A program made the position numbers and the translations under genes. A stretch of 45,065 bases of DNA, taken from an uncultured Neglectibacter sp. (GTDB taxonomy: Bacteria > Bacillota > Clostridia > Oscillospirales > Acutalibacteraceae). The notes beneath the pieces are model-generated. The model ran no database searches, was not told the origin of the DNA, and saw only the letters and a list, made by a program, of their open reading frames with translations. Each line of letters starts with the position of its first letter. The first letter of the stretch is position 1. This document shows, piece after piece, positions 1 through 45,065 of this stretch. The stretch spans positions 1-45,065 of the forward strand of contig CANSKS010000019.1 in NCBI GenBank assembly GCA_947647615.1, given 5' to 3'.

Positions 1-202
1 GGGCTGCATTGGCAAAGAGCGAGTTGTGGGAAGGCTGCTGCTGCGCGTTTGGCCCCTTTCGGGGCTGGGCGTGGTGCGGTAGTCCCCTGACCAATAAATA
101 GTTCCAGGTAAAGGAGGGAGTCGCTTCGGAGAAAGCATTTACTGTAGTACATCCAAATAGATGTAATAGATTTATTACAACAAAGAAAGGAAATGAGAGA
201 AC
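1..202 (+). promoter_or_regulatory. Leader/promoter region of the pilin operon
   Basis: No gene is seen here. Positions 52-65 form a GCCCC-TTTC-GGGGC hairpin, and the same CCCCTTTCGGGG core recurs between the pilin and sortase genes. A weak sigma-A-like pair is TTTACT (138-143) and TGTAAT (162-167) with an 18-base spacer. TGTAATA/TATTACA (162-168, 173-179) is a 7-bp inverted repeat overlapping that -10 and could be an operator. A clear Shine-Dalgarno AGAAAGG at about 184-190 precedes the pilin start. The stretch may also contain the tail of an upstream transcript. Confidence 0.4.
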
Positions 203-1858
203 ATGAAAACCTGCAAAAAATTCTTTTCGTTGGCTTTGGTGCTTCTTCTGTGCCTGGCCATGGCTGTGCCCGCTTTGGCGGCGGAGGGAGATAAAACCCT
301 TACCATGAAGAACCCCACTCCAGGCCATACCTACAAAGTTTACCAGATCTTCACCGGTGATGTTTATGACTCCAAAACGGCAGGAGAGAATGAGAAAACT
401 ATCTTTGGCCTTGCCAATGTGAAATACGGCGGAAACTATGGCACAAAAGGTGAAACCGTATCTGAGGATGACTTGGAAGACATCACCTCCAAAGGCGCCG
501 AGGCTTTTGCAAAGGAACTTGTTGGTACTAATGAGCAGCCTGGGTCATTAACGGGGGATGCTCTTTTAACGTGGACTACACCTAAAGAAGGAGCAACTTC
601 TCATACGGCGGAAGTAACCCCCGGTTATTACCTGATCGTAGACGAGGGCTATAATGGAGAAGCGCCTGCCGGCGACACTAATTCCGCTTACATGGTGGAG
701 ATCGTAGGCGACGTCGAGATCACCCCCAAGACTACGGTTCCTACCATTGATAAGAAAGTAGAGAATGATGAAGCTAATACTGGCTTTGGTACAACTGCCG
801 ACCACGACATCGGAGAGCCCTTCCAGTTTAAGCTGACTGCCAATGTGCCTGTGGAATACCTGGCGAAGTACGACACTTATAAGTTAGTGTTCCACGATAC
901 CATGTCTGCCGGTATCACTTTCGAGGACATTGCTAGCGTTACAGTGTCTGGCGTAGAGGGGGCACTTGCTGCTAATCAATATACGGCTGTGGATGTAGTT
1001 GGAGAGACCGGAGAAACCACCCTCACTGTGACGATTGAAGACTTGTTCCAAATTATCGGAAAGCCTGCTTTGCCTGATGAGGGCTCCGTTGAGGTAGTGG
1101 TAACCTATAACGTGCATTTGAACGAAAATGCCAAAGTCACGGATGGCGACGGTACGATTGAATTTGAAAAGAACAAGGCTTACCTGGAATATTCCAACGA
1201 CCCCAATAGCGACGGCACCGGTAAAACCACCGAGAAAGAAACCGAGGTCTACAGCTTCCAGCTGGATATTACAAAGTATGCCAATGAAGCAGATCCGAAT
1301 AACCCGAATGCCAACTTGCTTGCCGGCGCCGGGTTTACCTTGTGCGATTCCACTGGCAAGGAGATCTCGTTGTATTACAAAGAGGTAAACGGCGCTAAGA
1401 GCTACTATGTTTGGAATGGCAATCCGGATAAGAAGCCGGGAGACTTACTTCCTGTAGAGGCGGGAGAGGGCAATAAGAAGAACGAGATCATTACCGGCGA
1501 TGATGGCCATTTGGAGATTAACGGTTTGGATGTAGGTACTTATATACTCAAAGAAACCACCACACCCACCGGCTACAATAAAATCGATGACATCAAAATT
1601 GTGATTACCGCTGAGTATCAAAAAGGTACTGATGGAAGTACTACTTTAAAATTAGATCACACAAAACAAATTGGAGAACAGGAGCCAGTAAAGTCTGAAA
1701 AAGGCGGCACACAGATCAAGGTAATCAATAAGTCCGGCACCCTGCTGCCCAGCACCGGCGGCATGGGCACCACCCTGCTCTATGTGGTAGGCGGTTTGCT
1801 GGTGGTAGGCGCTGCCGTGATCTTAGTGGTGAGAAAGAGCGTTCGCCGCAAAAGCTGA
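203..1858 (+). CDS. LPXTG backbone pilin (isopeptide-forming fimbrial protein)
   Basis: This is a major pilin subunit of a sortase-assembled pilus. Seen: a signal peptide (residues 1-26, ending ALA), a GramPos pilin D1-like N-terminal part ending in PGYYLIVDE, a PTIDKKV segment near residue 180 whose lysines are the likely sortase-linkage site, a D2 isopeptide-type domain, then a Cna-B-like domain with an E-box (YILKETTTPTGY, about 450). The cell-wall sorting signal is LPSTG (515-519), a hydrophobic span and a basic tail. The length of 551 aa is normal for FimA/SpaA-type pilins. It is first in the operon and the class C sortase follows after two hairpins, which fits high pilin expression with less sortase. 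Polymerisation and isopeptide bonds are inferred from the family. Confidence 0.93.
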   Translation: MKTCKKFFSLALVLLLCLAMAVPALAAEGDKTLTMKNPTPGHTYKVYQIFTGDVYDSKTAGENEKTIFGLANVKYGGNYGTKGETVSEDDLEDITSKGAEAFAKELVGTNEQPGSLTGDALLTWTTPKEGATSHTAEVTPGYYLIVDEGYNGEAPAGDTNSAYMVEIVGDVEITPKTTVPTIDKKVENDEANTGFGTTADHDIGEPFQFKLTANVPVEYLAKYDTYKLVFHDTMSAGITFEDIASVTVSGVEGALAANQYTAVDVVGETGETTLTVTIEDLFQIIGKPALPDEGSVEVVVTYNVHLNENAKVTDGDGTIEFEKNKAYLEYSNDPNSDGTGKTTEKETEVYSFQLDITKYANEADPNNPNANLLAGAGFTLCDSTGKEISLYYKEVNGAKSYYVWNGNPDKKPGDLLPVEAGEGNKKNEIITGDDGHLEINGLDVGTYILKETTTPTGYNKIDDIKIVITAEYQKGTDGSTTLKLDHTKQIGEQEPVKSEKGGTQIKVINKSGTLLPSTGGMGTTLLYVVGGLLVVGAAVILVVRKSVRRKS

Positions 1859-1900
1859 GACCCGGTGACACCTGGTTAACATTGTTTTAAAAGTTTTACG

Positions 1901-1941
1901 CCCCGCCGTCCTGCCGGGCGGCGGGGACCCCTTTCGGGGGT
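1901..1941 (+). terminator. Tandem hairpins between pilin and sortase (attenuator/processing)
   Basis: CCCCGCCG (1901-1908) pairs with CGGCGGGG (1919-1926), and ACCCC-TTTC-GGGG follows directly (1927-1939). There is no T-tract, so full termination is unlikely. Partial termination or mRNA processing that lowers sortase expression relative to pilin is the likely role. The second hairpin repeats the core found at 52-65. Confidence 0.5.
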
Positions 1942-1965
1942 ACCTTAGTAAGGAGAGCCCGGCCT

Positions 1966-2859
1966 ATGGGAAAATGGTTAAAAAAGAATTGGCTCAACCT
2001 TTTTTTAGGCCTAGCGGTACTCGCCGGGCTTTGCTTACTGTTGTACCCTACCTTTAGTGACTGGTGGAACTCGCTGCACCAGTCCCAGGCCATCGCCGCC
2101 TACGTGGACACGGTAGAGGGCCTTTCCCAGGAGGAAAAGGACGCCATGCTCCAGGCCGCCCGGGAATATAACCAGCGGCTGTGGGAAAAAGGCAACCGCT
2201 GGATCTTGAGCGAAGAGGAGCAGCAGGAATACAACAGCTTGTTAGACGTTACCGGCACCGGCATTATGGGCTATGTGAACATCCCTTCCATTGACGTGAG
2301 CCTGCCCATTTACCACGGCAGCGAGGAAGCCGTGCTGCAAATTGCCAGCGGGCACATTTCCGGTACCTCCCTGCCTGTGGGGGGCGAAGGGGTGCACACT
2401 GCCATTTCGGGCCACCGGGGCCTGCCCTCCGCCCGGCTGTTTACCGACCTGGACCGTCTCGCGGAAGGGGATATCTTCACCCTTACGGTGCTGGGCCAAG
2501 TGCTCACCTACCAAATTGACCAAATTCGCATTGTGGAGCCGGCAGACCTTTCCCAAATGGAGCTTTACCCCGGGGAAGATTACTGCACCCTGCAAACCTG
2601 TACGCCCTACGGCGTCAACAGCCACAGGCTGCTGCTGCGGGGCCGCCGCATAGAGGACGTGCCCGAGGCTTTGGTAGCGGCTGCGGAGGCCGTGCAGATC
2701 TCCACCTATTTGGTGATCCCGGCAGTGGGAATTCCTTTGCTGTTCCTGCTGCTTACCGTGGTGTTAATTTACTATCGCCGCCGGGGCCCAAGGCTTACTG
2801 CGGAAGATCTAAAGCATCCCTTTGAAAAACGAAGCCCACGGAACCATAAGAAAAAATAA
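1966..2859 (+). CDS. Class C sortase (pilin polymerase)
   Basis: A membrane transpeptidase that cleaves LPXTG-type signals and joins pilin subunits through a lysine. Seen: an N-terminal membrane span (about 10-28), the sortase barrel, His150 in AISGHRG, catalytic Cys212 in TLQTCTPYG and Arg221 in HRLLLRG, then a C-terminal span (about 247-267) with a basic tail. Two membrane spans and the TCTPYGxNxHRLLxRG motif are typical of class C rather than class A or D sortases. The 297-aa length fits. The ATG has a Shine-Dalgarno AAGGAGAG at about 1949-1956. Its place just after the backbone pilin makes that pilin the expected substrate. Confidence 0.93.
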   Translation: MGKWLKKNWLNLFLGLAVLAGLCLLLYPTFSDWWNSLHQSQAIAAYVDTVEGLSQEEKDAMLQAAREYNQRLWEKGNRWILSEEEQQEYNSLLDVTGTGIMGYVNIPSIDVSLPIYHGSEEAVLQIASGHISGTSLPVGGEGVHTAISGHRGLPSARLFTDLDRLAEGDIFTLTVLGQVLTYQIDQIRIVEPADLSQMELYPGEDYCTLQTCTPYGVNSHRLLLRGRRIEDVPEALVAAAEAVQISTYLVIPAVGIPLLFLLLTVVLIYYRRRGPRLTAEDLKHPFEKRSPRNHKKK

Positions 2860-2888
2860 AGCCCACTGGAAAACAAGGAGGAATTGCC

Positions 2889-3959
2889 ATGAGAAGAAAA
2901 CAATGGCTGGCAGCGGCCTGCGCTTTGCTTTTTGCGGTGCTGGCCCTGGGGCTTACGGCTGTGGCAGCCAGCCAACCCTTGGATCTTGAAAAGGAATGCA
3001 CCCTTACGGTGAACCCCTGCAGCCTTGACATGCCCCAGGGAAAAGAGGTTGCGGAGGCCTTGCAGAACGCTGGCCTTGTAGTCGACCTTTACCAGGTGGC
3101 CCAGGCGGAAAAGGAACCGGGGGTAGATTCTTACGGCTTTTCCCCTTTGGAACCCTTTGCCGCTTTGGAAATTAAGGCCGATATGAAGGCCGGCGATTGG
3201 GCCCGGCTGGCCCAGCAGGCCGCGAAAACGGTGCGGGAGGCCAACCCCGCCCTTACGCCTCAAACGGCCAAAGCCGGCGAAGCGGCCTCTGTAACGCCGG
3301 GGCTCTACCTACTGGTGGCCCGGGGCCAGGAACCCCAGGAATATTGGGATACCGTAACCGAAAAACTGGAAGAAGAAAACGGCGCGGGGGAAGAGGAAAA
3401 GCTGGTCACCCGGGTAAAGGCGGGAGAAAAGCTTTACCGGTTCCTGCCGGAGCTGGTGGCGGTGCCCTCTAAAGAGGCTGTAAACGGAGAAATAAATACC
3501 GCCAACCCCGGCGAATGGATTTATGACCTTGTAGTGAACCTGAAGCCCGAGGAAGAACAGCAGTTTGGCCAGGTAGAAATTATAAAACGCCTTTTGACCT
3601 ACGACACCCAGCGCCCGGCCACCTTTGTCTTTCGGGTAAAGGCCGAGCTGGATGGGAAGGTTGTTTTTGACGAAGTGGTTTCCTTGGTATTTACCGGCCC
3701 CGGGGAAAAGCATACCCTGGTAGATCACTTGCCCGCAGGCGCCACGGTAACAGTGGAAGAGGTTTATTCCGGCAGCTCCTATACCCTGGTAAGCGCTTCC
3801 CCCGGTTCCGCTGTGGTAGACGCCGAAGAGGCGGCCCAATTTACCTTTGTGAACGATTACGATGCCGGCGAGCCCAAGGGCGGTAGCATCACCAACAATT
3901 TTACCTTTAACGGGGACAGTTGGGAATGGAAGCAGCTGGAAGATAACGCGACAGAATAG
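2889..3959 (+). CDS. Pilin-like surface protein without sorting signal
   Basis: A secreted protein of 356 aa. It has a signal peptide (1-27) and an N-terminal pilin D1-like part ending in TPGLYLLVARG, like the backbone pilin's TPGYYLIV. A later beta-rich domain (about 225-330, TFVFRVKAELDG through FTFVNDYD) resembles Spy0128/Cna-B-type pilin isopeptide domains. Unlike an ordinary minor pilin it ends in a short tail (NFTFNGDSWEWKQ) with no LPXTG motif, no C-terminal membrane span and no basic tail. The stop codon is clean and the next gene follows in 12 bases, so this is not an obvious frameshift. It may be a tip or accessory pilin, or be held non-covalently. Family placement is moderate; the function is inferred from context. 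Confidence 0.7.
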   Translation: MRRKQWLAAACALLFAVLALGLTAVAASQPLDLEKECTLTVNPCSLDMPQGKEVAEALQNAGLVVDLYQVAQAEKEPGVDSYGFSPLEPFAALEIKADMKAGDWARLAQQAAKTVREANPALTPQTAKAGEAASVTPGLYLLVARGQEPQEYWDTVTEKLEEENGAGEEEKLVTRVKAGEKLYRFLPELVAVPSKEAVNGEINTANPGEWIYDLVVNLKPEEEQQFGQVEIIKRLLTYDTQRPATFVFRVKAELDGKVVFDEVVSLVFTGPGEKHTLVDHLPAGATVTVEEVYSGSSYTLVSASPGSAVVDAEEAAQFTFVNDYDAGEPKGGSITNNFTFNGDSWEWKQLEDNATE

Positions 3960-3971
3960 GAGGCGGCCCTT

Positions 3972-4484
3972 ATGAAAAAGTCCACAGCCTTTTTGACCTT
4001 TGCGGCCATTGTTTTGGCGCTGGCTGCGAACCTTTCCCTTGCTTGGGGGTATTTTACCACCTACACCCAGGCCAGCGGCCGCTGGCCCCTGCGCATGGGC
4101 GACAAGACCAACATTACCGAAGACGTAAGCGATTGGACCAAACACGTTGTGATCACCAGCGAGGAAGGCTCGGAACCTGTGTTCGTGCGTGCCAAAGCCT
4201 TTGGCAGCGGGAAGTATGAGTTGGAATACAGCGATCCCACCAATAGCTGGTCCCGCGGCAATGATGGCTTTTATTACCTGAACCGCCCTTTAATGGGTGG
4301 AGAAAAGACGCCGGAACTGCTGGTGAAGATCAACGGCGTGCCCGATAAGCCCCAGGAGGAAGCAGATAAGGAGTTCAACGTGGTGGTGGTGTACGAGACC
4401 ACGCCGGTGTTGTACGACGCCTCCGGAAACCCCTATGCAAATTGGGAAATGACTCTGCATGCCACGGAAGGAGGCGACAGCTAA
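3972..4484 (+). CDS. SipW-dependent TasA/camelysin-like secreted protein
   Basis: A small secreted protein (170 aa). The N-terminus is a basic and hydrophobic signal peptide (1-24) followed by AWGYFTTYT, which resembles the SipW-type signal (hydrophobic core followed by YF[TS]D). The mature part is a compact beta-rich domain with no membrane span. A SipW-like peptidase is encoded in the same operon at 7254. The gene starts 12 bases after the previous stop and the next gene starts directly after its own stop, which points to translational coupling. By analogy with TasA and camelysin it may be a fibre or matrix subunit. The overall sequence is not one I recognise, so the specific role is open. 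Confidence 0.65.
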   Translation: MKKSTAFLTFAAIVLALAANLSLAWGYFTTYTQASGRWPLRMGDKTNITEDVSDWTKHVVITSEEGSEPVFVRAKAFGSGKYELEYSDPTNSWSRGNDGFYYLNRPLMGGEKTPELLVKINGVPDKPQEEADKEFNVVVVYETTPVLYDASGNPYANWEMTLHATEGGDS

Positions 4485-5282
4485 ATGGCCGGAAAATGGA
4501 AGAAGAAAAGCTCTGTGCCTGTGGGCACCCTGGCGCTGTTTTTTGTAGCGGTGGCTTTGCTGCTCTGCGGCTCGGTGGGCAGCGCCCAAGCGGCTCTCAC
4601 TTATTTTTCAGAAACCTACACCACCCGGGTGCAAACCCATAACATTGGCGTTACCCTTTTGGAAAACGGCAATAAAATCGCTTGGCGCGATTACCAGAAG
4701 GAGCGGGCCGAGGGGATTTGGAACGAAACCCAAAACCCGGTAGAAACCCGCCTGCTCCAGCATTTGGTGCCGGAAGGAGAAAACTTTTTAATGGGAAAGG
4801 GCTACGGGGAAGAGCTTGCCGTAGAAAATACCGGTACCATTGATGAATATGTGCGGGTGAACATTTACCGCTATTGGGTGAAGGTAGGCGAAAACGGGGA
4901 AGAGACCAAGGTTCGCGACCTGGACCCCTCTCTCATCGGCCTGCGTCTTGTGAACGGCGAGGAATGGCTGCTGGACGAAAGCGCTTCCACCAAGGAACGC
5001 CTTGTCCTTTATTACCGGGATATTTTGCCCGTTGGCCAGAAAACTCCTCTGTTCAGCGACCTTCTCACGGTGAACGGCGAAACCCTTGCCAAGGTCACTC
5101 AAACAAAAACCGTAGAAAACGGATATACCACCATCACCACCGAATACGATTACGACGGGGTGGAATTCCGGTTGGAAGTGGAAGCCAACGCAGTGCAGAC
5201 CCATAACGGGGAAGATGCCATTTGGAGCGCCTGGGGCCGCCGGGTCTCCGTAGATTCCAACGGCAGGCTCAGCCTGAATTAG
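4485..5282 (+). CDS. SipW-dependent TasA-like secreted protein
   Basis: A secreted protein of 265 aa, starting immediately after the previous stop. It has a basic N-terminus, a hydrophobic span (about 12-32) and then ALTYFSETY, again like a SipW-type cleavage region. The mature part shows EELAVENTGTIDEYVRV (about 107-123), a phrase typical of the TasA-like beta fold in which 'NTG' strands recur, and a later AVQTHNGEDAIWSAWG segment. There is no LPXTG and no C-terminal anchor. It is probably the larger partner of the preceding protein and may be a fibre component. TasA-like assignment rests on the signal type and motif style; assembly into fibres is inference. Confidence 0.65.
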   Translation: MAGKWKKKSSVPVGTLALFFVAVALLLCGSVGSAQAALTYFSETYTTRVQTHNIGVTLLENGNKIAWRDYQKERAEGIWNETQNPVETRLLQHLVPEGENFLMGKGYGEELAVENTGTIDEYVRVNIYRYWVKVGENGEETKVRDLDPSLIGLRLVNGEEWLLDESASTKERLVLYYRDILPVGQKTPLFSDLLTVNGETLAKVTQTKTVENGYTTITTEYDYDGVEFRLEVEANAVQTHNGEDAIWSAWGRRVSVDSNGRLSLN

Positions 5283-5331
5283 GAAAAGCCGGAGAAGAGC
5301 TTACCGGCTCGGGAAAGGAGAGAAAGCGGCA

Positions 5332-6075
5332 ATGGAACCCAAAACTATGGTTAAAAGAATCGCTTTGCTTTTGCTGGCTGGCCTTGTCCTTTTGGGAGCG
5401 GCCATGCCCGCGGCGGCCGAAGAGACCACGTCGACTCAGGACTGGAGGGTGACCTTCACCGACAAGCTGGAATCGAACTTCACCTCCGCCCAAATCAATG
5501 AGATCCGGCAAGGGGTGCAGCCCGGCGATAAAACCAGCTTCACCGTGAAGCTCATTAACCGGAACGTGAAATCTACCGATTGGTACATGGCAAATAAGGT
5601 GCTGAGCTCCTTGGAAGACGGCAGCGACGTGGCCAAGGGCGGCGGTTATACCTACAAGCTCACCTATAAGAACCCGGCGGGCACCGCCACCACCCTGTTC
5701 GACAGCGATACCGTAGGCGGCGATAAAACCCCGGGGGGCAACGAGGGCCTGCACCAGGCCACCGATGCTTTAAAGGATTATTTCTATTTAGATACCCTGG
5801 CCACAGGGCAAACAGGGTACATTACCCTGGAGATCGCCCTGGATGGCGAAAGCCAGGGCGATAACTACCAGAACACCGCCGCCGATATTCAAATGCAGTT
5901 TGCGGTGGAGCCGGTTTCCAGCAGCGGCAGCCGTACCCAGGTGGTAAAAACCGGCGACGAAACCAACCTTACCCCCCTTTATGTTTTAATGCTCCTCAGC
6001 GGCGGGGCGCTGTTGGGATTTTGTATTTACAGCTTGAGAAAGAGCCGGAAGCAGGGAAAGAAAAAGCAAAAATAA
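5332..6075 (+). CDS. TasA-like surface protein with KTGD-type sorting tail
   Basis: A 247-aa protein with an ordinary signal peptidase I-type signal (ends AMPAAAEE, about residue 27). The body has QPGDKTSFTVKLINRN and YITLEIALDG phrases and a QNTAADIQMQF strand, all resembling TasA-like or Ig-like beta domains. The C-terminus is VVKTGDETN, a hydrophobic span (about 215-235) and a very basic tail (SLRKSRKQGKKKQK). This has the layout of a cell-wall sorting signal, but the motif is VKTGD, not LPXTG. The class B sortase downstream is the obvious candidate enzyme. The gene could instead encode a simple single-span anchor. ATG chosen after GGAAAGGAGAGAAAG. Confidence 0.65.
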   Translation: MEPKTMVKRIALLLLAGLVLLGAAMPAAAEETTSTQDWRVTFTDKLESNFTSAQINEIRQGVQPGDKTSFTVKLINRNVKSTDWYMANKVLSSLEDGSDVAKGGGYTYKLTYKNPAGTATTLFDSDTVGGDKTPGGNEGLHQATDALKDYFYLDTLATGQTGYITLEIALDGESQGDNYQNTAADIQMQFAVEPVSSSGSRTQVVKTGDETNLTPLYVLMLLSGGALLGFCIYSLRKSRKQGKKKQK

Positions 6076-6130
6076 AAACAATCCTTTCCCTTTTCTCAAT
6101 TCCCTTACGCCAAAAGAAAGGTGGTTCCAC

Positions 6131-7201
6131 ATGATGAAGCTCCTTAAACGCCTTCTCGGCGCCGGGCTGGCCCTGGCAATTTTGCTGAGCTGTGCCGTGA
6201 CAGCCCTTGCCCGGGAAGAAACGTATACCTACAAGGTGCGCATTTTCGCGGGGCAGCAGGGCCTCATCGATGGCGGCGAAGTAGTTGTATACTCGAATCT
6301 TTCCTATGGAGATAAGATCAATTTTAATAACAACCGAGTTACCCTGAAGAACAATAGTAAATATTATGTAAGGGGCATCCGGGAAAGCGGCAAGGGTTCG
6401 GAAGACCTGGAAAATACCGGGAACAATACCAGGCTTGCTTCTTTTACGGTAGAACGGGACCAGGATTACGTGGTGGTCTACGGCCTTTTGGGCGAAGCCA
6501 CGGAATATACCATCCATTATCAAAATGCTGCCGGGGAGGCTTTGGCCCCCAGCGAGACCTATATGGGCAACGTGGGCGACAAACCGGTAATTGCCTTTTT
6601 GTACATCGAGGGCTACCAGCCCCAGGCCTATAACCTCACGAAGACCCTCTCCGCCAACGCGGCGGAAAACGTGTTCACCTTTGTTTACACGCCCGTGACG
6701 GTTCCCCAGGTGACGCCTACAGTCACCCAAAACCCGGGGGCCACTGTGGTCACTCCGGCCACACCGGTTCCGGAAGGGGGAACAGGAACCGCGCCGGCGC
6801 CCTCTGCCACGCCGGCAGGGGAAGGCCCTGCGGAAGTGGTAGCCACTCCTTTGCCCCAAGCAGCCACTCCCTCTCCCGACCAAACGGTGAGCCTGCCGGA
6901 AGGGGAAACCCCCGGAGTAAATGCCCCGCAGGACTTGATCGATATCGATGAGGAAAACGTGCCTTTGGCGGGTGTAGATCAAAAAGAAGACGAATCGAAG
7001 CCCCTTTCTTCGGAAGGTCAGTTTTTTTGGAGCAACATTCCGGTGCTGGGGAAAATTTTAATTGCCGTGCTGGTTTTGGGCGCTTTGGCCGGTGGCCTGT
7101 GGTGGCTGTTGTTCTGGCGAAAACGCAAGAAGGACCAGGAAACCCAAGAGCTCATGGAGCTGGAATTGGGCTCCGAAGACGAGGAAGAGGAAGAGGAATA
7201 A
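6131..7201 (+). CDS. MucBP-like membrane-anchored surface protein
   Basis: A 356-aa protein with a signal peptide (1-27, ending ALA). A domain with YTIHYQNAAGEALAPSE and VFTFVYTP (about 137-195) resembles MucBP-type mucin-binding repeats. A long linker rich in Pro, Thr and Ala (about 196-270) follows, then a transmembrane span (about 305-330), a basic stop-transfer stretch and an acidic Glu/Asp tail. There is no LPXTG motif, so it seems held in the membrane, with the linker acting as a wall-spanning stalk. It could dock the fibre at the cell surface or bind host glycans. The MucBP link is by motif only. Confidence 0.6.
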   Translation: MMKLLKRLLGAGLALAILLSCAVTALAREETYTYKVRIFAGQQGLIDGGEVVVYSNLSYGDKINFNNNRVTLKNNSKYYVRGIRESGKGSEDLENTGNNTRLASFTVERDQDYVVVYGLLGEATEYTIHYQNAAGEALAPSETYMGNVGDKPVIAFLYIEGYQPQAYNLTKTLSANAAENVFTFVYTPVTVPQVTPTVTQNPGATVVTPATPVPEGGTGTAPAPSATPAGEGPAEVVATPLPQAATPSPDQTVSLPEGETPGVNAPQDLIDIDEENVPLAGVDQKEDESKPLSSEGQFFWSNIPVLGKILIAVLVLGALAGGLWWLLFWRKRKKDQETQELMELELGSEDEEEEEE

Positions 7202-7253
7202 ACGAAGGAAACGAAAATTCCCTGGCAACGGGAAAAAGGGGAGATAGATCGGT

Positions 7254-7760
7254 TTGAAGGGGAAAATTTCCGCCGCGCTGTGCAATGTGTTTGGTGTTCT
7301 CATTTTGCTGCTGGTAATTGCGTCCTGCTTGCCTGTCACATTGCCTGCGCTGCTGGGGTATGAGATGTACAATGTTTCCAGCGGCAGCATGGAACCCAAT
7401 TTGCCTGTGGGCAGCCTGATCTATGTGAAACCTGCCGTGCCGGAGGAGCTTTCGGAAGGGGAAATTATCGCCTTTTGGCGGGGCGATTCCGTGGTGACCC
7501 ACCGGCTGGTGGAAAACCGCAGCCTGGAAGGCGATTTTGTGACAAAAGGAGATGCGAACCAGGAAGAAGACCTGAACACAGTGCCCTATGCCAATTTAGT
7601 TGGCGTGGTGACCTGTCACATCCCCTATTTGGGCCAAATGCTGGTGGTATATACCAGCACGGTTGGGAAAATTTACGTTATTTGCTTTGCCGCCTGCGGC
7701 GCTATGCTGAACGTCTTAGCCGGCCGCATCCGTGACCGGGCAAAGGAACAGCAGGAGTAA
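7254..7760 (+). CDS. sipW: SipW-like (ER-type) signal peptidase I
   Basis: A membrane serine peptidase of 168 aa that removes signal peptides from dedicated substrates. Seen: an N-terminal span (about 11-33), SGSMEP with catalytic Ser45, His83 in VVTHRL in place of the lysine of ordinary bacterial signal peptidase I, Asp100 in TKGDANQEED, and a C-terminal span. The Ser-His-Asp set marks the SipW/ER-type clade. The start is TTG, with GGGGAG at about 7238 as ribosome site. The two SipW-type signal peptides upstream (genes at 3972 and 4485) are its likely targets. Catalytic residues are intact, unlike SipA chaperones of streptococcal pilus loci. Confidence 0.88.
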   Translation: MKGKISAALCNVFGVLILLLVIASCLPVTLPALLGYEMYNVSSGSMEPNLPVGSLIYVKPAVPEELSEGEIIAFWRGDSVVTHRLVENRSLEGDFVTKGDANQEEDLNTVPYANLVGVVTCHIPYLGQMLVVYTSTVGKIYVICFAACGAMLNVLAGRIRDRAKEQQE

Positions 7761-7774
7761 AGAGGAAGGGGTTT

Positions 7775-8551
7775 ATGGGAAAAAAGTTTAAGATTTTTTT
7801 CGTTGTGGTGTTTGCCTTGGTGTTTGTGGGCTCCGCTGCCGGAATTTTAACGGCCCAGGAACGTTACCGCCAAAGCCGGCAGGCCTATAGCCAGGCGGCG
7901 GAAGCCTTTACCGCTACGGCGCCGCCTTCCTCTTCCGCCGTTTCTGCGGTGCGGAGCCAGCCAGAGGAAACCTCCCGGCCGGACCTTCCCGTTTATGTGG
8001 ATTTTAAAAAGCTTTTAGAGGAAAGTCCCGATGTTGTGGCCTGGCTCTATTGCCCCGATACCGTGATTAACTACCCTGTGGTGCAAGGAACCGATAACGA
8101 GTTTTACTTGCACCACAGCTATGATGGGGAGGCGTTTAACAGCGGCTCCATTTTTGTGGATTATGAGAACTCTCCCGGTTTTGTGGATTCCAACACCGTC
8201 ATTTATGGCCACAACATGAGCGACGGTTCCATGTTTGCCAGCATTTCCAACTGGAGCAGCCAGTCTTTTTACGACCAGCATCCCCTTATGTGGCTTTTGA
8301 CTCCTACGGAAAATTACCGGGTAATCCTGGTAAGCGGTTATACGACCTCCGCCTATTCCGACACTTACCAGATTTTTAGGTTACCTTCTTTGGAATTTGA
8401 AGAATACTTAGGACAGGCCAAGGCACAGTCGGATTTTGCCATGGAAGATCCTTTAGACCCGGATGCCCATTATGTGTTGCTTTCTACCTGCGCCTATGAA
8501 TTTGACGACGCCAGGTATGTTCTGCACGGCAGGTTGGAAAAAATAGAGTGA
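7775..8551 (+). CDS. srtB: Class B sortase
   Basis: A membrane transpeptidase of 258 aa that attaches proteins carrying non-LPXTG signals, or attaches finished pili, to the wall. Seen: one N-terminal span (about 6-26), a Ser/Ala-rich linker, YPVVQGTDNEFYLHHSY (about 89-105), catalytic His146 in YGHNM, Cys239 in LLSTCAYEF and Arg247 in DDARYVLHGRL. These motifs and the single N-terminal anchor are typical of class B. The likely substrate here is the VKTGD-tailed protein at 5332. The stop overlaps a GTG of the next open frame (GTGA). Confidence 0.92.
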   Translation: MGKKFKIFFVVVFALVFVGSAAGILTAQERYRQSRQAYSQAAEAFTATAPPSSSAVSAVRSQPEETSRPDLPVYVDFKKLLEESPDVVAWLYCPDTVINYPVVQGTDNEFYLHHSYDGEAFNSGSIFVDYENSPGFVDSNTVIYGHNMSDGSMFASISNWSSQSFYDQHPLMWLLTPTENYRVILVSGYTTSAYSDTYQIFRLPSLEFEEYLGQAKAQSDFAMEDPLDPDAHYVLLSTCAYEFDDARYVLHGRLEKIE

Positions 8552-8598
8552 GGCTGGGAAACAGCTTTTGCTTTTTTAGAAGAGGTGTCGCGGTTTTT

Positions 8599-9630
8599 AT
8601 GGTGGGAAAAACAAAGAGAAAGGCAGCGGCTTTGCTGTTGATCTTCCCTTTGCTTTGGGGGGGCTGCAGCACTGCCCAGACAGACCCTGTGCCCGACCCG
8701 GTTTCCCAAACCAGAGCAGAAGAAGATTCTCAAACCGGCGTGGAAGAAAGCTCCCGGGCCGGCGGGCAGGAGAGTTCTCCGGCCGGTGAAGGGGAACCCC
8801 CTTCTTCTCCCAAGGAGGGAGGCGCCTCCTATACAGCCCCGGATTTTGCGGGATCGGCCTTTCACAGGGAAGCGGCCCAAGGGGAAAATGGCGTGCTGCT
8901 GGACCTTTCTGCTGTTGCGGAGGGTTACGTGGCGGTTTCGGCCCGGAGCGAGGCACGGCTGAAATTTCAAGTGCTGAAGGAAGACCAAACCTATACCTAT
9001 GACATGGCAAAAACCGGTGAGCCCTCCATATTCCCCTTGCAGTGCGGCAACGGGGATTACCTTTTTCGGGTCATGGAACAGGTGGGCGATAAGTATGGCA
9101 AATTGTACGAGGCCACATGCCGGGTAGAGCTTCAAGATGAATTCCAGCCTTTTCTGCGCCCAAGCGATTATGTAAACTATACCCCGGATTCCCACTGCGT
9201 GCAGGAGGCGGCCCGCTTGGCGGAACAGCAGCCCGACGCTATGGGAGTGGTACAGGCGGTGTTCGGTTATATTTGCGACACAGTAACCTATGACAAGGAA
9301 AAAGCGGCCCAGGTGCAAAGCGGCTACCTGCCGAGCCCGGATGAAACGCTGGAAACCGGGAAAGGCATATGCTTCGATTATGCCAGCCTGGCGGCGGCTA
9401 TGCTCCGCAGCCAGGGAATTCCTACGAAAATGGTCTTCGGTTATGTGCAGCCCAACGATCTGTACCATGCCTGGAACATGTTTTATACCCGGGAAAGCGG
9501 ATGGGTGACGGTGGAATACCAGGCCGAGTCCAACACCTGGAACCGGCTGGACCTGACCTTCTCCGCCAACGGCGGAGACCCCCAGTTTATTGGGGATGGG
9601 AAAAATTATACCAATGTATACTTTTACTGA
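8599..9630 (+). CDS. Transglutaminase-core lipoprotein
   Basis: A predicted surface thiol enzyme (343 aa from this start). The N-terminus is basic, then hydrophobic, then LLWGGCS, which is a lipobox-like signal with an unusual Trp at -3. A Ser/Glu/Gly-rich linker follows. The transglutaminase core has GKGICFDYASLAAAMLRSQG (Cys258), YHAWNMF (His290) and NRLDLTF, giving the expected Cys-His-Asp set. A GTG at 8548 overlaps the sortase stop and is in frame, but it puts 17 residues before the lipoprotein-like signal, so the ATG at 8599 is preferred. Such domains act as cross-linking or proteolytic enzymes. Its position between a sortase and a pilus-motor set suggests work on the surface fibres; the reaction is not shown. 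Confidence 0.8.
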   Translation: MVGKTKRKAAALLLIFPLLWGGCSTAQTDPVPDPVSQTRAEEDSQTGVEESSRAGGQESSPAGEGEPPSSPKEGGASYTAPDFAGSAFHREAAQGENGVLLDLSAVAEGYVAVSARSEARLKFQVLKEDQTYTYDMAKTGEPSIFPLQCGNGDYLFRVMEQVGDKYGKLYEATCRVELQDEFQPFLRPSDYVNYTPDSHCVQEAARLAEQQPDAMGVVQAVFGYICDTVTYDKEKAAQVQSGYLPSPDETLETGKGICFDYASLAAAMLRSQGIPTKMVFGYVQPNDLYHAWNMFYTRESGWVTVEYQAESNTWNRLDLTFSANGGDPQFIGDGKNYTNVYFY

Positions 9631-9644
9631 AAGCAGGTGGCGGT

Positions 9645-10691
9645 ATGGGAAATAAGAAGCTGGATATGCTTGGGGTAAGCGCCTTTTGCGAAAGCATGGC
9701 GATGATGGTGCAGTCGGGCATACAAACGGAGGAAGCGGTGGCCCTTTTGCGCCAGGAAGACCAAAAAGAAGCGGGACTTTTGGAGCAGGCCCTGGCCCTT
9801 ATGCAGGCGGAACTGGAAAACGGTGGCAGCCTTTCCGGAGCCATGGAGAAATCGGGTGCTTTCCCTGCTTATGCCTTGAAAATGGTGGCTGCGGGAGAGG
9901 GGTCTGGGCGGTTGGAAGCGGTGCTTTTCCAACTGAGCCGCTATTACGCCAAGCAGAAGACCTTGTCCCAAAAGCTGCGCAATACAGTTACTTACCCGGC
10001 AGTCATGCTGGTGTTGATCATTGTGGTGCTGGCTCTAATGCTCACTATGGTGCTCCCTGCCTTTACCCAGGTCTATAACCGGCTTACCGGCAGCCTGGCA
10101 GATTCTTCCTATGGCTACATTCGCTGGTCCTACGGCTTTTGCTGGGGGGCTCTTGGGGTTATGGTACTGCTTTCCGGAGCGCTGCTTTTGGGGTTAGCCC
10201 TCTGGAACAGCAAAAAACGCCGGGCGGTAGAGGGAGTCCTGTATAAACTGCCTGTTTGCGGGGAGCTTTTGCGGCAGTTGGGCCTTTACCGGTTTACGGC
10301 AGCTCTTTCCACCTTTCTTGCCAGCGGAGAGCTGCAAGACCTGGCTGTGGCGGAAAGCAAGGAAATGACCGCCTGTAAGCCCATAGAAGAAAAGCTTTCC
10401 CGGTGCCAGGCCCATTTGGAAGAAGGCCATAGCATTGCTCAGGCTGCCTTTGAAGAAAAGCTTTATGAACCGGTTTACGGCCGTATGCTGCTGGCAGGGG
10501 AACGCAGCGGCAAGCTGGAAGAGATTTTGAGGCAGATAGAGGGGTTGCTGGAAGAGCATTGCACCAGCCTTGCGGACCGGCTCACCGGCATTTTAGATCC
10601 GTTGCTTTCCGGGGTGATGCTGGTGACGGTGGGAGTCTCCCTGCTCAGCGTTATGCTGCCCCTGTTGGGCATTATGAGTTCCATTGGCTAA
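9645..10691 (+). CDS. pilC: PilC/GspF-like inner-membrane platform protein
   Basis: The platform protein of type IV pili and type II secretion systems, to which the motor ATPases bind. It is 348 aa from the ATG with AGGTGG (9634-9639) as ribosome site; the open frame runs upstream into the previous gene, but those codons are out of frame with it. Seen: two T2SSF domains, each with a GERSGKLEE-type loop (AAGEGSGRLEAVL in the first, LLAGERSGKLEEIL in the second) and hydrophobic spans at about 117-140, 160-185 and 320-345. At 348 aa it is shorter than the usual ~400. It starts a reduced pilus/secretion gene set. Confidence 0.88.
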   Translation: MGNKKLDMLGVSAFCESMAMMVQSGIQTEEAVALLRQEDQKEAGLLEQALALMQAELENGGSLSGAMEKSGAFPAYALKMVAAGEGSGRLEAVLFQLSRYYAKQKTLSQKLRNTVTYPAVMLVLIIVVLALMLTMVLPAFTQVYNRLTGSLADSSYGYIRWSYGFCWGALGVMVLLSGALLLGLALWNSKKRRAVEGVLYKLPVCGELLRQLGLYRFTAALSTFLASGELQDLAVAESKEMTACKPIEEKLSRCQAHLEEGHSIAQAAFEEKLYEPVYGRMLLAGERSGKLEEILRQIEGLLEEHCTSLADRLTGILDPLLSGVMLVTVGVSLLSVMLPLLGIMSSIG

Positions 10692-10726
10692 AATAGTCTT
10701 TTGACAAAATAAGGAAACGTGGTTGC

Positions 10727-11047
10727 ATGTATTACATAGATAAAAAAAGGAAACGCTGGCCGCTGGTTGTGGCTGTAGCTGCTTTGACACTTGTTTTGCT
10801 GCTGGGATGCTTGTGGGCGGTTTCTTCTTCCGGACAGAATTTGGAGGAGGAGGGAGTGGCCGCCTTGAAAGCCGCCATACAGCGAAGCGCCCTGCAATGT
10901 TATGTGGTAGAGGGGATGTACCCTTCCAGCCTGGATTATTTGGAAGAAGGCTATGGCCTGCAGATCAATCGGGAGGATTTTTATGTGATATACCATGCCT
11001 TTGCCTCTAACCTTCCTCCAGAGGTTACGGTACTGCGTAAGCCTTAG
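10727..11047 (+). CDS. Small single-span protein of the PilC-PilT set
   Basis: I do not recognise a named family. The 106-aa protein has a basic N-terminus, one membrane span (about 12-32) and a short periplasm/wall-side part with ALKAAIQRSALQCYVVEGMYPSSLDYL. The helix after the span and the size resemble a minor pseudopilin, and the 'EGMYPSSLDYLEE' phrase is like the core of type II secretion pseudopilins. There is no Gly-Phe prepilin peptidase site at the start of the span. ATG-preceding bases are AAGGAAACG. Confidence 0.5.
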   Translation: MYYIDKKRKRWPLVVAVAALTLVLLLGCLWAVSSSGQNLEEEGVAALKAAIQRSALQCYVVEGMYPSSLDYLEEGYGLQINREDFYVIYHAFASNLPPEVTVLRKP

Positions 11048-11059
11048 CGAGAGGAGGAG

Positions 11060-11518
11060 ATGGCGTCTATGGGAAAAGGGCGTTCGCCGGTGGCGTTTTT
11101 CACCTTGGGGATAGCCGGGCTGTTTTTGGCCGGCTTTTTCCTGGTGGTGGTGTTTGGCGCTTCCACCTATCGCAGCGCGGTGGAAACCCAGGACCAAAAC
11201 AACAGCAGCCGGGCCTTGCTGAGTTATCTGCATACCTGCGTAAGGGCCAACGACACCGAGGGCGCGGTGACCTGCTACGAAGAGGCGGGCAGCCCGGTTT
11301 TGGTGGTAGCGGACCAGGAAACCGGGTATGCCATAAGGGTGTACCAGCATGAGGGAAGTTTGCTGGAAGACTACGGAAAGCTCCAGGCTCCTTTAGACCC
11401 GGAAGGGGCCGCCGTGATCGGAAAAACCCAGGTGTTTCGGGTAGAGCAGGAGGGTTCCCGGTTTACGGTGACGACAGATGCCGGGCAAACCGTGTTTACT
11501 ACAAGGAGCGAAAAATGA
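11060..11518 (+). CDS. DUF4860-like protein of the PilC-PilT set
   Basis: A 152-aa protein with a single N-terminal span (about 11-33) and a beta-rich extracytoplasmic part with many Gly and Val. The layout and sequence style match what I recall as DUF4860, a family found near type II secretion-like genes in Clostridia; this is from memory and unchecked. Two ATGs compete: 11060 and 11069. GAGGAGG (11051-11057) is very close to the first and 11 bases before the second, so either start is possible. It overlaps the next gene by ATGA. Function unknown; a minor pilin or assembly subunit is the best guess. Confidence 0.5.
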   Translation: MASMGKGRSPVAFFTLGIAGLFLAGFFLVVVFGASTYRSAVETQDQNNSSRALLSYLHTCVRANDTEGAVTCYEEAGSPVLVVADQETGYAIRVYQHEGSLLEDYGKLQAPLDPEGAAVIGKTQVFRVEQEGSRFTVTTDAGQTVFTTRSEK

Positions 11519-11943
11519 AGGAAAAGCAGCGCATAACCGCCTTTTATTTGGAGCTTCTCCTTTTGGCTGTGGTGTTTGTGGCGGTGATTTTATCGCTGAC
11601 ACAGGTGTTTGCCTTGGCTAAAGAGAGAAGCAGCCGTGCCCAAATTCTCACCCGCTCGGTGGTTCTGGCAGAAAATACCGCCGAAGTGTTTGCCGGCGCC
11701 GGGGAAGAGGACCTCTTAGAGCTGTTGGGCGGCGAGAGCAGCGCCGCCTGGGTAGAGGAGGGCCGTGTGCTTCGGGCGGCCTACGACGAAAAAATGAATC
11801 CCTTTGCCGGTGGTGATTACCGGGTAAACCTGGAAATTCAGCCGGAGGGAGAACTGAGCGTTTGCGAGATTTCTGTCTATTGGCGGGATGAAGAAGCCCC
11901 AGTCTATACCTTAGAAACGGCGGTATGCCGCCGGGAAGCTTAA
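11515..11943 (+). CDS. Small single-span protein of the PilC-PilT set
   Basis: A 142-aa protein translated through an ATGA overlap with the previous gene. It has one N-terminal span (about 9-31, FYLELLLLAVVFVAVILSL) with a Glu near its start, then an amphipathic helix (about 33-60) and a beta-rich part. A Glu in the span, an extended helix and a small head are the layout of type IV pilin-like proteins, but no prepilin cleavage glycine is present. I do not recognise a named family. Confidence 0.5.
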   Translation: MKEKQRITAFYLELLLLAVVFVAVILSLTQVFALAKERSSRAQILTRSVVLAENTAEVFAGAGEEDLLELLGGESSAAWVEEGRVLRAAYDEKMNPFAGGDYRVNLEIQPEGELSVCEISVYWRDEEAPVYTLETAVCRREA

Positions 11944-11971
11944 AAAACCGGGAGAGGAAGGTGCTTTGGCC

Positions 11972-12349
11972 ATGAAACAAGTGCCAATTCGTTTGGGCCC
12001 CTTGGCCCTGCTGCTTACCGTGATTACCATTTGTATGGCGGTATTGGGCGTTCTCACCTTGTCTACCGCCCAAAGCGACCTTTTGACAGCGGAAAAATAT
12101 TCTCGGGCTGTGGCGGTACGTTACCGGCTGGAAGCTCTGGGGCAGGCCTTTTTAGAGAAAGAGGAAGAAATTCCCTGGGATGAGGCCGATTCCAATGGAA
12201 TTTATTGGAAGACCTTTACCGAAGGCGATGCCAGCCTGCATATTGGCCTAATAAAGTCTGAGGAAGCGGGATGCCGGGTCGTGAGTTGGCGGTTTGCGCG
12301 GGATTGGCAGGAGCAAAACAGTATGGGGCAGCTTTGGCAGGGAGAATAG
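11972..12349 (+). CDS. Small single-span protein of the PilC-PilT set
   Basis: A 125-aa protein with one N-terminal span (about 9-31, LALLLTVITICMAVLGVLTL), a helix rich in charged residues (about 35-65) and a small C-terminal part. The ATG at 11972 is 10 bases from AGGAAGG; a TTG two codons upstream at 11966 is also possible. Like its three neighbours it has a pilin-like layout without a prepilin peptidase site. It precedes the PilT gene by 31 bases. Function unknown. Confidence 0.5.
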   Translation: MKQVPIRLGPLALLLTVITICMAVLGVLTLSTAQSDLLTAEKYSRAVAVRYRLEALGQAFLEKEEEIPWDEADSNGIYWKTFTEGDASLHIGLIKSEEAGCRVVSWRFARDWQEQNSMGQLWQGE

Positions 12350-12380
12350 CCCTGGGAGAAATAGACGGCAGGAGGGTTTT

Positions 12381-13436
12381 ATGGAACTACAGGAAATTTT
12401 AAATTTGGCTATCCAGCAGGGCGCTTCCGATATCTTTTTGGTGGCCGGCCTTCCGGTTACCATCAAGCGGGAAGGCCATCAGGTCCGGATGGGAGAAGGC
12501 ATCCTGATGCCGGAAAAGACCATGGAGCTCATTACGGCCATTTACCAAATAAGCGGCCGTTCCGATGTCCATTTGAAAAATGGGGAGGACGACGATTTCT
12601 CTTTTGCGCTCAAGGGCTCTGGGCGTTTCCGAGTGAACGTGTTCCGCCAAAGAGGTTCTTTGGCCGCGGTGATCCGCCTCATTCGCTTCGGTTTGCCGGA
12701 CCCGGTGGAAATGGAGATTCCGGAAGAGGTAATTTCGCTGGCGGAAACCCAAAAAGGTTTGGTGCTGGTGGCCGGTTCTGTGGGTACGGGGAAATCTACT
12801 ACACTGGCCTGCATTATTCAGCGCATCAACCAAACCAGAGACTGCCATATTATTACTATGGAAGACCCCATTGAATATTTGTACCGCCATGAGCGTTCTA
12901 TTGTCACCCAAAGGGAAATTTCCATCGATACGCCCGGTTATCCCGCCGCCTTGCGTTCCGCTTTGCGGGAAAGCCCGGATGTGATTTTGCTTGGGGAAAT
13001 GCGGGATTACGATACGGTTTCGGCGGCCATCACCGCTACAGAAACCGGAGTGCTGCTGTTCAGCACACTGCACACCAGCAGCGCGGCCAATACCATTGGC
13101 CGCATTGTAGACGTTTTTCCTGCCAGCCAGCAGCAGCAGGTAAAAATACAGCTGTCGCAAATTTTAAAAAGCGTGGTGTGCCAGCAGCTGGTACCCGACG
13201 TAAACGGGAAGCTTGTTCCCGTATTCGAAATTATGAAGACAAACAACGCCATACAAAATATGATCCGGGAAGACAAATTGCACCAGCTGGAATCGGTGAT
13301 GCAGTCCGGCGCGGCCGAGGGGATGCGTACCATGGACGGCAGTCTTTTGAAGCTGTACCGCCAAGGCAGAATCTCCAAGGAAACCGCCCTGATGTATTGC
13401 GCAAACTATGAAGTGATGACCAAGCGGTTGGCTTAA
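12381..13436 (+). CDS. pilT: PilT-like twitching/retraction ATPase
   Basis: A hexameric ATPase of the secretion-ATPase superfamily that usually drives pilus retraction. It is 351 aa from an ATG with GGAGGG (12371-12376) upstream; the open frame extends further upstream into another gene's frame. Seen: Walker A GSVGTGKSTT (Lys138), Asp-box EDPIEYLY, Walker B region DVILLGEMRD and the His box FSTLHTSSA, followed by a PilT-type C-terminal part. The length and lack of a long N-terminal extension argue for PilT over PilB. No PilB, pilin, prepilin peptidase or PilMNO genes are in the window. Confidence 0.9.
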   Translation: MELQEILNLAIQQGASDIFLVAGLPVTIKREGHQVRMGEGILMPEKTMELITAIYQISGRSDVHLKNGEDDDFSFALKGSGRFRVNVFRQRGSLAAVIRLIRFGLPDPVEMEIPEEVISLAETQKGLVLVAGSVGTGKSTTLACIIQRINQTRDCHIITMEDPIEYLYRHERSIVTQREISIDTPGYPAALRSALRESPDVILLGEMRDYDTVSAAITATETGVLLFSTLHTSSAANTIGRIVDVFPASQQQQVKIQLSQILKSVVCQQLVPDVNGKLVPVFEIMKTNNAIQNMIREDKLHQLESVMQSGAAEGMRTMDGSLLKLYRQGRISKETALMYCANYEVMTKRLA

Positions 13437-13479
13437 CGGCTTTCCGGGCTGGATTCTGGTTTTTTGAAATAATATAATG

Positions 13480-13517
13480 AACCCCCTTCCAGCTATTGTG
13501 TATAGCCCAAGGGGGTT
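13480..13517. terminator. Bidirectional terminator between pilT and flavin reductase
   Basis: AACCCCC (13480-13486) pairs with GGGGGTT (13511-13517), followed by a T-rich run. It separates convergent genes. Confidence 0.65.
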
Positions 13518-13537
13518 CTTGCTTAACGAAAAGCTTT

Positions 13538-14044
13538 TTATTCCTTTTCCAATATTTTTACGATCTCTCCAACAAAGACACGGTGCAGGTCCCTGTCCGG
13601 GTACCACTTTTCCAGCTGGCTTTGGTCTAAGAAGCAGGAGGCTTCCATGTCTTGGCGGTACAGCTTCCGGCATATAAGGACAAGCTTCGCCTGGGCGTAA
13701 TAGGGGGCCAGATTGTCAAAAACAGGGGTCAGGCCCGTTTCCTTGTCCTTGTCAAAATCGCGTCCCGATTTTGTCCCAAAAAAGTTCAGGGCTTCCCGAT
13801 AATTCTCGTCGAAAAAACAAAGAGAGTAATATTGTTCCCGCTCTACAAACTCCAAGGTGTAGCGCTGGGGGCGGATGTAGACGGTAGAAACATAACTTCC
13901 CCACAGCTCTCCCAAACCGCCCCAGCTGGCAGTCATGGCATTGTGAGAGGCTTTGTTTCCAGCGGTGACGAGCATCCAATCTTTTTTAATGAGAGTGAAG
14001 GGGTTTCCGGTAAAGGCTTCGGGAGAAATTTCATGAAACGCCAT
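13538..14044 (-). CDS. Flavin reductase-like domain protein
   Basis: A 168-aa cytoplasmic protein of the flavin reductase-like (flavoredoxin) family, which binds FMN in a split barrel. Seen: the N-terminal TLIKKDWMLVTAGN, then HNAMTASWGGLGELWG, the region where such proteins contact flavin, and IRPQRYTLEFVE. Members reduce flavin or carry electrons; the partner is not known. The ATG has AAAGGA about 11 bases upstream. It stands alone between convergent pilT and the co-directional substrate-binding gene. Confidence 0.8.
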   Translation of the reverse strand: MAFHEISPEAFTGNPFTLIKKDWMLVTAGNKASHNAMTASWGGLGELWGSYVSTVYIRPQRYTLEFVEREQYYSLCFFDENYREALNFFGTKSGRDFDKDKETGLTPVFDNLAPYYAQAKLVLICRKLYRQDMEASCFLDQSQLEKWYPDRDLHRVFVGEIVKILEKE

Positions 14045-14131
14045 AGAAAATCAAATCCTTTCTTTATGTTGGGATTCCTTGGTTTAATAGGTATGGAAAC
14101 GGGGGAACCTTTAGCACTTTTGGAAAAGAGG

Positions 14132-15727
14132 TCAGGAGCGCTTTCTGGCCTGAGTAAAATTGATGCTTAAATCGGGTGCCACGGCGATCCCTCTTACGTT
14201 GGGGTTCATAGCGTAATAGGTATTGTCGCGGAAAAGAGGATAAAAGATATAGGCGTCCCGCAGCATCGACTCCAGGCCCTGGTAAGAGCTCAAGTCAAAG
14301 GAAAGGCTGTGCAGGGCGGAATCGTAAATCGTGTCGTTCATCAGAGAAGGGGAAGCGGAGCTTTCAAAGGACTTCAGCACGTCGAAGGGGGCAGTGCCTC
14401 CGGCCCGCAGGGTATAAAGGGCAGCCTCATAGTCGCCGGAAGCGATGCGGCTTTGGAATTCACTGTCGGATAAAGGAAGAATGTTAAAGGAGTTTTGCAG
14501 CTTTTGGTTCCAGGCCACCAAAAAACCGTTGGCTACGTTGATGGAATCTTCATCGTTGGGACAGATTACGGTGATGCTGGGAAGCCGTTCTAAATCTAAC
14601 CTTTTCAAAAGCTCGGGAAGTCCGGAAAGCACGCTGTCATCTTGGGAAAGGTACATGGATTCCCCCTCCTGGTAATAGCTGCTGCCATTCCAATGGATGC
14701 AGTCCGGCATAATGCCAAAGGCTTCGCCGCCCCCCTCCACGGCACTGACATGCCGCTCCAGCAGATCTTTCCGATCCAGGGTTTGTAAAAATAACTGCCG
14801 CACCTGGGCATCCTGGAACACTTCCGACTGAGAATTGAGCAAAAGACCGGTTACAGCGTCGTTCAAAGCGATAACGCGGCATCCGGAATCTTCCGCAGCT
14901 TTTGCCATGGTTTCCGACAAAGGCAAAATATCTACACTGCCCTCTTGTAAGGCAGAGACAGGGTTGCTGTCAATGTCGGAGTTATAGTCAATTAGGTAGG
15001 TGAGCTCCGCTGCGAAAACACGATGCTCTCCCTGGTAGGTGTTAGAGCGCACCAAAGACACTTTACGCTGGCCGTATTCCATATTCCAAGAATAGATGCT
15101 GGAAAAGGTGAAAGGGCCATTGGTAATTAGATATTCCGCCGAAAGGCCGTAGTGGCCGGAGCAAGCTTCAAAATACTCCCGGTTGCAGGGCATGTAATGG
15201 GGCCCGGCGGTAAAAGCGGGGAAATCGGGGTAGCTTTGCTCCAATTCGATAACGAGGGTGCGGTCGTCTTCGGCAGAGACGCCCAAAGCTTCGGGCTCCA
15301 ACTCTCCCGCATAAACAGCACGGGCATTTTTAAGGATAAACAGATCGTCTACCCCTTGAGCACCGGTAGCAGGGGAAAGGGCCCTGGTAATACCAAAAAC
15401 AAAATCCTGGGCAGTCAGGGGAGTCCCGTTGCTCCAGCATAGATTATTTCGCAAATGAAAAGTGAAGGTTCGGGAGTCATCTTTGGCCTCCCAACGCTTG
15501 GCTGCCCCCGGCGTCGCTTTGCCGTTGGAGTCGATACGGCAAAGCCCTTCAAAAATAGAATCAATTACCGCACCGGAAGCGGGATCGGAAGCCGTTTGAG
15601 GGTCTAAGGTACTGATGTTTCGGCTCAAGATATAAGTAAAAGAGGCATCCGCCTGGAAGCCGCCGTCGCATCCGGAAAGGGCAAAGAGGAGGAAGAAGCT
15701 GAGAAAGAAAAAGAAAAAACGTTTCAA
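14132..15727 (-). CDS. Peptide/oligopeptide-type substrate-binding lipoprotein
   Basis: A family 5 extracellular solute-binding protein of 531 aa, the capture subunit of a peptide or nickel-type ABC importer. Seen: a Phe-rich signal peptide with lipobox LSGC (Cys at about 20), ISTLDPQTASDPASGAVIDSIFEGL near the N-terminus (typical of OppA/DppA) and FHLRNNLCWSNGTPLTAQDF. The start codon is TTG, 7 bases after AAAGGAAG. No permease or ATPase genes are adjacent, so it may serve a distant transporter or act in sensing. Ligand cannot be told from sequence. Confidence 0.9.
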   Translation of the reverse strand: MKRFFFFFLSFFLLFALSGCDGGFQADASFTYILSRNISTLDPQTASDPASGAVIDSIFEGLCRIDSNGKATPGAAKRWEAKDDSRTFTFHLRNNLCWSNGTPLTAQDFVFGITRALSPATGAQGVDDLFILKNARAVYAGELEPEALGVSAEDDRTLVIELEQSYPDFPAFTAGPHYMPCNREYFEACSGHYGLSAEYLITNGPFTFSSIYSWNMEYGQRKVSLVRSNTYQGEHRVFAAELTYLIDYNSDIDSNPVSALQEGSVDILPLSETMAKAAEDSGCRVIALNDAVTGLLLNSQSEVFQDAQVRQLFLQTLDRKDLLERHVSAVEGGGEAFGIMPDCIHWNGSSYYQEGESMYLSQDDSVLSGLPELLKRLDLERLPSITVICPNDEDSINVANGFLVAWNQKLQNSFNILPLSDSEFQSRIASGDYEAALYTLRAGGTAPFDVLKSFESSASPSLMNDTIYDSALHSLSFDLSSYQGLESMLRDAYIFYPLFRDNTYYAMNPNVRGIAVAPDLSINFTQARKRS

Positions 15728-15874
15728 GGGGGGACTTCCTTTCGACGGAGAAGTTTCGTAAGGTGGGAACTTATGTAAATCTTAGTATACACAGGGAAGA
15801 GGATAGTATAATTCTAATTTCGAAAAAACAAAAAGTGTAAAGGAATTTTACAAAGGAGAGAAAACGGCTACCTC

Positions 15875-15903
15875 TTGCAGAACTGCGCTGGTTGCAGTAT
15901 AAT
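15875..15903 (+). promoter_or_regulatory. Sigma-A promoter of the ClC gene
   Basis: TTGCAG (15875-15880), 17-base spacer, TATAAT (15898-15903). The downstream leader to the start at 15998 is about 90 bases and can form small hairpins, e.g. CTCGAGC (15949-15955) with GCTTGAG (15964-15970). Confidence 0.75.
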
Positions 15904-15997
15904 CGTGAACGTGCCAAAAACTTGGGCTGTCATGGCGAGCAGAGGATAGCTCGAGCAGAGGCTGGCTTGAGAAATCATAGAAAAAGGAGTGAGATTT

Positions 15998-17272
15998 TTG
16001 GAGGAAAAGAAGAAAGGGGCCGCTGCGGCTTTGCCAAAAAGCATTCTAAATTATATTCTCGCATTTTTAAAATGGATGCTGCTTTCGGTGGCGCTGGGAG
16101 CTGTTTGCGGCTCTGTGGGTGCGTTCTTTCATAAAGCGATTGACCTGGTAACGGAAGTCCGTATGGAGCACAGTTGGCTGGTGTGGTTTTTGCCCCTGGC
16201 GGGGATGTTGACCTTGCTGCTTTACCAGGCCTGCAAAGTGAGCTTTGAGATAGGCACAAACTTGATTATTGAAACCGTAAATACCAATGAGCATGTTCCG
16301 GTACTGTTGGCCCCTTTGATTTTTGCAGGGACGCTGCTGTCCCACCTGTTTGGTGCCTCGGTAGGCCGGGAAGGAGCGGCATTGCAGCTGGGAGGCAGCA
16401 TTGGCCATAATTTTGGGGAATTGCTTCGGATGGACGAAGACGATGTGCGGGTGCTTTCTATGTGTGGCATGGCGGCTTGCTTTTCCGCTTTGTTCGGTAC
16501 TCCTCTTACGGCGGCAGTTTTTGTGCTGGAGGTGATTCAGGTGGGAATGATCCGCTACAACGCCTTTCTGCCCTGCATGATTGCCGCTTACAGCGCTTCC
16601 CTTACGGCGAAAGCCTGGGGCGTAACCCCGCTTTCTTTTACCATGGCCCAGGGGGTTCCCGCCATGACATTCCCTGTACTGGGGAGGGTTTTGCTGTTGG
16701 CAGTGCTGTGCGCCTTGGTGAGCATTGTGTTTTGCGTTTCCATTCATATGGCTTCCTTTTGGGCCGGAAAGTTATGCAGGAACCCCTATGTGCGCATTGC
16801 CGCCGGAGGGCTGATCTTAGCCATAGTCACGGCACTGTTTGGGCTTTACGATTATAACGGCGCCGGCACCCATGTTATTCAAAATGCTGTGTCGGGTTCC
16901 GCGCGGCCAGAAGCCTTTTTTGTGAAAATTTTGTTGACGGCCCTTTGTGTGGGCGTAGGGTACCGAGGGGGCGAGATCGTACCTACCATGTTTGTGGGGG
17001 CTACCTTTGGCTGTGCCATGGGGCCCTTACTGGGGTTGAACCCGGATTTTGCTGCGGCGTTGGGCCTGGTGGCGCTTTTCTGCTCGGTGGTGAATTGCCC
17101 CATCGCTTCGGTATTTCTGGTCATTGAATTGTTTGGCACCATTGACCTGCCTTTGTTTGTTATTGCGATTGCTGTAAGCTTTGTGCTTTCCGGCTATTTT
17201 GGCCTTTATAGCAGCCAAAAGATCTTTTTTTCCAAGATCAAACAGAAAATTGTGGACGTCAACACCCGGTAG
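15998..17272 (+). CDS. ClC-family chloride/anion channel or antiporter
   Basis: A polytopic membrane protein of 424 aa from a TTG start that lies 8 bases after AAGGAG (15984-15989); the GTG at 15989 overlaps the ribosome site and is less likely. Seen: ASVGREGAALQLGGSIG (the GREGP-like motif with the gating Glu), GGEIVPTMFVGATFG (the GxFxP-like motif) and many hydrophobic spans. The usual N-terminal GSGIP motif is not clear: the matching region reads NTNEHVP. The Glu suggests proton-coupled exchange. Some related Firmicutes ClC proteins export fluoride (CLC-F), but I see no fluoride riboswitch upstream. It has its own promoter and a strong terminator. Confidence 0.88.
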   Translation: MEEKKKGAAAALPKSILNYILAFLKWMLLSVALGAVCGSVGAFFHKAIDLVTEVRMEHSWLVWFLPLAGMLTLLLYQACKVSFEIGTNLIIETVNTNEHVPVLLAPLIFAGTLLSHLFGASVGREGAALQLGGSIGHNFGELLRMDEDDVRVLSMCGMAACFSALFGTPLTAAVFVLEVIQVGMIRYNAFLPCMIAAYSASLTAKAWGVTPLSFTMAQGVPAMTFPVLGRVLLLAVLCALVSIVFCVSIHMASFWAGKLCRNPYVRIAAGGLILAIVTALFGLYDYNGAGTHVIQNAVSGSARPEAFFVKILLTALCVGVGYRGGEIVPTMFVGATFGCAMGPLLGLNPDFAAALGLVALFCSVVNCPIASVFLVIELFGTIDLPLFVIAIAVSFVLSGYFGLYSSQKIFFSKIKQKIVDVNTR

Positions 17273-17299
17273 GCGAAAAGTTTTTTCGAAAAGTGTTCT

Positions 17300-17340
17300 G
17301 CAGCGCATTCACGGAACTTACGGTGAATGCGCTGCTTTTT
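17300..17340 (+). terminator. Rho-independent terminator of the ClC gene
   Basis: GCAGCGCATTCAC (17300-17312) pairs with GTGAATGCGCTGC (17323-17335) over a 10-base loop, followed by TTTTT. Confidence 0.9.
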
Positions 17341-17405
17341 GATGCATCTGTTTTTGAAAAAAAGCCCTGCCTATACCGGGACAGAAGAGAACGGTAGGAA
17401 AACAG

Positions 17406-17470
17406 AAAACCTCCCCGTAGCAGAAGCAGCGGGTTTGGAGGCCGCATTACTAAAACTACAAGGAGGTTTT
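17406..17470 (-). terminator. Long rod-like hairpin 3' of the foldase gene
   Basis: AAAACCTCC (17406-17414) pairs with GGAGGTTTT (17462-17470). Inner pairs are GTAG/CTAC (17417-17420, 17456-17459) and GCGG/CCGC (17429-17432, 17442-17445). The T-rich flanks on both strands fit a bidirectional terminator; it lies 40 bases past the end of the leftward gene. Confidence 0.55.
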
Positions 17471-17509
17471 TGACAAGGGAAGTCCTTTTAAAACGCTAAG
17501 GGGGAAAGG

Positions 17510-18595
17510 TTACTCGGAAGCTTCTTCCGAAGAGGCGCTGCTGGTGCCCTTTTTGTTGTTTTCCGTGACAAAGGAGCTTACGGAAATACGGTTCATAGCA
17601 GAGGTGTTGAAGGTAACGCCTTCCACTTTTTTAGACTCATCTTCCACGTAATCCCGGAATTCCTCGCCCTTCATGCGCCCTAACAGGGTAAGCATATCAC
17701 TTTCGTTGCCTTTGGCTTCCTCAAAGGAATCGGCAATGGGAAGCTTGTAAAGAACCAGGTAATTGCTGGAAGTCTCAACAAAAACAGCGGTGTTGTCTTT
17801 GGTGGTGGAAAGCGTGTTGCGCACTGTGCTGTTCAGGTTTTCGTTTATCACAGGAGAGGGAGCGTTGTAGGTGGAATCGGTAGAAGAAGCCTGGGCGTAA
17901 TCTTCGGCGGCTTCACTGATGGTCATGTCGCCGTTGTTGATCTTCTTGATATAGTCTTCCAAGGTCTTCCGCAGCTCTGTTTTTTCTTCGGAAGTCAAAT
18001 CCACCGATTCTCCCTCTTCGTCGGTGGTGGTGAGAGGCGCCGAGAAGGATTCATAATGGGAATAATTTTCCGTATAATACTTCTTCAACTCTTCATCGGA
18101 TACGGCAAGCTCGCCGCCCTCTCCGTACATAGCTTCAAATACCTTCTGGTATTTAGCAGAATACTCGGAAGAAGCCAGTTGGAGAGAAGCCTTGGCGATT
18201 CCCATTTCCTCCAGCTGAGTATGGGAGTAGTTCCACAGGGAATTGGTAGTGTTATCGATGTTTGCCTGTTCTTCCTCGGTAAGTTCCAGGCCCAGGGCTT
18301 GGAACTGATCTTCGACATAATAAAAGCTCTTTACCATATCCAAGGCTCGGTCGGTAATCCAGGTCTTGGCGTCTTTTTCCTCAATGGTTGCCTTCAATAC
18401 CTCGGTTTCCGGATCCACCTCGGCGGCAGCCGCATTGTAGGCGGATTGCAGGTAATAGATATAAGCGCCGATCGGGAGGGTGAGCTCACCTTTTTTTGCG
18501 GCCCAGGTGTTATTTTCGTCATAACAGCCGGCAAAGCTTAGGCACAGGGCCAAAGCCAGGCCAACAGCCATTATTTTTTTTAAAGTGCTTTTCAT
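17510..18595 (-). CDS. SurA/PrsA-like lipoprotein (foldase-type)
   Basis: A 361-aa lipoprotein: basic and hydrophobic signal peptide with lipobox FAGC (Cys at about 24). A helical SurA-N-like body (about 40-170) with many EEKD and TEEEQAN phrases, then a stretch at about 225-300 where a PPIase would sit, and a Ser/Glu-rich end. I do not see a clear parvulin active-site motif, so it may be a chaperone lacking isomerase activity. The gene follows mfd in the same direction, a common order in Clostridia. The role is probably folding of exported proteins. ATG chosen; AAAGG lies about 11 bases upstream. Confidence 0.7.
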   Translation of the reverse strand: MKSTLKKIMAVGLALALCLSFAGCYDENNTWAAKKGELTLPIGAYIYYLQSAYNAAAAEVDPETEVLKATIEEKDAKTWITDRALDMVKSFYYVEDQFQALGLELTEEEQANIDNTTNSLWNYSHTQLEEMGIAKASLQLASSEYSAKYQKVFEAMYGEGGELAVSDEELKKYYTENYSHYESFSAPLTTTDEEGESVDLTSEEKTELRKTLEDYIKKINNGDMTISEAAEDYAQASSTDSTYNAPSPVINENLNSTVRNTLSTTKDNTAVFVETSSNYLVLYKLPIADSFEEAKGNESDMLTLLGRMKGEEFRDYVEDESKKVEGVTFNTSAMNRISVSSFVTENNKKGTSSASSEEASE

Positions 18596-18695
18596 AGGTC
18601 ATCATGCCTTTCGCAAATTTTTACACAGAACAGAATTTATTATACCTCAGCCAGAGAGATTTGTCTATACCAATCGAGAAAAAGGAGAGGAAGGG

Positions 18696-21600
18696 TCATC
18701 CCATTTTCCCGGGGTCTTCCGCTTTTGCCTCTGCCATAATATCCAGTACCTGGGAAAGAGCGGCCAAGGGCGCGTTTTTCCCAAGCTTTACGTTGATATA
18801 GGGCCGGCTTCCCGCGCTGAGCAAAACCCTGCCGTTCAGCGCCTTGACCAGGGCAGATATTTCCGGCATGTCGAATTTCTTCTTGTAGAGCAGAATGCCA
18901 TCTCCCTGTTGTTTTACTTCGGTGATGCCCAGCTGGGCGGCAGTGTTCCGCAGCAGGGCAATATCGATCAGCCCCTGTACAGCAGCGGGGGGCTCGCCGA
19001 ACCGGTCGATGAGCTCGTCGGTGACATCAAGGGCGTCTTCTCGGCTGCGTACGGCCGCGATACGGCGATATACTTCCAGGCGCAGGTTGGTGCTTTCGAT
19101 GTAACTTTCGGGAATGTGGGCTTGTACCTGCATATCCACCAGGCAATCCTCATCTACAGGCCTTTCGGGCTCTTCTCCCTTCATGAGACTGACAGCCTCA
19201 TTCAAGAGGCGCACATACATTTCATAGCCTACGGTTTCCATATGACCGTGCTGCTCCCCGCCTAAAATATTGCCGGCTCCCCGGATTTCCAGGTCCCGCA
19301 TGGCGATTTTGAAGCCGGAACCGAATTCCGTAAATTCCCGAATGGCGGAAAGGCGCTTTTGGGCGATTTCAGAAAGCACCTTGTTTTTCGTATAGGTGAG
19401 GTAGGCGTAGGCTCGGCGGCTGCTGCGCCCCACCCGGCCCCGCAGCTGGTGTAACTGGGAAAGTCCAAAGCGGTCGGCGTTCTCGATGATCAAGGTGTTG
19501 GCGGTGGGCACATCTACCCCGGTTTCGATGATGGTGGTACACACCAGCACGTCGATCTCGTGGTCTAAAAGCCGCCGCCATACCTCGGAAAGTTCTTCTT
19601 CGCTCATTTTCCCGTGGCCAATCCCCACTCTGGCCTCAGGCACCTGCTGCAGGATGCGGGAGGCGGCACGTTCGATGGAAGCCACATCGTTGTGCAGGTA
19701 GTAAACCTGGCCTCCTCGGCGCAGCTCCCGGCGGATGGCATCGGCCAGCACGCCGCTGTCGTATTCCAGCACATAGGTCTGCACCGGGTGCCTGTCATGA
19801 GGGGCCTCTTCAATAACGGACATATCACGTATGCCGGAAAGGGACATATTTAACGTGCGGGGAATGGGGGTGGCGGAAAGGGTGAGTACGTCAGCCATTT
19901 TTCGCACAGATTTCAGCTTTTCCTTTTGAGCCACGCCAAAACGCTGTTCCTCGTCGATAATCACAAGTCCAAGGTCGTGGAACTGCACATCCTTCGACAC
20001 CAGCCGGTGAGTGCCGATGATGATATCTACAGAGCCTCGGTGGAGCCTTTTTAAAATTTCTTCCTGCTGCTTTGAGCTGCGGAATCGAGAAAGCAGCTCT
20101 ACCTCTACGGGAAAGCCCTCCATCCGTTTTGTAACTGTTTGGTAATGCTGCCAGGCCAAAATGGTGGTGGGCACCAAAATGGCGCATTGCTTCCCGGCGG
20201 TAATACATTTGAAAGCGGCCCGCAGAGCCACCTCGGTTTTGCCAAAGCCCACGTCACCGCAAAGCAGGCGGTCCATGGGGATTTCCCGCTCCATGTCGTC
20301 TTTAATCTCATTGATGCAGCGCAGCTGGTCTTCTGTTTCCTCATATTCGAAATGAGATTCAAAATCGTGCTGCCATTCGCTGTCCTTGGGGAAGGCAAAC
20401 CCCTTTTGCTGCATACGCTGGGCGTAGAGCTGGATCAGTTCCTTGGCGATATCTTTTACCGCAGCCCGCACCCGGGTCTTTTGCTTTTGCCAATCGGCAC
20501 CGCCCAGTCTGTGGAGCCGTACGGCAGAATCTTCCCTGGGGCCAATATATTTCGAAACCATGTCCAGTTGGGTCACCGGCACATAGAGGGTGTCGTTTTT
20601 CGCGTAACGCACCTTGATATAATCTTTGGTGATGCCGTTCATTTCCAGCTTGTGAATTCCTTCAAACAGGCCAATGCCGTGAGAGGCGTGAACCACATAA
20701 TCTCCTGGGGAAAGCTCGGAAAGGGAAGAAATCTCCTTGCTGTTTTTGTCACGCTTCCGCTTTTGCTTCACAGCGCTCATCCGGCCATGGGTAATGAGGG
20801 CGAATTCCGCCTCGGGAAGCTCGAACCCGGCCGATAAAGTCCCAGGGGTTACGGTAACTGTGCCCTTTGCAGCGGTAGCTGGAGTTTCCAAAAACGAGGC
20901 GGGCAGTCCGGCCTCTTTAAGATCTGCCGCCAAAGTTGTGGCAGCCCGCTGGGTACCGCCCAGCACGATACAGGCTCTGCCCTGGGAAAGCAGCGCAGAA
21001 AGGTCTTCCGCTAAAAGCTGGGTGCTCCCCCCCCAAGGAGAAAGCTGCTTGACGTTCATATTCACCAGGGTTTTTAGGGGGATTTCGTAGCTGCCCCTGG
21101 CAAATACATCTAAAAATAGCGTGGGGGTGTTTTGAGCCCGGTCCAGGGCATAGGCCCAGTCCTCGCTGTACTGTTCCAATCCCTTGCATAAGATGCCTTC
21201 GGCCAAAAAAACTTTCAAATCTTCTCCCCACTGCCAAAGAGTAGTACGCATCCGCTCTTTCAGCTTATTTCCTTCAGAGAAGAACCACAGGCTTTCCTCA
21301 GGAGAAAAAAAGTCCAGCAGCGTAGAAGCCTTGGGATAGACCAGGGTGATGAATTTATCCAGCGACCCCAAATATAGGCCGTTTCGCAGCTTTTCCGCTT
21401 CCCCTTCCAAAATTTCTTTTGCCTTGGGGGCGTGCTTTCCGCGCAGAGAACCGGCCAGCTTTTGAATTTTGGCGGCCAAAGCGGCAGGAGAGTCGGCAAT
21501 GACTTCCACGCAGGGGGCTAAAGTGACGGTTTCCACTTTTTCGGTGCGACGTTGGGTTTCCGGGTCAAAATAAGAAATGGAATCGATCTCGTCTCCCCAA

Positions 21601-22190
21601 AACTCCACCCGCACAGGCGCCTGGCTGCTGGGAGAGAAGAAATCCACAATGCCGCCCCGGTGGCTGAACTGCCCGGTGCCTTCTATTTGATCCTCCCGGG
21701 TATACCCGCATTTCAGCAAGGCATTCAGCAGGCCTTCGATGTCCATTTCCATGCCGGCATTTAAAGTGAAAAGGCGCTGGGAAAGCTCTTCGGGACTTAT
21801 GGTGTATTGCAGGGCGGCGTCAATACAGGCTATGACGCAATCGCTGCTGCCGTTTTGCAGCTTGGAAAGGGCCTCCAGACGTAGCCGTTCATATTCGTGA
21901 GAAACCCCGGCGGTATCCCGGAGGCTGAAGTCTCGGATGGGAAACAGCACGGGCTTTTTTCCAAGGGAAAAAAGGTCTTCCGAAAAACGCTGGGCTTCGG
22001 CCTCGTCGGCAGCCAGCACCAAAGCCTTTTTTCCGGTAATTTTACAAAGCTGGCAGATCAGCAGGCATTTGTGAATGCTGGAGACCCCGGCTACAGCGCC
22101 GGGCAGGGCTCCTTTCTTTACGGCCTGCTCCAGGCGGGCATATTCCGGATATCGGCTCAATGCCTGAGAGAGAAATTGTATGGCGGCCAC
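18696..22190 (-). CDS. mfd: Transcription-repair coupling factor Mfd
   Basis: A 1164-aa DNA translocase that removes RNA polymerase stalled at lesions and recruits UvrA. Seen: an N-terminal UvrB-homology part, the RNA-polymerase-interacting region (GDYVVHASHGIGLFEG), translocase Walker A GDVGFGKTEVA, the DEEQ box (IIDEEQRFGV), SATPIPRTL and QLRGRVGRSSRRAYAYL motifs, and a TRCF C-terminal domain. Length is normal for Mfd. The start is probably GTG at 22190 right after AGAAGGAAG, 23 bases past the pth stop, so the two are likely co-transcribed. Confidence 0.96.
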   Translation of the reverse strand: MAAIQFLSQALSRYPEYARLEQAVKKGALPGAVAGVSSIHKCLLICQLCKITGKKALVLAADEAEAQRFSEDLFSLGKKPVLFPIRDFSLRDTAGVSHEYERLRLEALSKLQNGSSDCVIACIDAALQYTISPEELSQRLFTLNAGMEMDIEGLLNALLKCGYTREDQIEGTGQFSHRGGIVDFFSPSSQAPVRVEFWGDEIDSISYFDPETQRRTEKVETVTLAPCVEVIADSPAALAAKIQKLAGSLRGKHAPKAKEILEGEAEKLRNGLYLGSLDKFITLVYPKASTLLDFFSPEESLWFFSEGNKLKERMRTTLWQWGEDLKVFLAEGILCKGLEQYSEDWAYALDRAQNTPTLFLDVFARGSYEIPLKTLVNMNVKQLSPWGGSTQLLAEDLSALLSQGRACIVLGGTQRAATTLAADLKEAGLPASFLETPATAAKGTVTVTPGTLSAGFELPEAEFALITHGRMSAVKQKRKRDKNSKEISSLSELSPGDYVVHASHGIGLFEGIHKLEMNGITKDYIKVRYAKNDTLYVPVTQLDMVSKYIGPREDSAVRLHRLGGADWQKQKTRVRAAVKDIAKELIQLYAQRMQQKGFAFPKDSEWQHDFESHFEYEETEDQLRCINEIKDDMEREIPMDRLLCGDVGFGKTEVALRAAFKCITAGKQCAILVPTTILAWQHYQTVTKRMEGFPVEVELLSRFRSSKQQEEILKRLHRGSVDIIIGTHRLVSKDVQFHDLGLVIIDEEQRFGVAQKEKLKSVRKMADVLTLSATPIPRTLNMSLSGIRDMSVIEEAPHDRHPVQTYVLEYDSGVLADAIRRELRRGGQVYYLHNDVASIERAASRILQQVPEARVGIGHGKMSEEELSEVWRRLLDHEIDVLVCTTIIETGVDVPTANTLIIENADRFGLSQLHQLRGRVGRSSRRAYAYLTYTKNKVLSEIAQKRLSAIREFTEFGSGFKIAMRDLEIRGAGNILGGEQHGHMETVGYEMYVRLLNEAVSLMKGEEPERPVDEDCLVDMQVQAHIPESYIESTNLRLEVYRRIAAVRSREDALDVTDELIDRFGEPPAAVQGLIDIALLRNTAAQLGITEVKQQGDGILLYKKKFDMPEISALVKALNGRVLLSAGSRPYINVKLGKNAPLAALSQVLDIMAEAKAEDPGKMG

Positions 22191-22213
22191 CTTCCTTCTT
22201 TTAGAGAGTTCAG

Positions 22214-22822
22214 TTAGTTAAATAAATTCATGGCCCGGTCTGTTTCCCCGGCGGCGATCAGCGCCGCGGCTTCACAGGCGGAATCTATTGCCTTGGAAAA
22301 TTCCTTTTCCTCCTGGGGAGTAAACCGGGAGAGGACCCAATCGGCTAAGCTATAATCTGGGTGGGGTTTTTGCCCTACTCCCATTTTGACCCGGGGAAAT
22401 TCGTCGGAACCCGTAAGGTAAATGATGTTTTTCATCCCATTTTGGCCGCCGTCGCTGCCTTTGCGGCGAATGCGCAGCTTCCCCGGGGCGAGATTGATAT
22501 CATCCAGAATAATAAGGGTTTGCCGGGGGGATAACTTGTAGAAATTCATGGCCTCCCGTACAGATTGCCCGCTTAAATTCATAAAGGTAGAGGGCTTTAG
22601 CAGCAAAACATGTTTCCCGCCCAACACACATTCGCCGGTGATTCCCTTGAATTTTACGCGTTTGATTTCGGCGCCGTACTTTTCGCCCAAGGCGTCCAGT
22701 ACGCGAAAACCGGCGTTGTGCCTGGTGTTTTCATATTCCTTGCCGGGGTTTCCCAGGCCTACTATTAAAAATTCAATGGGCCCGGCCGGGAGAGGCGTGG
22801 TTTTTTTCCAAAAATTTAGCAT
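22214..22822 (-). CDS. pth: Peptidyl-tRNA hydrolase
   Basis: Releases tRNA from peptidyl-tRNA dropped by ribosomes. The 202-aa product has FLIVGLGNPGKEYENTRHNAGF (catalytic His in the RHNAGF motif), KPSTFMNLSGQSV and ILDDINLAPGKLRIRRKGSDGGQNGMKN, all typical of Pth. The ATG at 22822 is chosen since upstream codons (to 22888) lack family similarity; AAAGGAG lies 13 bases upstream. It heads the pth-mfd-foldase run. Confidence 0.95.
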   Translation of the reverse strand: MLNFWKKTTPLPAGPIEFLIVGLGNPGKEYENTRHNAGFRVLDALGEKYGAEIKRVKFKGITGECVLGGKHVLLLKPSTFMNLSGQSVREAMNFYKLSPRQTLIILDDINLAPGKLRIRRKGSDGGQNGMKNIIYLTGSDEFPRVKMGVGQKPHPDYSLADWVLSRFTPQEEKEFSKAIDSACEAAALIAAGETDRAMNLFN

Positions 22823-23136
22823 AAAGACTTGCAAGCTCCTTTCGGGAAAAGGCAGGGCAGAGTAAAAGGGCGGGGGAGAAGGGCCCACCCGCCTTTAATT
22901 TCAGGGTATATTATGACATCTCAAAGGGATTTTTTCAAGACTTTCTTCCTTTCTCCCTGCAAGGAGCTGTAAAAATTTTCAAATTCTCCGATTTCCCTAT
23001 GGTATTTCTCCGAAATCTTTGTTATAATTCTACTGTAACCGTAAGGGACAGGCTTTGGAGCCGCACCAAGGCGGTTTATTCTGCTGTCAATCCGGATATG
23101 TTTTCCGGTTGAACATTTTCTAGGAGGTTGTTACCA
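22823..23136. promoter_or_regulatory. Divergent promoter region of pth and ppdK
   Basis: On the minus strand, TTGAAA (22938-22933) and CATAAT (22915-22910) with a 17-base spacer face pth. On the plus strand, TATAAT (23023-23028) faces ppdK, with a weak TGGTAT (23000-23005) at -35. The ppdK leader is about 100 bases. AGGAGG (23122-23127) is its ribosome site. No gene is seen in the stretch. Confidence 0.6.
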
Positions 23137-25773
23137 ATGAGCCACAAATATGTCTATCTGTTTAGCGAAGGCGACGGATCCATGAGAGAGCTCCTTGGCG
23201 GTAAGGGTGCAAACCTGGCGGAAATGACCAAGCTTGGTCTTCCCGTACCGCAGGGCTTCACCATTAGCACTGAGGCCTGTACCCAGTATTATGAGGATGG
23301 AAGAAAAATCAACGACGATATCCAGGCCGAAATCATGGAATATGTCGGCAAAATGGAGGAGATCACTGGCAAGAAGTTCGGCGATAAGGAAAACCCGCTG
23401 TTGGTTTCCGTGCGTTCCGGCGCTCGTGCTTCCATGCCCGGTATGATGGACACCATTTTGAACCTGGGCCTCAACGAAGAAGTGGTCGAGGTCATGGCAA
23501 AGAAGTCCGGCAATCCCCGTTGGGCATATGACTGCTATAGAAGATTCATTCAAATGTATTCCGATGTTGTTATGGAAGTGGGTAAGAAGTACTTCGAAGA
23601 GCTTATTGACCAGATGAAGGAAAAGAAGGGCGTTACCCAGGATACCGAATTGACTGCCGAAGATTTGAAGGAACTGGCAGAGCAGTTCAAGGCCGAATAT
23701 AAAGAGAAGCTGGGCCAAGATTTTCCCACTGATCCCAAAGAGCAGCTCATGGGCGCTGTGAAAGCGGTGTTCCGTTCTTGGGATAACCCCCGCGCCAACG
23801 TTTACAGAATGATGAACGAGATCCCCTATTCCTGGGGAACTGCAGTCAACGTGCAAATGATGGCCTTCGGCAACCTGGGCGATACCTCCGGTACGGGCGT
23901 TGCCTTTACCCGTGACCCTGCCACCGGCGAGAAGAAGCTGATGGGCGAATTCCTCATGAACGCTCAGGGCGAAGACGTGGTGGCCGGCGTGCGTACTCCC
24001 CAGCCCATTGCACAGCTGCAGGAAGTTATGCCCGAGTGCTACAGCCAGTTTGTCGAAATTTGCAATACCTTAGAGAACCACTATAAAGATATGCAGGATA
24101 TGGAATTCACCATTGAAGATAAGAAACTCTATATGCTGCAAACCAGAAACGGCAAGCGTACTGCTACCGCCGCCATTAAAATCGCCTGCGACCTGATCGA
24201 CGAGGGCATGAAGACAGAAGAAGAAGCCTTGTTGATGATCGATCCTAAGCAGCTGGATGCTCTTCTGCATCCCCAGTTCGATCCCAAAGCCTTGAAGGCT
24301 GCCACTCCCGTGGCCAAGGCCTTGGCTGCTTCTCCCGGCGCTGCCTGCGGCAAGATCGTGTTCACCGCAGAAGACGCTGTGGCAGAAGGCCAAAAGGGCG
24401 AAAAGGTAGTTTTGGTACGTTTGGAAACTTCCCCCGAAGACATCGAAGGTATGCACTTTGCCCAAGGCATTTTGACAGTGCGCGGCGGTATGACCAGCCA
24501 CGCCGCTGTTGTGGCCAGAGGCATGGGCACCTGCTGTGTTTCCGGATGCGGCGATATCAAGATGGACGAAGCCAACAAGCAGTTCACCCTGGCTGGCCGC
24601 ACCTATAAGGAAGGCGATTATATTTCCCTGGACGGCACCACCGGCAACATTTACGGCGAAGCCATTCCCACCGTTCCCGCTTCCACCGAAGGCGGCTACT
24701 TCGGCCGGATTATGGAACTTTCCGATAAATACCGCCAGCTGGAGGTACGCACCAATGCCGATACTCCCAAGGACGCCCAGCAGGCTGCCGCCTTCGGCGC
24801 TCAGGGCATTGGCCTGTGCCGTACCGAGCATATGTTCTTTGACCCCGACCGTATTGCCGCGATCCGCGAGATGATCTGCTCCGACACAGTGGAACAGCGC
24901 ACGGCTGCTTTGGCTAAATTGGAGCCCATGCAGCAGGGCGACTTCGAAAAGCTGTACGAGGCCATGGAAGGCAAGCACGTCAACATCCGCTTCCTGGATC
25001 CCCCGCTTCACGAGTTTGTTCCCACAGAAGAGAAAGACATTGAGCTGTTGGCCAAGACCCAGGGCAAGAGCGTGGAAGATATTAAAGCGATTATCGCTTC
25101 CCTCCATGAGTTCAACCCCATGATGGGCCATCGTGGCTGCCGTCTGGCTGTCACTTATCCCGAGATCGCTGCCATGCAGACCGAGGCTGTGATCAAGGCT
25201 GCTATCAATGTGAACAAAGCCCATCCCGAGTGGAACATTGTCCCCGAAATCATGATTCCTCTGGTAGGCGAAGTCAAAGAGCTGCGGTTCGTAAAGAAGA
25301 CGGTTACCGAAACCGCCGATAAGATTATCGCGGAAGCCGGCGCTGATCTGAAATATAAGGTTGGCACCATGATCGAGATTCCTCGTGCTGCCCTTACTGC
25401 CGATAAGATCGCGGAAGAGGCCGAGTTCTTCTCCTTCGGTACCAATGACTTGACCCAGATGACCTTTGGCTTCTCCAGAGACGACGCTGGGAAGTTCCTG
25501 GGCTCTTATTACGAAAACAAGATCTATGAGAACGATCCCTTTGCCCGTTTGGACCAGGAAGGCGTTGGCCAACTGGTAAAGATGGCTTCCGAAAAGGGCA
25601 AGAGCGTCCGTGCCGATATTATTCTCGGCATTTGCGGCGAGCATGGCGGCGACCCGACCACCATTGAGTTCTGCCATAACGTAGGTCTCACCTATGTTTC
25701 CTGCTCTCCCTTCCGCGTGCCCATTGCCCGTTTGGCAGCTGCCCAGGCGGCAATTAAGAATCCCAGAAAGTAA
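23137..25773 (+). CDS. ppdK: Pyruvate, phosphate dikinase
   Basis: Interconverts pyruvate, ATP and phosphate with PEP, AMP and pyrophosphate; in anaerobic Clostridia it often serves glycolysis in place of pyruvate kinase. It is 878 aa from the ATG 9 bases after AGGAGG; a TTG at 23128 abuts the ribosome site. Seen: N-terminal PEP/ATP-binding part (GGKGANLAEMTKLGLPVPQGFTI split over about 14-36), RSGARASMPGMMDT, the phospho-His GGMTSHAAVVARGMGTCCVSG and the C-terminal PEP-site ICGEHGGDP. Codon use is strongly biased, as for a highly expressed gene, and the antisense frames stay open as a result. Confidence 0.97.
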   Translation: MSHKYVYLFSEGDGSMRELLGGKGANLAEMTKLGLPVPQGFTISTEACTQYYEDGRKINDDIQAEIMEYVGKMEEITGKKFGDKENPLLVSVRSGARASMPGMMDTILNLGLNEEVVEVMAKKSGNPRWAYDCYRRFIQMYSDVVMEVGKKYFEELIDQMKEKKGVTQDTELTAEDLKELAEQFKAEYKEKLGQDFPTDPKEQLMGAVKAVFRSWDNPRANVYRMMNEIPYSWGTAVNVQMMAFGNLGDTSGTGVAFTRDPATGEKKLMGEFLMNAQGEDVVAGVRTPQPIAQLQEVMPECYSQFVEICNTLENHYKDMQDMEFTIEDKKLYMLQTRNGKRTATAAIKIACDLIDEGMKTEEEALLMIDPKQLDALLHPQFDPKALKAATPVAKALAASPGAACGKIVFTAEDAVAEGQKGEKVVLVRLETSPEDIEGMHFAQGILTVRGGMTSHAAVVARGMGTCCVSGCGDIKMDEANKQFTLAGRTYKEGDYISLDGTTGNIYGEAIPTVPASTEGGYFGRIMELSDKYRQLEVRTNADTPKDAQQAAAFGAQGIGLCRTEHMFFDPDRIAAIREMICSDTVEQRTAALAKLEPMQQGDFEKLYEAMEGKHVNIRFLDPPLHEFVPTEEKDIELLAKTQGKSVEDIKAIIASLHEFNPMMGHRGCRLAVTYPEIAAMQTEAVIKAAINVNKAHPEWNIVPEIMIPLVGEVKELRFVKKTVTETADKIIAEAGADLKYKVGTMIEIPRAALTADKIAEEAEFFSFGTNDLTQMTFGFSRDDAGKFLGSYYENKIYENDPFARLDQEGVGQLVKMASEKGKSVRADIILGICGEHGGDPTTIEFCHNVGLTYVSCSPFRVPIARLAAAQAAIKNPRK

Positions 25774-25797
25774 CAGGATTCCTCGCAAGTAAAAAGA

Positions 25798-25835
25798 GGA
25801 CATACTACCAGACAGCTTGGTGGTATGTCCTTTCC
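25798..25835 (+). terminator. Rho-independent terminator of ppdK
   Basis: GGACATACTACCA (25798-25810) pairs with TGGTGGTATGTCC (25818-25830), one G-T pair, followed by a T-rich tail. Confidence 0.85.
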
Positions 25836-25888
25836 TTTTACCTTTGAGACCTTGTGGTATAAATTTCTAATCGACTTAAAAAAAACGG

Positions 25889-26530
25889 TCACCCCAGCTT
25901 GGAAAAAGCCAGCAACAGCAGCAAAGCTCCCCCCAGCCAAGAGGGGTTAAAAGGCAGCTTTTTTGCCAGCCGGTTCCCAAGCTGTGCTCCCAAAAGTACG
26001 GCCAAAAGCTCTGCCAGCAAAGAACAGACCAACAGCAAGGGCAGAGAGAGGTTTCCCAAAGCAGCACCAAAACCCACCGCGGCGCCGTCTAAAGAAAGAG
26101 CCGCGGCCAAAGAGGCCGCCTCCTTGGGAGAAATGGTTTTGGAATGGTCTTGGTCGGCCTTTTCCGGGTCGGCATAAAGGCTTAGCACAAATCGGAGATG
26201 GAAGAGCCGGAAGCGGATTTCCCTGCCAAAGCCGCTGTGCTTTCGCAGCAGGGCCTTTACCATGCCGTCCAGCAGCTTTACAATGCCCAAAGCCAGCAGG
26301 ATGAAAAAACAAAGGAAGGAAGTGAGCCAAGGAGGGATCCAGCCTTTAGCCCAAGTTCCCAATAACGTGGAACCCCCCAGTATACCGGTACACAATAAGG
26401 AGATCACCTGGGCGGAAAGAAAGGAAATACGAATTTGCTGGCTTCCGTAAGCAAAACAGGCTACAAAAGCGTCCACAGAAAGAGCGGCGGCCAAAGCCGC
26501 CGTCTGGAAAACAGAAAGGAAAAATTCCAA
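25889..26530 (-). CDS. ytaF: YtaF-like sporulation membrane protein / MntP-type
   Basis: A 213-aa membrane protein with about six spans. Seen: AALSVDAFVACFAYG near the N-terminus and AALSLDGAAVGFGAALG in the second half, giving the twin 'SxDAxxxG' repeats of the MntP/YtaF superfamily, with a charged middle loop. YtaF is a conserved spore-forming Firmicute protein of unknown mechanism; MntP exports manganese. The start is TTG at 26530, 8 bases after GAGAGG; the frame is open further upstream to 26650 but lacks a good site. Its stop is near the ppdK terminator. Confidence 0.8.
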   Translation of the reverse strand: MEFFLSVFQTAALAAALSVDAFVACFAYGSQQIRISFLSAQVISLLCTGILGGSTLLGTWAKGWIPPWLTSFLCFFILLALGIVKLLDGMVKALLRKHSGFGREIRFRLFHLRFVLSLYADPEKADQDHSKTISPKEAASLAAALSLDGAAVGFGAALGNLSLPLLLVCSLLAELLAVLLGAQLGNRLAKKLPFNPSWLGGALLLLLAFSKLG

Positions 26531-26598
26531 AATAAGCGCCTCTCTTTCCCAATTTCTTTCTTCTATCTTATGGGGAAAGAGAGGCAAATGTGAAGCCG

Positions 26599-27774
26599 TT
26601 ATTTTTTGAAAGCCCGTTCCAGCCGTTCCAGGCCGGCCTTTAATACCCATTGGGGACAGGCCAGGTTTACCCGTTCAAAGCCGCTGCCTTCTTCGCCGAA
26701 AAGGTAGCCTTCGTCTAAAAACAGCTGGGCATCGTTTACCATGAAGCTTTCCAGTTCCTCCTTGGTTTTTCCCAGGGCGGTGCAGTCCAGCCACAACAGG
26801 TAGGTGCCTTGAAGCTCTATAGGTTTGATCTCTGGCAAGTGCTTTTTTAGGAACTCTACAGCGAAACGGTAGTTGCCGGAAACAGCTTCCCGCATTTCTT
26901 CCATCCAAGGCTTGCCCAGGGTATAGGCCAACCGGCAGGCCTCCAGCCCCAAAGCGTTCGGGTCGTGGTAAGCGATCCTGTCCCGCACGGCCTGAAGCTT
27001 CTTACGGTCCTCTTCCAGTGGGATGATAATGTTGGAGGTTTGCATCGCGGCCAAGTTAAAGGTTTTGCTGGGAGCGGTGCAAACGACCACCTCTTCTTTA
27101 CAGTCAACGGCGTTTTGAAATACCGTATGGGTGTGGCCTGGGAGAATGATGTCGAAATGGATCTCGTCGCTGATAATGCGCACCCCGTGCTTTTTGCAGA
27201 TTTCCCATACATTGCGGAGCTCTTCCTTTTTCCACACACGGCCCACCGGGTTGTGAGGGCTGCAAAAAATTAGGAGTTTGCTGCTGCTTTCCGCGGCCAC
27301 CTGTTCCAAAAGCTCAAAGTTGATGGAATAAGCGCCGTTTTCATAGAGTAAAGGGCATTTCTTCACCTCACGGCCCTGGGCAGTGACGGCGCTGTAGAAG
27401 GGGTAATACACCGGGGGCATGAGAATAACGCCATCCTTTTCCTGGGTGAGAGCGGCTACCAGTAAGTAAAGGGCCGAAACCACGCCGCTGGTGCAGCAGA
27501 TGGACTCCGGAGTAACGTCCCATTGGTGCTGCTCTTTCATCCAACGGCATACCGTTGACCGGTATTCCTCAGTGGGGCTGGTATAGCCCAGGATGTGGGT
27601 ATCTAAGTATTTTTTTAGCCCATCTACAATTTCCGGCGCGGTTTTAAACTCCATGTCTGCCACCGAGAAGGGCACAATGTCTTTGGGCAGCTCCGGCCGG
27701 CCTTCCCGCATGGCGTCCCATTTTCCGGCGCCTTGGCCGGAACGGTCGACCAGGGTTTCAAAATCGTAGCTCAT
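26599..27774 (-). CDS. MalY/PatB-type PLP aminotransferase (C-S lyase)
   Basis: A 391-aa fold-type I PLP enzyme. Seen: DMEFKTAPEIVDGLKKYL, FCSPHNPVGRVWKKEEL, ISDEIHFDIILPGHTH and the PLP lysine region APSKTFNLAAMQTSN. This set is typical of MalY/PatB cystathionine beta-lyases that release ammonia, pyruvate and a thiol from C-S substrates. The ATG at 27774 has AAAGGAAG 8 bases upstream. It sits just right of the ytaF-like gene and left of nth. Substrate is not determined. Confidence 0.9.
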   Translation of the reverse strand: MSYDFETLVDRSGQGAGKWDAMREGRPELPKDIVPFSVADMEFKTAPEIVDGLKKYLDTHILGYTSPTEEYRSTVCRWMKEQHQWDVTPESICCTSGVVSALYLLVAALTQEKDGVILMPPVYYPFYSAVTAQGREVKKCPLLYENGAYSINFELLEQVAAESSSKLLIFCSPHNPVGRVWKKEELRNVWEICKKHGVRIISDEIHFDIILPGHTHTVFQNAVDCKEEVVVCTAPSKTFNLAAMQTSNIIIPLEEDRKKLQAVRDRIAYHDPNALGLEACRLAYTLGKPWMEEMREAVSGNYRFAVEFLKKHLPEIKPIELQGTYLLWLDCTALGKTKEELESFMVNDAQLFLDEGYLFGEEGSGFERVNLACPQWVLKAGLERLERAFKK

Positions 27775-27847
27775 ATTTTTTACTTCCTTTCTTCGCATAG
27801 GGAATATACCGGAAAGCAGGACCGGGAAACAAAACCCCGGAGCTCTT

Positions 27848-28519
27848 TCACAGGCTTCTCCTTTGAGCTTTTTTTGTGGTTTGTTTTTTCTCCAGGCCTG
27901 CTTTTTTACAGAATTCCGCCATGCAGCAGTTTTCGCACATGGCTTTCCGGGCGGTGCATACAGCCCGGCCGTGAAGCACGGTGCGGTGGCAGAAGTTGTT
28001 GCTTTCTTCCGGCGGCAGCAGGGCGCGCAGGTCCTCCTCTACTTTTTGGGGAACCGTATTTTTCGTAAGGCCTAACCGCCCCGCGATGCGAATGCAGTGG
28101 GTGTCGGTGACAACGGCAGGTTTCCCGTAAATATCTCCCACCACCAGGTTGGCAGTCTTGCGGCCTACGCCCGGTAGCCGAACGAGTTCTTCGATGGTGT
28201 CGGGTACTTTGCCGCCGAATTCATCGCGGATCATGCGGCAGGCGGCCAGAATATCTTTGGACTTTATCTTATAGAATCCGCAGGAATGGATGAGCTCCCC
28301 AATCTCCTCTTCCGTGCCCTCGCAAAAAGCTTCCAGGGTGGGGAACCGGGCAAACAGGGCAGGAGTCACCAGATTTACCCGCGCGTCGGTGCATTGGGCG
28401 GAAAGCCTGGTGGCGATGAGCAGCTGTAAAGGATCTTGGTAGGTGAGAGAACAAATCCCGTCGGGATACTCTTTTTTTAAGGCTTCTACAGCCAGCAGAG
28501 CCAGTTGTTTTTTTGTCAT
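27848..28519 (-). CDS. nth: Endonuclease III
   Basis: A 223-aa DNA glycosylase/AP lyase that removes oxidised pyrimidines. Seen: LSAQCTDARVN, the helix-hairpin-helix LPGVGRKTANLVV with catalytic Lys, the catalytic Asp in VTDTHCIRIAGRLGL, and a C-terminal C-x6-C-x2-C-x5-C iron-sulphur motif (CTARKAMCENCCMAEFC). The ATG at 28519 has AAAGGAG 7 bases upstream; 28 upstream codons in frame are excluded. It is near but not overlapping the aminotransferase gene. Confidence 0.95.
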   Translation of the reverse strand: MTKKQLALLAVEALKKEYPDGICSLTYQDPLQLLIATRLSAQCTDARVNLVTPALFARFPTLEAFCEGTEEEIGELIHSCGFYKIKSKDILAACRMIRDEFGGKVPDTIEELVRLPGVGRKTANLVVGDIYGKPAVVTDTHCIRIAGRLGLTKNTVPQKVEEDLRALLPPEESNNFCHRTVLHGRAVCTARKAMCENCCMAEFCKKAGLEKKQTTKKAQRRSL

Positions 28520-28853
28520 GAATGTTCTCCTTTCCGCTTCGGCTGCCGCCGAAAACGAATGGCTTCTTAACGACATTTTACAACAAATTTTTTCCCTTGG
28601 CAACCGGCTTGTAGTGAAAATATGCCGGGACTTTCCGGAAACGGGAAAAGGGCTGGTTCTCCTTTTTCTTAGCGCCGTTTTCTGGGAATGAGCTGGTGGA
28701 CGAGGAATTTTCCTTGGGACGGCTTTTCTATTTTTCCCCTTGTGGCAATGCCGCTTTTCCGCTATAATAAGGGAAAGCGGCAGCTGTTTTTGTTAGGGCC
28801 TACTGAGAACGGCTGTGTATAAAAACAAAAAAATGCAGGAAAGGATTAAGAGT
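28520..28853. promoter_or_regulatory. Divergent region nth/glyA with palindromic glyA promoter
   Basis: No gene is seen. TTGTGG (28740-28745), 17-base spacer, TATAAT (28763-28768) faces glyA. The -10 lies inside an inverted repeat, CCGCTTTTCC (28751-28760) and GGGAAAGCGG (28771-28780), one mismatch, which could be an operator. GGAAAGCGG (28772-28780) is one copy of an element shared with the regions at 30194 and 33102. No glycine riboswitch was seen. Confidence 0.6.
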
Positions 28854-30110
28854 ATGTTTCGTGATTTGATGGATACGATTGGTTTTGTTTCTGGGAAAGA
28901 TCCGGCGGTAGGGGAGGCTATGGAAAAGGAATTTGCCCGCCAGCAAAGGAATTTGGAACTTATCGCCTCGGAAAATATTGTGTCGCCTGCTGTTATGGCT
29001 GCGATGGGTACGGTGCTTACCAATAAATATGCCGAAGGCTACCCTGGAAAGCGCTATTACGGTGGCTGCCAGTGTGTGGACCTCGTGGAGGATATTGCAA
29101 GGGAACGGGCCTGTAAGCTTTTTGGGGCCGATCACGCCAACGTGCAGCCTCATTCCGGCGCCCAGGCGAATTTGGCGGTATATTTCGCTTTGCTGCAGCC
29201 CGGTGATACGGTATTGGGTATGAACCTTGCGGAGGGCGGCCACCTTACCCATGGTTCCCCGGTGAATATGTCCGGCGCTTTGTACCATTTTGTGGCGTAT
29301 GGTGTAGACAGCGAGAGCGGATGCATCGATTATGAAAAGCTGATGGCTCAGGCTTTAGAAGTGAAGCCCAAGCTCATTGTCGCCGGGGCCAGCGCCTATC
29401 CCAGAGCCATCGATTTCCAAAAATTCCGGGAAATCGCCGACGCCTGCGGCGCTTATTTGATGGTAGACATGGCCCATATCGCGGGCCTGGTGGCTGCGGG
29501 CTGCCACCAAAATCCGGTTCCCTATGCCGATGTGGTCACCACCACCACCCACAAGACTTTGCGGGGCCCCAGAGGCGGCATGATCCTTTGTAAGGAAGAG
29601 TTTGCAAAGCAGATCGATAAAGCGATCTTCCCCGGCACCCAGGGCGGCCCCTTAATGCACATTATCGCGGCCAAGGCCGTATGCTTGGGGGAAGCGTTGG
29701 CGCCGGAGTTTAAGGCCTATGGGGAACAGATCGTAAAAAACGCCAAGGCTTTGGCAGACGGGCTTCTAAAGCGGGGCGTGAAGCTGGTTTCCGGCGGTAC
29801 CGATAATCACTTGATGCTGGTAGACCTTTCCAATTCCGAGCTTACGGGAAAAGAACTGGAGCGCCGTTTAGACGAGGTATATATTACCGCCAATAAAAAT
29901 ACAGTTCCCGGCGAGAAGCGCAGTCCCTTTATTACCAGCGGCGTCCGTTTGGGCACTCCTGCCGTTACCACCCGAGGCCTGCGGGAGGATGATATGGACG
30001 TAGTGGCCCAGTGTATTGCCATGGCAATGGAAGACGGGTTTGAAGGGAAAATAGAGACCATCCGTGGCCTGGTAGACGGCGTTTGCAAGAAGTACCCCCT
30101 GTACCAATAA
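28854..30110 (+). CDS. glyA: Serine hydroxymethyltransferase
   Basis: PLP enzyme that makes glycine and methylene-THF from serine. The 418-aa product shows [32 protein letters not shown], the PLP lysine in [13 protein letters not shown] and [11 protein letters not shown]. The length is standard. The ATG at 28854 is 8 bases after AAAGGA; upstream in-frame GTG and ATG lack family similarity. Confidence 0.96.
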
Positions 30111-30422
30111 GGGAGCGGGCGGAGTTTTCCAACTGCTGTATTCTATACAATTATTATGTCATATTTCTTTTGAATAATAAAAGACAGGCATAGGGAAAGC
30201 GGGAAAACAGCTTTGGCTTATGAGGCGGGAAATTCTGTTTTTCATAATTTTTGGGGATAGCAAATTGACCTGTCTTCTAGTAGAATGATGCTTGCCTTAT
30301 TCCGGAGGATTCCGAAGACAGCTTTTTCTCTCAGTGGGAGGAAATGGCGGGTTGAGTTTCCCAGAAGACCTTCGGAGGAACTGATTTCTGAAATTTTGTA
30401 GAAGAGGAAAGTGATCGTATTT
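30111..30422. promoter_or_regulatory. Intergenic region glyA / URO-D gene
   Basis: About 310 bases without a supported gene. It contains GGAAAGCGG (30194-30202), three bases, then AACAGCTTT (30206-30214), which can form a hairpin AAAGC/GCTTT and matches the region before the gene at 33166 at 18 of 21 positions. No clear terminator after glyA and no convincing promoter were found. Confidence 0.45.
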
Positions 30423-31556
30423 ATGGCAAAAGACCAAATGACTTCCCGGGAACGTCTTTTTGAGGCGCTGCATTCCCGGGAGACCGATCGCATGCCCTGG
30501 GCTCCGCTGATGGATGGGTATTTTACCAGTTCTCTCCCAAAACAGGGCCACCCCGACGATTTGATTTATGCGGCTAAGTTCACGGGATGCGATTTCCTGG
30601 AGCGCCATGTGGCCGGGCCGGAGGAGATCATGGAAGGGGTGACCATCCGCACGGAATCCAACGACGCCGGTTCCCGTACCTATTACGAGACCCGGGTAGG
30701 AACTGCTTACACCGAACGGAAAAACAGCGGCAACACCAACTATGTGAGCAAGCATATGGTGGAAAGTATAGAGGACGCCAAGGTTTTCCAATATATTGCC
30801 GAGCATACCACATACCGCCCCCGCATTGAAGAATTCCTGGCGAGAGATCAGCAGATCGGCGATATGGGCATGGCCACTTTAAGCGGGAATATGAGCCCTG
30901 TGCAGGAGACCTTGCAGTTTTTGAGCGGCGTGGAAAATACGGTGTACCTGATGGCGGATTACCCGGAAGAAATGGAAGCTCTTTTCGAAGCCATGCAGCA
31001 GCGGAACATACGCCAGTACCAGGCGCTTTTGCAATACCCCTGCGGCGTGATTATCGATTATGAAGACACTTCTACTACCGTGATGAGCCGCAGCATGTTT
31101 ACCGAATATTCCCTGCCTGCCATTAACACCTATGCCGACCTGTGCCATGAAGCCGGGAAGCTGTATATTACGCATATGTGCGGGAAGCTCTCCGGCTTTG
31201 TGAAGGAAGTGGGCAGCGGCCGGCAGGATGGAGTAGATTCCGTTTGCCCGCCCTTTACCGGCGACCTTTGCCCTTGGGACGCCAGGAAGGAATGGGGCGC
31301 GAAGAAGGTAGTCATTGGCGGCATTGACCCGCCCAGGCTTTCCATGATTACGGAAAGAGAGGCGGTAGAAACCGCTGTAGAGGTGATGGAAAAGCTGGAA
31401 AATAAGGTGGGCTTTATCCTCAGCACCGGCGACGCGGTACCCCACGGCACTCCCATTGGGAATTTGAAGGCGATTGCCGATCTCATCAAGGCTTTGGGTT
31501 CCGGCTCCTTAACGCAAACCCCGGACAGGGAGATCGTAAAGAGCTTCTTAAAATAA
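30423..31556 (+). CDS. Uroporphyrinogen decarboxylase (URO-D) family protein
   Basis: A 377-aa TIM-barrel of the URO-D superfamily, which also includes methyltransferases such as MtaA/CmuA that act on methyl-corrinoid proteins. Seen: MTSRERLFEALHSRETDRMPWAPLMDG at the N-terminus, ADYPEEMEALFEAMQ, ITHMCGKLSGFVKEV, and VVIGGIDPPRLS and SGDAVPHGTPIGNLKA near the C-terminus. The Cys/His motif region HMCG fits methyltransferase-type members. No hem genes or corrinoid proteins are adjacent, so a haem role is unlikely. ATG at 30423 chosen; a GTG at 30411 abuts its ribosome site. Confidence 0.8.
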   Translation: MAKDQMTSRERLFEALHSRETDRMPWAPLMDGYFTSSLPKQGHPDDLIYAAKFTGCDFLERHVAGPEEIMEGVTIRTESNDAGSRTYYETRVGTAYTERKNSGNTNYVSKHMVESIEDAKVFQYIAEHTTYRPRIEEFLARDQQIGDMGMATLSGNMSPVQETLQFLSGVENTVYLMADYPEEMEALFEAMQQRNIRQYQALLQYPCGVIIDYEDTSTTVMSRSMFTEYSLPAINTYADLCHEAGKLYITHMCGKLSGFVKEVGSGRQDGVDSVCPPFTGDLCPWDARKEWGAKKVVIGGIDPPRLSMITEREAVETAVEVMEKLENKVGFILSTGDAVPHGTPIGNLKAIADLIKALGSGSLTQTPDREIVKSFLK

Positions 31557-31580
31557 GGAAGCGGTAATTTTTGGAAAGAT

Positions 31581-31623
31581 GTCATTGCAGGGTTGAGAAA
31601 AGCTTTTGCAATGACGTTTTTTT
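31581..31623 (+). terminator. Rho-independent terminator of the URO-D gene
   Basis: GTCATTGCA (31581-31589) pairs with TGCAATGAC (31607-31615), followed by GTTTTTTT. Confidence 0.85.
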
Positions 31624-31641
31624 CGTTTTTGAAAAAATTTA

Positions 31642-31681
31642 CAAACAAACGTTTGCGTTTTTCCAAAGAGGATGCTATACT
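31642..31681 (+). promoter_or_regulatory. rarA promoter with LexA-like box
   Basis: TTGCGT (31653-31658), 17-base spacer, TATACT (31676-31681), with the extended -10 TG at 31673-31674. CAAACAAACGTTTG (31642-31655) overlaps the -35 and is a relaxed match to GAAC-N4-GTTC, the Firmicute LexA operator style. Confidence 0.5.
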
Positions 31682-31763
31682 AAAAATGTAAGGTTCTGGC
31701 CTTTTTTGAGCCCCTTTGGCGAAAAGGGGAAAATTGTGGAAGAGGTTGGGGAGGGAGAGGAGA

Positions 31764-33035
31764 ATGGCCGCGCCGCTGGCAGATAAAATACGTCCTGTTT
31801 CCCTGGAAGAGGTGGTAGGCCAGGAGCATATTTTAGGGCCTGGGAAGGTCTTGCGCCGAATTATAGAATCGGGACAAATCCCCAACATGGTATTTTACGG
31901 CCCTTCCGGAGTAGGAAAGACTACGGTAGCTTCTATTATTGCCCGGAATACCGAACGGCACCTTGTAAAGCTGAACGGGACAACGGCTTCCACTGCGGAT
32001 ATCAAAGAGGCGGTTTCCAGGACAGATACTTTCCAGGGGATGAACGGGGTACTTTTGTATTTGGACGAGATCCAATACTTCAACAAAAAGCAGCAGCAGA
32101 CCTTGTTGGAGTGCATGGAAAACGGCAGTGTCACCTTAATCGCCTCTACCACGGAGAATCCCTACTTTTATGTTTACGGTGCCATTCTCAGCCGCGCTAC
32201 TGTGTTTGAATTTAAGCCGGTGGAACAGAGAGAAATAGAAAAAGCGGTGAAGCGGGCCTTTGCCATGCTTTCCGAAGAGCAAGGAAAACAAACGCTCCTG
32301 GAAGAGGGTGTGTGCCGTCACATTTCTTTTGCCTGCGGGGGAGATGTGCGCAAGGCTATGAACGCGGTGGAGCTGTGTTACCTTTCCTGCGACAGCGGCG
32401 GGGAAGAGGTTTTTATTGACCTGGAAAGTGCCCGGGAGCTCACCCAAAAAAGCGCCTTGCGTTATGACAGGGGAGGGGACGAGCATTACGACATCCTTTC
32501 TGCCTTTCAAAAATCTATGCGCGGTTCAGATCCGGACGCAGCCCTCCACTATTTGGGCAGGCTGCTGGAAGCAGGGGATTTGCCCTCTGCCTGCCGCAGG
32601 CTGTTGGTTTGCGCTTGCGAGGATGTGGGCCTCGCCTGGCCACAGATCATTCCCATTGTGAAGGCTGCGGTAGATTCTGCCTTGATGGTAGGGCTCCCGG
32701 AAGCCCAGCTGCCTTTGGCCGACGCAGTGGTGCTGGTGAGTCTGGCGCCAAAATCCAATTCCGCCCACACCGCTCTGGCAAAGGCCATGGCAGATATCAA
32801 AAACGGGAGCACCGGAGCCATTCCCCGGAATTTGCAGAATAAGCATTACGATGGGGCAGAGGTGCAGAAAAAGGGGCAGTTCTACGAATACCCTCACGAT
32901 TACCCCAACCACTGGCTGCCCCAGCAATATATGCCGGATGCTTTGCTGGGAACGCGATATTATGAATATGGGGAAAACAAGAATGAACAAAGTTTCCGGG
33001 CTTATTGGGAAAAAATAAAAGGACAAGCGGGCTGA
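31764..33035 (+). CDS. rarA: Replication-associated recombination protein RarA (MgsA)
   Basis: A 423-aa AAA+ clamp-loader-like ATPase that acts at stalled replication forks. Seen: MAAPLADKIRPVSLEEVVGQ at the start, Walker A GPSGVGKTT, LLYLDEIQYFNKKQQ (Walker B), STTENPYFYVYGAILSR (sensor region) and the MgsA C-terminal part ending LPQQYMPDALLG. The ATG at 31764 is chosen since it follows a run of GGAG elements and starts the conserved part. Confidence 0.95.
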   Translation: MAAPLADKIRPVSLEEVVGQEHILGPGKVLRRIIESGQIPNMVFYGPSGVGKTTVASIIARNTERHLVKLNGTTASTADIKEAVSRTDTFQGMNGVLLYLDEIQYFNKKQQQTLLECMENGSVTLIASTTENPYFYVYGAILSRATVFEFKPVEQREIEKAVKRAFAMLSEEQGKQTLLEEGVCRHISFACGGDVRKAMNAVELCYLSCDSGGEEVFIDLESARELTQKSALRYDRGGDEHYDILSAFQKSMRGSDPDAALHYLGRLLEAGDLPSACRRLLVCACEDVGLAWPQIIPIVKAAVDSALMVGLPEAQLPLADAVVLVSLAPKSNSAHTALAKAMADIKNGSTGAIPRNLQNKHYDGAEVQKKGQFYEYPHDYPNHWLPQQYMPDALLGTRYYEYGENKNEQSFRAYWEKIKGQAG

Positions 33036-33070
33036 AAGCGAAAAGCCCGCGAAAGAAAATTTGTCCTTTT
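33017..33070 (+). terminator. Nested terminator of rarA
   Basis: AAAAGGACAA (33017-33026) pairs with TTGTCCTTTT (33061-33070), enclosing GCGGGCT (33027-33033) with AGCCCGC (33044-33050). The inner stem overlaps the rarA stop. Confidence 0.8.
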
Positions 33071-33165
33071 GGAATAACCGCCGGTCTTTTTCTGTATGAT
33101 AGGAAAGCGGTGGAACAGCTTTATTTTCCAGATTCTTCTTTTCATGGAAAGGGATGACGAATGCA

Positions 33166-33837
33166 ATGAAACCCCAGGTATTGGGCAATCTTTCTTACGG
33201 TATGTACGCGATAGGAGTAAAGGATGAGGAAAAACCTTCGGCTTGTATTGTCAATTCGGTAATGCAAATCTCCAAGGCCTCGCCTTCGGATGCGCCCTTG
33301 GTGGCGGTAGCTTTGAACAAAGAAAATTACAGCACGGAGTGCATTGAAAAAAACGGGATTTTTAGTATTTCTGTGCTTTCGGAAGATACGCCCGCTTCGG
33401 TGACCGGCGCTTTGGGGCTGGTTTCCGGCCGCCATACCAGGAAACTGGAAAATATTCGTCACAAGGTGCTGTTAGAAGGCGTGCCGGTGATTAAAGAAAA
33501 TACCTGCTGCTGGTTTTTGTGCCAGGTGAAGGGCAAGCTGGAGGTGGGCGGCCAGGTCATTTTTGCGGCGGAGATTATTGCCGGAAGCGACGTGGCCCAG
33601 GGAACCCCCATGACCTACCGCTATTATACCGAGGTCCAGAAGGGTGTTTCCCCCAAGAAGGCCCCAACCTACCTTCCTCCCCAGTTGACTTTTGATAAAA
33701 GCAGCGGGGAAAGCTTTGTTTGTTCCGTATGCGGCTATGTCTATAGCGACCTGAACTTTGGCTTTGAAGAGCTGCCCAAGGACTGGACTTGCCCGGTTTG
33801 CAAAATGCCTAAAAAAGCTTTTGTGCGGAAAAAATAG
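33166..33837 (+). CDS. Flavin reductase-rubredoxin fusion (Hrb-like)
   Basis: A 223-aa two-domain electron carrier. Residues 1-155 are a flavin reductase-like FMN domain ([40 protein letters not shown] split over about 20-50). Residues about 185-223 are a rubredoxin domain, CSVCGYVY...DWTCPVC, with four iron-binding Cys. The fusion matches high-molecular-weight rubredoxin (Hrb) of acetogens, which carries electrons for oxygen or peroxide detoxification. The rubredoxin core has only 19 residues between the Cys pairs, where classic rubredoxins have about 29. The ATG at 33166 is preferred since Hrb-type proteins begin close to LSYG; an ATG at 33154 has no spacing to its ribosome site. Confidence 0.85.
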
Positions 33838-33910
33838 GGAATTCGGAGCAAAAGAGTACCTTGCCCTGCTCAGGCGGCCAAAGGGGAAAACCAAATAGAA
33901 AGGTAAAATG

Positions 33911-33939
33911 AGGGAGTGCTGCATTTTGCAGCACTCCCT
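33911..33939. terminator. Bidirectional terminator between the rubredoxin and XRE genes
   Basis: AGGGAGTGCTGCA (33911-33923) and TGCAGCACTCCCT (33927-33939) pair perfectly over a 3-base loop, with short T-rich flanks on both strands. Confidence 0.75.
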
Positions 33940-33975
33940 TAAAAATGCTTGCAGGCCTACGGTATAGCCTGTTTT

Positions 33976-34188
33976 TTATATTTGCTTGCCGGTATCTTTA
34001 AAAGTAAAGATGCCGTCGTAGCTGCAGTTCAGCACGTCGGCAATAGCCCGCAATTCCTTTTCCGAAAAGTTATCGCGAGATAGTTTATTGCTTAAATTAT
34101 TTCCGGTGGTGCCGGTCTTTTCGGCCAATTCCTTTATGGTCATGCCTCGTTCCAACAGGATTGTTCTAATTTTTAAAGCCATTCCCAC
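33976..34188 (-). CDS. XRE-family transcriptional regulator
   Basis: A 70-aa helix-turn-helix protein: LLERGMTIKELAEKTGTTGNNLSNKLSRDN is a Cro/CI-type HTH, followed by a short helical tail. It is one domain with no sensor. GTG at 34188 or ATG two codons later may be the start. It is divergent from the gene at 34384, and the spacer between them has a clear promoter and an ACAC-N6-GTGT repeat that may be its operator. A role in controlling that neighbour is inferred. Confidence 0.85.
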   Translation of the reverse strand: MGMALKIRTILLERGMTIKELAEKTGTTGNNLSNKLSRDNFSEKELRAIADVLNCSYDGIFTFKDTGKQI

Positions 34189-34230
34189 AATAAAATCCCC
34201 CGTTTTTCATTATCTTCGCAGTGCTATTAT

Positions 34231-34323
34231 ACACGAAAATGTGTGATTCATCCATTTCAAAAAACTTATCAAACGGGAAAGTGATGAAACATGCTTGACA
34301 ATTCAAACAATAAAGTGTAATAT
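34231..34323 (+). promoter_or_regulatory. Divergent promoter/operator region XRE and DUF6809-like gene
   Basis: TTGACA (34295-34300), 17-base spacer, TAATAT (34318-34323) on the plus strand. ACAC (34231-34234) and GTGT (34241-34244) form an inverted repeat just upstream on the regulator side, near a minus-strand TATAAT (34230-34225). Confidence 0.65.
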
Positions 34324-34383
34324 CATATATGAAACTACCTAACCTTATTTTTAAGTTTGAAAAATGGGAGATGTAAATTTTTT

Positions 34384-34695
34384 ATGAACTACATTGACGA
34401 AATCTTTTTCAGGGCAGATCTCCAACAGATCCGGGAATTTCTTTTGCACGGTACGGAGGAATTGAGACCGGACCCGCGCACCTACAAAGAGCGGCTGGAA
34501 AGTGCCCAAAAGCGCGTGACGGGCCGGCTGCGCGAGGAATTTCACGACATAGAGGAATACGAGGAAATAACGGGGCTGCTTTTTGAATACGCGAATACCC
34601 TTGAGGCTGTTTATATGGAAATTGGCTTGCAGGCCGGTGGAATCCTTGCTGCCCAAACGGCCCAAAACTTAAAAACGACATTCGAAAAGAAATGA
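34384..34695 (+). CDS. DUF6809-like hypothetical protein
   Basis: A 103-aa, highly charged and helical protein (DEIFFRADLQQIREFLLHG, then EYEEITGLLFEYANTLEAVYMEIGLQAGG). The length, helical pattern and a C-terminal GLQAGG segment resemble what I recall as DUF6809, small proteins often found near accessory or mobile genes in gut Clostridia. That call is from memory. It starts 61 bases after a good sigma-A promoter and is divergent from the XRE gene. Function unknown. Confidence 0.6.
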   Translation: MNYIDEIFFRADLQQIREFLLHGTEELRPDPRTYKERLESAQKRVTGRLREEFHDIEEYEEITGLLFEYANTLEAVYMEIGLQAGGILAAQTAQNLKTTFEKK

Positions 34696-34782
34696 GCAGA
34701 GAAAAAGGGGCGTGCGGTATGCCGCGTCCCCTTATCCTCTTATTGTGCCAGAATTGACGCGCCCGTTTTTTGGCAAACCGCT

Positions 34783-35085
34783 TCAGAACGTCCCCGCTGT
34801 GGGCAGGTCGCCCAAGTTGTTGCTTTCGTCCCCGTCGGGGAAAGAACGCAAGTACTCGTTTCCGTTTCGGCTGGCAATGGCCACGCCGCGAATGCCGCCT
34901 TGCTTTGCCAGGGCCACGCCCTCCCGTTTTGTGAGCATGGTGCCGTCGGAAAGCTCGTAGCCTGCTATTTTTCCGTTTTTCCGAACAAGCCCTTTAATGC
35001 TTTTGGCATCTTTGTTGGGCACCGGGTTCATGATGTTGATGTTGGCGGGCAGGTTTCCTATTCTGCCGTTTTTTTCTTGCCGCAT
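34783..35085 (-). CDS. DUF3892-like hypothetical protein
   Basis: A 100-aa protein with KGLVRKNGKIAGYELSDGTMLTKREGVALAKQGGIRGVAIASRNGNEYLRS (split over about 30-80), matching the DUF3892 pattern as I recall it: a short protein in which 'IRGVAIAxRNGxEYLRSxPD' is the conserved end. The ATG at 35085 has AAAGGAAG about 9 bases upstream. It is convergent with the DUF6809-like gene. Such genes are common in accessory regions; function unknown. Confidence 0.65.
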   Translation of the reverse strand: MRQEKNGRIGNLPANINIMNPVPNKDAKSIKGLVRKNGKIAGYELSDGTMLTKREGVALAKQGGIRGVAIASRNGNEYLRSFPDGDESNNLGDLPTAGTF

Positions 35086-35186
35086 GAAAAACAACTTCCT
35101 TTCTAAAAAATCCAAAGACTGCAAGGGTAGTTTTCCGTTTCCCAATGGAAAATATACGGGCTGACGAAAAATGCGGAAGCCGGGCA

Positions 35187-35247
35187 TTGCTTTTTTCCGG
35201 AAAATAGGCTACAATTTCCTAGAGCAAAGCCGCTTTTTCATAGCGGC
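35187..35247 (+). promoter_or_regulatory. Promoter and leader of the transketolase genes
   Basis: TTGCTT (35187-35192), 17-base spacer, TACAAT (35210-35215). GCCGCT (35229-35234) pairs with AGCGGC (35242-35247) in the leader. Confidence 0.65.
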
Positions 35248-35273
35248 AATGGCGGAAAGGAAGGATCAGACAC

Positions 35274-36119
35274 ATGAACGCACAGGAACGGAAAGAACTT
35301 CAATTAACTGCGGCGAAGGTTCGTCTGGGAATTGTGGAAGGGACTTTTCACGCGAAGTCGGGGCACCCCGGAGGCTCTCTTTCTTCTGCAGATCTTTTTA
35401 CCTATCTTTATTTTAAAGAGATGAATATCGATCCCAAGGAGCCTAAGGCCCCGAACCGGGACCGGTTTGTGCTTTCCAAAGGGCATTGCGCTCCCGGCCT
35501 TTATTCTGTTTTGGCTCAGCGGGGCTATTTTGGGGAAGAAGAGCTGCAAAAGCTTCGCCATATTGGCGCCATGCTGCAAGGCCATCCGGATATGAAAGGG
35601 ACTCCCGGCGTAGACATGAGCTCCGGTTCTCTGGGCCAAGGGATTTCGGCGGCGGTAGGTATGGCCCTGGCAGCCCAGATGGATCAAAAATCCTACCGGG
35701 TATACGCTCTTTTGGGCGACGGTGAAATAGAAGAGGGCCAAGTGTGGGAGGCTGCCATGTTTGCGGGCCATCACAAGCTTTCCAACCTTTGTGTGATCGT
35801 AGATAACAATGGCCTGCAAATTGACGGGCCTGTATCCCAGGTGGGCGGGCCGGAACCCATTGACAAGAAATTTGAAGCCTTTGGTTTTGAAGTGATGACC
35901 ATTGACGGTAACGATTTCGAGGAAATCGAAAAAGCCTTCCAAGCGGCCAGAACCTGTAGCGGCAAGCCCTTTGCCATTGTGGCGAAGACCGTTAAGGGAA
36001 AAGGGGTCTCCTACATGGAAAACCAGGTGGGCTGGCATGGGAAGGCTCCCAACGCGGAAGAGTATGCCATTGCGAAAGAAGAATTGACCAAAACCCTGGA
36101 GGTGCTGGAAAATGCGTGA
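35274..36119 (+). CDS. Transketolase, N-terminal (TPP-binding) subunit
   Basis: The 281-aa thiamine diphosphate-binding half of a split transketolase, moving two-carbon units in the pentose phosphate pathway. Seen: SGHPGGSLSSADLFTYLYF, SGSLGQGISAAVGMALAAQ and the TPP motif GDGEIEEGQVWEAAMFAGHHKL...VDNN (residues about 149-180). Normal for a split subunit. The ATG follows AAAGGAAGGA. The stop overlaps the next start by eight bases, so the two are translationally coupled. Confidence 0.95.
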   Translation: MNAQERKELQLTAAKVRLGIVEGTFHAKSGHPGGSLSSADLFTYLYFKEMNIDPKEPKAPNRDRFVLSKGHCAPGLYSVLAQRGYFGEEELQKLRHIGAMLQGHPDMKGTPGVDMSSGSLGQGISAAVGMALAAQMDQKSYRVYALLGDGEIEEGQVWEAAMFAGHHKLSNLCVIVDNNGLQIDGPVSQVGGPEPIDKKFEAFGFEVMTIDGNDFEEIEKAFQAARTCSGKPFAIVAKTVKGKGVSYMENQVGWHGKAPNAEEYAIAKEELTKTLEVLENA

Positions 36120-37056
36120 GATTGTGAAAAAGGCCACAAGAGAGAGCTTTGGCGAGGCCATTACGGCTTTGGCGGAAACCAATCCCAATATCGTCGTGCT
36201 GGACGCCGACCTGGCGGAGGCCACCAAAACCGGTATTTTTAAGAAAAAATATCCCGAACGCTTCATAGATTGCGGGATAGCGGAATGCAATATGGTGGGC
36301 ATTGCCGCCGGACTTGCCACCTGCGGGAAAGTGCCCTTTGCGGCTTCCTTTGCCATGTTTTCCGCGGGCCGTGCCTTTGAACAGGTACGCAATTCTGTAG
36401 GCTATCCCCACCTGAACGTGAAGATCGTGGGTTCCCACGCGGGAATTTCCGTAGGGGAAGACGGCGCCACCCACCAATGCTGTGAAGATATTGCCCTAAT
36501 GCGTTCCATTCCCGGAATGGTGGTTTTAAACCCGGCAGATCATTATGAAATGCAGGCAGCGGTAAAGGCTGCGGCGGAATACCAGGGCCCGGTTTACATC
36601 CGTTTGGGCCGTTTGGCAGTAGAAAGCTGCAACAACAACGAAGATTATCACTTCGAGATCGGCAAGGGCATCACCCTGCGGGAAGGCGGAGAGATTACTG
36701 TGATCGCCACCGGCTTAATGGTCAGCGAGGCTTTGAAAGCGGTGAAGGCTCTGGAAGAAGACGGCATTGATGCCCGGCTCATCGACATGCACACGGTAAA
36801 GCCTCTCGATAAAGAATTGGTGCTAAAAGCGGCAAAAGAGACAGGGCGCATTGTCACCGTGGAGGAACACAGTGTGATGGGCGGCCTGGGGGAAGCCGTG
36901 GCTTCTTACCTTTCCGAGGTATGCCCCACACAGGTGACAAAGATCGGCGTTCAGGATGTGTTCGGCCATTCCGGCCCCGCCGTAGATTTGCTGAAGGAGT
37001 TTGGCCTTTGTGCAGATAACATCCGGGCCACGGTGAAGAAAGTTTTAGGAAAGTGA
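36112..37056 (+). CDS. Transketolase, C-terminal subunit
   Basis: The 314-aa pyrimidine-binding and C-terminal half of the split transketolase. Seen: FGEAITALAETNPNIVVLDADL, the PYR-domain GIAECNMVGIAAGLATCGKVPFAASFAMF, SHAGISVGEDGATHQCCEDIALMRSIPGM and TVEEHSVMGGLGEAV. It overlaps the N-terminal subunit by eight bases. A small terminator follows (CCTGAA/TTCAGG at 37081-37099 with TTTT). Confidence 0.95.
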   Translation: MREIVKKATRESFGEAITALAETNPNIVVLDADLAEATKTGIFKKKYPERFIDCGIAECNMVGIAAGLATCGKVPFAASFAMFSAGRAFEQVRNSVGYPHLNVKIVGSHAGISVGEDGATHQCCEDIALMRSIPGMVVLNPADHYEMQAAVKAAAEYQGPVYIRLGRLAVESCNNNEDYHFEIGKGITLREGGEITVIATGLMVSEALKAVKALEEDGIDARLIDMHTVKPLDKELVLKAAKETGRIVTVEEHSVMGGLGEAVASYLSEVCPTQVTKIGVQDVFGHSGPAVDLLKEFGLCADNIRATVKKVLGK

Positions 37057-37080
37057 TTTGCTTCCTTTTGGAACCGGTTC

Positions 37081-37103
37081 CCTGAATTGCTTTTTCAGGT
37101 TTT
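37081..37103 (+). terminator. Short terminator of the transketolase genes
   Basis: CCTGAA (37081-37086) pairs with TTCAGG (37094-37099), followed by TTTT. Confidence 0.55.
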
Positions 37104-37113
37104 ACAGGCCGTA

Positions 37114-37151
37114 TTTGAGCCGTAATCCCCAGGCGGGGGTTACGGCTCAAA
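37114..37151. repeat. 17-bp perfect-length hairpin
   Basis: TTTGAGCCGTAATCCCC (37114-37130) pairs with GGGGGTTACGGCTCAAA (37135-37151), one wobble pair, 4-base loop. Neither strand has a T-tract after the stem, so it is not a classic terminator. Confidence 0.6.
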
Positions 37152-37172
37152 AAAAAGAAAGGTGAGAAGCTT

Positions 37173-37688
37173 ATGGAATGGAAGAAAATGATCTCCCGGC
37201 TTTTGTGGGTATCTGTGCTGGTGCAGGGAATGGCCGCGCTGCTGCTGGTTTTGCTGGTCTTGTTTCAGGGAAACATCAAGCAGGTCTTTTGCCCCGACGC
37301 GGAGGCTTGCGCCATGTTCACGCTGCCCTACACGATGCTGGTCAACGTGCTATACCGGCTGACTTTTCAGGCTCTTTTCACCTGGGGAGCGCTGCGGAGC
37401 CTCGGAGAAAACGGGGCCAAAACCAGCTGGGAGGTTGCGGGAATTATTTTAGCCGCTCTGCCCGCCTTTTTCCAGTGGGCGGTCGATTCGGTAGTTCTGA
37501 ACCTTTGCGCGGCCCAGTCCATGGCGGCGGTAAACAGTTACCAGGCCTTGCTCAATGCGGGAGAGTTCTTCCTGGAGCCCATACAGTTTTTAGGGCAGGT
37601 AGTGTTTTTCGTGGGCATGGGCATGTCCATTGGCTGGAAGTGGCACAGCCGCGGTTCCGGCGCGCCGGTTTCCAGGCTTAAAAGGTAA
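37173..37688 (+). CDS. Hypothetical membrane protein (four spans)
   Basis: A 171-aa protein of unrecognised family with about four membrane spans (roughly 8-30, 46-70, 85-105 and 132-152) and a basic C-terminus. Short loops carry Cys (CPDAEAC), which may be external. The ATG has GAAAGGTGAG upstream. It stands alone, with its own terminator at 37714-37755. A second long frame overlaps (37178-37681) but looks non-coding. Confidence 0.65.
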   Translation: MEWKKMISRLLWVSVLVQGMAALLLVLLVLFQGNIKQVFCPDAEACAMFTLPYTMLVNVLYRLTFQALFTWGALRSLGENGAKTSWEVAGIILAALPAFFQWAVDSVVLNLCAAQSMAAVNSYQALLNAGEFFLEPIQFLGQVVFFVGMGMSIGWKWHSRGSGAPVSRLKR

Positions 37689-37713
37689 CCGGTTCTTCCT
37701 ATTTTTGGGAATG

Positions 37714-37755
37714 AGGCGGCATTGAGAAATGAGCCAAAAAGGCTGCCGCCTTTTT
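37714..37755 (+). terminator. Terminator after the membrane protein gene
   Basis: AGGCGGCA (37714-37721) pairs with TGCCGCCT (37744-37751), with an inner GCC/GGC pair, followed by TTTTT. Confidence 0.75.
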
Positions 37756-37874
37756 CTTGCCTTGTTTCGTACCGGCACCCTTTCTGCCTGGTCTTGCTGT
37801 TGCGCCAGGCCAGGAGGGTAAAAAATGGAGCTTCCCGCAAAGGGGAGAAGAGCATAAATTTCGATTTGTAAGCA

Positions 37875-37932
37875 TTGACAAAAGGAAAAGTTTTGCCTAT
37901 AATGGTAACATATGTTGTGTAACGTATGTTAC
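37875..37932 (+). promoter_or_regulatory. Consensus promoter and operator of the TetR gene
   Basis: TTGACA (37875-37880), exactly 17 bases, TATAAT (37898-37903). Immediately after comes GTAACATA (37905-37912), 12 bases, TATGTTAC (37925-37932), a perfect inverted repeat over the start of transcription. The layout indicates autorepression by the regulator. Confidence 0.8.
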
Positions 37933-37948
37933 AGAACGGAGGTGAAAA

Positions 37949-38515
37949 ATGCCCCCAAAGCCTACCGTAGAAAAAGAAGAGATCCTTTCGGCAGCAGTGG
38001 AGCTTATTCGAGAAGGCGGGCCAGGAGCGCTAAATGCCCGCGGCTTGGCGAAGGCGCTGGGCTGTTCTACCCGGCCGCTGTTTCGGGTATATAAAAATAT
38101 GGAACAGCTGAAGAGCGACGTGAGACTGGAATTGGACGCCTGTTACGATGCCTTTATGGAAGCCCGCATGACAGAGGAAAACCGGCTGCTCAGCCAGGCG
38201 ATTGCCTATGTGGAGTTTGCCAGGCAGGAAAGGAATATTTTTTCTGCATTGTTTATGGATAAAACCATGGCCGGTTCCACTTTGCGGGATATTGTTTATG
38301 CCAAGTGGAACCGGGCCTCCATCGAAAACGCTCAAAAGGTAACGGGTGTTACCATGGAGGCCGCCGAGATGCTTTTTTTAAATATTTGGCTCTATTCCCA
38401 CGGTATTGCGGCCCAAATGGTGTCCAACGAGATCACCTTCCCTTCGACTACAGTAAAACGGCTGCTTACCGATGCCTTTATGCGGTTTTCCCTAAAGCTT
38501 CCCGGGGTGAGATAG
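37949..38515 (+). CDS. TetR/AcrR-family regulator
   Basis: A 188-aa regulator. The N-terminal HTH (about 8-55) has ILSAAVELIREGGPGALNARGLAKALGCSTRPLFRVYKNMEQL, typical of TetR, and the rest is an all-helical ligand domain (TetR_C_33-like pattern; not checked). ATG with GGAGGTG upstream. The 28-bp inverted repeat at its promoter is the likely operator. The methyltransferase gene 130 bases downstream may share its control. Ligand unknown. Confidence 0.9.
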   Translation: MPPKPTVEKEEILSAAVELIREGGPGALNARGLAKALGCSTRPLFRVYKNMEQLKSDVRLELDACYDAFMEARMTEENRLLSQAIAYVEFARQERNIFSALFMDKTMAGSTLRDIVYAKWNRASIENAQKVTGVTMEAAEMLFLNIWLYSHGIAAQMVSNEITFPSTTVKRLLTDAFMRFSLKLPGVR

Positions 38516-38569
38516 GCTCCGAAAGGAAATTTCGGAAGTTCCCTTTTCGCCAGGGGGCCGGGGCTTACT

Positions 38570-38594
38570 TCCCTTTTGCGAAGGGACAGTTTTT
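38570..38594 (+). terminator. Terminator after the TetR gene
   Basis: TCCCTT (38570-38575) pairs with AAGGGA (38581-38586) over a 5-base loop; TTTTT follows at 38590-38594. Confidence 0.55.
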
Positions 38595-38648
38595 CTCTGG
38601 CCCTACAGGCCCTTGGTGAAATGGAGTTAAAAAAGAGAGGAGAAAGTT

Positions 38649-39374
38649 ATGCTGGAAAGTAAAGTGAGAACGCCGGAAGAAACTGCCCGGTATATGGCGG
38701 AGCTAAAAGCGTGGATCCATGAGGAGGAAGGCACGCCGGCGGAGGAGATGGCCGCCTTTTTTGCGAAACGGCTGGAGAACTATGAGACGGTCCATTTGGG
38801 ACAGTGGGCGCCGGAATATGAACATATTGCAGATTACTTTGACGCGCCGCTCTCTAAGATTTTGGACCTGGGCTGCGGTACCGGTTTGGAGCTGGAAGCC
38901 ATGTACCGCCGGTTTCCCAATTTGGAGGTAACAGGGATTGACCTTTCCAAGGATATGATGGCAAAGCTGGAGGAGAAGTACCGGGAAAAGTCCCCCAGGC
39001 TAATTTTGGCAGATTATTTTGAATTTCCTTTTGAGGAATCCTTTTACGACGCTGCCCTTTCCTTTGAAACCCTGCACCATTTCAAATACGGGAAAAAGCA
39101 AAAGATCTACGAAAAGCTCTTCCGTGCCCTTCGGCCGGGCGGGTATTATATTGAATGCGATTACATTGCCTGCTGCCTGGAGGAAGAGGAGATCTGCCAA
39201 AAGCGGTACGACCGGAAACGGAAGGAGAGCGCCATACCGGAGGACCAGTTTATTCATATCGATATTCCCCTGACGCTGGAGCATCAAACAGAGCTCATGA
39301 AAAACGCCGGGTTCCAAAGGGTGGCAGTGCTGTACGAAAACGGCGGCACCATGATCTTGAAAGCTGAAAAATAA
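38649..39374 (+). CDS. Class I SAM-dependent methyltransferase
   Basis: A 241-aa protein. Motif I is ILDLGCGTGLELE (about 75-87), followed by the acidic end of strand 2 (EVTGIDLSKDMM) and a Methyltransf_25-like core with RALRPGGYYIECDYIA. Substrate not determined. The N-terminal 60 residues are helical. ATG with AGAGGAGAAAG upstream. It lies next to a TetR gene, so resistance or small-molecule methylation is possible but not shown. Confidence 0.85.
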   Translation: MLESKVRTPEETARYMAELKAWIHEEEGTPAEEMAAFFAKRLENYETVHLGQWAPEYEHIADYFDAPLSKILDLGCGTGLELEAMYRRFPNLEVTGIDLSKDMMAKLEEKYREKSPRLILADYFEFPFEESFYDAALSFETLHHFKYGKKQKIYEKLFRALRPGGYYIECDYIACCLEEEEICQKRYDRKRKESAIPEDQFIHIDIPLTLEHQTELMKNAGFQRVAVLYENGGTMILKAEK

Positions 39375-39413
39375 AAGGGAAAACCACCTGCGGCCAATTT
39401 GAGCACTGCCATA

Positions 39414-39442
39414 TTGCCAAAGCAGGGGAACTGCTGTATAAT
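39414..39442 (+). promoter_or_regulatory. Promoter of the zinc-ribbon/YARHG gene
   Basis: TTGCCA (39414-39419), 17-base spacer, TATAAT (39437-39442). Confidence 0.65.
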
Positions 39443-39497
39443 TTTTTTATTAGCCGGGGAGCTTTTCTCGGCTTCCAAGAAGAGGTGGAATAGAACT

Positions 39498-40508
39498 ATG
39501 GCAAGATTTTGTACCAAATGCGGCGCGTCCGTCCCTGAGGGTAGCGCCTTTTGCCCCGCCTGCGGTGCGCCTGTCGTCCAGGAGAACCAGGCCCGAACCC
39601 AGCCCCAGCAGCCGGTCTTTTACAACCAGCCCCTCCAATCCCCCCGTTATGGGCAGTCTGTGCCTGCCCGGGGCGGCAATAGAAACATTGGGCTTATTGT
39701 GGGGCTTTCCTGCGGCATAGCGGTGCTGCTGCTCATCCTGGCAGCCGTGCTGTTTTTCGGCATTTTAAAGTTTGGGAGCAATGCGTCCGCAGAACCCCCA
39801 AAAAGCGCTCTGGAGGTTATGGTTTCCCCGGAGGCTTCCCCCACGACGGAACCTACAACGGAACCCACGACGGAACCTACAACGGAACCTACAACGGAAC
39901 CCACGGCAGAGCCAAGCCCCGAGGTGGAGGAAAGCAACTTTTACATCCTGCCCCAAAGCGACCAGAGGCTTCTCACCTATGTGGACATCCAGAATTTCAC
40001 CAAGCAGGACATGATGTTGGCCCGCAATGAGATTTTTGCCCGCCACGGCAGGAAGTTCAAGGACGAGGACGTGCGGGCCTATTTCGAGGCCCAGTCCTGG
40101 TACAACGGCACCATAGAACCGGAGGATTTCTCCAGTTCGGTATTTTCTTACACGGAGCAGCAGAACATCGACTTCTTAAAGCAATATGAGGATGGCCTTA
40201 ACGGCATCTCCCAGAATGTGGGCAATTCCGGGAACTATGTGCTGACCTATAACGGCTATATGATTCCCCAAAGCTCATCCCGCCGCCTGACTTACGCGGA
40301 TATTGCGGGCCTGTCCTCCTGGCAGCTGTCTATTGCCCGCAATGAAATATATGCCCGCCACGGCCGCATGTTCAACGACCCCGACCTCCGGGCCTATTTC
40401 CAGGCCCAGTCCTGGTATTATGGCACCGTCCCGGCAGACAGCTTTGACAACTCTGTGCTGTCGGCCACGGAGATATATAATATCGACTTCATCAAATCCT
40501 ATGAGTGA
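39498..40508 (+). CDS. Zinc-ribbon membrane protein with two YARHG domains
   Basis: A 336-aa protein. N-terminus: a zinc ribbon with two CxxC pairs (FCTKCGASVPEGSAFCPACG). A Gln/Pro-rich linker leads to one membrane span (about 63-90). The outer part starts with a TTEP repeat linker, then two copies of a domain with ARNEI(F/Y)ARHGR and QSWY, the YARHG pattern, of about 90 residues each. The ATG at 39498 is 9 bases after AGAGGTGG. The zinc ribbon is cytoplasmic and the YARHG domains face outward, so it may act as a sensor or wall-binding protein; that role is inferred. Confidence 0.85.
   Translation: MARFCTKCGASVPEGSAFCPACGAPVVQENQARTQPQQPVFYNQPLQSPRYGQSVPARGGNRNIGLIVGLSCGIAVLLLILAAVLFFGILKFGSNASAEPPKSALEVMVSPEASPTTEPTTEPTTEPTTEPTTEPTAEPSPEVEESNFYILPQSDQRLLTYVDIQNFTKQDMMLARNEIFARHGRKFKDEDVRAYFEAQSWYNGTIEPEDFSSSVFSYTEQQNIDFLKQYEDGLNGISQNVGNSGNYVLTYNGYMIPQSSSRRLTYADIAGLSSWQLSIARNEIYARHGRMFNDPDLRAYFQAQSWYYGTVPADSFDNSVLSATEIYNIDFIKSYE
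39843..39902 (+). repeat. Five 12-bp tandem repeats (TTEP coding)
   Basis: Five near-identical 12-base units based on AC(A/G)ACGGAACC(T/C) encode a TTEP repeat in the linker of the YARHG protein, with a sixth, diverged unit after it. In-frame copy changes would alter the linker length. Confidence 0.85.
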
Positions 40509-40871
40509 GGCGCCCGACAGGCTGTACGGGAAAAGCTGTCGCTAAGCTTCGCGCATGTCACAGGCACCTCTTTAAAGATATTATATTATGATTAGGCTGG
40601 TATGATCCGTATAATTAATTTCAAAAAAAGGTACAGCTTTTATATTGGCAAAGGACCTTGAACAGATTGCAGACAGTTGCTTCATACGATCGGAAACTGC
40701 AAGCCCTCTTGCCCTTGCCAAAGCGCCGTAGACACCCACGTCTACGGCGCTCATTTTATCCCCACAACCACCGGCTATGCCGGTGGAAAAAAAGCGATAG
40801 CGACAATTGTAGAAAAAAGGACCTTCTTTGATTCCCAAAAGGCAGCAGGTGGCTTTCGTACTTATGGAAGG
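40509..40871. other. Intergenic region with two strong palindromes
   Basis: No gene is supported. AGCGCCGTAGAC/GTCTACGGCGCT (about 40724-40753) is a 12-bp stem that may end the YARHG transcript. CCACCGGC/GCCGGTGG (about 40769-40787) follows, with a run of A after it on the plus strand. Paired hairpins with AT-rich flanks resemble IS200/IS605 ends or REP-like elements, but no transposase is present. A short minus-strand frame (40581-40838) is not convincing. Confidence 0.4.
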
Positions 40872-43436
40872 TCAGAAGGAATAGCTTCCGGCGGTGAGGC
40901 GATACACAGAGCCGTCGGGGGCACAGTACTCGGCTTCGCAGTCGAAGGGTACCGTGATATCGCAGCGGAAGGCGTTGCCCTCGTAGCGCCAGGCTACCCG
41001 GTAAAGGCCGGAGGCGGTGCGCTGGGTCATTTCCACCCGCCCTATGCGCGGGTCCGGCATGGGACGGATTTTGGCCTTTTTGTAGCCAGGAGCTTCCTCA
41101 CAGGGAGTGAGGCCGCAAAGGTTCCGGTACATCCAATCGGCAATAGAGCCGTAGGCATAATGGTTCAGGCTGTTCATACCGGTGCCGCTAATGGAACCGT
41201 CGGGCAAAATGGAATTCCAACGTTCCCAAACAGTGGTGGCGCCCATTTTTACCTCGTAAAGCCAGCTGGGAAAATCTTCCTGCAAAAACAGGGTGTAGGC
41301 ATATTCATTCAAGCCGTTTTCGGAAAGGACCCGGCACAAGAAAGGTGTGCCGCAGAAGCCGGTATTCAAATGCAGGTTATTATTTTCCAACCGCTTCTTC
41401 AGCTGATCTACCACGACCTGCTTTTTCCCTTCCTGGTAAAGGCCAAAAAACAGGCTGAGCACACAGGCAGTTTGGGTGCCGGTAATGGCGAAGCTGCCGT
41501 CTTCATGGAAATACTCCGCCAGTATGGCGGCTTTTATTTTCTCTGCCAATTCGCCGTATTGAGCGGCATCCTCTTCCAGGTCCAAAGCTTTGGCAGCCTT
41601 GGCGGTAAGGGAGGCGGAATAATAGTAGAAGGCGCTGGCGGTATAGGGCAGGCTGGTAGCGCCAAAGGGGTTTTGAGTGTCCCCGTCTTCCCGGTCCAGG
41701 GCCAGCCAATCTCCAAGCTGGTTGCCCCGAAGCCAGAGGCCCCGGCCGCCGTCGGCCTCGTCGTCTTGGCGAATGCGCTCCACCCAGGTCTTCATGAGGG
41801 GATAATGGGCTTTCAGCAAGGCCTTGTCCCCGTAGTTTTCATAAAGGGCCCAGGGCATCATGGTGGCCACATCGCTCCAAATAGCGGTGCCGCTATAAGC
41901 GGTGGCAAACCAGCCCGCAGTATTCCTGGGGGGCTTTAGCTTGATCATGGGCACGAAAACCGGCACCGCACCCTTGTGGTAGCGCTGCTCCAGCTCCACG
42001 TTTTTCAAATAGTGGTGGAAAAAGGCGGGCATGTACAGGTTTTTGCAGGCCGTGGCGCTGATGATGGCGGCGTCCCCTGTCCAACCCAGCCGTTCATCCC
42101 GCTGGGGGCAGTCGGTGGGAAGGTCCAGAAAATTATCGAACTGGCCCCAAAGGCCGTTTAAGAAAAGCCGGTTTACCAAGGGATCGCTGGTTTCAATAGA
42201 ACCAATGGGGTCAATATCCGAACGGATGTGGCAGGCCTCAAAATCCTTTGGGTCCACCTGGGAAACACCCTCTACCTTTACATAGCGGAACCCGTAAAAG
42301 GTAAAGTGGGGCCGCACCCAGGCGGGCTTCCCGTCGGAAATATAGTGGTATTCACATTTGGCTGTGCGCAGGTTATCCCGGTAAAAGCAGCCCTCCTGCA
42401 AAACCTCCCCGTAGGAAAGCTTTACTTCTGTACCGGCGGGGACGGCTGCCCGGAATTCCACCCAGCCTGTCAGGTTTTGCCCAAAATCCAACACGGTTTC
42501 TCCCCGGTTGGTATGCAGGACCTCTGCCGGAAGGAACTTGGCTTTTTTCACAATCTTGGGGTTCAGCCTGGCGGCCAGGAGCTCCGTGCCGTCGGAGAGC
42601 TCTTCCGTGGGGAAGGTTTCCGCCGGGCATTTTGGAGAAGACCAGCCAGGGGTTGCCCTGGCGGCATCGTAAATTTCCCCGTCGTAAATATTGCTTTCCA
42701 GCACAGGGGAGGGCAGGCAGCGCCAGCTATTGTCGGTGACCACTACCTCCTCACTGCCGTCTTCGTAGGAAAGGTGCAGCTCGCAAATAAATTTCATGGT
42801 GTCGCCATAGGTGTTATCGTACCGGTCAAAGGTGAGGCTTCCTTTGTACCAGCCGGGGGCAAGAGAAGCGCCCAGGGTGTTTTCCCCATCCCGTAAAAGG
42901 CCGGTGATATCGAAGGTCTGGTATTGTAAAAGCATGTCGTAGCAGTGGAAGCCCGGAAGCAGGTATTCTTCCCCGACTTTCTTCCCGTTTATTTCCAGCT
43001 CATAAATTCCAAGACCGCAGGCATAGGCCCGGGCAGACCGCAGCCCGGCTTTGGCGGGGAAATCCTTCCGCAGGAGGAAGTGCTGGTCCTTCGGGAAGGT
43101 AGAGGTGATCCATTTGGAGGACCAGGGTTCCTTTTCCTTGGCAGTTTCGAACCAGGAGGAGGCGCTGGCGCTTTCGCCCTTTTCCCCCCAGACAGTGACG
43201 CTCCATTGGTACCGGGTTCGGGGCGCAAGAACAATTTCCGGGGAAAAGCCCAGAGAAGAGAGGTCTACCCGTTTTCCGCTGTCATATACGAGCCCTTGGG
43301 CGTTCCAAACCTTGACTTGGGCCGCTTCCTGCCTCTGGCTTTCCGCGTCTTCGGCAATCCAGGAAAAGGAAAGGGGAGAAAGGCGCATTCCCAAGGGTTT
43401 TTCAAAATGGCTGACACGCAGGTCGGTTATAATCAT
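40872..43436 (-). CDS. GH78-type alpha-L-rhamnosidase
   Basis: An 854-aa cytoplasmic glycosidase that removes terminal rhamnose from plant or bacterial glycans. Seen: an N-terminal beta domain (LRVSHFEKPLGM, then Ig-like), an inserted carbohydrate-binding-like domain and the (alpha/alpha)6 catalytic barrel with DCPQRDERLGWTGDAAI (the conserved acid/base region) and a C-terminal beta part with MTQRTASGLYRVAWRYEG. There is no signal peptide, so oligosaccharides must be imported. The length is normal. No transport or rhamnose catabolism genes are beside it. Confidence 0.92.
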   Translation of the reverse strand: MIITDLRVSHFEKPLGMRLSPLSFSWIAEDAESQRQEAAQVKVWNAQGLVYDSGKRVDLSSLGFSPEIVLAPRTRYQWSVTVWGEKGESASASSWFETAKEKEPWSSKWITSTFPKDQHFLLRKDFPAKAGLRSARAYACGLGIYELEINGKKVGEEYLLPGFHCYDMLLQYQTFDITGLLRDGENTLGASLAPGWYKGSLTFDRYDNTYGDTMKFICELHLSYEDGSEEVVVTDNSWRCLPSPVLESNIYDGEIYDAARATPGWSSPKCPAETFPTEELSDGTELLAARLNPKIVKKAKFLPAEVLHTNRGETVLDFGQNLTGWVEFRAAVPAGTEVKLSYGEVLQEGCFYRDNLRTAKCEYHYISDGKPAWVRPHFTFYGFRYVKVEGVSQVDPKDFEACHIRSDIDPIGSIETSDPLVNRLFLNGLWGQFDNFLDLPTDCPQRDERLGWTGDAAIISATACKNLYMPAFFHHYLKNVELEQRYHKGAVPVFVPMIKLKPPRNTAGWFATAYSGTAIWSDVATMMPWALYENYGDKALLKAHYPLMKTWVERIRQDDEADGGRGLWLRGNQLGDWLALDREDGDTQNPFGATSLPYTASAFYYYSASLTAKAAKALDLEEDAAQYGELAEKIKAAILAEYFHEDGSFAITGTQTACVLSLFFGLYQEGKKQVVVDQLKKRLENNNLHLNTGFCGTPFLCRVLSENGLNEYAYTLFLQEDFPSWLYEVKMGATTVWERWNSILPDGSISGTGMNSLNHYAYGSIADWMYRNLCGLTPCEEAPGYKKAKIRPMPDPRIGRVEMTQRTASGLYRVAWRYEGNAFRCDITVPFDCEAEYCAPDGSVYRLTAGSYSF

Positions 43437-43493
43437 ATAAAAGCCTTCTTTCCAAAAGTTAAACTCAGTATAACGGAAAAGAAGGAAAAAGCC

Positions 43494-43567
43494 AGGACGT
43501 ATTTTTCAAAAAAATTGCGTCCTTATTTTTCCCGGGTTTTGACGGGGTCAAAAAAGGATGGTATAAT
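43494..43567. promoter_or_regulatory. Upstream region of rhamnosidase with palindromes and a plus-strand promoter
   Basis: AGGACG (43494-43499)/CGTCCT (43518-43523) and TTTTGAC/GTCAAAA (43537-43543, 43547-43553) are inverted repeats that could be operators for the leftward rhamnosidase gene. On the plus strand TTGACG (43539-43544), 17 bases, TATAAT (43562-43567) is a near-consensus promoter aimed into the 3' end of the tam-like gene. Confidence 0.5.
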
Positions 43568-43568
43568 T

Positions 43569-44333
43569 TCAGCACGTTCTGATCGCGGTGAAGAACAGGC
43601 GGCGGAACCGAAATAGGATTTCCCCGTTTTCGGTGAAGGGGTACAGGGCCTTTGCCTGTTCCAGCAGCTCTTGCTCGAAAGCGCGTCCCTCTTCCGGGCT
43701 CAGCGCGTTCAAATAGGGGCGAAGACGGGTGCTCCTCACCCAGTCCAACAGAGCCTGGTGAGAAGGCATCATATGGTAATAGACAGTCTCCCAAATTTGG
43801 AATTCCCCGGCACAGGAAGATAAAATACGGTAGTAGTCTTCCGGGTTTAAAACCATGTTCGGTTCCAGTTCCTTTTTTTGGAAATGCCATTTGGGGTCTT
43901 CTCCCAGCCGGGTGATGGCGCGCATCAAGGGCTCTTCGCCGTTTCTTGGCACCTGCACGGCCAGCATGCCGCCGGGGTTCAGGCGGTCCATCAGGTGGGG
44001 AAGCAGGGTTTTGTGGCCGGGCACCCACTGCAGGCAGGCATTGGAAAAGAGCAGGTCGTACTGGCCGGAAAGGGAGCCTGCGTCTTCCTGGCGGAAGCTG
44101 AGCTCCGGGTGAAGGGACCTAGCTTTTTCCACCATGCTTTGGGAATTGTCCAGGCCGATGATTTCGGAATCAGGGAACAGGCTGTATAGCACCGCTGTGC
44201 TGTTCCCGGGGCCGCATCCTAAATCGGCAATGGTTTTGGGAGAACAGGCCCTGGCCCGGTTGGCAAGGTCTATGGCGGGCTGGGTGCGCTGGCGCTGGAA
44301 TTGCAAATAGAGCTCAGGGTTCCAATCTGGCAT
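43569..44333 (-). CDS. tam: Trans-aconitate 2-methyltransferase-like protein
   Basis: A 254-aa SAM methyltransferase. The start MPDWNPELYLQFQRQRTQPAIDL, motif I IADLGCGPGNST and the later NACLQWVPGHKTLLPHLMDRLNPGGMLAVQ match Tam, which methylates trans-aconitate, an inhibitor of aconitase. The ATG at 44333 follows GGAGATG. Length is normal for Tam. Substrate assignment is by family. Confidence 0.9.
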   Translation of the reverse strand: MPDWNPELYLQFQRQRTQPAIDLANRARACSPKTIADLGCGPGNSTAVLYSLFPDSEIIGLDNSQSMVEKARSLHPELSFRQEDAGSLSGQYDLLFSNACLQWVPGHKTLLPHLMDRLNPGGMLAVQVPRNGEEPLMRAITRLGEDPKWHFQKKELEPNMVLNPEDYYRILSSCAGEFQIWETVYYHMMPSHQALLDWVRSTRLRPYLNALSPEEGRAFEQELLEQAKALYPFTENGEILFRFRRLFFTAIRTC

Positions 44334-44388
44334 AAAAACATCTCCAATCCAGTAGAAAATGGCGGGACTTCCCAATTTGCCGCCCTTT

Positions 44389-44416
44389 TTGGAAGGCGAA
44401 GGGTTTGAGGTATAGT
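44389..44416 (+). promoter_or_regulatory. Promoter of the flavodoxin-fold gene
   Basis: TTGGAA (44389-44394), 16-base spacer, TATAGT (44411-44416). Confidence 0.5.
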
Positions 44417-44447
44417 CCCCCTATATTTTAAAGAAGGGAAAGGGAAA

Positions 44448-45017
44448 ATGCAAGAAGATAAAAAAATGCTCATATTGTTCGGCTCTCCTCACGGGAACGG
44501 TCATACCAGAGAACTGTTGGAAAGCTTTCTTACTCCCTTTCGGAAGCAGGAGCATTGGAAAATTACAGGGTACAGCGCCTACCGCTCTCCGGTAAAGCCT
44601 TGCATTGGATGCCGGGTGTGCGCAAGAAAGGAAGGCTGTATTTACGACGATTTCAACGAAATAGATAAATCCTTGCGGGAAAGCGATTTGCTGGTGGTGG
44701 CTTCTCCCGTTTACCAGTTTTCTTTTCCGGCCCCTTTAAAAGCGGTGTTGGACCGCACCCAACGCTATTTTGAGGCGCGCTTTTCCCTGAACATTGTGCC
44801 GCCCATCGCGAAGCACAGGGAGGCGGTGCTGCTGCTCACCATGGGTTCCGAGGAGGCCTTTGGGGCGGAGGTCGCCTCTTACCAGCTGAAGAGGGCCTTT
44901 ACCGTGATGAATACCAGCTTGAAAGATTGTATTGTGTGGCAGGCTACCGATGCCCCAAACCAAAACGGGGAAGAGGCAAAACGTCTTGCCGCAGAGGCGG
45001 CAAGACGTTATTGGTAG
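44448..45017 (+). CDS. NAD(P)H-dependent FMN reductase-like flavoprotein
   Basis: A 189-aa flavodoxin-fold protein. Seen: ILFGSPHGNGHTRELLESF (FMN phosphate-binding), PCIGCRVCARKEGCIYDDF, which holds a CxxCxxC-like Cys cluster as in iron-sulphur flavoproteins and related reductases, and ASPVYQFSFPAPLKAVLDRTQRY. The ATG follows AAGAAGGGAAAGGG. Likely an FMN-dependent redox enzyme, perhaps with a Cys cluster cofactor; partner unknown. The 3' end of the gene forms a perfect 13-bp hairpin (44980-44992, 44997-45009). Confidence 0.85.
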   Translation: MQEDKKMLILFGSPHGNGHTRELLESFLTPFRKQEHWKITGYSAYRSPVKPCIGCRVCARKEGCIYDDFNEIDKSLRESDLLVVASPVYQFSFPAPLKAVLDRTQRYFEARFSLNIVPPIAKHREAVLLLTMGSEEAFGAEVASYQLKRAFTVMNTSLKDCIVWQATDAPNQNGEEAKRLAAEAARRYW

Positions 45018-45033
45018 CTTTAGCGAAAATAAA

Positions 45034-45052
45034 CCCCCGGTTATACCGGGGG
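45034..45052 (-). terminator. Terminator at right edge (minus strand)
   Basis: CCCCCGGT (45034-45041) pairs with ACCGGGGG (45045-45052); on the minus strand it is followed by TTTATTTT. It probably ends a leftward gene beyond the window. Confidence 0.55.
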
Positions 45053-45065
45053 AATAGAAAGGCTT

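Follow-up and report, generated by a model that had tools for sequence, protein, structure and literature searches.

The locus at positions 203-13436 raises the question of whether a sortase-assembled pilus, SipW-type export genes, a transglutaminase and part of a type IV pilus motor, encoded one after another in an uncultured Neglectibacter sp., belong to one machine or simply lie next to each other. The window, i.e. the whole stretch of DNA analysed, is 45,065 nucleotides long and constitutes the entire contig, with 202 bases between its left end and the first gene. The locus comprises 16 consecutive ORFs on one strand with gaps of -4 to 107 bases (Table 1), so that the packing and common strand of the original prediction hold, with one gene more than the fifteen it counted. 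It consists of two separable units side by side, a cassette at 203-8551 and a seven-gene module at 8599-13436.

Table 1. Genes of the cassette (g01-g09) and the module (g10-g16), in window coordinates.
Gene	Product	Position	Strand	Remarks
g01	Major LPXTG pilin	203..1858	+	GramPos_pilinBB 65.7 bits (cut-off 30.5), SpaA fold, LPSTG anchor; SpaH/EbpB model below cut-off
g02	Class C (pilin) sortase	1966..2859	+	260 bits (cut-off 160)
g03	Surface protein with DUF5979	2889..3959	+	
g04	Small exported protein, possible SipW substrate	3972..4484	+	BsaA model, E 0.026 only
g05	BsaA/TasA-like SipW substrate	4485..5282	+	E 1.7e-6, below cut-off; conserved in cassette
g06	Exported protein	5332..6075	+	Conserved C-terminal VxTGD, membrane helix and basic tail, sorting-signal-like
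g07	MucBP-like membrane-anchored surface protein	6131..7201	+	Match below cut-off
g08	SipW-like signal peptidase	7254..7760	+	TTG start; signal peptidase models
g09	Class B sortase	7775..8551	+	172.7 bits (cut-off 153.75)
g10	Transglutaminase-family lipoprotein, first gene of module	8599..9630	+	Likely ATG 8599 (ORF opens 8548); lipobox not canonical
g11	PilC/GspF platform protein	9639..10691	+	T2SSF 130.5 bits (cut-off 25.2)
g12	GspG-like pseudopilin-like protein	10727..11047	+	No strict cleavage motif; predicted lollipop-like fold
g13	DUF4860 protein	11060..11518	+	GspJ-like pseudopilin position; weak, not significant by sequence
g14	GspI-like pseudopilin-like protein	11515..11943	+	Glu at +5 kept, Gly at -1 not
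g15	GspK-like pseudopilin-like protein	11966..12349	+	No Glu at +5; Gly-Pro at GspK -1/+1 position
g16	PilT-family ATPase	12381..13436	+	Only near-full-length T2SSE-family match found in window genome

Gene content of the two units

The cassette encodes a sortase-assembled pilus, in that an LPXTG pilin lies beside a class C sortase, and both sortases originally predicted score above their cut-offs. Its SipW/TasA-BsaA part matches the corresponding models below cut-off. The predicted SipW is recovered as a signal peptidase by the archaeal-type signal peptidase I model (89 bits, cut-off 52), while the match to the Bacillus SipW model is partial (81.6 of 190 bits). Three TasA-like proteins had been proposed, of which g05 comes nearest to the BsaA model (27.9 of 60 bits), g04 matches it only marginally and g06 has no match. 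Pili of the FCT/PI-2 type have a dedicated signal peptidase; the cassette is like these in combining an LPXTG major pilin, a class C sortase and a signal-peptidase homologue, and unlike them in adding a SipW-type peptidase, BsaA-like proteins and a class B sortase. The SipW-BsaA operon of Clostridium perfringens described in PMC7395162 likewise combines a SipW peptidase with a BsaA-like substrate and has a class B-type sortase gene next to them; the LPXTG pilin and class C sortase of the cassette are additional to that arrangement.

In the module, the transglutaminase lipoprotein, PilC and PilT named earlier are all confirmed. Transglut_core at 80.5 bits (cut-off 23) places g10 in the transglutaminase-like superfamily, the Cys-His-Asp order being present in 77 of 84 relatives, and g16 scores 396 bits with the PilT/PilU model TIGR01420 (cut-off 319). 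Walker A is present in 82/84 module PilTs. An AIRNLIRE-like motif is a mark of PilT/PilU retraction ATPases; it was found in 72/84 module PilTs but in only 2/7 outgroup sequences. In a quick tree with long-branch warnings, the module PilTs separate as one clade (SH-aLRT 100) from seven other PilT-like ATPases of the family, with an outgroup that is imperfect because only 7 of 15 intended sequences were captured and only two of these seven carry the motif. The original account did not include the four small genes between pilC and pilT (10727-12349), and it overlooked the main oddity of the locus, a motor without peptidase and PilB accompanied by pseudopilin-like proteins without the strict cleavage motif.

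The order transglutaminase-pilC-g12-g13-g14-g15-pilT was complete in 72 of 80 loci, from Clostridia to Coriobacteriia. These loci were drawn by transglutaminase, whose presence there is by construction, and a separate draw used PilT. This independent query gave 14 module-type loci besides the window, 11 of them complete and three cut by contig ends. For G065 and G096 the only contigs with the module break off within it, and for G038 the contig breaks off in pilC. The 84-locus set is made up of the 72 named loci, the 11 further loci and the window, with one place counted twice (L036 and L124). Genome-wide searches covered the genomes of 50 of the 72 complete named loci; because G135 and G589 are the same genome, the sets of 15 and 50 amount to 64 distinct genomes. 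In the literature searched, no paper naming DUF4860 was found and none combining PilT, PilC, transglutaminase and pseudopilin.

The junction between cassette and module

The original prediction assigned the sortase pilus, SipW fibre, transglutaminase and PilC/PilT to a single composite fibre that can be moved or cross-linked. The cassette-module junction is genuine and not confined to the genus: beyond the window it was found in two other Neglectibacter loci (L054, L055), in L060, L074 and L091, and in the isolate Lachnospiraceae bacterium FE2018 (L106). The original interpretation is partly borne out; the cassette was seen beside only 8 of the 84 module loci, of which 76 hold at least 1 kb upstream of the module, 68 at least 3 kb and 8 less than 1 kb. 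Rarity of adjacency and separate promoters had been named as signs against a single system; adjacency is indeed uncommon, and separate promoters were not seen in the window, where a promoter scan of positions 1-14200 found 8 against 7.8 expected, i.e. chance. No terminator beyond chance was detected at the window junction, a terminator-like site at 8550 being unsupported by folding (z -1.47). The stretch of L106 from sipW to the transglutaminase gene contains a hairpin that folds well (z -3.83); a pattern scan flagged no terminator there and one promoter-like site against 0.6 expected. Given the tight junction in the window as opposed to the hairpin in L106, one operon is plausible in the window but is not general.

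We regard the composite fibre as improbable. It would account for how closely the two units follow each other on one strand in the window, G125, L054, L055 and L060, for an adjacency that extends across families, and for the transglutaminase gene that follows the cassette in L062 and L065 with no pil genes directly after it. It fits poorly with the 76 of 84 module loci beside which the cassette was not seen (8 of the 84 having less than 1 kb upstream), with a 99% complete genome (G001) that has the cassette and no module PilT match, and with the hairpin that parts the halves in L106. In G065, L062 and L065 the cassette and the module PilT are on different contigs. According to PMC7395162, the C. 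perfringens sortase whose gene adjoins sipW is dispensable for BsaA polymers, which likewise speaks against the composite. That each unit also occurs without the other weakens the composite reading.

A filament-like module short of two components

The type IV filament superfamily is described in PMC10790768 by four core components, namely a platform protein, pilins with a class III signal, a prepilin peptidase and an extension ATPase, with prepilin cleavage and the extension ATPase treated as universal. The platform protein is present as g11, and class III-signal pilins were almost never recovered by the strict motif. In the window genome, which is 94.8% complete, there was no match to the prepilin peptidase family PF01478, none to the pilin signature PF07963 and no PilB/GspE/ComGA; the single near-full T2SSE match is the module PilT, and two other matches, at 27.7 bits (over cut-off) and 20.5 bits, cover only 49 and 28 profile positions. 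PF01478 was not found in 31 of the 64 module genomes (10/15 and 21/50) and was found in the other 33, absences that are weaker than in closed genomes because many of these are draft MAGs. Among the 31 carriers without PF01478, PF07963 was not found in 29. Among the matches listed, all 29 carriers of PF01478 in the second set of 50 also have another strong T2SSE ATPase, and of the 21 without it, 18 show no further T2SSE match scoring more than 32 bits. In the isolate Neglectibacter sp. X58 neither PF01478 nor a further strong T2SSE ATPase was found; in Adlercreutzia mucosicola DSM 19490 PF01478 was not found and a second T2SSE ATPase is present. The module is type IV filament-like yet lacks two of the four components called universal, as seen from the missing PilB in the window genome, the missing PF01478 in 31/64 and the missing PF07963 in 29 of these.

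The strict prepilin motif (Gly at -1, hydrophobic at +1, Glu at +5) was present in 0/84 g12, 0/84 g13, 1/84 g14 and 0/82 g15 proteins, 1/334 overall, although the pattern requires Glu5 and so is no test of g15 and other K-type subunits (82 of the 84 loci were scored for g15, L035 and L047 being read by eye). The single full motif is in g14 of L042, and Glu at +5 is conserved in 72/84 g14. As a control, GFTL/GMTL-type pilins occurred in 7/7 ordinary same-family loci, chosen beside a peptidase or PilB; in a broader scan of 20 stretches around PilT, most of 4 kb and not picked for pilin genes, two had the strict motif. Alignments of g12 and g13 have no conserved Gly ahead of the helix. In g15 a Gly stands at the GspK cleavage position in 77/82, followed by Pro in 56/82, and a loose Gly-hydrophobic pattern without Glu5, for which no control was run, is matched by 26, 52 and 23 of 84 g12, g13 and g14; with these matches and the g15 Gly, some cleavage may still take place.

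The resemblance of g12-g15 to pilins is uneven. A g14 profile matched an ordinary minor pilin at E 8.8e-11 (16-sequence set). With the ordinary-pilin profile, 4, 7, 10 and 4 of 84 g12, g13, g14 and g15 reached E 0.01, the best g14 being that of L042; among negative controls 2/128 proteins did so. The best E. coli Gsp matches of g12-g15 were G, J, I and K in order, J not being significant, and hhalign comparisons with individual E. coli Gsp proteins were informative only for g14 with GspI. The structure predicted for g12, the one protein modelled, has a long helix and small beta head, lollipop-like, at pLDDT 87. Pfam searches of small-protein sets A1, A3 and A4 gave no pilin family beyond T2SSI (0.022) and a Tad-like family (0.0033), each in one protein; one g12 matched a type IV secretion pilin at 0.016, and the strongest match among members of these sets was to an unrelated membrane family in one g15 (2.4e-5). 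In PDB profile searches the matches were weak, both for g14 (a designed protein at 0.021, an unnamed protein at 0.23 and PilA5 at 0.28), whose pilin matches disappeared with a larger alignment, and for g12 (TcpA, 0.26); no pilin was among the matches for g15, nor for g13 in one search with 45 sequences. As judged by these comparisons, a pilin relationship appears well supported for g14, moderately for g12 and weakly for g13 and g15.

Candidate explanations and their meaning

That these bacteria use the module as their DNA-uptake (Com-like) pseudopilus seems unlikely. Like the Com pilus (T4dP) of monoderms described in PMC10790768, the module is a small machine of few genes, with one platform protein and a minor-pilin-like set in which the last subunit has no Glu5. 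ComEC is present in 14/14 module genomes but also in 10/14 control genomes and does not discriminate. The Com pilus works with cleaved pilins, a peptidase (ComC) and an extension ATPase (ComGA), whereas the module has a PilT-family ATPase, almost no strict motif, an added transglutaminase and, in about half of carriers, no PF01478. Scores of g16 with ComGA (127 of 300 bits) and g11 with ComGB (118 of 240) fall short of the equivalog cut-offs, and signalling genes are neighbours in many loci. A PilC/GspF gene followed by pseudopilin-like genes recalls the type II secretion pseudopilus (GspG-H-I-J-K, GspF), but the ATPase is of PilT type, there are only four pseudopilin-like genes, and GspC, D, L, M and O are not among the seven genes of the module, to which this comparison is confined. 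The PilT and PilC families, together with c-di-GMP-type neighbours in many loci, are shared with type IVa pili, from which the module differs in the window genome's want of PilB, PF01478 and PF07963 matches and in having no PilM/N/O within it.

It is quite unlikely that g12-g15 are cleaved, whether by a peptidase that escaped recognition or by SipW, LepB or another signal peptidase, and build an otherwise ordinary filament. The g15 Gly, the L042 motif and the loose-pattern matches would be expected of processed pilins; the Pro that usually follows that Gly, the lack of any strict motif or conserved Gly in g12 and g13, and the 31/64 carriers without PF01478 would not. We think it improbable, too, that g12-g15 are no relatives of pilins and that PilC and PilT move an unrelated membrane complex: Pfam and PDB do name no pilin family above noise for g12, g13 and g15, but the likeness of g14 to minor pilins exceeds controls and its Glu is conserved, the best Gsp matches fall in order, g12 has a lollipop-like model, and the genes lie between pilC and pilT. 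A type IV pilus locus in decay is hardly credible, since the same seven genes are in order from Oscillospiraceae to Coriobacteriia with Walker A and the transglutaminase triad retained in most, even though the missing PilB, PF01478 and PF07963 of the window genome might suggest decay.

We consider it rather probable that the locus is a sortase/SipW cassette beside a conserved type IV filament-superfamily machine that does without prepilin peptidase and extension ATPase. In such a machine g12-g15 would keep their leaders, the N-terminus staying in the cytoplasm, and would assemble on the PilC platform into a short stub resembling G-J-I-K; a PilT hexamer would turn PilC, moving the pseudopilus stub. 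The surface transglutaminase lipoprotein may be the partner or effector of the stub, modifying wall or surface proteins, and in lineages like that of the window the sortase fibre may be a partner. In many loci, GGDEF, EAL, Hpt and BTAD genes are concentrated within 0-4 kb of the module, in a count that ignores relatedness and in which the REC-GGDEF-EAL profile may recount ORFs scored under GGDEF or other response regulators; no c-di-GMP-type neighbours were found beside the module in the window or G125. Such neighbours suggest that expression or activity of the module may follow c-di-GMP and phosphorelay signals.

Tentatively, the module could represent a distinct class of the filament family in gut Clostridia and Coriobacteriia, with leader-retaining pseudopilins, no peptidase, PilT as the only drive, coupling to a surface transglutaminase and c-di-GMP and, in some lineages, wiring to a sortase/SipW fibre. 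With the module, DUF4860 and a conserved lipoprotein transglutaminase acquire a context. In the cultured isolates that carry it, two questions become testable: whether the PilC platform is able to operate on subunits that keep their leaders, and whether a motor of the PilT family suffices by itself to power work. A motor without two parts thought indispensable could mean a way of working not yet described.

A conserved seven-gene module

The window is one entire contig of a draft assembly (2.8 Mb in 94 contigs), and its locus comprises 16 ORFs on one strand with intergenic gaps of -4 to 107 bases. Domain calls confirmed two sortases (classes C and B), a SipW-like signal peptidase, a transglutaminase lipoprotein, PilC and PilT, and identified an LPXTG pilin; of the three TasA-like proteins in the original prediction, only g05 had genuine though sub-threshold support (BsaA model, E 1.7e-6), g04 having very little and g06 none. 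The pilC-pilT interval holds four small one-helix proteins (g12-g15) that the prediction did not include. Regions around PilT homologues of the same family yielded, in addition to the window, 14 module-type loci with the order transglutaminase-pilC-g12-g13-g14-g15-pilT, 11 of them complete and three truncated at contig ends. Named genomes were scanned with the transglutaminase alignment and the best 80 loci retained, and by profile searches 72 of these carry the full seven-gene set in the same order. The other eight comprised four incomplete modules cut by contig ends (L090, L113, L120, L128), one on a contig ending 634 bases past the transglutaminase gene with no pilC recognised (L062), and three with pil genes absent from at least 4 kb downstream of the transglutaminase (L065, L105, L119). 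Median gaps within the module were -4 to 15 bases. Titles among the best 80 loci included Neglectibacter, Fournierella, Gemmiger, Eubacterium oxidoreducens and Lachnospiraceae FE2018, together with Collinsella, Slackia and Adlercreutzia of the Coriobacteriia. At class level the g12 profile matched 43 genomes out of 391, spread over 25 of 223 genera; at phylum level it matched 20 out of 398, with 14 strong matches. Module PilT is PilT/PilU by curated cut-off, and the module PilTs form one clade in a quick tree. In L048 and L049 (genomes G040 and G006) another PilT, sharing about 50% identity with module PilT, stands amid metabolic genes, with no pilC recognised within the stretch read.

Across 84 module loci (72 complete named, 11 unnamed and the window), four kinds of gene recurred as neighbours, counted here by locus with those inside 2 kb in brackets: BTAD activators, 31 (29); GGDEF proteins, 24 (20); REC-GGDEF-EAL-type proteins, 25 (22); Hpt proteins, 20 (12). 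Domain names were taken from ten exemplars, of which one had no match and one was a signal peptidase. The bins beyond 4 kb, from 4 to 6 kb on either side and from 6 to 10 kb on the upstream side alone, were covered by 53-61 loci and contained no GGDEF, one BTAD, three EAL-type and five Hpt ORFs. The window and G125, the congeneric genome that contains L034, showed none of these gene types next to the module.

Coordinates of features in the window and in compared loci
Locus	Positions	Feature
Window	203-13436	Whole locus
Window	203-8551	Cassette, g01-g09
Window	8599-13436	Module, g10-g16
L034 (G125)	1281-1868 (oriented)	Type I signal peptidase gene (S26, 117.8 bits) just upstream of LPXTG pilin
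L061	5587-8928	Hybrid histidine kinase, SBP_bac_3 sensor, adjoining module; similar ORFs in 12/84 loci
L065	8086-10789	After cassette and transglutaminase: possible BTAD-type regulator (N-terminus resemblance) and second transglutaminase
L106	9588-9640	Hairpin with A/T flanks (z -3.83) separating sipW from transglutaminase gene

Pilin-like proteins and missing core components

Compared with eight E. coli K-12 Gsp proteins, g12 best matched GspG (2e-4), g14 GspI (1.4e-4) and g15 GspK (2e-3); the best match of g13, GspJ (0.057), was not significant. A pseudopilin-like EGxYP segment is present in g12, and its model (alignment of 13 sequences; mean pLDDT 87) is a helix 52 residues long bearing a small beta head; g15 is like K subunits in being without Glu5, with Gly kept in 77 of 82 and followed by Pro in 56. 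Searched against a set of 16 sequences, the g14 profile reached E 8.8e-11 with an ordinary minor pilin. Among 84 relatives Glu stands at +5 from the would-be cleavage site in 72, but the residue ahead of that site is Thr in 41 and Gly in one. Against an ordinary-pilin profile, E 0.01 was reached by 4/84 g12, 7/84 g13, 10/84 g14 and 4/82 g15, the top match being g14 of L042 (2.4e-11), the sole full-motif member, followed by L046 (1.2e-6); two of 128 unrelated membrane proteins used as a control reached 0.01 and none 0.001.

The strict prepilin motif (Gly -1, hydrophobic +1, Glu +5) occurred in 0/84 g12, 0/84 g13, 1/84 g14 and 0/82 g15, and ordinary pilus loci of the family had GFTL/GMTL-type pilins in 7/7, four from module-carrying genomes. 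A loose pattern without the Glu5 requirement matched 26, 52 and 23 of 84 for g12, g13 and g14, and therefore informs little for or against. The prepilin peptidase family PF01478 was absent from 10 of 15 module genomes in a first set (22 genomes examined, 12 with a match) and 21 of 50 in a second, and since one genome is common to both, from 31 of 64 overall. All 29 PF01478-positive genomes of the 50 had a second strong ATPase of the PilB/PilT-type family T2SSE, and 18 of the 21 negative genomes had no second T2SSE above 32 bits among the matches listed, the exceptions being G555, G572 and G595. The pilin signature PF07963 was absent from 29 of 31 peptidase-less carriers (exceptions G555 and G572) and found in both control genomes, G135 and G025. 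In the window genome module PilT is the one near-full T2SSE-family match, and two further matches are partial (49 and 28 profile positions). Mom et al. 2023 (PMC10790768) list four universally conserved core components, namely pilins, a prepilin peptidase, an extension ATPase and a platform; two of the four are missing here.

Cassette and module as separable units

The sortase/SipW cassette, which the original prediction had joined with the pil genes in one locus, lay directly upstream in eight of the 84 module loci (window, L034, L054, L055, L060, L074, L091, L106), upstream sequence being available for at least 1 kb in 76 and at least 3 kb in 68; in L056 a class B sortase alone was visible before the contig end. 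L034 was the only one of the 14 PilT-drawn loci with the cassette upstream. The eight sit within one 55-row PilT subclade of the quick tree, requiring five changes. By g05 profile the cassette occurred in 5 of 150 genomes of the family, one weakly, and adjoined the module in two. G001 (99% complete) had the cassette without transglutaminase or module PilT match, G065 had cassette and module PilT on separate contigs, G101, the weak match, had no module PilT matched, and L062 and L065 had cassette and transglutaminase side by side, with module PilT on a different contig. Because of these arrangements, cassette and module are separable units and the transglutaminase accompanies either. Three loci have a class B-like sortase next to the module but no other cassette genes: in L042 and L044 it is divergent and upstream, and in L038 it follows pilT.

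Where the two adjoin, the gap was 6-20 bases in L054, L055 and L060 and 36-135 bases in L074, L091 and L106. The L106 hairpin is probably a terminator; a terminator pattern scan did not flag it. At the window junction nothing beyond chance separates cassette from module.

Proposed action of the module

Searches of the available literature found no description of a comparable module, and one for unprocessed prepilins returned the Com pilus paper alone (PMC10790768). We propose that the N-in/C-out pilin-like proteins, with leaders retained, may assemble as a short stub on PilC, and that PilT would move PilC and thereby the stub; by precedent a PilT-type motor would pull, not push. The transglutaminase lipoprotein outside would be a partner or effector, and, for the lineage of the window, a sortase-built fibre may come from the same transcript as well and act as substrate.
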